Source: Branchiostoma floridae | Taxonomy: Eukaryota; Chordata; Leptocardii; Amphioxiformes; Branchiostomatidae | Assembly (NCBI RefSeq): GCF_000003815.2 | Contig: NC_049980.1 | Span: forward strand, 31,447,470-31,511,469 | Direction of reading: 5' to 3' | Length of the DNA: 64,000 nt | Shown: piece after piece, positions 1 to 64,000 of the stretch | Layout: each line of letters starts with the position of its first letter | How positions within the stretch are numbered: the stretch's first letter is position 1 | Notes under the pieces: generated by a model | Database searches by the model: none | Told to the model about the DNA's origin: nothing | The model's input: only the letters and a program-made list of their open reading frames with translations | Position numbers and translations under genes: made by a program

Positions 1-1870
1 TACAAAAACTGAACAGCGGAAAGAGACGGCGATCTTGCCTGCATTTGAGTAGATCGAATTGTACAGACATTTTCTTCTGTTACTGCTTGCTAAGAGTGGA
101 GCTGTTTTATCTTACTTTATCAATTACTTATTTTGCTCATTAGCTCTTCATTTGCCTGTTAATTATTGTTGTTGATTTTATCACGAAAGTATCATTCCTC
201 GATAAAACTCCCGGCCGGGAGGTAGTGTAACGTTACATTTGCAAAAAAATCGGAGCAAAATTGTCAACAGCAATCATGTTCAAAACATCTCGTAGTAAAA
301 GAGTTCTGTGGTAGGGAAACATTCTCTGGATACCTATTTCTTTGAATAGAATAAAGGTGAATTCAAAAAGTCAACCCGAAGAACGCGGAAATATATATTT
401 TTTTTTTATAACGCAAAGCGCTAAGCACGCCCATCGGTCAAACACTGGCGGCAGACAAAACAAGCGAGCTGCAGGCCATAATCGACTACAACAATACATT
501 TTTGGCTGGGCTACCTTCATATAATTATTGTGCAAGACGTAAAAATATCATATAAGTTCGAGTCCTGGTATTTTTAAGTTAAATACGGCGTAAACTTCAA
601 CTGAAAACTTTGCCATGTTTAGCTGCTCCATTACGGACAACGGGCCCACCATTGCGTAACAGTATGTAAATATTACATGACGCTTGCAGGAATTACGTCT
701 ATGGCTATGTTTATATCAGTGAATTTAACGGCACAGCACTGAAAAAAGGAGTTCTCTGTCTAATAATCCGCTTTGAAGAGGTTTTGGTGTGTTTTTATCG
801 AAGATTTTGCCGCCGAATTTGTGATCAGCGATCGGGAACTTCGAACATCCGCACGAACGCACGCGGAAAACCTACGAATTTTGATAGGAATATCTTTGCA
901 CCATTAACGTTCGACAAATACATACCTGGAATGGTGGAGCTATTTTAGAGCTACTTCGTCCTCGCTTCCTATTAATTATAACCAAAGATTCTATAGTGAG
1001 ACAATTTTCTCCTCGGTATGACACGCGCAGTCGGTGTGTACACGCCGTAATTACGATGTCACAGCCGAGGATAGAGTTTTGTGTGGCGTTTAGAAAGTGG
1101 GAAATGTTGTCAATCTTTGTGGTTTTGGGTGAAAATATGAGACCTGCATTGTTAAAATCAAAATCAATAGATGTTTTGTGCATGTGAATATGTTTATTAG
1201 ATGTTCAGATACCGGTAGAATTGTAGCAAAAATGGGTCTGACCCGGGCTCCCACCGCGCCGCTCAATTGATTGACACATGCGGCCGGGGCGCGGCTTCTT
1301 TGAGTTTCACCAAGGACCTTGGTTTGGCGGCATTCTCAAAGAACGGGCCCGCGGGTACTGTACTTGATATCCCGGCGTGGCAAAATGTGCAATATGTCAA
1401 TGTGTTCATTCATTTATTGTAAGAACAATCAGCACGGTGCATGTTTTTCCACGTACCGTGTTTGATTTTTTTTCTTGGTTTATTCTACTTGATAGCGATA
1501 TTTAATGTCGATGAATATATTTTGAATATTTTTGAACGACATTTATCGTAAACCCACATCGTTATGTTCCACACAAAGCGTCTCTCTTAGTTAGACAGAT
1601 TCAGTTGCGGTTTATACTGAAACATTTTGTATGTGGTACCACCGCGACTCGAGATGACAAAGGCATTGGGTTTCTTCATACACTAGTGCATTTAGCAACG
1701 TACTTACCGTATTTCCAACACTCGGAATAGATGATTTTCGATCGGATAGCAGCAGAATGATGATGGAAAACCTGGTGTAAACTTACCTTCCAGGTTTTAA
1801 ACGTTATATGTTATGATGAAGCGTACATAAGTTGCACACACGTAAGATTTCTCAACGATCATCATTGTGC
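1..1870. other. Gene-free stretch
   Basis: I see no exon with convincing codon content and splice sites here. Short open frames on both strands lack protein-like composition. A GC- and CpG-rich patch around 1225-1375 stands out from the AT-rich surroundings but has no identifiable gene next to it. Confidence 0.5.
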
Positions 1871-2485
1871 CAAGGAAGCTACGCAACGGATGGAAACCCG
1901 AATCCATTTATCCATAGTAGAAATAGAACCAATGTTAGTTAATACAACTGAACTTTTCAACTAACAGCAGACAAAACACAATAAATAGATTAAAAAACAC
2001 ATAAGGTTGAATATATGCCCTGGAGTATTGTTTCGTCGGTCGACTGCCCGACGATCAGGAGCGGCCGTCAGCGATGTTCTGTCCCGAGAGCTCCGCCAGG
2101 AACAGGTAGGTCTTGGCCGAGTTGCAACCTCGACAACTGCCAAGGAAGCCGGCGGATGGTGATCTGAATCCTACTTTTCTAGCCTAGCTACCGTTAAAAA
2201 AAGTGGAACTAGAACTGGTGTTAGTGAATTTAACAGAACTTTTGAACTGATATCAGACAAAACACACTTAATAAATAGATTCAAAAACACATAAGGTTGA
2301 AAATATGCCGTGGCGTATGGTTGGAATATGCCCTGGTCGACTGTACGATGAGCAGGAACGTCCGATGGCGATGTTCCGACCCAAGAGCTCCCTCGGGAAC
2401 AGGTAGGTCTTCATGCTTAGTTGCGCCCTCGACAGTACGAGCAGCAGTGTTTCCAGGAAAAAGCCGGCGGACGAAAACCTAAATT
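1871..2485. repeat. Diverged tandem duplication, two copies
   Basis: Two copies of a roughly 270-340 bp unit lie head to tail, starting near 1871 and near 2141. Shared blocks in the same order are the AAGGAAGC start, a CAGACAAAACACA(N)AATAAATAGATT block, ACACATAAGGTTGAA, a GTCGACTG block, GAGCTCC(N)GGAACAGGTAGGTCTT and a CCGGCGGA end. The copies differ by many substitutions and indels, so the duplication is not recent. Confidence 0.75.
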
Positions 2486-2996
2486 TCTAGCATACAAAAG
2501 TAGCTATAAATGATGTCTAATTGATAATCAACTTATCGTAATTACGGTGATCTTTAATATGGCGGTAAAATGTATTGTACACGTTTACCATGGACTCAAA
2601 AGTCTAAGGATTTAATAAATCCGCCTTGAGGAACCATATAGTAGTAACTCTACTCAAAACATTAATTAATAACAAGAGATTTCACCGGATCAATTCTTGT
2701 CTTCCACTTACCGCCAAACACGATAATGTTTTGTTTTGTTTACAACAATCCCCTGTAATCACCCGCGAAAACTCGCACGCCGGCGGGAAACACGCCCTTG
2801 TAGTTTCCAGAGCCTAAACAGAAATTCGTTACCCTCATAATTGCGAGCACAAGTAATGTACTAGATAAAGCATCGTATATGTTGATCATGCATAAATTTG
2901 ACAGAAAGAGACAGTTGGCTCATTCAATGTTTCGGCGGACACGGCTGGTGGACAAAACATTTATTTCTGCATGGGCCCGTCCCTCTTTTAGATTTA

Positions 2997-3096
2997 NNNN
3001 NNNNNNNNNNNNNNNNNNNNNNNNNNNNNNNNNNNNNNNNNNNNNNNNNNNNNNNNNNNNNNNNNNNNNNNNNNNNNNNNNNNNNNNNNNNNNNNN
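2997..3096. other. Assembly gap (100 N)
   Basis: Exactly 100 undetermined bases. The round number suggests a scaffold gap of unknown true size. Continuity across it should not be assumed. Confidence 0.99.
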
Positions 3097-4523
3097 TGTC
3101 CGTCTTACCGGTCTTAAGATTTCGAACTGCAAGTCTTTCGTTAATTTTTTTGAACCATATTTCGGGGTTCTTCGAGCGACAGAACCTCATTTGTAGACGA
3201 GTATCAAGTTATTTTGGCTGTCAGTTTTTCTCTTTGATGATTGGCTGTCAAAAATGATTGAATTAGCGTCCTGCAAAGTTTCAGACAGTCCGGCGCGGGC
3301 GGCACGATCTTCAAACAACCGCGATCTGTCAATCAAGATCGCGCATCGTGGGAGAGTGTACATTTGTAGTGGCCGTCCTCGGAGCTGCTGTTTCGCGCGC
3401 GATCAGAAGCCGATGTATCATATCGTATAATCTATAGTTCAGTTTCATCCAGATCCCAAACGATTCTCGCTGTTTTTGTTACAGTGCACAAATTTTAGTT
3501 AAATCTTCGGCTTAATAAATCGTAGTTTGAACCCACAGAGAAGTTGTACCGCTAGCATTCATGCTTGTTTACACGTAAGGTACGTTCGGGTCCAACATTT
3601 TTTTTAACATGTGCTTTGCTTTACATTTTGCCGTATTTTTCTTTGTTCCGTGGATACATAAAAACGCTGACACAGTTTTGTAACATCGGATATCATTGCT
3701 AGCTTTTTAAACTGCGTTACAATCATATACGAGTATTCACTTAGCTACTACGTAGATCGCAGTTTTGTGAGCTAATCGCACGGACTGTTTCGGCTCGGGA
3801 AATTGGAAACTTCACGTGTTTCCCGTCGATGTGCGAGTTTTTGAAGCAAGACAAAAAATATTCGTATTTGCTGACAAGTGCAAGACAAGAATCGATCTCG
3901 ATAAAAGCTGTCATTTATCTGCTAAAGAATATAACAATTGGTTTCTCAGGCCGGCTTTTCTTCACCCGTACCTGGAAATTTTGCATGATCAAAATGTCGA
4001 TTGTACCCGGCCGTGTAAGACAACTTCCCCGGTGTCATTCTCGACCACGATGCCATTTTCTTACATTTATCAAATGAAACCAGTAGAAAATAACGATCTA
4101 ACAAATGAGTCGCTAAAGCACTGAAAGTCCGTATATAAGTCCCACCCAGTCTCAGATCGGTCGAGCGGTTAGAGCCCAAATAACAACGTGATAAACAACA
4201 TGGCCACAGTCGGTTCGAGAAGACAACACTGAATTTTTTTTTTTTTAGCAATCAATCTTCAACTAAAAATGACTCATACTCTAATGATCTAATCATTGCC
4301 AATTCCTTTTAGTCTTATGTGTGTATTTAAGCTGTTCAGAAGAGCAACTTTCCCCTCCCAGAAGCGCGCAGCATATCACGTACATGTAAGCTGCGTATTT
4401 CGGGGTCAACGACCTGACGCAACATCGCAACGAAAACTCGCACACTAGGAGGTGACAAAATTGCTATTGTCTTGTCGGGGTACAAAATAAACATGAAACC
4501 TGACCCCATCTCATACATATCAT
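3097..4523. other. Gene-free stretch
   Basis: No exon, RNA gene or clear repeat could be supported. The longest open frames are about 100 codons with no recognisable domain, and overlap each other on opposite strands. Confidence 0.45.
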
Positions 4524-4690
4524 TAACGCTGACGCTGACTGGTCAGCGTTTGACTCTGACGAATTCTGACGGGCATCTGACGATGTCTGACGGTTTCTGA
4601 CCAGTCACTGACGATTTAATAGTACTGACGCGTCACTGACGATTTCTGACGCGTCACTGACGCTGACGGGTGTTAACTATGACGCGATCG
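4524..4690. repeat. TGACG-rich degenerate minisatellite
   Basis: A run of short degenerate units built around CTGACG and CACTGACGATTT, including two units of TGACGCGTCACTGACG. Many copies of the TGACG half-site of the CRE motif result. No adjacent start codon can be tied to it. Confidence 0.75.
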
Positions 4691-4789
4691 CCGCTGTACC
4701 TACATACCAAAAATGATGAAAATCCGTTGTTCCCTTCTTGAGTTATTGTCTTCAGAAGTTTTTGACAAAAATGCCCCTGCTTTCCCAAA

Positions 4790-5125
4790 ACTAGACGCTA
4801 GGGGGCCCAAACTTATGTCACTCATTCCTGAGCACAAGAGCTATCTAACACTCCAAAATCGTGACCATAGCTTGCTCAGAAGACGAGATAGCAAACCCGG
4901 AAGTTGGGCTGGAGAACCAAGGGAAGCCGCTAGGGTGCCCAAAATCTAATCATTTCCAGCTTTCATCACACCCTGCCAACACACCAAGTATGAAACCAAT
5001 CCACGAAGCCGTTCTTGAGTTATCTTGTTTACACACAGACAGACAGACAGACAGACACACAGACATACAGACAAACACAGGGTAAAATATAACCTCCATG
5101 ACATTTCATGGAGGTAATAATACCT
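4790..5125. mobile_element. Dispersed-repeat tail with CAGA run and hairpin
   Basis: The segment holds a GACA/CAGA microsatellite (about 5032-5075), preceded by a TTCTTGAGTTATCTTG motif that also occurs in variant form near 4735. It is followed by a hairpin, ACCTCCATGACATTTCATGGAGGT, at about 5092-5115. This layout resembles the 3' end of a dispersed element. A related AACCTCC hairpin lies near 62848. The element class is not determined. Confidence 0.4.
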
Positions 5126-5614
5126 TTGTACAAGGAGGTGACATTACCAATGAAAAATCAAAAACTTTATCCCAAAAGTACTGCAGACTTTACATCATGA
5201 TAGCCTTGCCTATTCACACTCAGACAGACTTGGAATTGACTCTACACACCAAAATACCCATCAATGATTATCATTTATCGATTATGTAACATTGAGACAT
5301 TCCATTTCAATGACCACAATTACATCTGGTTCAGAGTGCTCAGGGTTTAACTTTAAAGTCACAAGAATGCACACATGACCCCACAGCTATGCGTTTGCCT
5401 AATTGTATTATGGCAATGGAGCAGCATGGCTGACAAGCATTTGTACTGTCTGAATGGTTTCAAGTTTCCCGTTTGCAGGCAAAGTCAACAACTCTTTTGT
5501 GCAAACTCAGTCACTGTTAGTTCTTACAGGTTGAGCGCTGCCGAAGATTTTGCTACAAACATTGAAGTAATTTTGTGTGGTACAACATCTACCCAGTAAA
5601 TATTTTCCAAGAGA

Positions 5615-8600
5615 ATGGCAGATGGGACAGCAGGGCAACCACGGCCGGGTTCTGAAGGCCAGACTCCCCCTCCTGACCTTGAGATGGAAGCACAAGCACT
5701 GCAGCCTGGACAGGTGGGGGAGGGGGGCAGGCAGCCTGTGCTGCATGAACAGACTGGCCAACTGGTGCCCCAGGCTTCAGGACAAGGTAACCAGGCCCAA
5801 CAGCAGGCACCACCTGTAAACCATGGACAACTGGTGACCCAGATTACAGGACAAGCCTACCCGATCCCACAGCAGGCACCACCTTTGCAGCATGGCGACC
5901 ACCACTATGGACAGACAGGAGCACTGGTGCCCCAGATTCCCGTACAAGGCTACCCGATCCCACAGCTGACACCACAGTTCCCCATGCAGCTGTACCATCC
6001 CAGTCAGCAGAGCTACGGTGCTCCAACAGCCATGATACATCCGTACCAGGGCTTCCCCATGGCTCCCCAACCAGCTGGGCACTACAATGTCCCACCTGCA
6101 GGTGCAAGCATCAGTCAGCCGTCATCAGTTCTGCAGACGCACGTGTATGCAGGCCAAGGGCCAGGGGGTACTGTTTTCGGTGGAGCGACCATCAGGATTC
6201 AGGATCGAGCCCTCGCAGCTGCAGCTGCATTTGCCGCTGGCAAGGTTTGTTTGTTTCATATAACCATTAAACTGCCTGTTAAGGTGCAACACACCACTTT
6301 TGTACAGTAAGTACAAGCTGCATATGTCGCTCAGCCTGAGTTCTAGCTAGTGCACTTTTAGCGTAACGGGCCATCACGCTACAAATAATTTGCAACCACC
6401 ATGCTAAAATCTCAGAGAACTACTAGCGTAGAAGTACTTTGCTAGTACACTGTATTTACCTCCTGAACAAAGTCTGATCAAATTTGAAAAATGATAATAT
6501 GGCACTCCAAACTGGCCAAAAATTCCTTCAAGTTACAGATCAATTAAATCCTCTCATGGGTAGAATGCCAACATTTTGCAAGGGCCAAGACCCCCTTCCA
6601 CACCATCCCTTTGTTTGGCCGCTTTGCTACCTTGCCATTACCATACGCTAAAATAAAATTCTGGCTACAACCCTGTCATATATAAAACCTGGTTTGATTC
6701 AGTCTCACCGAGATGGAACCATACTATTTTCAACAAGTGTGGTGGGTTATCATACTCAAGGTAGCACAACACAGTATTTATCCGCGACCCCCGGGGTCTA
6801 TGACGCGGGTACATTAAATAGTACGGATAAACTTGTTGAAGGAGAGGTAAAAAGTCTTATTTGAGGGGTAGCTAGATATAACCTGTGCTGCATGGTCACG
6901 GAAGTTGTGGACTCTGAAACTGTATGGTTTGAATTGTGGAAGTTTTCTATTTCTTGTATAAATGCGCCCATTACGCAACTGCCCTTCTAGTGTGAGCCGG
7001 CTGCAGTTCTGTGACCTCCGCAGAGGGGCATTTCAAAGAGGGCGTGAGAAGACGATACGCTGACAGGATTTTTTTGTTTTTTAATATTTTGTGGCTTGTA
7101 CCTTCAACTCAAACATATCTGTTTTTGGTATTCCAAAAGTGCACCCTATATTTTTTAATGCGTCAAACCCATGAAACAGTCATGCCTTCAAATACCAGAG
7201 TTACCAACCTAGGATTGATGTGTTCAAAAATTCGTACTTTCCCAGAACTATCGTAGAGTGGAACTTGTTATCACCAAGTACAGTGGGGGCATCTTCTCTC
7301 GGTAGTTTTAAAGAACGCTTGCAGATAGATGTGCAAAAGTAAGGGGTAACGAGTCGTTCGGTGTAATATAACCAGCTGCTGCCGCGCCGCGTGCCTGCAA
7401 AGCTGGTGTGTTACGCCAAACGGCGGATATACCGGCTATATAGATACAGATACAGATACAAACCCGGTCAACTTGTGGCCCTTAACTATAGAAATCCCCA
7501 TAGGCCAAAAACTGTGTTCTGCTACTTCAAAGTCAGACTGTCTGTCTCTCCTCAAACATGGGGCCTCCAGTACAGTGAGTCCAAATCAAAAAAATGTCTC
7601 TAGCTGGAGCTAGCTAGACACTCATTTTCACCTGAGTCAAGTAGGAAAAAACATAAAAGAAGTGACTTTTCCATTGAGGTTCAATGACTCAAACTCAAAA
7701 CCTTCAGATTATAAGTCAACAAACGTATACATCAACAAGACCACCTTGCTACCTTTCACTCTTTTTCAGGTTGCAGAGTCCCCTGCAGCCATTGTGGGAG
7801 CAGGCCTAGTTGCAGGTGTGGCTACAGGAGCCACAACCCTGGCAGCTTTCTACATGGGCAACAAGCAACAAACAGAGGAGGCAATCCGCAGGGTGGTGGA
7901 GCGGGACGGACATGTACAAGTGGAGGGGATAGAGGAAGGGTCGCTTCTTGTGCGGGTCAAGTTTCTAACACTGGTGAGACACAGAAGAATATCTAAGTTG
8001 TATCACCGGACTGTAGAATTGTCATTGCAATATGATTGTTTCATCAGCAACCTACTCACATGTTGCATATGTTTCTCAGTATCAATAATCACTTGTGTTT
8101 AACAGCAATGAAAACCCATCCTTGTCATGATACAACACAGACAAAAATCACTTGCCCATTGGTTGATAAAGAAATAACCGTTCTTTATCTCGGAAAACTA
8201 TGTTGGCTTGTTTGGTTTGGTTTTGGATCTCCATTAGTGATTAGCAATCACTATACTCTTCCTGGAGTCTGGGTGAATGATCTAAATACATATGTATGGC
8301 TGATACGGATGCATGGTCGCCAGGCCTGATGACTCTTGATTTATCACTGTTTCCCCAGGCTGGGTACTGGGTGATGCGCAGTTTGAACGAGAGAATCCAC
8401 GCAGGGACCGACCGCACCTGTCTGCAGATGCTGCTGGAGGATGAGCTGCAGAGGATCGGCTGGACCGGACCGATCCAAGTGGGGCTGGAGGGGTGGTGGT
8501 TTGCTGAGGAGGAGGGACAGGAGGAGGACCAGGAGGAGGCAGCAGGGATGGAACAGGAGGAGAGATGGGAGTGGGCAGTGATGGGGGACAAACAGGTGCG

Positions 8601-9762
8601 CTAAAGCTGCTTTAAAAATGCTAATATTTGTCTTATGAACTATATGTATTTAGTTGTATTTGCCAACTGACCTTTTGCTCCCTAATTGTGTTGCAAATCA
8701 CTACAAGTACTAGCTTTGAACAGTCAAAAGAGGATACTGGTGACTTGGATAGTAAGCCCTTAATTTCTCACTTTGTTCACACTTATTTCACAGTCAGTAC
8801 CAGCCAGTGTGACTACAGCAGGAGACTCAGGCCTGCCTGAAGACGTGTCCTCTGTAGCAGCCATGTCCATCTCTTCAGCTGGAGAGGTGGAGGAGGGGCC
8901 ACTCAAGTGGTGGAGAGCCAGGCTACAGAAGCACAAGGACTCACCATCAGCACAACGTGAGATCAAGGCCTACAGGTCCTGGGAGGAAGGAGAAGAAATC
9001 CTTACCAGTAGTGGGTATTCAGATGTGGGGGGAGTGAAGGCCTTGGTAAAGGGATTCATGCAGCGTGACATGGCATCACCCAGTTTCACAAGTAAACTAC
9101 TGTATGGACAGTCATGGTTGAACCTAAATAAAGACAAACTGAAACAGCTAACGGCCTCCCAGCTACAAGCTGACCCCACGGACAGCACCTGTCTGCTGCT
9201 GACAGCCCTACAGCTGCCAGATGGAGACAGCCGGGTGCAGACTCTGCAGCAGGTGGTTGATGCCGTCCTACAGCACGGATCTGGAGACTGGCTGTACCAA
9301 CATCTGCACCACATCTACTGCTACCTGGGGTGGGCCATATGGGAGGCCAGCCCCAAGCCAAAGCCAACAATGATGTCAAAGCTTTTCAAGAGGTCTGACC
9401 TACCAACTACAAATCTGTCTGCTCTAGCCAAAGCCCTGTCTGCCATGGCTAGTTCCCTTATGTACAAACAGGACCATTTGAACACTGTGTACCTCACAGC
9501 CGAACTGTCTGAGGAAGTGTCTGAGACAGAAGCAATCAGACAGTTGGAGCACTTCCTCAGCCTGGCACCAGAGTGTGATTTCTATGTGCCTGATGCTCAC
9601 TACCTCCTGGCCACCCTGTACGGACATCAGCAGGACAGGCAGAAGGTGATTCACCACTTCACCACAGGGCAGCAGGGAGAGGCCAACAGGCTACCTGTGA
9701 TTCCTGAGGTCCCAAGATTCATAAAAGGTCCTGCTACAAAGGCATACAAACATTTTAGCTAA
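5615..9762 (+). CDS. Four-exon gene of unknown family: Pro/Gln-rich, glycine-zipper, helical C-terminus
   Basis: Coding exons are 5615-6244, 7770-7973, 8359-8595 and 8794-9762. All introns are phase 0 and GT-AG, and the joined frame gives about 679 residues. The ATG at 5615 has a purine at -3. Residues 1-210 are low-complexity, rich in Pro, Gln and Gly, with repeated QLVPQ/QAYPIPQQAPP-like units. Exon 2 encodes a Gly/Ala hydrophobic segment (AIVGAGLVAGVATGATTLAA) that could insert in a membrane or pack as a glycine zipper. It is followed by an alpha/beta-looking stretch (EEGSLLVRVKFLTL...DELQRIGW) crossing into exon 3, which reminds me weakly of TRADD-N-like domains of invertebrate immune proteins. 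Exon 3 ends in a Glu-rich tract. Exon 4 is mostly helical with TPR-like spacing near its end (YVPDAHYLLATLYGHQQD). I do not recognise the family and assign no function. It is convergent with MCM3AP. Confidence 0.8.
6245..7769 (+). other. Intron 1 of the unknown gene
   Basis: A 1.5 kb intron with donor GTTTGT and a pyrimidine-rich acceptor. Around 6775-6845 it contains a dispersed repeat that recurs near 58125-58195; both carry a CCCGGGGTC(T/C)ATGA block and TAGTACGGATAAACTTGTTGAA. No further exon is visible. Confidence 0.6.
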
Positions 9763-10115
9763 TGGTCTACCCTCAGAATCTACTCTTGATATCAGTGATT
9801 CATTCCTTACACCATGCCCCACACCTGCACCACTCTGAAGTTAGGATGTATGGATCATACTAAAATTGTTCAGGAACCATTGTTCTTTTTTCTTGTATAC
9901 TTTATAGAATAGGTGGTAACTGTCAATGCAGCTAATAACAAACCATGATCGTAAGACATTTGTGTAAAAACCCAGTACATGGACCAGTGCAGGTTAGGTG
10001 CAGGTAACAGAAATACCTGCACAGCTCTAATTTTACCTGCACTAACCTCATATGCAGGTGGTATTTTGAGCCCTGTAATGGGTATGTAGTTTTGACTGTA
10101 ACAGCTTCTACCAAC
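9763..10115. other. Convergent intergenic region
   Basis: This lies between the stop of the unknown plus-strand gene and the last visible MCM3AP exon. It includes a dispersed inverted repeat (about 9988-10075) with CTGCAC motifs and an end related to the element at 10552. No AATAAA is seen on the plus strand before 10307, where one falls beyond the MCM3AP exon. The 3' UTR of the plus gene may therefore run antisense across that exon. Confidence 0.4.
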
Positions 10116-13100
10116 CTTCGTACAGATGCAGATCTTCATGCCCGGAACCCCAGCCTCTGCTGTGTACAGGGACAGAGTCTGTAGCTTGTGTGAGTCTGTA
10201 GACAGGGAGGGGCCTAAGGAGTCTGGGATGGAGCCTTTCTTCAGCTTGGTCTGTAGCCAGTTACACAGCTGGGCAGTGGCTGGGGATTCTTCTTCTGTGA
10301 GAAGTAAATAAATGAATAACTTTATTGCAAGATTATGCCCAATGGTAATTGAACAAGAAGCAAAACATATATAGAATTGTATACTTAAGAAAATAACTAA
10401 ATTAACATGAGGGAATGACATTTACATTTTGTACTCGACATGTAATTCTGTTTCTACTTATTTAAACTATTTGAAGGGATTGATGTCTAACAATGACTCT
10501 AAATCACTACAACAACAAAGTATAAGGTTTTCCAATTGAAAATAACATTTGCAGGGCTCGAAATTCATTTTTGGGATTAGGTGCACTGGTGCACCCAGCT
10601 TAAATAATTGGGTGCACCAAAAAATTTTTGGGTGCACCACGTAAATTTAAGTAATAAGCTAATAATAAAACTTAGTTACAAGCTATCAAATTCTTAAACA
10701 GCAGACATTTTTATCAACTTTCTAACACTTAGATGTCAAGAATATGATGTACATGTATACTAAGTATACTTTGATATCCTAACATACATAAACCTAAGAA
10801 AATATTTGGGTGCACCCTGTGCACCCAGAGAAAATAACTGGGTGCACAGCTCCAATTTTGCACCCAGTCATGCACCCAGTATTTCGAGCCCTGACTTGTC
10901 AGGAAGACCGATGCAACAACATTATGCATCATTCAATGTCATACAAACATACAATTTAGCAGATTTCAATGTATCTTTGTGACAATAGTCACAATGCAAA
11001 ATAGACAACTTTGTAACATAAAAGAATGCTTTATTAATAGAAAAGATACTGAAACCTACGAATTTATGCACCTGACTGTAACATGATATTATGAATTTGC
11101 TCAGTCTTTATTGTTTGATAATTTTCATACTTGTTCTGTATTTCTATTTTGAAGTTTGTAGTTAATTGCATCAAAGTTAATATGTATTTTGCTCAGTCAA
11201 TAAAGCTTATTCATGCTAGACTTGTCTATCTTCATCTAAGAAGGGCAAAATGTAACACTTAGGATGAAACACTGCAGGCAAATGATGAGCAGAAATCTGC
11301 ATGACCAACCTAGATCAGGTAAAGACAACACCAGTTTCCAGTAGACATTGGTGTACTGTCTGGCAACTGGTTTGAACAGGTTAGCTCGTGTCTTCGTCAG
11401 CTGTTCACCAACAAGGGCGGCCAGGTCGAGAGGCGCCCACGCCCGCTCTCTCCTAACCTTAGCCTGGAGTCTCCGCATGTCGATAGCGAGGGACGTCACC
11501 TCCCAACTCTTCACCAAACTGGTAGAGAGAACAAAATATCTCCTATAGCATACGCACACTCAAAAATGTATTTTTCCCTAGAGATATTATAGAGAGGACC
11601 ATGTCTACACAAAGAACACTAAGGGAATCCTTGATAGCTTAAAACCATGCTTGTAGTTAGATGTGCAAAGGCTATAGCTACATGTATACAGATACAAATG
11701 TCATGTATTATCAGTTGATAATGGTGACATTGGTCAGATGCAATATAACATGAGTTGGTAGAAAGTGCAAATATGCATTTCCAATATATAACAACTGTAA
11801 AGCAGAATCGTTTCAGCCCCAAGCTTAAAACACTCACTGTGTAAACCTCCTTCCCTCTACTGCAAAATTAAGACTTAGGGAAAATTTACATTTACTACTA
11901 CCTCATAGGATTGGCAACAGGTCTCTTCCTCCTGAAGAAGGCTTGGATTTTCTGCCAGGGGAGTCGCTGTGTGGGGGCGCTGGGGAACTCCTGCATGGAG
12001 CGGCGTAATCGCTTTCTCATGGCATAGCTGGCGCGCCACCTAGGGGAGGGAGAAAGCATTGCATTTAAGGAGACCTGTCAATCTAAAACTAGTAAAAGAA
12101 CTTTAAAAACCTGACAATTTTCATTCATGCTGATGTTATGAACTCTACATTCTATAAAGACTGGTACGATCCTTTTAGCCTTTCTTGATTCATCAAAGGA
12201 ATAACTTTTTTCTGTGTACCTGCACTGGTGCAAGTAAAATGCTAAATCACATGCACCAGACAAATTTTACACATGCCTGCACTACTCTGCTTGAAAAAGG
12301 AAATTTTCATCTAACTGGAAGCTTCTAACTTGTCACCAGTAATAACAAGCAGTACTGGAAACAAAATTCCACATTGACTCAACATGTACCCCAAACCTGG
12401 ACTGGTGCAGGTAGAAATAAGAAATACTAGTACCTGAACAACTCCAATTTCACCCATGCTTACCTGCATAAATCATGCGGGTGGTATTTATATCCCAACA
12501 TGCAGCATGTCCAATGTATTTGTTTTTGATGTATGGCACACACAATAATCTTGTCTCAAGAAGGAAAAATCCCAACCTTTTCCAGAGCCGTGCGGTTTGC
12601 ATCAGCTGTACACACTGCTCCAGCTCAACCAGGTGCTGGTCCCGCAGCTCTTCAGCTGCCCTCACCACCTCCTGACATACATCCCGCACTCCCTCTACTA
12701 CTACCTCCTCCTGCACAGCCCTGCTGATGTCCACTGTACATCTCTCTATGGACTCCTTCTTCAGTTGCAGATGAACCTCCCTGTGGAGAGATTTTAACCA
12801 TTGAAAACCTTTAAAGTCAAAGCTTACAATATGAACCTTTTCTAGCAGGAAAGAGAACTGCACTGCAACATATCTAGCTTACCCAACAGGTACACAAACA
12901 TAAGCGTAGTTATCTTGAGATTTTTTTGTTCTTTCCAGCTGTAAGTTACAGATACCATGCCTTGACATAAAGAGGTCTGGCATTTGAGGAGAGCGACAAC
13001 TCAAGCACGTTTTGAGTAGGGGCTTTTGGAGGTGTGGCTCATAACTTACAGTCCTATCTTACGAAGCTTATACTTAGTTGACAAAATGTTAACACCTTAA

Positions 13101-16100
13101 ACGACATTTAGGTGTTAAAGTTACACCAAAAGGCAGTTTAAGGGTTATGCAAAACAAACAAACCTGGCTTGTGCAGTGGCCAGAGAAACAGCCTCCTCCC
13201 CCAGAAGTTCCTCCACCAGCTCCTGGCATACTACTTCTGTTGTTCTCTCCTGACAAAGTCTCAGTTCCTCGGCTCTCTCTGCTGCAAGCCTGATGAACAG
13301 AAGATAAGATGAGAATATCTTAAGACTCAGGTAATGTTTGCAAACAAATTTTGCGAGCATAGTTTGCTCGCTATCTCTTCCAATCCAAACATGAACACCC
13401 ACAAATACATGGGCCATTATTTCTGACCAAAAACGGACAGTGCTAAAAATACCAATATAAAGCCTAGTTTCTTATTGCGAAGTCATTTTGCAAGAAGAGG
13501 TTCACTTTTTTTAGATCAAAGTTGCATACAATCCTTATGAGTTAGTAAATTCGTGTTCACCCAGTTTTTTTAGTTAGCTGCATTTGTATTGAATTGTTCT
13601 GCCAGTTCATTATAGTTACGCTGAAGAAGAGTGACGGATGTCACTCAAAATGTCCGAAGTAAATCTCTGTTTTTTATTGAGTTGTAGAGATTGAATTGTA
13701 TTTAGAAATTGTTTACTGGATGTCTAACCTTCATAAACGTAATAAAAAGTTTGGAAATAACAGACCTTTCCCTGAGTATCCTGGCCCTCTCCTCCCCCAC
13801 CACCTCCTGCGCCACCCCCCGCGCCATGTCACCAACGCTCTGCTCTACAAAGACCTCCAGGTACAGGGCCGAATCCTTGATAGCCAGTGATTACATGACT
13901 AAGATGTTAAAATTTGAACAGTAAATCACCTTTCCCTGAGAATCCTGGCCCTCTCCTCCGCCACCACCTCCTGTGCCACCCCCCGCGCCATGTCGCCGAC
14001 GCTCTGCTCCACGAAGTCCTCCAGGTACAGGGCGGAACCCTTGATGATGTCGGCCAGACCCACCATGTGGGAGGACATGTTCTGACAAAACTCCTGGATA
14101 ACCTCCAGGAACAGCTCCCGGGCAACCTCCTTGATGGCCTGGAAAAGTGCAATTTGTGTTTGTTAGTGCATTGACATTTGGGCAGTTTACTTTTTCAGAG
14201 TCATGACTAGTTTGAATTGAAGAGTAACTGTGTAACCATGTGGGACGCCATGCCCTGACAGAACTCCTGGATAACCTCTTTGATGGCCTGGAAAAGTTCA
14301 TGTTCTTGTCAGTGCATCGACATCTGGGCAGTTTACTTTTTCAGAGTCATTACTAATTTGAAGAGTAACTGTGTAATGTAGGAGGAGGACATGTTCTGAC
14401 AGAACTCCTGGATAACCTCCAGGAACAGCTCCCTGGCCACCTCCTTAATGGTCTGCAAAAGGGCATGATTATGTTTGTCATCATCATCATCTACAACAAT
14501 ATGCATACATTTTCAAAATAAAGACCATTAACAATTTAGAAAGAACTGAAGCGACAAACATGATGATAAGAAAATGTGGTAGCCTAGTATCAACTACATG
14601 CAGGGCTACCATACCAGTGGCACTTATACAACAGTTACTACACTTATGGTATTGCTGGAGAAAAACAAACTTTCATTTTTTTTTTTTTTTCAAGATCAGT
14701 CAAAAATCAATGCACATACATGTCATCCATAGAACAAGTCGCTGAGGGCTAAGGTACAAACTTGAAGCTTGAAGTTTCTTACCTCGTTGGAGAAGCGGGT
14801 TGCAGGAGGTTTTGCAGGGGCAGGAAGTGATACTGGAACAGAGGGCTGTGAAGGCTGGGTGTAGGGCGGTGGGGGCTGGGTATAGGGGGGTGGGGGCTCT
14901 GTCTTGGTGGAGGCTTCCACAGCAGGCACCGCTGCTTCTGAGAAGAAAACAGCAATTGTAAAATCAGATTTGTAAAATCATTGAAGCAAGGTGACTTCAG
15001 GTTCTAATCTAAATTTTTTCAATTTGAAAGTGAAACAGATATCAAACCAGTTTACTCTATGAATTGTGAGCTATTCTTCTACCAACCATGACAGAGAAGA
15101 CAGGCTCTGTATACGGTATTTACAGGTTCATTGTACCAAGGAAATTCCCCTATGTAGCTCGTTTTCACAATTACTATGAGCAGTGGACCCAGGTTAAGGA
15201 CTGCGGCTCTTTCCATTAGCATTTATAGTAGGTGAGCATCAACTCACAACTTCTTGGTCTGGATGCAGGGTCACTGACCACTGGATTGAGCATACTAAGC
15301 TACACTTTGCTGCTGCTCTACACCAACTAGAATAATTTCAAAATATGTCAGCTTAGGCCACACCAATTTAATTTGTTGGTTCTCGGATTTCCCGACCCAT
15401 TTTTTTCCGATTTGCAAAAAAAATAAAAAAATTTAGTCCCAAGAAAAATAACATAGGTTTTGCTATTGCACACCTTTAAAAAACCCCATTCCAGGGGCAC
15501 ATATTGCTGATAAACCAATCAGAGCGCTTATTTGCAGTCACATGATCAGAACAGTGGTATAAAATCGAAGGAAGAGATTCATTGGATAAATCATGCCATG
15601 AAAAACTGAAAACTTGACTACTTTACCTTGTTTTTCTGTGTTAAATAAGTTCACCACAGACTTTTTGCAATTTTTTTTCTTTTTTTTTCTCGACCGACCG
15701 CCCCAATATTTTTCTGAAAAAATCAGAGAACCAAGAAATTAAATTGGTGTGGCCTTAAGTGTAACAATTGGTTGGCATGTACCTTTCACTTGCTGGGTGT
15801 CCATGCCTACGTCGGGCAGGCTGCCTCCGATGAAGAACCCTGACCCATCAAAACTGTTCTTTGGCACGTGGACGGTGTTGGGAGGGAGTGGGCTACCCTG
15901 CACTATCTACAGGGGAATTAAAAATAGAAAAGTTCCTTCAAAAATCTAAACATTCCAAATATCTTACAGCATTTATGTAGGAACCTACAACTTAAAATCT
16001 TGACAAATGTACATGTTGACACATTGCAATAATTGGTTGAAAAGTGTACAGCTAGCCAACGTTTCGGTGACTGTCTGTCACTTTCCTCTGGGCAATACTG

Positions 16101-19100
16101 ACTGGTAGTACATGTAGTTTGCACTGCAGCAAGTTTGTATACAAAAACCTCTGGAAATAATTTTCATCCACTAGTAGAGATTGATCTGTCTTTGAATATC
16201 ATTTATATGGATGTCTAACTTTTGTAAACCTATTCACTGACATCCATTGATAGTTTAACATATAAAAAGCCCAACCGATTCCTACCTCCCCGACAGAAAC
16301 CGTCCTCTTGCTCGCGACGACAGCCAGCCGTTTGGCCCGGGGAATACTCTCCCCCTCGATGAAGGTCGTACGGCTGAACCCGACGGCACCGTCCAACACG
16401 GCCAGGCCAAACGCCTCGCTAAAGATGGCAGTCTGAACAACAGAATGGATAAATCTTAGCAATGTAAATTAATCTTAACTTTACATAACCAACCAAGCTG
16501 CACCGTCCAACACAGCCAGGCCAAACGCCTCGCTGAAGATGGCAGTCTGAACAACAGAAAGGGCTACATTGTAAAGAACCTCATGGCCTGTATGTAGCAA
16601 TCTAAGGGATTAGTCACATGGGTGCATTCAAATCTGTACTGGCATTATTTTAGCTCAGGTAAACTTTGAGGCCGACGATTCGGAAGTATTTTTAGTATTC
16701 AGTAGGCTGCCGAACGGTGAGTCAAAGTAAGAACAAAATAACTTCTTCCCCAGAACTTAACCTAGATCCAAAAAAATTGTCAACACACAAAGCATACAGA
16801 CTTTAATATGTTTATTCATGTGACTGATCCCTGAGACTTCATGGAAGAACTTTTAAGGGTAACTTGTGCCTCATTATTTTCAGATTAGCATTTCAAAACT
16901 AGTGATACTCTGTCTAGAAATACATGACATATCTTTTCTTCCCATCCATACTGCTGACCTATGCACACATGTAGGGAGTGAAATGTAATCATTTGACATA
17001 AGACTTAACTGACCTCATCCTCATCTTCAAACCCCATCATGCGCATGTAATCTGACACCGGGAACTGGGTGGTGCGACCAGTGATGGAGTAGGCTCTGTT
17101 CATCACCTTGATGGACTGTGTACGGACCTGGAACAGGTAAAAGTATTTACATCTTAATTGGGCTGTGCTAGTGTTTGAGTTCTGGATGTGTCTATACTTA
17201 AAGGCATCACACAAGCTTCCCAAACCTGCCACTGTGCCACTGTCGACAATTTGAACACCTGAACATTTGAACAATTTGAAAACATAGACTTTGGAATTGG
17301 TGCTCTAACAATTTTTCATTTGAAGAGACCAATTGTTTTAAACTTCTTTCACACTTTTTGCACTGAAATGCATGCTTTCTCAGGTGGGTATGACATAAAA
17401 AGAATACAGCACTGTATTTTAGGTCCCAGCCCCCAAGCAGGTCTGAATTATAGGCAAACTTTGAAAACTTGTGATGCTGCAAGTAACAAAAGAAAGCCTT
17501 TCATGCCCTTAAGTAGTAAAGAGAATATAGGGATATGTTACCTGTGTTAGGTACCTATGCATGATACAGGCAGGTAGGTACGGGGCCGCCTGCAGAAGCT
17601 TGAAGAAGCGGACAAAGTTGTTGTTGTTGAGGGCTGAGAAGACCTGGAGGGCAAACTTCATCTGGGGGGAATTCCGCACCTCGGGACGGAGCTGCTGCAC
17701 CTCTCTGTGGAGAAGACAAAAACATGAGAGGGTCAAAATTACGTGTGGGACAATAAGCACCTCTGGCGATGATTGGCTATCATCTCAATCTCCTTGGTGC
17801 TGATTGGCTATCAATAGTTCATTACAACTAGTCTTGTCCTTGGTGCTGATTGGCCATCATCTCAATACCCTTGGTGCCGATTGGCTATCATTACTTAATT
17901 TCAACCAGTCTTGTCCTGGGTGCTGATTGGCTATCATCTCAATACCCTTGGTGCTGATTGGCTATCATTAGTTCATTTCAGCCAGTCTTAGTGCTGATTG
18001 GCTGTCTTTTTTTTCATGAATATGTTCACCTCAAACAGCCCTGTCCTTGGTGCTGATTGGCTGTCCTCTCAATAAATCAGTTCACCTCAAACAGCCCTGT
18101 CCTTGGTGCTGATTGGCTGTCCTCTCAATAAATCAGTTCACCTCAAACAGCCCTGTCCTTGGTGCTGATTGGCTGTCCTCTCAATAAATTAGTTCATCTC
18201 AAACAGTCCTGTCCTTGGTGCTGATTGGCTGTCATCTCGATGAATCAGTTCATCTCAAACAGCCTGTCCTTGGTGCTGATTGGCTGTCATCTCAATGAAT
18301 CAGTTCATCTCAGACAACCCTGTACTTAGTGCTGATTGGCTGCCATCTCAATGAATCAGTTCATCTTTCTTTTTTAATTTTTAAGTGCACCTGAATCTTT
18401 AGGATAAGCACACCTGTCCAGTGCAATATTCCCAAAAAATGAAATCTGAGCTCTGATATGTATTGATACCTCTACCAAACACTATAGATAAAGAGAAAAA
18501 AAGGCCACTAATTACCTGAGGATGTCTCCCTGGTTCAGGTTGAGGAGCAAATCGTAGGCATGGGATTCCTGTTCGTTAGAGCAGAACCTCAACTATTGAC
18601 TATTCTACACTAGTTAACAAGAAACAAGACCACTTCTCACCTGAGGATGTCTTCCTGGTTGAGGTTGAGGAGTAGCTTGTAGGCGCGGAATTCCCCCTCG
18701 TTATTACAGAACCTCCCCTATTGACTATTCTACACTGGTTTACAAGAAACAAGGCCACTCCTCACCTGAGGATGTCTCCCTGGTTCAAGTTCAGAAGTAG
18801 CTCGTAGGCGCGGAATTCCCCCTCGTTATTACAGAACCTCCCCTCCACAGTCAGGTCGTGGTAGAACTGCTTCAGGCTCTGCAGACACTTGGTCAGGTTC
18901 TCGTTGTTGATCTTCGGGTCGAAGACCTGGGCAACAGGGCAGAATTCAAACTCATCATTATAACTGCCATAACTCAGACCCAGCTTTTCAGGTTTTTATA
19001 GATAAATAGGCAATGTCAGACTGAGTACGAAATTCTAGCATATGCTGCACAAGCCAGAACCCTGATTTAAAGAAAATTCAAAGTATTGAATGTATCACAT

Positions 19101-22100
19101 TGATGTTTCTTGACCATTATGGCTGCACAAAATTAGATGTTATACAACAGGGATGACTGGCTAGTGCATTCGAGTGTAATGGGCCACCATGGTATATTTT
19201 GCGTCCACGAAGTTAAATGAGGACCACCTAATTTTCTACCAACCTAATGCTACTTTTTAATTGCTAGTGTTGACTTACAAATATTAATTGATTTGGATTA
19301 TCTATTTCAAATCAATAACATGTTACAGATTTAATCTGGATGTCCAAAATTATACTGGAGCCTATTATAAATAGATAGATAACAGATCGTCATGGGCTCC
19401 TGACACAGTTGGTGTGCGCAGTGGATGTGGAAACTAGTGATTTAGTTTGTTTAGGTACAGGTACAGGTGCAGGTACAGGTACAGGTATGGGCACAGGTAC
19501 AGGTGCAGGTACAGGTACACACACAAGTACAGCCTTACCGTCATGGGCTCCTGACACAGTTGGTGGGCACAGTGGATGTGGAAACGGGCACACTTTTCTG
19601 TCAGGTCCACAGCTGTGTGGTCAGTCAAGAGCTGCTGGGTGATGTCCTGGGATGGGGGAGAGAACAAAGTTAGGGAAGACAACAGACCAACACACAGACA
19701 GCCAAAACCAATACATTAACTTCACTCAATGCAATGGCCTAGGATTAGAGAGTGCATTTGGAAGTTTAAACCCAGGCTGGAGGCTCACACTAAAGTCTGA
19801 AAAATGGAGCATATCATTTTCTCTGCTTTCGAGTATGAGAGTTGAACACCCTCCACTACCAGTAGACTTACTAAGTCAACTGTTATGGCCTATAGATGAG
19901 GGACAGAGATGGACAATGCTCCTATATACCAAAAAGGTGTGAGATGGATTTGTCAATGAAGTTTAGAAATCCAGGTAAATAAGGTATGCCAAATAGCATT
20001 TACTCAAACAACTAGATATAATTTTGGAAACAGTCAGATGTTTCAAATAGCATCCACTACTAGTGTCTTTCGTTAGTGACACTGAGGAGATCTGCTACAG
20101 TAGAAGAGCAGGTTTAATACCCAGACTACAGGAAGGGTTATCATTGCATACCTTTCTGATGCCCCTTGTCCTGTTCCACACAAAGTCGTACCAGTCCCCC
20201 CAATTCCCGTCCCTCCCCAGGTCCAGGATGTTGTTCACTAGGTAGTTCATGGTCAGTGTCAGCACATGGGGAGGTCGGAGTTCGTGTGGCAGGGGCTCTT
20301 CCTTGTCGGCTGACGAGCGAGCGTATTCCTTCACGGCCTTCGTGTGGTCGATCCTGTTTAGGTTGATGTTAATGTTTATTAGTGATACAACACCTGTATA
20401 CTAATCTACCTGGAGTCCTTTGCAAATTATGCAAACATAAAACATATGTAATTTATATTTACTACTATCTATAATGATAGTTTATTGATTATAGTTCCAA
20501 TCTCCAATACATGACAGCGCTGTAGCGCGCTGAATTGCGTATTCCAGCTATTTTCAGGGTTCACTTGGAAATCAGTTGAAAAACAACCGAAGATCTGACC
20601 CTTATAATAAATTTATGAAAATACATACAACCCAATCTTACATCCCTACCCTACATACATAAGCATGAAAGCTAGCAAAAGAACCATATAAATGAAGCTT
20701 AGTCTAGAGGCCAGAGGTACTATACCACATGTATTTATTTACCTGTTGTCGTCATCGGGGAGAGTCTCGAAGAGGGAGAGCCTGTTCTGGAACTCTCGCT
20801 CGTATCGCTCCTTCTCCGGACACATGTCCTGGCAGGTACCCACAAACGCCTTCGCTGTGGCCAGGTCTGTCTGTTTCTTGGATCCTATAAAATAGGAAAG
20901 GAAAGAAATGTCATGTCAAAAATTTGGTTACTTCAACAGTGCTATGTGCTATAACCAGATGCAGAGCATGCAGCTTGTATTTCAATCTCTGTATTATGCA
21001 AGTACAATGTATTCCATGAAATGTAATCATCTTATTTCTCTAGTTGCGCAGACTCAAGTTGACCATGACTCTTTTCATCTATCTCTCTATGCTCCATAGG
21101 TCTAGGTACATGTATGTCTTCAAACGTACAGCATACATCCTCACACAGTTGATAAAGAAACATACAACTCACAGAAAATTATACTACCGTAATTGTTAAC
21201 ACTAGTTTTCAGCAGAATACTTCTTGTACCAACAGACCAGGAGGCCACCTTACCCTGCCTGATGATGCGATCTCTCTGTTCCAGAATCTGAAACTTCTCG
21301 TAGGCATTCTTCCCAGCCATCCCTCTCAGCTTCCCCATGCTGGTGATCCCCATGGCTGGCTTCTTCTCAGCATCCCTTCTCTCACTGCTGGCTGAGGAGG
21401 AGGACCTGCCAGCCTCTGGTTTAGCAGCTGCCCCTTGTGCAGACTTCCTACCACCTGCACTGAGTCCTGATGTGCCTGCAACTGGCTCTGCTCTTGATGC
21501 TGCAGTGCCTGTATCTGAAAGTACAGTGTCATTACATAAAAAAGGTGACCTTCCCATACTGGTACCATGCATTGTAAGTAATTGAAGACCCGGGTTGAAA
21601 ATACGCATCATACAGCAGGAAAGTTGATTGACTGACAAATCTACATACTCTAAATGAAATTTTGGGGAATACTACTCCAGATATTCTTTCCATTGTTGTC
21701 AATTTTTAACTTAAGGATCAGTAACTGTTGATATTCCAAAGTTGATGAGCCCGGTTCAAATTGTGATAGGGTAGATTTTTAGGCAAAAATAAAACGATTA
21801 ACTCTCAGGCAATTCTAAGATTCAGGAAAATTCTGGCAACCACAATCACAGGGAACATGCATACTGTACATGTACAAGCTTATACAACACTGCTGTCTGT
21901 GGACTCTGCCCCACCTGCTGCAGCCTTCCCCTTGGGAGAAGTCTTGCCAGATCCCCAAAAGATCGTGATTGGTCGAGTGTTCTTCTGCAGCAGCCGACCC
22001 TTTTTCTTGGCCTCCGAGGCTGATTTCTACAAAATGACAAATTACAATGAAGACTTGTTGACTAATGTTAATTACACTTCTATCATACTCAGACATTGTC

Positions 22101-25100
22101 TCTGCGAGTAGGTTCTGGAAAAACTACTATTATGACATACACAGACTACAGACTACGAGATACAGTGTAGAGCCTCTCTTTTAGTTTTCAAGATTATTGG
22201 TTTTTTTTTAAATGTACACATTGTTCATCTTTATGCAGCACAGTGCCTGAGAATAAACAAACGAATTGAAGAAACTAAGCTTTATCTAACCAACACTGGA
22301 AAAATAGCTGGGAGTACTCATGCCCTTAGGAAAGGCACTTTACACAACTTTCCTCACTTCACTCAGGTGAAAATGAGTGCCTAGCTTCGGCTAGGGCCCT
22401 CCCTCAAATAGGACAATAAATGGAGGTCCTGTGTTTGACAAGAGCCACACTTTGAGCACGTTAAAGAACCCGTCCTTCCCGGTGTGAGTGGATCAAACCT
22501 TACACTAAAGTTACAGTCTGTATATAGACTACAGAATCTTCAGCAAGTTGGAGTTGGCAGCCTCAAAATCAAACAGGGAGAAAGAAGAAGAGTATGAACT
22601 ATGATGAACTTACATGATCGGCAAAGGAGATGAGAGCAGTGTTTTTGTCGCGGTTCGGGTTGACTCTGACCACCTTTCCAAACTTGGAAAAGTGCCTTCT
22701 GAGGAATTCCTTGTCGTTGCACATTTTAGGGACGTCCGAGCAGCGTAGGGTTGTCCGTGTGCTGACCTCCTCTTTTGTCAGGAACCGCCTGGTGCCTGGA
22801 AAAAGAAATTCAACGTTCAAAATAACGACAAAGCTGAAATCTAAAACAAGTGCTGTTCTGACCAGCTGTGGTTTCAGTTTACAGCATATAGATCTATGTA
22901 CTACTAAGTTAGCTGACTGTATTTGTATGGTGGTGTATTTCAATTGTACCAGCTACAGAGCTAAAGATACTGTAAAACTGTCACAAGTGATGACATCTAC
23001 ATAAGAACTACCTAGTCAATCAATTGAATGGGACCACTTTTTCCCATTGACACTAACATTATAAGAATCCTGTCCACATACATGTAGACCAGATTTTATC
23101 GATCCCAAGTACTCTTCTTGAGCAGATACCGGAACTGATCCCCATGTTTACCTGACTGTGAGTCGGAGGATGACAGCCGGGGCCGTGCCAGGGGTTTGTA
23201 GGGTTCCAGTTCAGTATCACTGGGCCGTGCAAGGGGTTTATACGGTTCCAGTTCAGTGTCATCTTCTGCCGCCCCCACTGCCGCTGCGGCCTTCTGAGGA
23301 CCTACATTAGATACGGCAATTAACAATAAACTTGAAGAGGTTTGTATGGAGTGACACAGTGTAAACTGTGGCATTGTTAGTGATAATCAAAATTTGTTTT
23401 TTCTTATTCATGGTTTTCAAAGTAACCTTTAACAGCAAAATCATGACAACACAATTATGTATTTCGTATATTACTATTATACTGCAGAATCATCTCAACC
23501 GCATACGATACACAAAAAAATTCAGCGAAGATCACATAATTATACATTATTACAAGTCTATTTGTGTTGAAAGCTACATTTGCTATGATTATTTTCTTCC
23601 TTTTTTTCTAGATATACACATATATACTGGATGCTAATGACTTACTTTTTGGCTGTCCTGATGTGCTTGGCTCCACATTTATCTTTCTGCTGACTTTCTT
23701 GGTAGCATCGTCACCAGCGTCAGCTCGCGATCGCTTCAAAATCGAGCTCCTGTCGATAACTGGCCTCCTGCTAGGGCTGCCCTCCCTCCCTTCGCCGGCA
23801 AGAACCGCTTCTTTACTCTGGTTTGTCGTGTCTTGTCCCTTTCCTCCAAATACGGCTGCAGCTCCTGTTTTCGTTTCCTCTGGTTTGGCAAAGACGGAAC
23901 TCTGTTCCGTTTGGTCCTGTCTCCCGAATATTGCCACCCCTGCAGAAGGGAAGTTTGATGAAGTAGAAGAGGACGGAAATCCGGACGGACCGCCGGACAT
24001 TTGTCCAAAAGTCTTGCTTCCAAAAGAAGGGGTGTCGCCCCCGAACGGACTGCCTCCACCGAAGCTGGGAGCACCAGCATCCTTATCACTGCCTGTGGTG
24101 AAGGAAAAGGAAGGAGCGGAGGCTACACCACTGGCGCTAAAGGCTGGCTTGGCCCCAAACCCACCTGTTGAGACAGTCTCTGTAGCACTAAAACTGGCTT
24201 TGGTGTCCGTGGTGGTAAATTTGAAGCCACCGGTGGTGCTTGTTGATGCTCCAAACACAGCTTGCCCGCCGAATCCGGCGCCAAGCGCCTTAGTCGTCTG
24301 CTGGACGCCAAACACACCGAAGCCTTGGGTCCCTGCAGTGGCAAAAGCAGTGCTGCTCCCGAGGGCCGCAGGTCCCTGGCTTGAAGGAGGAAGGCCGGAG
24401 GATGGATCAGTGACATCGTCGCTCTTGGCTGTTGGTGGAGCAAAGATGTTGACAGACGGGGAACTACCGGTGCCACTGAAGATGGTGGTCGGCTGCTGTG
24501 CAAATGGGTTAGACCTCGTCCCTGCTGGAATGGTAAGAAGGGGGGTGGTTACTTATACTTCCATTGTATAGTCACTAGTCTGGTATCTACATGCATGCTA
24601 CAGTAAGTGAGTAACACAATGTCATGTCATATTTGGACAATATCAAGATCATCACTTTTTATAATTATACTCTTTTGCTGAAGGGAAAATGTACATCTTT
24701 TAATTTCATGAGAAGAAATCTCTCTATTCCGTAATAACACCACTAGCTTACTACTTCCCACTTGGAGTTATACATGTAAGAATAGAATAAGAGTGGTACA
24801 TGTGTTCCTCGTTGTCCTACCTTCCAGACTGACTCTTCTCTTGGCCCCAGTACCAGGAGCTCTGTCACTGGGCCACCGTTTCCTGGGACCCCTCTCACGC
24901 CCTCCTCTCTCCGGGCCTCCGCCTCTCCCCACGCCTCGTGGCGTTCTGTCAAACCCCTGGGACAGCCTCCGTAAAGCCTCCTTTTTCTGGAAAATGTCAG
25001 CGAGAGTTAACGTTGAATGTATCAATGATGGAGACGTCAGTTTGGCGGATGAACCGCTCCGAACCCAGGAAAATATGTTGGAGAAAAATTGTATAAATAA

Positions 25101-25458
25101 TGATGATTATAATTTTTCATCCAGTCTCCTCTTTTAAAGTCTTTGTGAAAAGAAGCAAAAAAAAAAACAGGGCAATTGAGTGTGCAGGTATTAGAGTTAA
25201 TTCCTTGAATATACATGTTATATATACTGGTCAAACACGACATACGTACCATGTATACCATTCGTCACAAATCTGGTCATACTCATATATTTTTGTGACA
25301 CTGACACTAAGCCCCCCTCCCCATTTTTTGTTCTGCGGCCGCCTCTGCTGAAAGTGCGTGCATGCTATTTAAAAGATTGCAAATACAAAGTCCCTTGTAC
25401 ACCACACACGCACACAAGAACTTACCTTCTTCTGAGCGAATTTACCGGAGGAACTCAT
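10116..25458 (-). CDS. MCM3AP: MCM3AP/GANP: TREX-2 mRNA-export scaffold, 22 exons, C-terminus missing
   Basis: Germinal-centre-associated nuclear protein, scaffold of TREX-2 in nuclear mRNA export. Exons from the start: 25426-25458, 24821-24986, 23646-24521, 23152-23301, 22614-22795, 21915-22026, 21254-21514, 20743-20884, 20152-20353, 19539-19646, 18766-18926, 17542-17704, 17014-17127, 16286-16432, 15783-15906, 14783-14937, 13930-14138, 13164-13289, 12577-12780, 11902-12039, 11310-11518, 10116-10294. All junctions are GT-AG with matching phases, giving 1387 codons (human about 1980). Domains in order: basic N-terminus ([11 protein letters not shown]), FG-rich nucleoporin-like exon 3, RRM-like exon 5 ([12 protein letters not shown]...ALISFADH), Sac3/GANP core in exons 8-14 ([37 protein letters not shown]), Pro-rich exon 16, helical exons 17-20, then the GANP-like [10 protein letters not shown]. 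Exon 22 matches the NWLxxK...TLSL...CIKV part of GANP and ends at a donor; no later exon is visible. The exon 3 acceptor could also be 3 nt upstream. Confidence 0.93.
10552..10893. mobile_element. Foldback MITE with CAGGGCTCGAAAT ends
   Basis: The ends are inverted: CAGGGCTCGAAAT on the left and ATTTCGAGCCCTG on the right. Subterminal GGTGCACCCA repeats also occur in both orientations. The CAGGG terminus is typical of hAT-type elements, but I could not find a matching 8 bp target duplication. Related fragments with CTGCAC(T)GGTGCA motifs lie at 9988-10075 and 12215-12500. The element sits in the last MCM3AP intron. Confidence 0.7.
13765..13890 (-). repeat. Partial copy of the 3' half of MCM3AP exon 17
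   Basis: On the minus strand this reads [18 protein letters not shown], then a [17 protein letters not shown] equivalent, nearly identical to the 3' half of exon 17 at 13930-14138. It includes the terminal AGGGAAAG before a GT donor. It lacks the exon 5' half and an obvious acceptor, so it is probably a non-functional tandem copy. Confidence 0.8.
14238..14455 (-). repeat. Two partial copies of the 5' half of MCM3AP exon 17
   Basis: Copies at about 14238-14289 and 14385-14451 reproduce the exon 17 start ([26 protein letters not shown]), each after its own AG acceptor on the minus strand (CTTTTCCAG, CCTTTTGCAG). The first copy has an internal deletion. Neither has a clear donor after the coding part. 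Confidence 0.8.
15356..15754. mobile_element. PIF/Harbinger-type MITE, copy 1
   Basis: Terminal inverted repeats GGCCACACCAATTTAATTTG and AAATTAAATTGGTGTGGCC extend inward through the GGTTCTCGGATTT / AAATCAGAGAACC blocks. The element is flanked by TTA on both sides, the TWA target duplication typical of PIF/Harbinger. It lies 28 bp from the donor of MCM3AP exon 15. A second family member is at 54792-55158. Confidence 0.85.
16498..16551 (-). repeat. Partial copy of MCM3AP exon 14 5' edge
   Basis: On the minus strand the segment encodes [16 protein letters not shown] after the same TTCTGTTGTTCAG acceptor as exon 14 (16286-16432), about 119 bp upstream in transcription. It lacks the rest of the exon and any donor. 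Confidence 0.85.
17766..18370. repeat. 56-bp minisatellite carrying 13 inverted CCAAT (NF-Y-type) motifs
   Basis: Tandem units of about 56 bp, each holding GTGCTGATTGGCTGTC or a close variant; I count 13 GATTGG cores. Read on the minus strand, the core is AGCCAATCAGC, which fits the NF-Y consensus. The distal units (from about 18010) are regular, with CTCAATAAATCAGTTCACCTCAAA linkers. The proximal units are more diverged. The array is in the MCM3AP intron between exons 11 and 12. Confidence 0.9.
18514..18765 (-). repeat. Two tandem partial copies of MCM3AP exon 11
   Basis: Segments at about 18518-18585 and 18645-18715 copy the 3' half of exon 11 ([25 protein letters not shown]) with its GT donor, plus some following intron sequence (TTGACTATTCTACAC). 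The period is about 125-130 bp. The copy nearer the exon is nearly intact in frame; the far copy carries coding changes. An AATAG precedes the coding block in the nearer copy and could serve as an acceptor. Confidence 0.85.
19391..19530. repeat. Exon 10 fragment plus (GTACAG)n microsatellite
   Basis: 19391-19435 repeats the 3' edge of MCM3AP exon 10 (CATGGGCTCCTGACACAGTTGGTG at 19541), separated from it by a GGTACAGGTGCAG microsatellite at about 19450-19520. The fragment contains no complete exon. Confidence 0.8.
22318..22490 (+). mobile_element. SINE fragment (3' body)
   Basis: The segment contains TGCCCTTAGGAAAGGCACTTTACAC followed by TTCCTCACTTCACTCAGGTGAAAATG and ends near GAGCCACACTTTGAGCACGTTAAAGAACCC. 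The same block follows a tRNA-like head in the copies at 57315 and 62545. The tRNA-derived head is not recognisable here. Confidence 0.65.
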
Positions 25459-25874
25459 CTTAAATTTATCTCCTAAGGAGCTGTTGATGCTCGAGCTCAC
25501 GCACCGCCAGAATCAAACTGTGCTTTGCACTGAAAAAACTAGCACTCTATTTGTGTGATACAAAATTACTCACAATGTGTTCGATAAACGTCATATTTAA
25601 ATGTAGTTATCCTAATTGTGGTACACATGTGCCCATTGATATTTTAGTAAACTCTATTAAAATTATTTTTTTTCTTGAAAGGCTTAGCTTTTACGTTTTC
25701 ACGTCTCTCTGACGTCATAAATGCTGCTCTTACAAACGTGATGCTATTTTCTGTCCAAAGCATCAAAGATGGCGGCAATCGAAACAAAAATTGTGAACTG
25801 AACGAAAGTTTGACCAAATTCCTTGAAATAATACGTTTTCGTCGTATCATACAGGCTTATACAGAACTAAAAAG
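25459..25874. promoter_or_regulatory. Divergent MCM3AP/NUP42 promoter
   Basis: Only 416 bp separate the two start codons. A perfect CRE palindrome TGACGTCA is at 25710-25717, and a YY1-type AAGATGGCGGC at 25766-25776 points toward NUP42. There is no TATA box that I would trust. The ATG inside the YY1 motif opens a 10-codon upstream ORF (25769-25801) that closes before the NUP42 start. Transcription start sites are not visible from sequence alone. Confidence 0.7.
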
Positions 25875-28800
25875 ATGGTTATCTGTAGATTTTATCAACA
25901 GGGCAATTGTAAGTTCGGGAGCAGGTGTTTTAACGAGCATCCTCGTGGGCAAGGTAGGTTTCGCTATCACGGAAATGTGGGGAGGCCGGAGGGGGGTAAT
26001 CTCCAAGCAGATCCTACGGTAGCATAAGATAGTATCAAAAGCTGCCAGAGGAGTGAAGCCGGCTTAGGAGTGTGTTTTGCTACCGGGGATCTGCCTCCAC
26101 TGAAACAGGGAGGAGCATTTCTATTCAACAATGGTGTTGCTGCCCCTCCCTGTTGTCATGTGCTAATGATTTTACGAGCGACTTGCACTGGGACAAAGTC
26201 ATTGACCAGCACACGTTCCAGTTGGAAGTTAGCACCAAACAGGAAGGAGGGCAATTAGCACCTACACTGCAAGCAGAGTTTGAATGGGAAACAATTGGAT
26301 GTTAATAACCTTTGTTCTAGCCGACTGGGGGCAGATTCTACATGGCAAATGGACACCTCTTGGCTGACTAAACTTCTTGGCCAGTTTGGTACTATCTTAT
26401 GCCATTGTAGGATCTGCTTGGAGATTAGGAGGGGGGCAAAATATAAAGAGCGAGGCTATTGACACACCCAGTGTGTCAATAGCCTAACAGGCTATTGACA
26501 CACTGAGTGTGTCGATAGCCTGTTTAGGCTATTGGCACACTGAGTGTGTCGATAGCCTGTTAGGCTATTGACACACCCAGTGATAGAAACCACTAAAATG
26601 AGGAAATCTTACGATTATATTTGACAATCAACACTCTGAAAAATACAAATGGCATCCTGTGTCCATTATCAACCCAAAATACGATCTTTTTCACGTGTTT
26701 ACGGCACAATTTTAAACATCGGAATCTGCTATCATATAGGGTGCTAGTTTTACTGTCACCGCATGTGATCTGTGATCATGGCAGCCATGTTGGATCGGTT
26801 AGGACACGTTTTCAGCTGTGTTTACCGACGAATTCCTGCCGTATTGGAGAATTTGCGGCCTCGAAACTTATATCACCTAAGGAGCGAAGTTATAGTTGTT
26901 GTTTTACCTCCCTTATTTTTAATGTGAAAGAAATATTCTTCGGAGTCGCTGCCGATAGCGCCGGAACCACACGGCCGAAAATTATGACATGTTTTGTGGT
27001 CAGTGTTATTTTTGGTTTATATTGTTAACAGAAACTTTAAAAGTTGTTTATATATAAAATATTCTTATATCAAAGGGATGTTTAAAAAGGGACAAGAAAA
27101 ATTGAAAAAAAAAAATTAAAAAAACTCCGGCGCGGACTCGAACCGGGTCGGAGCTGGTATCATGAATTCCTGGGTCAACGCTCTATCCACTACGCTACGT
27201 CATACATACACGATGAAGGCATTATTAGGTATCCAGATGTAGGGCATAACTTGAATACGTCCGTTCATTCCAACATTCAAAGATTCCAATGTCTAATCTT
27301 CCGAACAATGTCTAATCAACTATTGCTTGTGTAAAATATTGCCGGAAAGGCATGTTACAAGCTCTGATTGGCTGACTGGCATCTCGGTGTGTCAATAGCC
27401 TGTTTGGCTATTGGCACACTGAGTGTGTCAATAGCCACAGCGAAATATAAATGTGAGTAGAGAAGAGGAAAGCAGAGTACAGTAAAGTATAATACATCAT
27501 TTTTGCTCGGACGATTCTTTCCACCCAACCCACAGCTCTACTCCAACCCGCCAAAACCAGCAAAACAAGAACATAAACAGACCGCTACGTATACTAAATG
27601 TCAACTTTCAATCAATTCGAGGAAAAGTGGCTGAACTTGACCATCTTATCCAGAGCCTTAGACCAGATATAATCCTTGGCACAGAAACGTGGCTGGAGAC
27701 ACCGGAAATCAGCTCCAGTGAGATCTTCCCTCCTGGCTACTCCAAGGTCTACAGGAAAGACAGGAACAAGTACGGTGGGGGAGTCCTTGTAGCCGTGTCA
27801 GACCTCCTGGAAGCTACAATGGAAACCAGCCTTGACAGGGACTGTGAGATTGTGTGGGCCAAGGTGAAGCTTAGAGGGAAAAGGGACTTGCTGATTGGCA
27901 GTTACTACCGCCCACATGAAGGACTTGAGGACAGTCTGAAAGAGATGGCGGAGTCAACTAGGTTGGCTTGCCAATCCAGTAATGCCATTGTTGTCCTTGG
28001 TGGCGACTTCAACCTTCCTGACTTTGACTGGGGGGAGAAAGTTCTGAAGCCAGGATCGTCTTACCCAAATATCCATCGGCTTTTCATGGATATAATCAGT
28101 GACCTTGGAATGGAACAGATAGTTGAGAAACCCACCAGAGGAGAAAACACTCTGGATATAATAGTGACAAATCACCCTTCTTTGTTCCCTCGTATTGAAA
28201 TTGTACCTGGTCTGTCAGACCATGACATTCCTTATGCAGAACTCCAAATATCAAACGCTCGTGTCCTCCAGAAAGAACGCCAGGTTCTTTGTTTCAGTAA
28301 AGCTGACTGGGCAGGTCTACGGCAGGCAACGCAAGAATTAACTGACTCAATCCTGTCCACTCATGCTGACAAACCGGATGTCGAGGCCGTGTGGTCAGAC
28401 CTGAAGATTGGTCTACAGGAAAGAGTTCGGGAGTTCATCCCATGCAAGAAGATTCGTGCTAGGAGGAGTCCAGCATGGATAACCCACAAAATCTTGAAAC
28501 TTATAAGAAGAAGGGATAGAATCCATAAGAAGTATAAAAAGACCGGAAGACAAGACCTACTTCAAACATTCAAGTCTCTCAAGCGTCAGGTCCAACAGCA
28601 GCTGAGACAGCAGTACTGGAGACACGTACAGGACCTTATCACTGAGAACTGCTCCGATCAGCCCAAACTAACCAAGAAGTTCTGGTCTTTCATCAAAACC
28701 AAGAGAAATGAGAACTCAGGCGTATCACCACTGAAAGAAGCAGGGAAGCTTGTAACAGATGATAAAGAGAGGGCCGAGATCTTAAACCGCCAATTCCAGT

Positions 28801-31800
28801 CAGCTTTCAGTGCCAGGGTTGACCTCACTGAACAGGAATTCAAGATAAGAACTCAGATGCCTCCGCTAAATCCAGAACAACCTGTTATGGATGACGTCAT
28901 CATCACGACTGCTGGTGTAGAGAAGCTCCTCAGAAATCTCGACCCCAAAAAGGCCAGTGGACCGGACAAGATCAGCCCTCGTGTCCTGAGAGAGGTAGCT
29001 ACAGAAATAGCACCTTCGCTAGCCTTTCTGTACCAGGCTTCCCTTGACAACGGGATCGTCCCGGATGACTGGAAGTGTGCTCACGTATGTCCAGTGTTCA
29101 AAAAGGGGGAGCGTTACAAAGCAGAGAACTATAGACCGATATCTTTAACCAGCATTCCATGTAAGCTTATGGAACATATCCTTGTAAGTAACATCATGAC
29201 CTACTGCGAACAGTATCAGATCCTTTGTACACAACAACATGGATTCCGGAAAGGCCGCTCATGCGAGACCCAACTCTTGGGTCTAGTTGATGAGGTCTCA
29301 GCAACACTTGAAAAAGGTCACCAAGAAGACCTACTTGTCTTAGACTTTTCTAAGGCATTTGACAAAGTTAGTCACAGTCTCCTGGTGCACAAATTGAGGC
29401 ATTACGGCATCGATGGTAAGGTCAACACCTGGATTCGAGAGTTCTTGCTGAATAGGAAGCAGGCCGTTATCGTAAATGGCTCAAGGTCGGAGTATGTTCC
29501 AGTGGAATCAGGAGTCCCACAGGGCTCCGTCTTAGGTCCCTCCTTGTTCCTCATTTTCATAAATGACCTGCTAAACGACTTGTCCTCATCTCCAAGGCTG
29601 TTTGCAGATGACACAGCCTGTCACAAAACCATCAAGGTTGCCCATGACCAAGTTTGCCTTCAGAAAGACCTCGACAAGCTTGCAGAGTGGGAGAAGCGAT
29701 GGCAGATGTCATTCCACCCAAAAAAATGCTCAACCGTCCATATGACTCGCAGTAGGAAGACACAGGAAGCAGAGTACCAACTGCATGGCCATATTCTCCA
29801 AAAAGAGACCCAAGTGAAATACCTTGGTTTGACACTCACCAAAGACCTAAAGTGGGGCCCACACATCATGAACATCTCAAACAAAGCAAACAAAACACTA
29901 GGATTCATCCGCCGCAACATCAAAGTCAACTGCAAAGCCATCAAGGAGGCAGCCTATAAAGCTCTAGTAAGATCTACCCTTGAATACGGCAGTGTAGTAT
30001 GGGACCCTCATACTGCCAAGGACATCAACACTGTTGAGAAAATACAACGCAGAGCGGCAAGATGGGTATGTCATCGTTTCCGTCAGTCCTCAAGTGTTGG
30101 TGACATGCTACAAGAACTCTCATGGGACACTCTGCAGACTCGCCGTAAACGTGCAAGACTCTGTACCTTCTACAAGTTCCATCACGGAATGGTGACCATC
30201 AACTCTAAGAACCTTCCTACACTTAGCCAACCCAAACGTCAGACAAGACAGTCTCACCCTTTCTACTACAATATTCCTCTAGGCAGAACTCAGTACAGAC
30301 AGATGTCATTCTTTCCACGAACTGTGTCCGAGTGGAACTTGCTTCCTGCAGAGATGGTGACTGCCCCATCCTTGGAATCCTTCAGGGATAAGGTGGCAAA
30401 GCTACACTAACAGTTATAGTAGACCCCCAAGGCATAACATTACTTGAAACTACAACAGAAACCTCCTGTACCAGCACCTCCTTTAAGTGTGGCAGAAACA
30501 TCAACAAGATGATGGTGGCCACCTGAACATTAAGAAGATAAGATCATATGACATTGAAATTGAGTAGACTGCTAGACTGTATTTGCTTTACATTGAAATT
30601 TAGACTAAGGCGCCAATGACGCTCCTTGTACTGTGTTGTAGAATGCACTGTTTATGTATGGGGGGGGGGGGCGGTCTTCTTCTTTCATTTTGAGGCTACC
30701 AACTTCAACTTGATGAAGACTTTTGTAGCCTTTGGAAGACTTGTACACAAATTCTTGTCTGGGCCATTGTCTTGATTTTGATAACATGTCCCGATAAACT
30801 TTGTTTCCTTGAAGGCTACCAGCAGCAGTCTTATGGTGGAGGCTATGGGGGCGGGGGACAACGGGGAGGTTTGTTTGTTTACAATCTCCATTTCCAAAAG
30901 TTATAATGTACAATACACATTTACTAGTCTTCCTGGAGTATAAAAAAGATTCAAGCATTTCTTATATCACTTGTTAGCCGTAGAATTTCAGATGCCAGCT
31001 TTGTAGTGTACTAGTAGTACTTGTAGGTTTACGATTACAGTGAGTGTAGGTTGTACACTCAAAATTTGTTCTATGTACCAAAATTTCTATTACGTAACAT
31101 TTTTGCGTAAGGTGCACCAGTCCACCTTTTTCCTGAAAATGATGTTTGAACATTACGATACTGTTACAACTTAACACATGACTCTACCTTAATTGACATT
31201 GAAATTACAGCTAACTAAGGCTACATAACTGCTTAGGTTACGGTGGTGGTGGTGGTCAGCGAGGTGGTTACGGAGGTGGTGGTCAGCGCGGCAGGGGTGG
31301 ACAGAGGGGCGGTTACGGCGAGGGCAGCTATGGAGATGACTATGACTCCAGAGGGGGTGGCTTTGGTGGTTACAGTGGTGGCAGGAGGGATGACTACAGC
31401 TCCAGTGGAGGTGGTGGTGGTGGGTTTGGTGGAGGGCAAAGGGGAGGATTTGGAGGTATGTGGGCTTAACAGTGGACACTCCTGTTCTTCTAAGACATAG
31501 ATCCATAGGAATACAGTCAAAATGCAATATGTATCTACAAAAATGACCATGGCTGATTAAAGAGAAATGATAATAACTAGAAGTTACTGAAAAGAGTGAA
31601 GAAAAGAAAAAGCAGTTTAGTTTGGATGATGTTTGACTTGAAACTGACTTCTTTGGATATTCTTCTGCATTAAAAGTGTTCCTTTTTTCCAGATTGTGCC
31701 AGTGTGCTGTAAATCCAGCTGTAATGCTTATATGAAGGATATTTGTAGCAAGTCTATTTGTTTTTTACAGGGGGAGGTTCATTTGGTCGGCAGAAAGGGT

Positions 31801-34800
31801 TTGGAGGGCAGCAGAGCCAACAGACTTTTGGATTCAAGAGTCAAAACAAGTTTGATACGTTATCCACCAAGGATGGCGACCCAACACCTGAACAAATCAT
31901 GTAAGTTATATCAATGTGTAAGTCATAATTAAATCCATCAAAGTTGATTTAAACCTGTTACTTTTTGACTGTTGCTTGTACTTGAGTTTTCTTTGTATAC
32001 TAGAGAACTAGACAGCACTTTACAATTTTCATTGAACAATAGGATGGTAGTTATGCTGCTTGATTCATGTACAGGTGCATGTGCAGGTAAATGCCTTTTG
32101 AAGTTACCACATTTGCTGGTGGAGTAAAAGTCATACATGGACTAGTAGATCAAGAAGCTTGCAAGGTTTCTCTCAGATTTGAAGGTGGAAAATTCTTTGA
32201 TTTCACTAATTAGCATTTTGACTTTTTGTAACTTTCCAGAGAAACTATTGTGAAGGACATGGAAGTCTGGGATGCATCGAAGATGTGGCCTTTCTCCTGT
32301 TACTGCTACACCAAGGACCTGAAAAGTGTACTGGGTACGTTCTATGAATTATTTTGGTACCAATTTATGCATCTCAAATTCAAGATAGTCAAGTCAACCA
32401 CAATAATAAGTTCTTTTGACTAAGGGCCTGGTCATATGTGTAGTGCAATTGTTGTAAAATTTCAAATTGAGGACACTCTTTGGATAGCCATTTATGTGTC
32501 CTGAAAAATTCAGCTGTCTTGCTGTGAACAACATTGCTGTAGATCATTTTTGGTGGTTTGTTGTGTCACAGCCTTCTGAAAAATCTTCCGGCATTAGAGC
32601 TTTACGACCTCACCACAAGTCCATAATGTATAGTTTTGTAACTAAGTTGTCTTTCTTCAAATGCTATTTATCAACTCAATTTTTATCCCACACCGTACCC
32701 CCTACATAACATCACAACTCTTTACACCATCCCCAGGGTTTGAAGATATCTCCTTTGAAGAAGTTCGATGGGAGGCTTACCAAGCTCAGGCTGCTGGAAC
32801 GTTCAACAACTATGTATGTGGGGTCATTTGAGAAAAATTTCATTTTGTAATTTTTATTAATTGATCGCAAACTGTATCTGTCTTTGTTCGGCCCGTTTGC
32901 CCTTTGACCCGGACACGTGAGAGTGACTTCACTCAAAGTTTGCTGGGCAGGCGGGTCGCACGGATCTTCTCTTTCTCCCTTTTCACCCTCCACCACCCCT
33001 TTCTCCGCCAAATGTTATTGAAGGTTAAGAATTTTATTATAGTTGTTGAAGTAGTATTAGTGTTGTGTTTTTCTCCGAAAAAGTTTTACTTGATTAAACT
33101 TTTTCCTTTTTTCTGCCAAACTGTGTCTTTGTTTGAGTTTGTCCGATAATTGACTTTTTCTTAAAATGCTACCACTGAGAAATAAGTACGGAAATTATTT
33201 TCTTTAGTAAAGGTAAACATGTGTTTGTTGTCAACCCATCTACTTGGAAGTAAGTTAGCTTCTGTAATATCTATTTCTTAAATCCCCCCCCCCTCACATG
33301 TTGGTGGGAATATACAAATTTTTTCAACATTTTAAAAGCTACACAGATAAATGCCTTTGTTTTACATGGACTCTCAAGCAAGTGGGGTTTTGTACCTGAT
33401 ATTTAGGCATACTTTGCATACATTAGAAGTGCCAGATTTTATTTGATGATTCTTGAACAGTGTCCAGTTTTGAATATCACTCGAAATACATTCCACAATC
33501 TTCTGTCAGCCAATTAAAGAGTTGCCTAAATGTTTTCTTTAGGTAAATGACAGCTGATTAGAAGCCACATCCACAAAATTTTAGCAGAGCCTACCCAAGG
33601 CATATTGCATGGGCCTTGGACAGCACTCTTCATACAATTAGAAGTACCAGGTTTGGTTGGATAGTGATAAAATATGGATGTCAGTGTACCAGCTTTGAAT
33701 ATACTTGAAATACATTCCACAGGTGGAAGGAATGACACAGATGATGAAGAAGTACAAGAGCAAGAAAGACGACTACAGGAGACCAGATATCAATGTCAAG
33801 GCCCAAATTGTAAGTTGTCCTTTTTAGATGTTTGTGTCATGGTCTATTTTCAAGATGTACCAGAAGCCCCATAATCACAAGTGTCAGACCTGTATCTTTA
33901 ATGATTCCAATTGAAAGTGACACACTCCATATTTCTACCTAGATTTTACATCAATATGAAAGCAGTTAAATAAAGGTTTCTCCTTTTTACACAGTTCTAC
34001 AGTAGTTGTACTTAGGAGGAGGCTGAAGTCCTTTGTGTATGACAGTACATATCTCTTTTGGTCATATATGGTTGTTTTAATGTCAGAACTCCATAGAATT
34101 TTTTTTTTTTTCAAATTAATTTTGTTAAATTTTTCCAGATTGCAGAACTACAAGGCAGCAGCAGCCAGTCAGTGTTTGGAGGAAGCCAACAAGGCTTTGG
34201 AGGTTTTTCAGCACCCAGGTATTAATCAATATCATCCAAAATCTGGCTTTCATTTTGTTTTTATTACTCTATTGATAGATGATGGTAAGTACTTTGCACT
34301 ACTTCTTATGCCTTGTTCTTTTTATCCTCAGCCAAGTGAGTGGTGGAAGTAGTGGTTTCTTTGGAGGCAGCAGTCAGACTCAAGGTAGGACCATTTTGTT
34401 CATCAACATATCAGGGTATACTGAAAGAGCTTTATTTTTGTGCATACAGGTTCTTTAAAGGGTATGGTCGAATCATTTGGAGAATTATGATGCAGTATAA
34501 TGACATCCCAGATAATAACACTCCTAATTGTTCTGTTTCAGGAGGATTTGGATCATCCGCTAACATGGCTACTTCAGGGTTTGGACAAGGCTCGGCGCCC
34601 AGCACAGGGTTTGGGAGCAGTTCCTTTGGAAGTGCCCCGTCTGCAACAGCCAGCCCCTTTGGAAGCACACCCTCTGGGACAGCAGCTGGCTTCGGTGCAT
34701 CATCGTCAGCTGGAACCTTTGGGTCTGCTGCATCTAACACTCCCGGTGTAGGATTATTCGGACAGCCCAGTCAAACCTCTACCGGTGGCTTTGGGTTTGG

Positions 34801-35122
34801 CACTGCAGGAAGTCAGGCTGGCGTGTTTGGAGGTTCCAGCGCCGCCACACAGAACACAGGCTTTGGTGGGACAACACCGAGTGGTGGGTTCGGAGCACAG
34901 GCCGGTGCAGGTTTTGGCGGGAGTACCGCTGCAGCAAGTGTGGGGTTCGGTGGTGCAACAAACGCACCAGCAGCCACAACAGGACAGACTCCTGCAGGGG
35001 CAGGGGATGATAGGTACACTGCTACAGACAAACTCACATCAGAGGAACTGGAACAATTCAAAGCAGCAACTTTCACAGTAGGGAGGGTTCCAACAAGACC
35101 ACCTCCGAGGGAGTTTTGCTAA
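25875..35122 (+). CDS. NUP42: NUP42 (NUPL2): CCCH zinc-finger FG nucleoporin, GLE1-binding
   Basis: Peripheral nucleoporin of the cytoplasmic filaments that works with GLE1 and DDX19 in mRNA release. Coding exons: 25875-25953, 30815-30868, 31237-31455, 31771-31900, 32240-32334, 32737-32813, 33723-33809, 34139-34218, 34332-34384, 34542-35122. Phases match throughout, giving 484 residues (human 423). Exon 1 encodes MVICRFYQQGNCKFGSRC followed by FNEH, a C-x7-C-x5-C-x3-H zinc finger aligned with the human N-terminus. Exons 2-3 add a Gly/Arg/Tyr-rich RGG-like region. Exons 4-6 carry the conserved IVKDMEVWDASKMWPFSCY and GFEDISFEEVRWEAY block. Exons 8-10 hold FG repeats. The C-terminus DKLTSEELEQFKAATFTVG, then RVPTRPPP, matches the GLE1-binding motif. 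Intron 1 is 4.9 kb and filled with transposons. Confidence 0.95.
26454..27436. mobile_element. Possible foldback element bounded by perfect palindromes
   Basis: 26454-26584 holds about four head-to-tail copies of a palindrome with arms GGCTATTGACACAC and GTGTGTCAATAGCC. 27387-27436 holds another copy and a half. The two blocks bracket about 800 bp that includes a tRNA-like SINE, and I read them as ends of one nonautonomous element. The boundaries and target duplication are not established. Confidence 0.55.
27127..27203 (-). mobile_element. tRNA-derived SINE head
   Basis: On the minus strand an A-box-like TAGCGTAGTGGATAGAGCG and a B-box GGTTCGAGTCC stand at tRNA spacing, followed by an A/T-rich stretch. 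The acceptor stem and anticodon arm do not pair as a functional tRNA, so I call it a SINE head rather than a tRNA gene. Confidence 0.65.
27440..30615 (+). mobile_element. LINE (Jockey/CR1-like) inserted in NUP42 intron 1, sense orientation
   Basis: The element includes a long endonuclease/reverse transcriptase frame (27585-30410). A 3' tail of about 200 bp holds two copies of ACATTGAAATT(G/T)AG-like sequence near 30553-30605. There is no ORF1, so the 5' end may be truncated or its boundary lies within the palindrome-rich region upstream. The 3' end lies about 200 bp before NUP42 exon 2. Confidence 0.75.
27627..30410 (+). CDS. LINE ORF2: AP-endonuclease + reverse transcriptase, uninterrupted
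   Basis: The frame encodes 927 residues from the first ATG and stays open upstream to at least 27585 (LRILNVNFQSIRGKV). The N-terminal third is an APE-type endonuclease: GTETWLE, then VLGGDFNLPDFDW and GLSDHDIPY, so the Glu, Asp/Asn and SDH residues are present. The central reverse transcriptase has YRPISLTSIPCKLME, LDFSKAFDKVSH, GVPQGSVLGPSLF and FADD. The C-terminus is the usual conserved helical tail (AARWVCHRF...SWDTLQTRRKRAR). No stop or frameshift interrupts it, so the copy looks young. Exact clade (Jockey, CR1 or Rex1-like) needs a phylogeny. It is a transposon gene, not part of NUP42. Confidence 0.93.
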   Translation: MAELDHLIQSLRPDIILGTETWLETPEISSSEIFPPGYSKVYRKDRNKYGGGVLVAVSDLLEATMETSLDRDCEIVWAKVKLRGKRDLLIGSYYRPHEGLEDSLKEMAESTRLACQSSNAIVVLGGDFNLPDFDWGEKVLKPGSSYPNIHRLFMDIISDLGMEQIVEKPTRGENTLDIIVTNHPSLFPRIEIVPGLSDHDIPYAELQISNARVLQKERQVLCFSKADWAGLRQATQELTDSILSTHADKPDVEAVWSDLKIGLQERVREFIPCKKIRARRSPAWITHKILKLIRRRDRIHKKYKKTGRQDLLQTFKSLKRQVQQQLRQQYWRHVQDLITENCSDQPKLTKKFWSFIKTKRNENSGVSPLKEAGKLVTDDKERAEILNRQFQSAFSARVDLTEQEFKIRTQMPPLNPEQPVMDDVIITTAGVEKLLRNLDPKKASGPDKISPRVLREVATEIAPSLAFLYQASLDNGIVPDDWKCAHVCPVFKKGERYKAENYRPISLTSIPCKLMEHILVSNIMTYCEQYQILCTQQHGFRKGRSCETQLLGLVDEVSATLEKGHQEDLLVLDFSKAFDKVSHSLLVHKLRHYGIDGKVNTWIREFLLNRKQAVIVNGSRSEYVPVESGVPQGSVLGPSLFLIFINDLLNDLSSSPRLFADDTACHKTIKVAHDQVCLQKDLDKLAEWEKRWQMSFHPKKCSTVHMTRSRKTQEAEYQLHGHILQKETQVKYLGLTLTKDLKWGPHIMNISNKANKTLGFIRRNIKVNCKAIKEAAYKALVRSTLEYGSVVWDPHTAKDINTVEKIQRRAARWVCHRFRQSSSVGDMLQELSWDTLQTRRKRARLCTFYKFHHGMVTINSKNLPTLSQPKRQTRQSHPFYYNIPLGRTQYRQMSFFPRTVSEWNLLPAEMVTAPSLESFRDKVAKLH

Positions 35123-35181
35123 AACAGTCAACAAAAGAAAAGGACTATCTTGTTGCCTAACCATTGTTGTATGTTTTATAG

Positions 35182-35507
35182 CGGGTACCTGGTGCAGGAA
35201 TATTCAGAAAAACCCAGTCAAATACATACCAGTGGCTTTGGGTGCAGTCTTTGGTCTAACAGCACCGAGTGGTTGGTTCGGAGTGCAGACCGGTACAGGT
35301 TTTGGCGGGAGTTCTGCTACAGCTGGAGGATTAGGTGGTGCAACAAATGCAGCAGCAGCCACAACAGGACAGACTCCTGCAGGGGCAGGGGATGATAGGT
35401 ACACTGCTACAGACAAACTCACATCAGAGGAACTGGAACAATTCAAAGCAGCAACTTTCACAGTGGGGAGGGTTCCAACAAGACCACCACCGAGGGAGTT
35501 TTGCTAA
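35182..35507 (+). CDS. NUP42: Duplicate (alternative) last exon of NUP42
   Basis: The real last exon (34542-35122) has a shortened tandem copy 385 bp downstream. An AG at 35180-35181 after a T-rich tract allows splicing from the phase-1 donor of exon 9. The frame is then open to the stop at 35505-35507. The copy has fewer FG repeats but keeps an essentially identical GLE1-binding tail (DKLTSEELEQFKAATFTVG...). About 165 nt at the 3' end, and the first bases of the 3' UTR, are nearly identical, suggesting recent duplication or gene conversion. Whether it is spliced in, or simply lies in the 3' UTR, cannot be decided here. Confidence 0.65.
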
Positions 35508-35606
35508 AAAATGTCAACTAAAGAAAAGGACTACATTTTTATCTAGCTGCTATTGGTCAATATTGAATGTACAAATGTTGTATACCTTATCATGTATACC
35601 ATCCTA

Positions 35607-36331
35607 AGGCCCGATTTACACTTGTTTCTTGAATCTGTAGTACTACACATCGTAGTCTACTACTGTAGTAGACTACAGATTCGCGTCCGGTTTACACTCA
35701 CTGACAGAGAGCATAGCGGGACATCTGCTGTTCTTTGATTACGGAGAAACTGTAGTGACTGAATGTGACCTTTGACACTTGGCGGGCGCGGGAATCTTAT
35801 ATTTGTGAAATAAGTTTTTTTTTCTAATACAAGGCACTCTGAAAAATAGGCCATGACAATAGAAAATAGTACATTGACCGCAGATGACCCAAATAAAACA
35901 CGCGTTTCGAATTACACCAGATCGAACAGCATAAATTTTTTGGTCTTCTTCACTCTTCCTGTTGTGTCAAAAGTGCCAATTTTGACCACCGGACGGATCA
36001 AAATGACGGGAGAGGCGGAGGTCATTATGTTCATGTTGCAGTGTTACCCAGGTTTTCAACCAGACACGCCAAGAACGTATGCAGCGCAGGAGGCGACTGA
36101 CGCGGTTGTCGTCAGTCAGCTGTAGTCTACTACAGTTTCTGTTTACACCCTGTTCGAATTCTCATAGAACGTCCGCTGAACTGTAGTACTACAGCCTCGG
36201 AGGGTGTAGTAGACTACAGTAGTAGACTACACTTCATTTCTGTTTACACCCAGAAAAAATCTGTAGGCTACTACAGTAGTAGACTACGATCTGTAGTACT
36301 ACAGATAAAACTACAAGTGTAAATCGTGCCT
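35607..36331. mobile_element. MITE with GTAGTAGACTAC palindromic interior
   Basis: Terminal inverted repeats AGGCCCGATTTACACTTGT and ACAAGTGTAAATCGTGCCT are bordered by TA on both sides. Subterminal sequence on both ends is packed with CTACTACTGTAGTAG and GTAGTACTAC palindromes and TTTACAC motifs. Internal sequence has no ORF of note. The TA borders fit a Tc1/mariner-type target but do not prove it. Confidence 0.8.
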
Positions 36332-36394
36332 TAATCTTTCTCTATAGCTCCAAAAATGACATTCATGAAAGGAACTGAAATACGTAATGAGAAC

Positions 36395-36407
36395 AATAAA
36401 CTTTATT
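36395..36407. terminator. Back-to-back poly(A) signals for NUP42 and the C3orf33 homologue
   Basis: AATAAA at 36395-36400 on the plus strand is followed after one base by TTTATT at 36402-36407, which is AATAAA on the minus strand. The plus signal would end NUP42 transcripts and the minus one the convergent C3orf33 homologue (3' UTR about 260 nt). Confidence 0.6.
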
Positions 36408-36665
36408 TTTCATACTTTCAAACATTGTCTTTGACTCCGTGTGAGGGCGAATAAAGAGAAGTAATAGTACAAAGGAACTCATCCTCTTTTTACATTTCTC
36501 TACAACTGACAACTGCTTTCATAATCCATCCAGCCTTCTCACCAGCACACAAGCTGCATCACTCACTATCTATTGTTTGATTATACTGCTGCTGGGATCC
36601 CTGACCCAGGGGTAGGCAGCAGTTGGCTAGTCTTCACACCGTGCTTCCGCGCTTCAATACCAATG

Positions 36666-37493
36666 TTACTCTTTTCTGAATCTCTTTGAGACAAATTTCC
36701 ACAAACTCTTAAACAATGCTACAGGTGATGCCAAAACTTTCCCAGCTTCCACCACAGCCTGCTTTCTCCTTTGAACTGCCATCTTCATTTCGTCCTTTGC
36801 ATTGTCATACCTGGCCCTGTACCTTTCTAGTACAGTAGGCTCTGTCCACACTCCCCGACGTTTCCTCTCTGCAACCAGTTCAGCTCTTAGCAGCATTTTT
36901 GTCAGCTTCACGTACGTGGCCCCGACGTGCATGCCTTCTATGGGTGCTACCTTTCCCAAACCCTGTCGTATAAGCTCTTCATTCAAACACATGCTCGAGA
37001 ACAGTCCCCTCCAGCCAGGCCTCCTTGTTGTGACCACACAGTCCAGCTCCTGGCAGGAATTGATCTGCAGCATCTTGAAGAAAACTGCTTGAGCGTGCAC
37101 ATTGTCGTTGAGCCACTCGACCGCACCTTCCTCGAACTTCACACCTGCAAGGTGCACACCTATGGTTCCTTCTTGTTTCTTCATCAGATAGGGAATCCTG
37201 AGGTACAGTATAGGGATGTGCTCGACTTGGAGATGCTGGTCTTTCACTTGGATCACCTTCCCCTGTAGTCTGATGTTCTTCTGGATGAAGTGAGGGGGTA
37301 TGTCGGCAACGGTGTAAAACTTGCTGAACAGGCGAACACCTCGGGCTGCGAAGGCCAACCCCGCGATGGCTAGCACGGTGGAGGCATTCCGTACAGCGTT
37401 CACGTGTCCGTCCAAGTAGTGTGTGAGCGTGTTGAGGTAAGCAGCTCTGTACGGTGCACTTCTGCCTGTATCCGTGTCTTTGTTTTCTACCAT
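36666..37493 (-). CDS. C3orf33: C3orf33 homologue, single exon
   Basis: A 275-residue protein homologous to vertebrate C3orf33 (about 294 residues), a poorly characterised family with a predicted staphylococcal-nuclease-like fold. A hydrophobic N-terminal segment (ASTVLAIAGLAFAARGVRL) is followed by the family blocks FYTVADIPPHFIQKNIRLQG, HLQVEHIPI, and LNEELIRQGLGKVAPIEGM. A basic helical C-terminus ends in SKRFRKE. The ATG has A at -3 and is preceded by no in-frame alternative that I prefer. Function is not well established. The whole reading frame is one exon, unlike the vertebrate gene, suggesting intron loss or a retrocopy. A YY1-type motif lies upstream. Confidence 0.88.
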   Translation of the reverse strand: MVENKDTDTGRSAPYRAAYLNTLTHYLDGHVNAVRNASTVLAIAGLAFAARGVRLFSKFYTVADIPPHFIQKNIRLQGKVIQVKDQHLQVEHIPILYLRIPYLMKKQEGTIGVHLAGVKFEEGAVEWLNDNVHAQAVFFKMLQINSCQELDCVVTTRRPGWRGLFSSMCLNEELIRQGLGKVAPIEGMHVGATYVKLTKMLLRAELVAERKRRGVWTEPTVLERYRARYDNAKDEMKMAVQRRKQAVVEAGKVLASPVALFKSLWKFVSKRFRKE

Positions 37494-37736
37494 GTTTTAC
37501 TGTTTCTGAATCCAAAACAACCAGCTATGTACCACCACAGAAGGGAGGGAGGGGGGCGTGAAACAAGTACCGAGCGTATAGCCCTCGTTCCTGTGTCACT
37601 TCTACTACGTTTTAGGCATTCAAATTATGATCTAACTGCACGCATGACCAATTATCACAAGTTGTACAATCCCTCTTGTCCGTAATTGACCAGCAAAATC
37701 TTCCTTGCCTGGAACTTTCGATTTTTTGGACAGGGC

Positions 37737-37747
37737 GCAGCCATCTT
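37737..37747 (-). promoter_or_regulatory. YY1-type motif upstream of the C3orf33 homologue
   Basis: AAGATGGCTGC on the minus strand, 244 bp before the start codon. YY1 sites of this form usually lie just downstream of transcription starts of TATA-less housekeeping promoters. Confidence 0.5.
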
Positions 37748-39291
37748 GGATATTACCCGGCATGCAGCGAGTTTGCGCTCGCTCGGCCGGTAGGTGGGGG
37801 TAAACCGTTAATATCAGATGTTAGCACACAAGTACGTTTGTACCTATCAAATGATTTTAAACACTTACATTGTAACTTTTACTAAATATACAGTGGAAAA
37901 GATTTACTTTTATCAGAATTGTAGAGTTGTAATCATGACTAAGTGGTGTAGAAAAGTGAAATTCATATCCCCCCATGGTGTTAAGGTTTTTCCCCTTTCT
38001 TTGGTTGCCAACCTGGTACGTCACGCAGAGACAAAACAACCTGTAACATGTTGGAGTAGCTACTGGCGGTCAGCAACAGTTTTACACCTGTACGCTCCAA
38101 TGATCGAGCTTCAGTAACATCTTTTGAGACCAGGCGATCGCCTAAACTATAAACTTTCAGGTGAGTAGTGTTTTCCGCCGCCAATTGGCGTAAAAAATCT
38201 ATTTCTAGAGTCGTGTGCGCGTGCGATATGTGGTCTGGGTTTGATCGATTCACATATTTCAATGTCAAGAAAGGGTTTATTGTTCGGTATTTCTATTGAT
38301 TGACTCTGCAATTCCGATGATTACCTTCTTTGTGTGTATGTTGTGACTCCTTACCTCCCTGTCTTGGCAAATACAGAAATCAATTCGTCAGATGCGCTAC
38401 GTTTTAGCAAGTAGATGAAGTGAAAAGTCTAGAAAATATTCAAGCACGAAGTAAATATTTTTGACTTATTGGCCCCTGTTTGTTTGATTTGCCCCCTCCA
38501 AGAGTGAAAGCTATTTGCTGTTTGACAGGCAGACTTTCACCTTGAAAAGCAATTCTTTGTATTGAAGGATTATGAGCTACGTAATTGAAGTCGTCTGTCT
38601 GTTTTGAGAGCTCCAATATGTCATACAAATTGTGTGATGGTCAGAGGTGCTTCAAAATCATGGTATTTCGTGTTGCAATTTGTACTGTATGTATGTATGA
38701 AGTGTCTGATCTTACTCTCAGGGTTAGTATACTTTTGGTGGATTTCAAACACTTCTAAATTGACAATTCCTCTTTTGCAGTGTAGAAAGTTTTCATTAAT
38801 ATAATGGTAATCAAACATTTCCAAATATTGAACTAAATTGTTTCTTTACTTATTAGATCCACACTTTGCAGTCTTATTTACTGGTCTGCGAATCACGTCA
38901 TGGCACTTGTCAAGGAGTTGGCAAATAATTATTTCTTGGATGTACACTATTGAATGCAATTATTGTTATAATTTAGTCTGCAGAATCAGATTTTGCTAAC
39001 TAAAAGTAAATGCTTTAGTCTGGAGTTATGGAAGCCTCAGCCAGCCCCTCCTATTAGTTTACCACATTCCAACATGGCCCTGTTTGGAAGATAACATTAC
39101 CTGGGCCCCATTGTACACAGGTGTCTGCCCTTACAACCTAAATAATGGGGGCCTTTCATCGGGTACATAAACCAGATCAAGCCTGCAGGGGGCAAAGTAA
39201 TTCCTCAAAGTAAAAAGGGAAATTGTATCAAGTTCCCAGGGCTCCTTGATAGTTTCATGGAACACAATACTGTATAGAGGAGAAATGGTTA
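37748..39291. other. Gene-free stretch
   Basis: AT-rich sequence with no supported exon, RNA gene or repeat boundary until the element starting at 39292. Confidence 0.4.
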
Positions 39292-40850
39292 GGGACTGTA
39301 CGATATTTATCAGGGGGGGAGGGCTGGTGCGTTAGGGGGGGAGGGCCATGTTAATTTTTTTTGACGTGGGGGGAGGGCCATGTTAATTTTTTTTTAGATA
39401 GGGGGAGGGCCATGTTAATTTTTTTGAAAGAATTGTTGATACTATTTTGTTTTGATATCTTGACATGGCCCTAAAACTGATAAAATAAGCCTTCTGAATA
39501 GCCTAAAATGCAAGAGCTTCCGGGGGGCTTCGCCCCCCTAGGTCCCCCAAAGTGGCGCTGCCCTGGACCAGCGTTCCCGCCAGGCATACGTCATTCCGTC
39601 TCCGGACTTATTTTTTTCTGGAAAGACGCACTCGGCTCGGCTGAGTTTCCCCAATATTTAAGTTACAAAACCGGTGCGCGGTAAATATGTGAAGAATCCA
39701 AAACTATACACTTTATTTTTTATTTAAAACATTTCTTTTGTTTCAAAAGGACAAAATTTGCGGCAGAAAAAGGGGCCGCAATATTGTTGTCAAGCGTCGA
39801 TCGAGTCGGCGGGGCACATGGCGCGGCACGCCCCCCTCCCCAGACGGACTGTCGATCGCAGCGCCCAGCACGTTGGGACGTCTTTCTGGCTACTCCTTCA
39901 AGGCTACACCGGCACTGATCACTGCCAAAGACGCAGCAGATCACCGTCCTTCGTATAATGTATAACGTTCTTGGTCTCTATGTAAAAAGAAATCCAGCGG
40001 TGAGCCAAAGATTTCACGCCGAAAACGGGGTTACCTGAGGTCGAACGAAACAAACGCACGCTCGTGGAAAACGGCGCGGCCTTGTAAAACCCGACCGATT
40101 CGATAAATGATAAATTCTAGTAAAATCATCGGGCAAAATAGAAAAAAAATAAGGTGTGATGGCGCCGTTATTTTATCCTCTGGAAAAACTACTAGCATTT
40201 GATGCGGGAGGGCGCAACATCGATCACACGAGGTAGGCATTCTTTATTCAATGTCGGAAAAAAATTGGCAGGATTTTTCCATGGGCTGACGAACTCACTG
40301 GCTAGAGCCCTGTTTGGAAGCATCAAAAACCCAAAATTTTCATATAGACATGACTGGACAAATAATACCCGGGCCAGATCACGGACTGCTGATTCCCCGA
40401 GCATATAGTTATAACATATTTTTGGGGGAGGGCGGACGTCGATTACTGAAAAACGGGAGTAAAAAAGGCAACCGGCATCCAATCTCAAGGGCATAATTTT
40501 CCTCTCAAATTGCAGGAAATTCTGTTTTAGAGGGTTTGAAAATCCAAATTTTCCCGGGGGAGCATGCCCCCGGACCCCTGCCCCGACGCTGTGAAAAAAT
40601 CCTAGCGAGAACACTGGCGAGATCACTGGCGCCCTTGTGCCCTGACGTCTATATTAAGATTATTTTATCGGTTGTTTTTCTACCCGTTTGATTATGCCTG
40701 TCGGGGGGGAGGGCCATGTTGATTTTTTTGAGGTGGAGGGGGAGGGTCACGTTGGATTTTTTTGAGATGGGGGGGAGGGCCATCAAAAATTTTTTTGATC
40801 CGACTTCCAATGCACCAGCCCTCCCCCCCCGATAAATATCGTACGGTCCC
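39292..40850. mobile_element. Harbinger-like nonautonomous element, 1.56 kb
   Basis: The ends are inverted for about 41 bp with few mismatches (GGGACTGTACGATATTTATC on the left, GATAAATATCGTACGGTCCC on the right, both followed by a G/C-run and GGGCTGGTGC). TTA flanks both sides, as expected for PIF/Harbinger. Subterminal GGGGGAGGGCCATGTTAATTTTTTT units are repeated near both ends. The interior includes GGGGGCTTCGCCCCCC and a 144-codon minus-strand frame (40192-40626) with no recognisable transposase motif. Confidence 0.8.
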
Positions 40851-42449
40851 TTAGAAAGATAGAGTGGACTTAGTGATTATGAGTTAGTCCTATTGCAAGC
40901 AACATGCCCCAAATGATGATTTTATACAATCATGATAATTTGGTTTCAAACAACAATTTAGCCCCTGCCCTATTTTTTTTCCTTCGCAACAGTGCCACTT
41001 CATAAAACTTACTGTGCTCTTGATCGTGTACAGTGGTGTAAAATGTAGAGTTTGTTTTGATAGAGTCTCTCCTTTGATCTTGAAGTTCTTATCAGGACCT
41101 GCACTTTGTAATTGTAATTGTAATTGTCTTGTTGTCAACTTGTTGTCAACCTCGAACTCTTTTATGAGAGTCATGTTGAAGACTCAAGTAAAAGTAAAGG
41201 TCCAGCTTAAGTTATCCCTTAGGTACTGTACTAATTTTTACTGTATTAAGTGAGAAGCAGATTTATAGAAATAACTTTATTATATATGATGAATATAAGA
41301 TTGTAAAAGTGAGCTGACTTTGTGGTTGCTTGTTGATATGTTGCCAAGTGATGAAAATGTGTGTCAATAGACTAACAGTAACTAATAAGGAAAGAGTGAA
41401 GTTCAAGAAATTTATTACTGCCACTAGAAAGGTAACCTAAATTGCAAGCGCAGCATATTTTTTTATACAGAAGCATGAGTAGGGACCATACTTTTTTATG
41501 ATGGCACTTTATTGCTCTTATCAATAACTGGCTTTTGCATAATATACCACAACTAGTACATAATGCAATACAGTAGCCAGCTACATGTATGTACATGTCT
41601 GTTTGTAAATGTCTTTTGTCTGTTTAAATCTGTTGGTGTTTGCAATGAATGTCAGTGGTAGAAGCTGTAACTAGACATGACAGCATTCTTTTGTACGTGG
41701 CCAAATAAGTCTTGCAGGTTCTTTGTAGAATAGGGACAAAAGCAGATTTAGATTTGAAGGCTCTGATTGGTTGTTGCTAGTTTACAGGGTTTGCCGTTCT
41801 GCACTTTTCTCACCTGACAAGGTCATGTCGTCAAGGTCAGGTGTGGCAAAGCAAACTGGTGCCATGGCAACCATGAGTAGAGTGCTAACGGTATGGCTGC
41901 TTCTGTGTTCTCAAGACAAAAAGGCTCACTCATGGTTGCAAAAAATGTGGAGAATTTGTGTATCTATAGTGTAGGTCAATACCATAACTCAAGAAGTCAT
42001 AAATGACTGCCATGATTTTATTACTAGTAGTCAAGTCTAGTTTACTCAAAGTTGCAAAGCTTCATTGTAGTTCTAATTCAGGGCTGGAATTTGGCATGTC
42101 ACACTGCACAAGATAGCATTTCCCATGTTACAACCATTGCTAACAACCAGAAAGAAGCTTGTACAGTAACTGTGTTTCTGTGAATTCTATGATCTCATAG
42201 AAAACAGGTAAAATACTAGCTGATACAGAAGCATTATTGACACAAAAGAAAGTACAGTGACTTTTGTATAGTCGGCTATAAACTACAAAAAGGGATACAG
42301 AATAAATCTTAAGATTCTAGTAACAAAACAATATAGGGTAACAAAAATCCTAATATAATCAGGCGGGGTTAAAAATGTCCTTCACTCACTCACTCATTAT
42401 CTTCTCTAATAAGAAAACAACATTTTTTTTAATCTTTCTCTATATACAG
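40851..42449. other. Gene-free stretch upstream of the TTC24-like gene
   Basis: No coding exon is seen. A 5' non-coding exon and the promoter of the downstream gene probably lie here, because an acceptor (TATATACAG, ending 42449) precedes the first coding exon. Confidence 0.4.
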
Positions 42450-42475
42450 GTGTGCAGTGAGGCCCCAGTAATACC

Positions 42476-45400
42476 ATGAAGATGCCGCTTCCACAGGACA
42501 TCGGCTCCCTCAGCACTGAGATAGACAAATGCACTCAGCTCGGGAACGAAGAACTGAACAAGGGCGAACAGGACAAGGCGTTACAGGCGTTCGCTGCCGC
42601 GTACGAAAAATCCGTTCTCCTGGAGGAAAAGTACACCGAGCGTGCATGTGCTTTCAACCTGGGTGCCGTGTACATCGCCATGGGCCAGCCTCAGCGCGGG
42701 CTCGAACTCCTACAACGAGCCCTTCCAAAGGATGAGGACGAAAAGGAACCGCAGTCGAACTCTGACCTCTACTACAACCTGGGACTCGGGTACGACCAGA
42801 TGCGGAGGTACGAGGAGGCCATCCGGTACTACGAGCAGGCGATAGAGGCGTACGGGAAGGACGGCGGAAACCCCCTCATGGAGGGAGAGGCGCTGACGAA
42901 ACTCGCTTTTGCGTACACGAACTTGCACAAGCCCTCGCAGGCCGCGAGATGCCACGGCCAGGCCGCGGGGATGTACGAGAAAGCGGATGACGTTGAGAGG
43001 CAGGCCCTGGCGCTGAACTTCCAGGCCACCTGCCTGCTGGAGTCCAGGAGAGTACCGGAGTGTGAGGAGGCTCTGGACAGGTGTAGAGAAGTCTGTGGAA
43101 ATATGAAGGAAGGGGAGGTGTTAGGTAAGAACGTTTCACCATTTCTTTATACATGTACATGTTACTTTAGCCTGCTATGGTAGCTGTTTCACCCCAAAAT
43201 TATATTGGCAATGGGTTTTGGCCCAGAGACAAACAAAATATTTTATGTGCTTCAATTTTAAGTTTAAACTTTAAGATTTGAGGCAGGACTTTAATAAGAT
43301 ATTTGCATTTTATCATTAAGTTATGATGAGGTGTTATACTTATAGAGATATTGGATGTCAGCTTTATCATTATCTTTGAATCTTTCTTTGATTCTTTCAA
43401 GTTTATGTCTCAGTGTTGCTCTGTATTCAATTTGGTTGATGATGAAAAATTCCTGATATCTTTCCTTATATCTTCTTTTCCTATCAACCCTGGAAGATTA
43501 GCTCAATCTGACCTAAAGGGTATCTCAATAAACCAAAAAATCCAAACATCTCTCTCCCCAGGAAAACTTTACAATGACCTTGGGATGACCTACACGTCAG
43601 CCAAGGCCTTCGGCAAGGCTGTGGAGTGTTTTGAGCTGGCCCTGCCGCTGACCCGCGGCCCGAGTGGTGACCAGAAACGGGAGGCCGTCCTCCTACAGAA
43701 CCTGGGAGCTGTGTACAACTCCTGCGGGGAGTACCAGAGGGCCATCAGCTTCCACGAGGCAGCAGCAAAACTACACAGTAAGAACTTCTTAAAACATTTT
43801 GTAGTGAAAGAATTGTGAAAATGATATCAATCCAGTTTAGCTCAATGAAGAACAATTCTTTCACTGGTTGTCACAGAGTAGTCAGATGATATATAGACAG
43901 GTTCAATGTACCAGGGAAATTCCCCTAGCACTTTTCAATAAGTAGAAAAAACAGTGGACCTCGGCTTAACTTTATGTCCTAAGGAAAGTAGCTTGCATGT
44001 CGGATGAGCGACACAGCCAGAATCAGACTCAGGGCCTCTAGTTCCAAAGGCAGGGCCACTAACCACTGGACTTAATTCACACTATTAATACTGTCAAACT
44101 GCACAAGAAGGTCACTGATAGGGGTCCTCATATGGTCTAATGTCAACATGCAAACAGGTGGTCACTATGGACAGGATTCTTGCAGTGTCAGTAAGAAAAA
44201 TTATCTAGTAAGCAACCACCAAAAGTGGTCACATTGGCCAGGTGTAAACTTTTTACAGATATGTTTGTATAGACTAGTTTCACTCAAGGTATTCCTGATG
44301 TTCTATGAATTGTCTGATGTTCTATGATTTTGTGTTTCATCTCCTAGAGTAAATCATAGTGAACCAAGCAAGATAGCTTTCTTGGTCTGTCATTATCATA
44401 TGACTTTGAAGTTTGATGACAGAAAATTGGTCCAGTAGAAAAAAGAATTACAAGGAGGTAGGACTTGAAGTAAAATTATAATTTCTTGGTGGTAAGTCTT
44501 ATTGTGTGACTTGCAGATGATCTGGGTAACAGACAGGCCCAGGGTCACTGCTTCTGTAACCTGGCGTACGCCTTCAGCCAGGTGAACGACAACGATGCAG
44601 CAGGGGAGGCCTTTCTACACGCACTACAGGCAGCAAAGGACACAGGTAAGAAGCATGAAATTATATTGTGTGGCCTAAGGAAGTCTTGGAAAGGACATAG
44701 AGTCAAAGATAGGAAAAAAGACATATAAATTGTTAAAAAATGAGAAGAAAAGAAATTTGACAATAGAAAGAAAAAAAGGATGGCAGCAAATAACAGAACA
44801 GACAGGCAAATTCTTGACTCTTCTATTTTCTAACTTTAATGATTTCAGACCAAGGACATGGTGTTGACTTCTGTTGATAAGAAATCTTTATATATTATTT
44901 CATGACAATAACATATGGTTCTAAAGTTGCTGTCATTCATGAACTAAACGTTTTAAGATGATGTTCCTCCATTGATATATTTCCTAACTAACCATTGCTT
45001 AATATGCTGTTATTTCTAACAGGGGACAAGCATGGCCAGTGGCAGGCCCACGAGGGTCTGGGAGCAGTCCACTTCAGAATGGGGAACCCAGAGAGGGCGA
45101 TAGTCAGCTACAAACAGGTGAAGCATCCTGGCATGTGGTTAGGGTTGTTCGCTTAGAAGCTAACGGTTCTGGGTTCGAATCCCTAGTGGGTCCCAGTGCT
45201 GCACTTAACACTTTTTTCTTACTTAACTCAGATGGAAGTGAATGATATTAGTTACCTATATTCAGTTAGGGGCATCCTCTCAGATGGGACGGATTTTTGA
45301 AGAGAGCCACACCTCGAGCCAGTTAAAGAACCCACTGCAAAACTAGGGTCCAATGAGAGAGTAGAATGATGCATGTCAATCAATTTTTTTGCATTTCCAC

Positions 45401-48400
45401 TTTTGGTACACATTTCAATATCTTGTAAGAGATTGACAGAGCTGTAGAATCTGTCAGTTAAATGTACATTTGTACAGGGTTTAGAAATATCAACACAAAT
45501 GAATTTTTTTTCCTTCAATAGGCACTGGCTCTTCTTACCAGACTGAAGGATCCCAACAGCCAGGCACAGGAGAGGATTGTGGGTAAACTGACGGATGCCC
45601 TCAAATACCAACTGAAGGTCGGGGACAGCCCAAGGCATCCTGGGAAGGACAGAAAAAACACTTCAAGCTTGGTATGTATGCTATTTCACTCTAGCATCCT
45701 TTTGAAAGAATGTAGTACAGTCAAAACTGCCCTAGAAGACCACTCAGAATAGATATAAAATCTGGTCTCTGTGGACAGGTGGTCACTATAGACAAAATCC
45801 TTAATGCTTGTTTCAATGGCAAAAATCATCTAAAGGACCACCAAATAAGGCATGGAAGGAAGACTACATAACTGCTGTACAGGAGATGTTAGGGCCGTCT
45901 ATCGACTTGACTCAGTCATTTCCCAATCGAACGAGTAGCTGGAGAACCGTTCCATCGACCCTTTTTGAATCCCGACTGTTGGTTATGTTGAAGGTTGTTT
46001 TCTTCCAAATAGCTGTACAGGTGGTTGTGAACAGTCCTTTCCATCACCTTGGCTACTGTTGGTAGCAAAGATATGGGTCTGTAGTTGAGGCCCCCTAGCG
46101 GCTCGTCACGGCACTGTAGCAGAACTACCAGTTTTGATGTATCGTTTCATACTCTGTTTTCCAGGAGAAGAGGCCGGTGTCCTCGCAGAGTAAGAACGGT
46201 TCTGTGGCTCACCACATGGACGAGTCCATTACCTCAGAGTCTCCCAGGTCAGATCCAGGAAGGGACAAGAAGTATTCCAGGACAGATTCCGGGAAAAGGT
46301 ATGCAAGTTTTTAAACACATTATGGCACCCTGTCCAGCGTAGCACAAAATCAGAAGGTACATTAACAAAAATGTCTCACTTTCTGGCAACGAGTGATGGA
46401 GCACCAAGAGTTGGGGCCTGTCACAAAGTGTGCCATTTTAGGGCACCTCCCGTTATGTGTCTTTGTTTGTGCATGTGTCTGTGTGTGCATAGGTGTTTGC
46501 ACTTGTATGTCTTTGAAGTCAGAAAAAAAATTTATGGGTCTTAGTGGTAAGTGTGCAGATGTTGACACACTGTCAGCACCAAATCCGTAGGTGTTTTTGG
46601 CACCTTTAGACAGATTAGCCGTGAGGCTCGGTGGGCATCACTCCACCGTCATGGGGGCAGGGGCATGGCGAGTATCGAACTCAGGGCCTACTGATTCTAA
46701 TTCCAACGCTCTAGCCATTGCACCACACAGACACCCTGTGTCGGAAGTTTGATGTCAGAGCCATCTCTGATTGCCTCACTTCTCTTCCTGTAGGAAACCA
46801 AAGCGATACGTAAAAAGAGAGCGCAGCTACTCCGACTCCACCCCCTCAGGCTCCATGCACAACCTGCAGACGGTCGCCCGCGGCATCGGCAAATACGACC
46901 CAGAGGCCGACCTCTCCTTGTACGACGCCAAGAAGAAGAAGTCTTCAAAAAACAACGGCCTCCACCCGTCCACTGCTTCCACCGTGGCAACCGTGGAGCA
47001 CAAGCCTGTCAGAGCGAGCGTGTCGGACCCTCGTGGCGCAAACACTCCCTACGACGAAACAGGTACTGTAATTCCTGAATTTTTCACTGTACTTTTATGT
47101 TCACGGCTGTAACGTGAACTTACCATTACCGATAACAAATTATCTGTCTTGGTGGCGATAACAAATGATTCATTCACATTTAGTTCCAAGAACAAGTTTT
47201 CTCACAAGTTGAACTTTCTCAGAACGTGAAAGTTTGGCACCAAGAAGACAACGTGAATTGAAGTGAAGAAAAGGAGAAATACTGTATATACTGCAATTCC
47301 TGATTTTTTCAATGTACTTTATGTTCACGGTTTTCACTGTGACGACTGTAATGTGAACTTATCATTACTGATAACAAATAATTCACAGACTTATTTATGT
47401 GCACTTGCCGCGACAGTGAACATTTAGTTCCGAGAACAAGTTAAATTTTCTCAGACCGTGAAAGTTTAGTACCGTGAACACAAAGTGAATTACAGTAACA
47501 CAAAACTGCTTACTCTGTGTTCCATTTGGCTAAAATAGTAGACGTTTTACACCGGTAGAAGTTATACAGTGTCACTCATCGCCAGACAGACATGCTTTGC
47601 TGCGTGCTGATTTTTTTTGTTTTGTTTTGTCTTTGTTTTTGACACACGTGCACATGTTTCCCCCCAGACTTGGCGTACAAGGGAAACCACGCCAGTTATA
47701 TCGAAGAAGACCACTACGATGACGTCATTCCCACGGGGCGAGGGAAGGCGATGGAAAGCAGGCGTCAGGGCGGACATCCGGACGTTCCGTCGCTTAAGGT
47801 CAACGGCGAAACCTCTCAGCAGTCTTCCTCTGAGACGTCAGCCCTGTCGTCTTCGGACAGCGGGTCGTCTGGGAGCGAAAGTGACAGTGAGACTGAAGGA
47901 AAGGAGGCAGTGAGGAAGGAGTATGCGAAGGCTCTCAACGGCACACAGACAACAACCCCGAACACAACAGTCAAGTGAGTATGAAATGTTCCTTCAGCAA
48001 TGTGTGTGTCAACACCTATAAGTGTTCTATATAATGGTCTTTCCACTGCAACACTACATTTGTTAGCAATGTGTATGTACTGAAGACTGGTTGGTTTATT
48101 CTGGAGTTTAAAAGAGCATCTGAAATCTTATTCATCTTCTACATACAGTTCTTAGTTTTCTAGCTCTTATATGCAAGCTATAACCTGTAGGTTATACCTT
48201 GCATATAAGAGCTATATGTGAAGAAAAGTACACAAATATGTGAAGAAAAATACACAAAACTTCTAACTCTGTGTTCGATTTGGCTAAAATAGAAAACGTT
48301 TTACACCTGTAGAAGTTATTCGCTCATATCCACACAAATACTGCTTTGCTGCATGGTAATTTTTTCTTTCATTTGTTTTTGTTTGTTTTGTTTTTGTCTT

Positions 48401-51400
48401 TTTTTGTCTGTGTTTTTGACGCACGTGCACGTGTCTCCCCCTAGGGCCGGCATGCCCCCCACCCTACCCCCACCGCTCGTAGACAGTCCCATGTCTACCC
48501 TAGACACCTCCGCGACCTCTGCCCTCAATAACACTTACATGACCCCTGCTGACCTCAGCAGGGCAAGCGAGGACAACGACCTCCCTGTGTACGCGATGTC
48601 GTCGAAACACAGGGATGCACAGCGACCCACCGAGCCGGCAAAGAAGGGTGTGAAGACAGAGGAAGAGACCTCCGGAACAGGTGTGGCCAAGTTTCTTAGA
48701 TTGGAATGATTTCTGACTTTTTATTCTTTTTTTTTTCTGTCACAAAATTTTCCGGTGCCCATCTTTCCTCATATTTTCTCCTTTTTACTGCTGTCATCTA
48801 TGTGTGATATGTGAGATTGTAAATTTGAATCTAAAAGTGCAGTCTGTGAGTACATGGGAGCAGTGTGAGTTTGTCTTTGTGTGTGTGTGTTTTGTGCTTG
48901 TGTGTGTGTGTGTGTATGTGTGTGTTTTGTATTTGTGTAGTTGTGTATGTTGCGTGTGTGTGCATGCTTGTGTGTCTGAATATTTCACTCACAATGTGTG
49001 TTTGTGTGTATGCATGTGTGCGTCTGTGTGCATGTGCATGTGTGTCCGTGCGCATACGTGTGTGTGTGTAAATGGATGTCCGGATGATGTCATGCATATA
49101 AGTTAGTTTGACTTTTCTGTGAACAAATAGCAGGACAGCCAGGTTGCAGTTCACATTGGGCCACATACAGCCTGTTAAGTCTTAGGCCATTGTCACCTTA
49201 CAAAACTGTCATAGATATTTCCACTACTGTTTCTGGTAGAAACATCTGGAAAGGGAGGGCAAACTTAATCCATGCAACATGCCTGAAATGATTATGATGA
49301 CGTTTCTGATATGATATTCCTGCAGGCACCTTTTCAAAATGAACAAGACACCTATCATTGTGGTTAATAATGCCACCTATTCGTAATGTACACATTAATG
49401 TTTAATGAGCCTGGCTTTTACATGTAAGTTTAAACCTTACCACATCTGCATCATGTATGGAAGCCTCTTCACTTCAACAGCAACATCTGTTGTTACAATG
49501 TAGTTCCCACTAAGAGTTATAATATATATGTATATGTAGGAGATGGAAGGTAGAAGTGAGAATGAAGAGCTTTTCTACAGAAAGTCAGTGGATGGCATTT
49601 GTATGTGGCTCTCGGAGAACAACTTTCGTGAATTGGTTCCAACATTTGAAGGTAAGTATCAACTGGAATTGAGTTTGTTTATACGTGTACTGTGTTCGGT
49701 GCTGTCAGAAAACAATTTTCTTGAATTGGTTCGAATATTTCAAGGTATTAAAGCGTCATGATCTGGAAGTTAGTTTTTAATGTTTTAGATGCTACTATCA
49801 TGATGACTAAGGGTAACAGTGTTTTAACACCATGTATTACAAAACTGTGGTAACGTAGTAACTCCTAAACTCAGTTCCCATGCTTGGCTAAAAAACATCA
49901 TGACATTTTACAAGCTTATAGTTACTGTGAATTCTTCTATTTTCGTGGTGACAAAATTTCACATTTATTTTTCATTTAGCAGATCTAGAGAGAAAGAGCT
50001 TTTTGCTGCGTTTTAATTTTGCGTTTTGATCAATTCTGGAGTACAATGGAATAATAACCCAAAAAAACACAGATTAGCGGTGTCATGTGTTCACCGCAAA
50101 AATGAAACCTCAATTTCAGTATTAACAGTATACTACGTAATCTACTTTGTTGATATTACATGTTTGTCTGCTCCAGTGTGAACATACAGGCAGCTTCGAC
50201 TGTATTCATATACACATTACTCATGAATAATAGATGCAATCTAAATCTCCTGATGCCCAATAATAAACCTATTAGTCAGTAAATACCACTCCAGCCCACA
50301 ACAATGTTGATCTAAGACCAAAAAGGTTACTCAGAGTTGAGTTAATAAATTACGCACCTGCCATCCTTTTGTTGTGTTACTCTGCATATGACTTCATACT
50401 GGTATTTTTGAAGTGACATTTTGGTATTATGTTGCCGATGATCCCTTGGCTTTTACTCAAATTGGAATGTAATCCATAGCTTAGAATATGTCGTCAGGAG
50501 TATAGAATGATGCGCTCTCATCTGTAGTTATCCTAAGTAGAGGTGCCTGAAAAGTAAGAGTGCCTGAAAATTCACCACAGTAAACCATGCTTCTGGCCAG
50601 TACTGTAAATGCATTTAAGTTCGCGGGGATTTAATTTCGCGGTAGCGAGAAAATGGACTTTTCGCGGTGGTTTTAATTTTGCGGTAGCACCATGCATTGT
50701 AGTCTCTTACTGTTATGGAAAAATGTTCGCGATGGTTTTAAATTCGCGGTGAAGCGGCCGCTGCGAAAACCGCGAACATTAATCCACCGCGAACATTTCT
50801 GCATTTACAGTATTTGTATTACAGTATTTTTATTCTATTTATTGCGGTACCCTCTTCAGAGTGAATTTAAAACACTTGAAAATACTTGTTTTGTCTTGTA
50901 TCAACCAACTCCCTTGTTTCAAACATGAACTGAAAATGCTGGGAAGAAATCATGCTCTCCCTACCATGAAATTAAATCCGTGCAAATTTAGAGGCATTTA
51001 CATTGATAATAAGGTAAAACATGATCCTAACCTCCCCCAGAACAGGACATAGATGGTACGGCCTTCCTGGCGCTCCAGTACAGTTACGTGAAACTAGTTG
51101 ATATGTTTTATCCTATCAAGAAATAAATACAAATTTGCATATAGGTGGGGGAAAAAGCGGTATTCTAACAGCAAATGTCAGGTTGCACACTGCGGTAACT
51201 GGTAGAACTACATTGTATTAGTTGCACCAAACAAGTGTTGACCACTGATGGTACAACATGGTCCTGACCTCCCCCAGAACAGGACATAGATGGTACGGCC
51301 TTCCTGGCGCTCCACTACGGAGCGGTGAGGAGCCTGGTGCCGCGGGTCGGCCCGCGCCTCCGGTTCTGGCAGGCCTACCTCAAACTCTTCCCTCACAAAA

Positions 51401-53503
51401 GGGTAAGTACAACACTACAACATCACAATGATTTGTTGCTGAAACAAGACTGTAAACCGGATTATTCGTGACAGTATATTGTACAGGTAAACACTAAGCT
51501 TAAATATCTGTTTTAAACCTGTTTTAAGATGAACTTTCAAGCCTACTGTAATGTAACCGTTCTTGGAAACTTAACTTTAGCGACTTTAGCAGTCACTGTT
51601 TATCTGCTAAAATTTCCTCATCACAAATATTTCATCACTCTGAAGCCAGCTAAGAAAAAAAATGTTCTCACCGCTAAAATCAAATGCCACCTTCCTAAAA
51701 TTGCATACTTAGTACTTATAATCTTTTATGTCAAAAGAAACTGGCCAAACACAGGCAGCCACAGTCTGCAGCGGTCAGAACGGGGTCGAGAGGCAGAAAA
51801 CTGACCATCAGGGAGACCACCGTACAGGAGAGGACCGTCACCAACCGTACTGTCAGGTTCCACAACAGTACAGGGGTCGGAGGGCAGAGGTCAGGCCAGA
51901 ACAGGTCACACAGTGATGCTGCAGGAGGTCAGAGGTCAAGTCATAGCGCCCACCTGAAGGGCCTGGGTCGGAGTTTAAGTCTGACCGGGGGTTGATTGAG
52001 TTTACCGTAACGTGCTATACCAATTTGTATATGAAATAAACAGGCAGGTCAAATAGTTGCTTGACAGTTCAGTAACAAATTTGTTGTCAAGTTCTTTAAA
52101 CATTTGAGGATTTTGAGTCTCAGACTGTGGCATGAATGAAGTGTTTCAATGTTAGGAATGTGTTTGAACCTGTGTGGATGAAAAAGATTGAATGTGGTGA
52201 GAATGTGTGTGTGATCATTTTGTCTGTGCTATACTGCTTTCCCTTCTGTCTGTCTTTATCATGCTGTTGTGGCAAGGCACCTTTTACTTTCCACTATTGC
52301 CAATTTTTTCTTGATATATTTATTGTTTTTCAGAACATTTCTTCCAAATTGCACTTCTATCTCTCTCTTATAACTTTCCTCCATTTCTGCTCCATGGCAC
52401 ACACCTCTGCGGACATTTGTGGTGAAGCAACTTTAACATCTTTCTACCGATGCCTATTTTCCTTGATATTGCAGTTTTTCGGAACATTTATTCCAAATTG
52501 CACATCTTTCTCTCTCTTATAACTTTCCTCCGTTTTTACCCGATGGCAGACACTTCTGCGGACAGCAGCAGCTCAGAAAACAGCGAGTCGGAATCGGAAA
52601 GCGACCCGGATGAACACCTATATGAGACCGTACGGACCCAGGGAGGGCGTACCATGCAGTTTGAGGGTAAGCCGAGTGCGGACGAGCCACCACAGGCACG
52701 CAGCACGCCGAAAGACACCCCTACCAAGGCAACACAACCTCCTCCTTCACCAACAAGGACAATGTCCAGGGCTGACAGGTAAGTTAGAGGTTACAGACTT
52801 TAATAGTGTACATCATGGTTCACATCCAACCATTGCCTTGTAAACCTGAAGCCCTTTTAGATATTATCTCGCCTCCTTCTACATAGTACTGTTAAACTGG
52901 AAGCCAGACTGTTTGCAATGGCCTACACAGGCCTGGGTCTTGGCTCCAGGGCTAAGATGCCCCCGAGAAAATTTTTCCAGTCTTTCCTGAATTAGAACTT
53001 GAGCCAGACTGTTTCCAGGGTCTACACAGGACAGCTCCTTGGCTATAGGGCCACAATGCCATTGAGGAACATTTACTTAAGCCCCTCGAGTAGAACCCTG
53101 AGAAATGTTGGACATGGCCCTGTGGCAAAGAGACTTGCCTCTGTAGCCTGGTGAAGGCCTTGGAAACTGTCAGAGTGAATGATTTGACGAACTGGAATTC
53201 AGAGTTCTGTTGAAAATTCTGAATCCAAAACTTTTGAATCCTAAGGCAGAAATTTCCAGAATGGACTTAGTCCCAGGCCTCCCAATGCTACCTTTGTCAT
53301 TGACATCATGTACTGTGATTCCCATACTATAGAAAATCACGTTGTCCTAATTTACAGTGTCGCCTGTTTGTTTCTTCAGGGAGGCGGCGCTGTTCCAACT
53401 GGCCAAGCAGCAGAGCCGAGAGGCACAGGAGCAGCAGGAGAGGGACATGGCGGCCTCGCGGGGTCAGTCCAGGAACGAGTCCCGGACGTGTGTCATCATG
53501 TAG
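42476..53503 (+). CDS. TTC24: TTC24-like TPR protein, CaaX-ending form
   Basis: Coding exons: 42476-43124, 43562-43777, 44517-44645, 45023-45117, 45522-45671, 46165-46298, 46794-47062, 47668-47974, 48445-48680, 52550-52778, 53380-53503. Phases match, giving about 845 residues. The first 400 are TPR repeats ([107 protein letters not shown]) in the order and with the wording of vertebrate TTC24, an uncharacterised TPR protein. A long Ser-rich, basic then acidic disordered region follows. The last two exons encode an acidic Ser/Glu stretch, a Glu/Gln coiled-coil-like piece and the terminus SRTCVIM, a CaaX box predicting prenylation. The first coding exon follows an acceptor at 42448-42449, so a 5' UTR exon lies upstream. 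The paralogue assignment is less certain than the TPR nature. Confidence 0.85.
43898..44090 (-). mobile_element. SINE-like repeat, minus orientation
   Basis: On the minus strand CCAGTGGTTAGTGGCCCTGC and a degenerate B-box (GAGTCTGATTC) suggest a tRNA-derived head. The block ACAGGTTCAATGTACCAGGGAAATTCCCC near its end recurs at 15118-15150. Located in an intron of the TTC24-like gene. Confidence 0.5.
45131..45345 (+). mobile_element. tRNA-derived SINE, plus orientation
   Basis: A tRNA-like head with GTGGTTAGGGTTGTTCGC and a B-box GGTTCGAATCC is followed by a body and a tail GAGCCACACCTCGAGCCAGTTAAAGAACCC that matches the tail of the copy at 22318. Lies directly after the donor of the exon ending at 45117. 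Confidence 0.7.
45935..46092 (-). pseudogene. LINE reverse-transcriptase fragment
   Basis: On the minus strand the frame reads [20 protein letters not shown] followed by [20 protein letters not shown] and FKKG, a recognisable part of a LINE reverse transcriptase (the YRPISLL and QSGFKKG blocks). It is cut off at both ends and lies in an intron, antisense to the host gene. It differs from the LINE at 27440, so it is a second family. Confidence 0.8.
46598..46738 (-). mobile_element. tRNA-derived SINE, minus orientation
   Basis: On the minus strand GGTGCAATGGCTAGAGCGTT (A-box) and GAGTTCGATAC (B-box) stand at tRNA spacing. The stems do not fold as a functional tRNA. It lies 55 bp before the acceptor of the exon at 46794. 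Confidence 0.65.
47066..47495. mobile_element. TA-flanked MITE abutting a splice donor
   Basis: The ends are inverted (CTGTAATTCCTGAATTTTTC on the left; GTGAATTACAG on the right) and flanked by TA. An internal, partly duplicated copy starts near 47279. The left TA (47064-47065) overlaps the GT donor of the exon ending at 47062, so the donor reads G-TACTGTAATT. Confidence 0.7.
48264..48444 (+). repeat. Duplicated intron tail, second copy (first copy 47511-47667)
   Basis: The last 160-180 bp of two consecutive introns are homologous: both run CTCTGTGTTC(C/G)ATTTGGCTAAAATAG, ACGTTTTACACC, GTAGAAGTTAT, ATGCTTTGCTGC or TGCTTTGCTGC, a T/G-rich tract and GACACACGTGCACATG or GACGCACGTGCACGTG before the acceptor. 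The exons that follow (47668 and 48445) are not obviously similar. Confidence 0.85.
48878..49072. repeat. (GT)n microsatellite
   Basis: An imperfect TG/GT-rich run of about 195 bp in an intron of the TTC24-like gene. Open frames across it are artefacts of composition. Confidence 0.9.
49550..51995 (+). CDS. Alternative 3' exons of the TTC24-like gene: SAM domain and basic tail
   Basis: Three exons, 49550-49651, 51278-51402 and 51738-51995, join in frame. The first two encode a SAM domain, [18 protein letters not shown] followed by [17 protein letters not shown] and [14 protein letters not shown]. The last gives an 85-residue basic, Ser-rich tail ending SLSLTGG and a stop. The phase-1 donor at 48680 is compatible with an acceptor at 49548-49549, though the pyrimidine tract there is poor and a linking exon may be missing. 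The phase-0 donor at 51402 does not fit the exon at 52550. SAM and CaaX tails are therefore alternative ends, or the SAM exons belong to a separate small gene starting at an ATG at 49543. Confidence 0.65.
49687..49744 (+). repeat. Decayed copy of the first SAM half-exon
   Basis: The segment encodes [16 protein letters not shown] followed by a GT, a diverged copy of [15 protein letters not shown] at the end of the exon finishing at 49651. No acceptor is evident before it. Confidence 0.7.
50603..50810. mobile_element. TA-flanked MITE with TTCGCGG motifs
   Basis: Terminal inverted repeats CTGTAAATGCATTTAAGTTC and GAACATTTCTGCATTTACAG are flanked by TA on both sides. The interior carries several TTCGCGGT / ACCGCGAA blocks in both orientations. 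A more decayed relative may lie at about 49920-50135. Confidence 0.85.
51041..51126 (+). repeat. Copy of the second SAM half-exon with premature stop
   Basis: The same CCTCCCCCAG acceptor and the first 38 bases of the exon at 51278 are repeated here. The frame then diverges and stops at TAA (51124-51126), overlapping an AATAAA (51122-51127). If used in phase 1 it would give a truncated SAM domain and a possible poly(A) site. Confidence 0.75.
52275..52549 (+). repeat. Duplicated acceptor region before exon 52550
   Basis: Two copies of about 165 bp share ATTGC(C)(A/)A(G)TTTTT, GAACATTT(C/A)TTCCAAATTGCAC, TCTCTCTTATAACTTTCCTCC and ATGGCA(C/G)ACAC(C/T)TCTGCGGACA. In the upstream copy the AG is lost (GGCACACACC in place of GGCAGACACT), so only the downstream acceptor is usable. 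Confidence 0.8.
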
Positions 53504-53539
53504 TCAGGAGTTAACATAACAAGAGGGGGGTTACTACCA

Positions 53540-54215
53540 ATGGTCCACGGACTTTATAGTCCGTCAGTACAGGAACGAGTCACGCACGTGTGTCGTCATG
53601 TAGTCAGGATGGAAGATAAAAGTGGAGTCTGCATGTGGGTTGTGGGTACAGTACTGTCATGTATTCTGGAAAAGTTTAACAGTAATTTCCAACAAAAAAT
53701 TGGACTTACCCAAATTTTCGACTGAACATCTCCTGTCTTTGTCAAAGAATGAACAATCTACTGCTTCTGTGACATCACATTATGTAGATAGTACACGTGA
53801 CTTGCTGATTACATGTACAAGAGTCATCTGGACACTTGGTCACACTGGATGAAGTGGGAATCCTGGACACAGAACCAGACTTTCTTGTCAGAGGGATTAA
53901 AGAAGCCATGTACCCCAGAGCCTTAAAACCATCCCTTAACAGAGACGGGGACGCCATAGACTTCCTGCAACTTGATCCTCTGCTCACCAAGTCAGGTGTG
54001 CTTTCATATATCTACATAAAATGACGTCATAGAAGCAGTGGGTTATTTCTTGACAAAGACTGGAGCTGTTCAGTCAAAACTTTTGTGTTGGAAATTACAG
54101 TTTAACTTTTCCAGAATGTCTTCTACCAACCCAGATGTACTTTCAAGTGAAGTACAGTCATGTAGTCAGGAGTGAACATAGCAAAAGGAGTCTGCATGGG
54201 AAGTTACTGTCAGTG
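53540..54215 (+). repeat. Copies of the CaaX-terminal exon end
   Basis: At 53561-53615, 100 bp after the real end, the coding end is repeated as [10 protein letters not shown] plus stop, with the post-stop GTCAGGA. A third, shorter copy (TCATGTAGTCAGGAGTGAACATA and flank) is at about 54155-54215. Copy 2 has no acceptor of its own in a clear position. Confidence 0.8.
53836..54000 (+). pseudogene. Penelope-like element remnant (GIY-YIG region)
   Basis: The frame reads VGILDTEPDFLVRGIKEAMY followed by PRALKPSLNRDGD. This resembles the LDREP.W..RGVKEAI.IR...PSLNRDGG block at the C-terminal endonuclease end of Penelope-like elements. Only about 50 residues remain. Confidence 0.6.
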
Positions 54216-54791
54216 GTTCACCGAATCTGATGTGTTGTACAGCCATGGTCTAATGCATGCATTGAATTACATGGAATTGAAAAGGCGGATTAGGCTCTAC
54301 TAAAATAAAATGCAGGCCCCCAACAAGAAATCAATATATTTTTCATGATTCTAGAAGTCAGAAGAGTCAAATTGAATGCAGTTTTTTATAATCTTTTAGC
54401 TGGAGAGAGTAATAGGACCAAAACATTGTTTAGTCCAAGTGACTTTCAGAATTTGTGAAGACTATGACTATGAGAGCTGTAAGACTGTATGAGAGCCATT
54501 AAGTGTATAGGTCAGACTCTGTAAATATAAGTAAATTATAGTGAACTATAAAGAAGGAAACAATTACTTTTGATGCTAAAGTACATGTTGAAATATATTC
54601 CTATGTCTCTTCTAGAAGTTCTTTGAGCATTTCACAACAGATACATTTTATACAAGTTTTCTGTGAATTTTACTGGTACAAGAAGTTGTGCTGTAAAATA
54701 CTGAAAGTCAAATTTAAAGGAGGACGGTTTTATTAGTTGAACTTGTCTAGATTGACTACAGATACAAATGATGGACCAAAATTTAAAATAA

Positions 54792-55158
54792 GGCCACACC
54801 GATTTAATTTCTTGGTTCACGGATTCGCTCGCTCCTATTTTTTGGGAAAAAAAATAAAACTAAAAATTACCACTCAGCAAATTTTCACCATTAATGAAAC
54901 CATTCACCAACTTTCTGTTGTAGCAAATTGGCCTTTATATTATAAGCTCCTTAAAGTGTGGGTACAAGTGCTGTTACTGTACAAAAATAGTGTTTTTGTA
55001 CTTTTTTCAAGCTGAAAACTTTTTTTCTTTATGTTTTGGATTAGCCGTTACCTTAACCCCAACCATTTTACAATTTTTATTTTTATTTTTATTTTGCCCT
55101 CTCGCTCCATATTTTTTATGAAAAAATCCGTGAACCAAGAAATTAAATTGGTGTGGCC
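54792..55158. mobile_element. PIF/Harbinger-type MITE, copy 2
   Basis: Ends GGCCACACCGATTTAATTTC and GAAATTAAATTGGTGTGGCC, flanked by TAA on both sides. Same family as 15356-15754, with the CTTGGTTCACGGATT / AATCCGTGAACCAAG continuation of the inverted repeats. Confidence 0.87.
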
Positions 55159-55159
55159 T

Positions 55160-57310
55160 AAAGGATCTTTTTTATAAAACTAACATCAAATGCAGGGTAA
55201 TCTACGATGCATTATGCCAAGCCTTCATCCTTGCTGTTCATGAGACAACTGCAAGGGGGCATAAGAGGCCTTAGTTTTGACCAAATGATTGTAACCAAAT
55301 GGTTGCTGAAATACTTGTACTCTTGTACCTATTGACCTGTGTTTGTTCCACTTCAATCCTGCTAAGCTATTGGACTAGGAGAAGGTTTTGAAGATATAGT
55401 GTTGTTTGTAAGCATAGGCTGTAATATTTCAGTGAACGTTAGACTGCATAGGCTGTAATATATATATATATATTAACGTGTAAATGTTAGATGAAAAATA
55501 TGTAGGCGTTAGTTCATTTTCGATGAAGACCAATTACCTCCCTCTTGTTGGAATTTTCCTATGTTTTGCTCTAGAATTGTTTGTATCGGGTTGAAAGCAC
55601 AGTCAGTGTTTTAATGTGCTTTTAACAATCAATTGGCATTCTATATGTTGAATTCTTTTGTAGACTCTTATAGGATCATGTCTAGCAATAAGGGTTAGCT
55701 GCTAAAATAGTTTGTAATTTTGATATGTCTTGAAGAGAAGTTCAATTTTCTGCTTTTGTTAGAAAGGCAGAAAACAATTATGCCATCAAATTGTACAATA
55801 TTGGGATTCAGTTGTACATTTATATGACTGTCATAATGCTCATGTATGTAGATTGTGAACTCTTTCATGCTGAATCTGCTTAAAAATTTCTTTATTGTAC
55901 AATATGCATTTCAGTTTTATCCTTTTTTTATTATTTTGGTTTGAAAAGTGTGGCCTATGGCTTGTGTGCTTCAAAGATAGTCTTATTAAATCAGTGGACA
56001 TTGTAATTTACTTAAGCTCTTTTGCCAAACAATATTGAGACTTGGTTAACAAAGTTCTTGACACTCAACCAGTGTATATAAGAAATTGTCAACATTTCTG
56101 TGACTGTCACCTACAAATGGAAACAGTAACTGGTTCTACATGTACCTTGTGCTGCAGCTAGGGGATTACTGTTGATTTGTTTATTTTTGCCAGGATTTTA
56201 TTTTTTAAGTTTGCAGTCTAAACAATACTGTAGCACAAAAGTACATATTTGCAGTGTAAATCTCTTGATTTTATGGTGATTCCGGATAGAAAAAAACTTA
56301 AAACAGAAAAATGTAAAATGAAACAGCAAATGTATCAAGATATACAGTATGTACTGGTTGTCTGTGAAGAACTTCGTTAACCAGTGATGAACCAACCCGA
56401 CGAAACTACTCATGAAAATAGTGAGATGTGTAAATATACTAATAGTCATAGAATTACTGTATGACGAAATAGCCCAGGACAGTTTAGAACTGCCGGGGCT
56501 GTTCAACCTTAGAACTCGTATGTTGCAATAGAAAATGTGTTCAATAAAGTCAAATCCTCGGGAAACTAACCGTTACGATTTTGTGATTGGCTCTTGATGT
56601 GCTAGCTAGTGTTGATTGTTTTGAAATTAGGCCACAGCACGTAGTTATTATGGATGACAGCCTCTGAAGACTGTAAAAATAATGAGATACGCCAAAAAAA
56701 AGAAGATGGGTAAAAAAACAAGATGGGTAAATAGACACCACAAACGTTGTAACAAGTGAAGTGACAAAATATGGCAGCACAGCCAACAAGTCATTAGTTC
56801 CTGTATCAAAGAAGTGATCTAGTGTAGTAAAAGTGACGCTTGTATTGTAGACTGGTATCATTTGCCAAGCAACTGCAGTGTAACACTCATGACTTCCATA
56901 GTGTTGCCACTTAATACAGCTATCCAACTAAAGGTAGTTTCACTTATATAACAGTCACAGTTACCTCGCTAGTACCACTTGTAGAAGTAACGTTACAATT
57001 ATTAGGATGCAACACAACATATTTTCCCATTTTGGTACTTTCTCGTCACCATCTCAAAAGAAAACCGTGTTTTTTTTCCCGAAAACAGGCAAAAATTAAT
57101 GAGCGCAGTGATGTCATCCCTAACATCTATTTGCTGTGCTAGTCCAGGAGAGCCAGTCCTCTGGAGTCTGGAATGTTAACGTTTACTTGAGGTTAAACCC
57201 AAGTTTTTTTTTTTTTGTTTTTTTTTGCTTTTGGACAGACGAGGACAATGTGGCACTGCACTCAAGTTTTGTAACTTATTTTAACAGTGCCACATACACG
57301 GTACAGACAG
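55160..57310. other. Gene-free stretch
   Basis: AT-rich sequence following the TTC24-like gene. No exon or RNA gene is supported. Minus-strand open frames of 102 and 125 codons (56198-56506, 56550-56927) have no recognisable domain. Confidence 0.4.
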
Positions 57311-57314
57311 AAGG

Positions 57315-57502
57315 TAAAGGTAGTCCTTTTCACCTCCCCGACCGAAGTCAGGTACCCATTTTTACACCTGGGTGAAGTGAGGAAGGTCGTGTAAAGTGCC
57401 TTTCCCAAGGGCACAACGTCGGGGCGGGGCACGGTGGGGATCGAACTCAGAACCTCTAGGTTCCGAGCCGAACGCCACGCCCGTTACGCCACGCCCGACA
57501 CC
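57315..57502 (-). mobile_element. tRNA-derived SINE, nearly full length, minus orientation
   Basis: On the minus strand a tRNA-like head (GGCGTAACGGGCGTGGCG, B-box GAGTTCGATCC) leads into TGTGCCCTTGGGAAAGGCAC, then TTCCTCACTTCACCCAGGTG and a GACTTCGGTCGGGGAGGTG block. This is the best copy of the family seen at 22318 and 62545. Confidence 0.8.
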
Positions 57503-58199
57503 ACTAATAAACCAAACAAGTGACCGTAGGTAACATAGTCTGTGACGTCGGTCTGGTATATGTTGGTTGTTTTGTCTTCTTTGGTGTGTGACGTTGTGCT
57601 TATAGCCTATATGATTCTTTTCATGGTGTTAGATATATCGTTGTATCTAAAATTGCCTAATATTTCTGTGTCATGTGAATCTTACTAAACAGGTATGGAT
57701 TGTGAGATAACATGTGGCCAAAGTCAAAAAGATGTGGTGACGATAGGTTACCGGATGGTCTACTCTAATACACAGGCACATTCACACACAGACACACCTA
57801 CAAGACCGACAGGCAGACTGACAAACGCACCAAGTATTAACATGTTTCTGTTATGGACGTAATAAGTATGAAGCACGGAATAGGACCTTGATGTTTCTTA
57901 GTCGAAGTCCGGGAATATAATATGGCTAAACTTCATTTGGGACGAGAATTCTTACACGCTTCATTGCAAACGGCGACAGGAGGTATTTGATTGACAGGGT
58001 CATTAGTGGAACATTAGATGTCGGTTCCCATGTCCCACATACGATAACACACAGCTGTTGATGATGAACTGTGCGATAAGTTTTTAACTAGTGTGAAGCC
58101 ATAAGGTAGCATGACACAGTGTTAATGGGTGAATCCCGGGGTCCATGATGCTGGTACATAAAGTAGTACGGATAAACTTGTTGAATAAGAGGTAGAAAG

Positions 58200-59005
58200 C
58201 AAACGCGCGTAAAATTCTTGCACATATCGCGCATCTGCTTAACTATACCCAATTACTTCAACGGGCACCATATGCAGACATGGGCCAATACACTGTGAAA
58301 CGTACAATTTGCAGGGGTGATTTCTGAAATTATTACATACATAATAAAAACAGCTGCCGAAAAAATAAAACACCTTGCATCATCGTCCAACTATGTGTAG
58401 AGAACCTGCCAAACCACAAACGTATGCGACAACGGGAACATGCAGATATAGATGCGAACGCGCGTTACATTGACGACCAGAGAACATCACGCATCTGCTT
58501 GCAATATCTCAATTACAGCATGACCCATATACAGGGGATCTGGACTAATACACCGAAAGATGAACATTTTGTAGGGGTGTTATTTTTATTGCGTCCCTAA
58601 TAAAACCAACTGCCGCAAAAACAACAAAAAAAAAACAACGTGCATCATCGTCAACCTCAGTGCAGATGACCTGCCAAACAACGTACGTATGCGACAACGG
58701 GAACATGCAGATACCGATGCGAACGCGAATAACTTTGACGATCAGGTAACACCACGCATCTGCTTGACAAATTCCAATGACACCATGACCCACATACAGA
58801 GGATCTGGACCAAAACACCGCAAGACGAACAAATTGTAGGGGTGTTATTTTTATAAAATCCATAATAAAACCACCTGCCGCAAAAAAAAGTTCACGTGCA
58901 TCATCGTCAACCTCAGTACAAAGGACCTGCCAAACCACATAGAATTCAGACAACGGGAACATACAGATACAGCTGCGAACGCGCGTAAACGTGACAAAAC
59001 TAAAA
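58200..59005. repeat. Satellite block, about three units of ~260 bp
   Basis: Each unit has CGCATCTGCTT, a CCAATNCACCG-like block, AGGGGTG(T)TATTTTTAT, AATAAAACCANCTGCCGCAAAA, GTGCATCATCGTC, GACCTGCCAAAC and CAACGGGAACATGCAGATA in the same order. The minus-strand open frames across it simply follow the repeat. Confidence 0.85.
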
Positions 59006-59944
59006 GTCTGTCGACCAGAGGGTCTGGTCACAGACTAATTAACCCAAGTTTATTCTCCCTTCAAGGGAGCATTCCACTCCAGAAGCGAGTATTGCATTTT
59101 TCGTAATACAAATGCACCCGACTTGTAGCTAAATTACCTCAGATGTCTTTTCGATAATAATCCCTTTTTAAACCAAGGAGCTTTTATCTTTATTAAACCC
59201 ATACGGACCCGCGTCTGATGTATGTGATTTTGGCTTTTCCAAGACGTTCTTTTCTTTGTCGTCCTTCCCATTATTATAAGTCAAGGATGAAATATCAGCA
59301 ATGCATATATTACCAGCTGAAAACGTAGGTATCAGTCGTGGAATACGAAACAGTGACATTCAGCGCTCTATGGATTTCCGCACATAGGTGAAGAGCAGAA
59401 GAGAAAACGTCGTATGTGTACCCAAAGAGGTAAAAAAAACTTTTTAGTGTACCCGAACAAACATTTAATTTAATATTTATCAAGGAAGATACACAATTAA
59501 TGTTCATGAGTAATGTTTGCTGTGTTTTTGAACGGAAGTCTTTTATATTATTATCAATTTCGCTTCCGCAAACTGCCCGGGCTGGCACCGAATTGGAAAG
59601 TCAAGTTTGTTGCACAACGATTACATCAGGTATAATGTATGGTAAATGACACGTACAACTAACAGCTACAAAATATCTAGACTATTTATTTATTTATTTA
59701 CATGTATTAACACTTGTGTATTAATTTAACATCATTTAATTTTACATCATAGTGGCATCGTGCGAATTGGAAATGTGTTCCTTAGCGTAACGCTACGCCT
59801 CCATTCAGCTATTAAGGGCACCGAAACCCCGCTGTTGAATCGATGCCGGGTCGCGGAATTTTCCACCACATTAAATCCTTTGCGGCAAAAATGGGTCAAC
59901 TTTAATGCATTACCCATAATTCCTCCGCAAAGGGAATGCCTTGC

Positions 59945-60135
59945 CCTGCCCCCAGCATGACCGGTAGTAACCTTCAGCAAGGGTCAATGACCTACATGGG
60001 TGTGAAAACCCGCCAGGCGACCGTGAGGCGTCCCGAGGTGACCTATAAAGGGGGTTAGCGACCTCGCCTCCCCTGCACGTGACCTGCTAACGCGTGATAG
60101 TGACCGCTTTCCGCGGCGCCGTGACCTGAGAGACT
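59945..60135. promoter_or_regulatory. Cluster of TGACC (nuclear-receptor half-site) motifs
   Basis: At least six TGACC(T/G) motifs lie in 190 bp, including GGGTCAATGACCT at 59981-59993, an inverted repeat of half-sites with one-base spacing (IR1). No gene start can be assigned next to it, so a regulatory role is only inference. Confidence 0.35.
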
Positions 60136-60164
60136 GTTTGGGGCCGCCCCACAAATTGATCGTT

Positions 60165-60975
60165 AATGGGAGGTCGTGAGGGTGTAATGGGGACAGCAGG
60201 CTTTCACAGCGGTGTCTAATGCTTGTCATTACGCACAGTCGGAGTCATCATCTACTGTTCTTAAACAGATAACGATTTTGTTGATGTCTCTAACGCTAGT
60301 TTGATATGATGGTAAATTGTTCATTGGCTGAATCCCGCGGTGATTTCTTGAATGAATGAATGGATGAGCAAACGAGCGAGCAAACGAACGAACGAAAGAA
60401 CGTAAACGGGAGGTCGTGAAGGTGTAATAGGGACAGCAGGCTTTCACAGCGGTGTATAATTCTTTACATCACGCACAGTAAGAGGCATCAACGACTGTTC
60501 TTCAATGGATAACGATTTTGTTGATGTTTGTAACGCTAGTTTGATAAGGTGCTGAACTGTACATTGGCTGATTCCCAAGTCATTCCTTGAATGGACGAAC
60601 GAATGAATGAATGAATATTGGGATTGTATGAGTGAATGAATCACAACAGCATATAATGCTTTAAATCACGCACAGTAAGGGGCATCATCGACTGTTCTTC
60701 AGTATATCACGATTTGGGATAACACTCGTTACGGCGCATTGTACATTGGCTGAATCCAATCAGAGGTCTTTCACAGCGGTAATCTAATTCTTTTGATTTA
60801 ATCACGCAAAGTCGGAACCTGCAACAACGGATCACGATTTCATTAATGTCTCTAACGCTTGAATGAATGTGTGAGTGAATGAGTCATAGAATGAATGAAT
60901 AAATGAGTGGATGAACGAATGAATGAAGAAAGGAAGGAACGAATAAATGAATGAATGAATGAATGAAGTTCGATT
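60165..60975. repeat. Tandem repeat, about four units of ~245 bp with GAAT/GAAC tracts
   Basis: The units share CAGCAGGCTTTCACAGCGGT, ATCACGCACAGTNGG, CGACTGTTCTTCA, ACGATTTTGTTGATGT, TCTAACGCTAGTTTGAT and ACATTGGCTGAATCC, and end in (GAATGAAT)n or (GAACGAAC)n. Copies decay toward the distal end. Confidence 0.85.
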
Positions 60976-61394
60976 TAATTTATGTGTCTTCTCATTATAC
61001 GCAACAAGACTAAAATTTTAAAGTATTTTTCGTTTGATATTCCCCAAGGGACACAGTCTCAAAACGAATCGTTTTAACCTGATTTCCACCTTGCCTATTA
61101 CAGATTACCTGCACGATATTATCGACATACCTTAAAAAAATTCCTTTCGGGGCGGGGTCGATAACCTTTACGGGAATACGATTTCTCTCGGAATAATCAC
61201 ATAAATTCCACGCCACGCCCAAGGTTGTAGTGGCCCAGTTACATGACAATATCTCGTACAGAGTATGTTGGTCCACTTGAAGGGACAGTTATAAATTGTC
61301 TTTTCTAGGACAAGCTGTAAAGTCACGGATGAACGCGTTTTCAATGCACGCTACAAACCCTACTCTTCTGGGACCCTTACCTGCATACCTCAGA

Positions 61395-62265
61395 CTGCCG
61401 CGGTGTAGGGTCTAGGCGCAGGCGCTAACTGTTGCTACTCTCCAAGCATGAGGGCTTTCTATTTTGCACTGGCGACCCCTAGGCCACGAGAAATCAACAA
61501 AACGCTTCAAAATAGAAAGCCTGATATGATAAAAACGCCAACAAAAAAACGTTAAAAAACAGTCGGAGCCTAACCTCTGCTTGAAGAGTAAACTGTCCCG
61601 TCACCCATAAAGAAACACATCTATCCGGTAAAAGTTTAATAATAAATAATTAATACACGGCAGAAAATATCCCGTGTGCTGTGACCGTAGGATTGAGTAC
61701 GTGCGCTACAAAACGCCAAACATATCAGCATCGGTAAATCAGAGAGCGGATTCAGAATAAAACGCTCTCACCGTAGGGTCTAGGTGCAGGCGCTAACTTT
61801 TGCTACTCCCCAAGTAGAGGTTAGGCTCCGGCTTTTTTTACGTTTTTATATCGGGCTTTCTATTTTGTACCGTTTTGTTTAATAGGCCGCGAGACATCAA
61901 CAAAACGGTGCAAAATAGAAAGCCTAATAAAAGCGCCTAAATTGCTAAAAGAAATTTAAAAAAACAGCCGGAGCCTTAAACCTCTGCTTGGAGAGTAAAT
62001 TGAACATTCCGCCACCCATAAAGAAATACATCTCTATCCAGTAACAGTTTAGTAATGCGCAGCCGAAATATACTAGTATCCTAAAGCTTGCTATAATGCC
62101 GTGCGCTACGAAACCTCAAACGTGTAAATAGTATTGCGTGTCTGAAACTATCCTATAGCTTGCCCGTGTGCCGCGACCCGTAGAAAACAGTACGTGCACT
62201 ACGAAACCTCAAACATGTCAGCATCAGTAAATCAGAGAGCGGATTCCGTAGTAAAAAACGTGCCC
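61395..62265. repeat. Tandem duplication, ~370 bp units, with inverted AAAATAGAAAGCC motifs
   Basis: Two to three copies of a unit with GTAGGGTCTAGG(C/T)GCAGGCGCTAACT, GGCTTTCTATTTTG, CGAGANATCAACAAAACG, CAAAATAGAAAGCCT, GGAGCCT(A)AACCTCTGCTTG and CACCCATAAAGAAA. GGCTTTCTATTTTG and CAAAATAGAAAGCC form a stem within each unit. Confidence 0.8.
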
Positions 62266-62544
62266 GACCCACATCTAGGGACACTAACGATCTTCCAGCC
62301 TTCCCCCGGCGCAGTGAATGATGGGTACTAGAGGCGTTGCCAAGGCCAAGGTCGTTATTCCTGCGGATGCTGTAATGTTTACGCGCGGGGCATCACGGGT
62401 AATCTCTTGTTATTTGGGATTGTGGGCGCGGACGCGATGATGACGTAATGTTTTATCAGAAGTCATCTCAGGTCAAATACTAGTACTAGTATTGTCCCGG
62501 ATGTAGAAATTACAAATTAAGATTCATCGCAGCACTGTGCTTTC

Positions 62545-62700
62545 ACACACCAGTGGTTATGACAAAGAGCCTGGTGGTACTGATTTTGAATCCCTGACAG
62601 GTCCCGGCGTTGTGCCCATGGGAAAGGCACTTTACACATACACATTGATACAGGTATCCCCTTACTCTACTCAGGATAAAGCCACTGTGATCATGCTCTG
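62545..62700 (+). mobile_element. SINE fragment, plus orientation
   Basis: A decayed tRNA-like part (GATTTTGAATCC in place of the B-box) is followed by GTTGTGCCCATGGGAAAGGCACTTTACAC, the body of the SINE family also found at 22318 and 57315. Confidence 0.6.
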
Positions 62701-62814
62701 CGGAAAAGGGCATGCAGCTCTCTATAGTTCAGATAACGATGGCTAAAATTCCATTAATATGATTTTACCGTAGGCAGGTCTTTTTTTTGACACGCGCAGT
62801 GTGGCGCAGAGTGT

Positions 62815-62872
62815 GCATGTGCGCGTGCGTGCGCGCGCGCGCGCGAACAAGGAGGTTATTTTAACCTCCTTG
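62815..62872. repeat. (GC)n run next to an AAGGAGGTT hairpin
   Basis: GTGCGTGCGCGCGCGCGCGC is an alternating purine-pyrimidine tract that can adopt Z-DNA. It is followed by CAAGGAGGTTATTTTAACCTCCTTG, a perfect stem. This resembles the element end near 5092. Confidence 0.7.
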
Positions 62873-63390
62873 GTGTGTGTGATGCTTGATTTTGAATGTA
62901 ATAGAAGTAACACGGAACCATAATTCCAAAGTAGATGTTCAAGGGGCTAAATCGTTACCTTTTCCAAAGTGCATCAAACCGTCTCCCTTGGGCAAAAATT
63001 CAGCCTGCCCCAACATCTGCTTGGAGATCATGTCAACCAAAACATGCAGAAAGGCCGTTAACCACCGGTCATCGACGACCCTGCCTTGTACGCCGATTCC
63101 TTTGTGCTTGTCCTGGAAAACAGGCCAGGCCTGGTAACCGCTAAGGCCACGTTGATTTGATTGTATGGATAACATCCCATGGGTACCACAAAACTGATGC
63201 GAGCGTGCGAATAAATATAGTTCCACAGCGCTACAAAAAATTAGCTTCATTATGAAATCCAAGTGGTCTGGAAGGTTGAACAAATGACCAAATACAGAGT
63301 ATTGAATATATAACAATAGATTCTTTACTTTTTGTTTTCACATCTTCTTCTTTGACCTTGGTATTGACGCTGACATTAGTATATATTTTC

Positions 63391-63433
<43 letters not shown>

Positions 63434-64000
63434 ATCCACCGCATATCTTTGCTCCTTTTGAGAAAAAAGGAAGGTATCAAACAACAGCTAAAGAATGAAA
63501 TTTCAGAAAATAAAAGCTTACCTTTCATGCTTACGTGTTCTGTCAAACGAATTTCTGACAAATTCTATACACAACAACAAAAATTCTACCTGGATAAGAT
63601 TTTGAATGGTTTCAATATCTTAAAATACAATCAAATTTCTGCAAATAACGTCCTTGCTACAAATGGAAAAAACACGGAGATTTATTTGTTTGTTAGAAAG
63701 ATAGGCCTGAAAGTGTAACCTTTATCAAGGTTTCAATATCTGTTTATGATTCAGCGCGGGGTCTTGGTGCAAGTGCTGATAAACGTTACGTAGTCGACGT
63801 GCGACGCGGAGACGCGCTTTATCCTGTAATAAACTCTCAGCCTTCATCAATGACCGCTAGTAACCCCTTCTGCGCAGCGCCAGCGTCAGCAGCGACCTAT
63901 CAACACATGAGAACGCCCCAGAAAAGGAGAATTGTGACCGCCAATAACCTCATACGCATCCGTTTGTCCCCGCAGTCGTGACTGACAAGAAGGAAGGGCC
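62873..64000. other. No supported gene; (TA)n and an unassigned open frame
   Basis: A (TA)n run occupies 63393-63431. A 125-codon minus-strand frame (62939-63316) has protein-like composition in its second half (VVDDRWLTAFLHVLVDMISK) but I cannot assign it. An 89-codon plus-strand frame at 63449-63718 is Lys/Asn-rich and may follow from base composition. Confidence 0.4.

Follow-up and report, generated by a model that had tools for sequence, protein, structure and literature searches.

Bidirectional promoters in lancelets

Head-to-head gene pairs served by one promoter are common in lancelets. In its sections on such pairs, the study of Marletaz et al. (2018, PMC6292497) places 3,950 of 15,884 neighbouring genes (25%) in bidirectional promoters, a frequency that was determined in B. 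lanceolatum, and describes these promoters as commonest among ubiquitous promoters and enriched in housekeeping functions, while a figure legend refers to YY1 motifs analysed around ubiquitous amphioxus promoters. The locus described here, from a window of 64,000 nucleotides of the Branchiostoma floridae genome, is like these promoters, as far as those sections characterise them, in its head-to-head protein-coding genes, its probable housekeeping type and its short spacing, but it is known from start codons and both of its products, GANP/MCM3AP and NUP42, belong to mRNA export. AmphiCHIC-AmphiSYCP1 is another documented amphioxus case with a predicted promoter in common; there, according to the account given of this pair in PMC5803294, a retrogene co-opted the promoter of its neighbour, whereas GANP and NUP42 are both multi-exon genes. 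The human GANP/MCM3AP locus concerns the same gene and is described, in the part of PMC3121959 devoted to its promoters, as having a second, internal promoter that makes a short MCM3AP product; the lancelet spacer would drive the full-length GANP product. A publication on the GANP-NUP42 pair itself was not found in a literature search. As a clean single-copy case the pair bears on the question of whether divergent pairing ever tracks common function.

A divergent pair of GANP/MCM3AP and NUP42

GANP/MCM3AP on the minus strand (ATG at 25458) and NUP42 on the plus strand (ATG at 25875) are arranged head to head, their start codons separated by 416 bp, and the orientation and spacing given in the first-pass annotation are thus exact. 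The 416-bp spacer (25459..25874, assigned to neither strand, 35% GC) is the proposed bidirectional promoter.

Coding exon 1 of GANP/MCM3AP (25426..25458, minus strand) opens with the first in-frame ATG and encodes 11 residues up to the donor AAG/GTAAGT. The window has four copies of AGGTAAGT, spread over both strands; among those on the minus strand, only that of exon 1 has an ATG within 150 nt that opens to it. Exon 2 (24821..24986, minus strand, 166 nt; acceptor TTTTCCAG, donor GTAGG) encodes a basic region and exon 3 (23646..24524, minus strand, 879 nt) the FG repeats, and joining exons 1-3 via consensus splice sites yields a single open frame that is 359 codons long and contains 11 FG. An alternative start was rejected, since the open reading frame of exon 2 holds no upstream ATG and all six minus-strand ATGs in the spacer, the nearest of them at 25594, are out of frame with GANP. 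Further along the minus strand, with limits given as those of the open reading frames, follow an RRM-like exon (22602..22952; Pfam RRM_1 above its cut-off, E 1.1e-4), three exons matching Pfam SAC3_GANP (20098..20400, E 2.4e-27; 19437..19715, E 2.1e-9; 17512..17784, E 7.7e-17) and a candidate C-terminal region in one open reading frame (11239..11559; Pfam MCM3AP_GANP, E 1.4e-4, 20.7 bits against a cut-off of 25 bits and thus below it). Against the PDB, the first of the SAC3 exons matches human GANP with E 4.4e-27 and SAC3D1 with E 1.3e-6, so that the domain is closer to GANP than to SAC3D1, and the N-terminal FG repeats and RRM-like domain of a GANP orthologue are present as well. Confusion with a paralogue was rejected, as this SAC3 exon has one strong place in the assembly and one weak one on contig C3, where a stretch that contains a stop is 48% identical (E 5.5e-4).

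NUP42 begins with an exon (25875..25953, plus strand; donor CAAG/GTAGGT) encoding a CCCH zinc finger (Pfam zf-CCCH_4, E 1.7e-8). Middle exons on the same strand (32239..33812, limits approximate; ETIVKDMEVW..., FEDISFEEVRW..., VEGMTQMMKKYK...) are assigned on the basis of human NUP42 and presumably belong to NUP42. The terminal exon (34542..35122, plus strand) encodes 15 FG repeats and the C-terminal Gle1-binding motif, for which all three PDB matches up to E 10 (6b4j, 6b4f and 7tbl; E 2e-7) are NUP42/nucleoporin-like 2. N-terminal finger, FG repeats and Gle1-binding tail together are those of a NUP42 orthologue, and with the SAC3 matches to human GANP they bear out both the gene identities and the FG repeats in both proteins that had been read from the letters. 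For NUP42, too, confusion with a paralogue was rejected, the assembly having one strong place for exon 1 and one weak one on C13, where a CCCH-like stretch is 50% identical (E 2e-4). Downstream lies a second tandem copy of the terminal coding segment (35245..35509, plus strand) with its own Gle1-binding motif and its own stop; a Pfam holin match in this copy (E 7e-4, below the cut-off) was taken for chance.

CRE and YY1 motifs in the spacer

The spacer contains both elements that had been noticed in it, a perfect, palindromic CRE (TGACGTCA, 25710..25717, without strand) and a YY1-type motif (AAGATGGCGGC, 25766..25776) on the plus strand and thus in the direction of NUP42. The YY1 word is present in 2,658 copies genome-wide versus 64 for the reversed word, and at its genome-wide density would be expected 0.0021 times per spacer. 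Its occurrence in the spacer is strongly non-random and meaningful, and as a genome-wide element it points to 'housekeeping', not to 'export'. The CRE, expected 0.042 times in the spacer (P ~0.04), is weakly non-random and weak evidence; as strong evidence it was rejected for being too frequent, the window having four copies and its flanks another 13 in 99.9 kb.

Do the two motifs belong together? The CRE is present at 8 of 30 YY1 loci. A CRE followed by the YY1 word at 33-63 bp, a range chosen around the GANP-NUP42 locus, is found at 21 places genome-wide including this locus, where ~8.5 would be expected under independence with a CRE density taken from 164 kb that also include the locus; the reversed pattern is found at none and the opposite order, YY1 word then CRE, at 11. 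When obvious repeat copies are merged by eye, 18 places remain (P 0.003), and when further matches with a common GATCC-AAGATGGCGGC end are merged as well, 15 remain (P 0.03). The places in opposite order collapse to nine (P 0.48). The enrichment is modest and fragile, because the gap range was fitted to the locus, the density includes it and several matches share sequence. For human YY1 regions, the results excerpted in PMC3491394 give a small but significant enrichment of CREB sites.

The motifs are placed asymmetrically, the YY1 word 98 bp and the CRE 157 bp from the ATG of NUP42 but 307 bp and 251 bp, respectively, from that of GANP. Since the YY1 word in addition runs in the direction of NUP42, the two look like the core promoter of NUP42 rather than a central shared element. 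On the GANP side the few words scanned gave no motif except a CRE half-site at 25589.

A probable housekeeping bidirectional promoter

With a probability of roughly 0.8, the spacer is a bidirectional promoter of ordinary housekeeping type, such as about a quarter of lancelet genes have. This reading starts from what was observed: how the genes are arranged and what they are, where the motifs lie, that the locus is single-copy and that the YY1 word is enriched throughout the genome. A nucleosome-free stretch would bear two opposed core promoters, of which that of NUP42 would be formed by the CRE, as a site of the CREB/ATF type, and the YY1 word, each presumably bound by its factor. Transcription of NUP42 would begin close to the YY1 word, giving a leader of ~100-135 nt, and that of GANP close to the other edge of the spacer, the simplest place being 25459-25593, because a leader from there contains no upstream ATG. 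Both genes would then be on wherever the chromatin of the spacer is open. A promoter common to the two genes is likely, and what the first-pass annotation had put forward stands in its identities, orientation, spacing, motifs and FG repeats, its promoter sharing as a probable reading of these. Such head-to-head pairs are common in lancelets, nothing shows more than an ordinary housekeeping arrangement here, and that both products serve mRNA export is most likely incidental.

Against the proposed housekeeping promoter stand the modest and fragile CRE-YY1 enrichment, the scan of a few words that gave nothing but a CRE half-site on the GANP side, and a feature of the YY1 word itself. The ATG within the YY1 motif (25769) opens a 10-codon upstream open reading frame (MAAIETKIVN), which could lower translation of NUP42 if its transcription starts before the YY1 word. 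Human YY1 sites over translation starts tend to repress, as stated in the excerpt from PMC3491394.

Function, ancestry or mere proximity

Could the pairing nonetheless be functional? We regard it as unlikely that an ancestral bidirectional promoter balances GANP, at the nuclear loading end of export, with NUP42, at the cytoplasmic release end, and that lancelets retained it while vertebrates broke it up following genome duplication. It is quite unlikely that an old chordate pairing couples entry and exit of mRNA export through one promoter, holding GANP and NUP42 in proportion, with lancelets keeping it and vertebrates disentangling it by reciprocal loss once their genomes had duplicated. In heat-shocked yeast, according to a preprint (PMC12918808), the mRNA condensation of nup42-delta has SAC3 as one of its genetic suppressors, which suggests that relative dose can matter and gives the idea of balance a concrete dose hypothesis. 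Among 1,975 pairs, moreover, a preset class of 30 genes would give 0.007 within-class pairs and a class of 100 genes 0.08. However, the functional class was picked after seeing GANP-NUP42, over many classes some such pairs are expected, and one functionally matched pair in ~2,000 is unsurprising after the fact; the CRE and YY1 motifs are also generic. By present evidence GANP-NUP42 remains one pair among ~2,000.

In human, MCM3AP presumably lies on chromosome 21, head to head with YBEY, and NUP42 on chromosome 7, and we take hyccin, a gene of PACT/pericentrin type and RsfS/MALSU1 to be neighbours of one or the other there. In a search of the window's own assembly hyccin matched on C15 and the PACT/pericentrin type on C10, and RsfS/MALSU1 was not found. 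The neighbours that could be placed thus lie on contigs other than C2, that of the pair, and old linkage is unsupported by the human neighbourhoods. This placement is not conclusive, because the portions of PMC7269912 on gene order describe extensive internal rearrangement in amphioxus and vertebrate chromosomes of mixed ancestry; chromosome BFL2 is described there as alternating CLGJ and CLGC blocks. A screen of the flanking 100 kb for named neighbours gave, to the left, an unnamed gene family in tandem and, to the right, arrays of zinc fingers, neither of them useful for synteny, and ARAGORN with the bacterial code and Rfam at gathering scores found no RNA genes in the window. That the two genes are apart in human calls for no special cause, since stem vertebrates, as reported in the relevant section of PMC6292497, lost more than half of 372 pairs that are putatively ancestral; the lancelet lineage kept many such pairs that vertebrates lost.

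Two independent promoters could also simply lie close by with no common elements or regulation, and the position of both CRE and YY1 word on the NUP42 side would fit this. Yet with the start codons 416 bp apart there is hardly space for open regions independent of each other, and divergent pairs so close usually have one accessible region in common, so that we consider mere adjacency very unlikely. A misassembly joining two unlinked genes, which the first-pass annotation had named as a hazard, had no finding in its favour and is practically negligible, as the spacer with both first exons (528 bp) has a single place at 100% identity in the 513-Mb assembly, which also rejects a duplicate copy, this join sits inside a 35.1-Mb contig, and the only undetermined bases of the window are 100 within 2997-3096.

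Identity and start codons of the gene pair

The start codons of GANP/MCM3AP (minus strand, ATG at 25458) and NUP42 (plus strand, ATG at 25875) are separated by exactly 416 bases of 35% GC (25459-25874), bearing out the head-to-head arrangement proposed in the first-pass annotation, whose observation was correct in all measurable details. By its FG, RRM-like and SAC3 exons, which extend leftward in this order from exon 1, the minus-strand gene is recognizable as the GANP/MCM3AP orthologue, and a CCCH finger, FG repeats and a Gle1-binding tail identify the plus-strand gene as NUP42. FG repeats had been claimed for both products and a CRE and a YY1-type motif for the spacer, and all were found.

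Since the open reading frame of GANP/MCM3AP exon 2 (24821-24986, minus, 166 nt) has no upstream ATG, an upstream exon is needed. The candidate first coding exon (25426-25458, minus, 33 nt, ending in AAG|GTAAGT) was examined for credibility because it encodes only 11 residues. Counting both strands, the window holds four copies of AGGTAAGT; of those on the minus strand, the exon 1 copy alone is reached by a frame that opens with an ATG no more than 150 nt away. Spliced at AG acceptors and GT donors, exons 1-3 (exon 3: 23646-24524, minus, 879 nt) form a single uninterrupted frame, which spans 359 codons and contains 11 FG. An in-frame stop precedes the exon 1 ATG, and the minus strand of the spacer contains no ATG in frame with GANP/MCM3AP. 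The start at exon 1 is argued from sequence.

The YY1 word and the CRE

In the assembly searched (513,431,437 bases in 431 contigs; window at C2:31447470-31511469), the YY1 word AAGATGGCGGC, found in the spacer at 25766-25776 on the plus strand, has 1,343 + 1,315 = 2,658 copies versus 41 + 23 = 64 of the reversed word. Because of this roughly 40-fold genome-wide excess and an expectation of 0.0021 per 416-bp spacer, one YY1 word inside the promoter candidate is meaningful. The presence of the CRE (25710-25717) is much less so, with four in the 64-kb window, 13 in 99.9 kb of flanks and 0.042 expected in the spacer. A CRE followed by the YY1 word at 33-63 bp occurs at 21 genomic places, the gene-pair locus counted, and the reverse order at 11, where independence predicts 8.5. 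Several hits have sequence in common and resemble repeat copies; collapsed by eye, they number 18 for CRE before YY1 (P 0.003) and nine for the opposite order (P 0.48), and stricter collapse of hits with a common GATCC-AAGATGGCGGC end leaves 15 for the former (P 0.03). The 30 YY1 loci that come first in the genome search all lie on contig C1, and eight of them have a CRE within 400 bp; two of these eight (L012 and L013) overlap one another, and one of the 30 (L009) holds 278 undetermined bases. At best, CRE plus YY1 word is a mildly recurrent, directional promoter arrangement.

Both elements lie on the NUP42 side of the spacer, and the YY1 word is oriented towards NUP42. According to PMC3491394, YY1 sites in human promoters are associated with repression when they overlie the translation start and with activation when they are closer to the start of transcription. 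The ATG within the YY1 word differs from the NUP42 start codon and opens a 10-codon frame, MAAIETKIVN (25769-25801). This candidate upstream ORF is not in the NUP42 reading frame. NUP42 transcription would most likely start around 25740-25770; with a start upstream of the YY1 word, the leader would include this ORF. The GANP/MCM3AP transcript would most simply start between 25459 and 25593, a part of the spacer devoid of minus-strand ATGs. The predicted starts would then be separated by about 150-310 bp, a distance that fits the nucleosome-spaced starts described for amphioxus in a figure legend of PMC6292497.

Is the pairing special?

Unless expression or conservation indicates otherwise, the pair is best taken as a probable housekeeping arrangement of the ordinary bidirectional kind. 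As reported in PMC6292497, 3,950 of 15,884 neighbouring B. lanceolatum genes are in bidirectional promoters, with housekeeping functions enriched, and 54.5% of 372 putatively ancestral bidirectional promoters were lost in stem vertebrates. With such promoters frequent and putatively ancestral ones often lost in stem vertebrates, a housekeeping pair separated in human is not unexpected.

Alternatively, though much less probably, the pairing would reflect a functional link between the two genes. In favor of such a link, a preprint (PMC12918808) lists yeast SAC3 among the genes that suppress the condensation phenotype of nup42-delta. For a preset class of 30-100 genes and 1,975 pairs, 0.007-0.08 within-class pairs are expected; however, the mRNA-export class was chosen after the fact from very many possible classes. 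Hyccin, a PACT/pericentrin-type gene and RsfS/MALSU1 are neighbours of MCM3AP or NUP42 in human. Their placement speaks against an ancient neighbourhood, as the first two lie on C15 and C10, not on C2, and the third had no match in the searched assembly. This is weak evidence either way, since gene order within amphioxus chromosomes is extensively rearranged, as stated by Simakov et al. (PMC7269912).

In the literature collection searched, no paper names NUP42 or amphioxus together with MCM3AP. One paper (PMC3975142) names both NUPL2 and MCM3AP; its relevant text consists of human gene lists, including one for nuclear transport. Among the matches listed in a broader search (GANP, TREX-2, head-to-head), no title or abstract opening described the pair, which may be listed in the supplements of PMC6292497.

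Neighbouring features

Past the GANP/MCM3AP 3' end, members of an unnamed gene family are arrayed in tandem (5600-9762 and flanking pieces L045, L047 and L048); they have a proline/glutamine-rich start and a glycine-rich helix-like stretch; three window pieces gave no match in Pfam. Translations of flanking pieces L049, L050, L051 and L053, up to 50 kb right of the window, contain arrays of C2H2 zinc-finger ORFs. Convergent with NUP42, a minus-strand ORF (36669-37496), presumably resembling C3orf33, has a weak SNase-type match below the cut-off (E 0.0088).

The terminal coding segment of NUP42 is tandemly duplicated (34857-35124 and 35245-35509). Across the last 42 codons, which hold the Gle1-binding motif and the stop, the copies show two changes in 126 bases, neither of which alters the protein; they are 84% alike in the adjoining upstream stretch and 79% alike in the 3' one. 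An acceptor-like TTTTATAG ending at 35181 opens a frame reaching the second stop. The pattern may come from constraint on an alternative last exon or from local gene conversion.

A non-LTR retrotransposon (27486-30410) separates NUP42 exon 1 from the exons recognised next; its open frame of 974 codons encodes endonuclease and reverse transcriptase. Repeated inverted units of the type GGCTATTGACACAC ... GTGTGTCAATAGCC can be read after exon 1 at 26440-26600 and 27385-27440.
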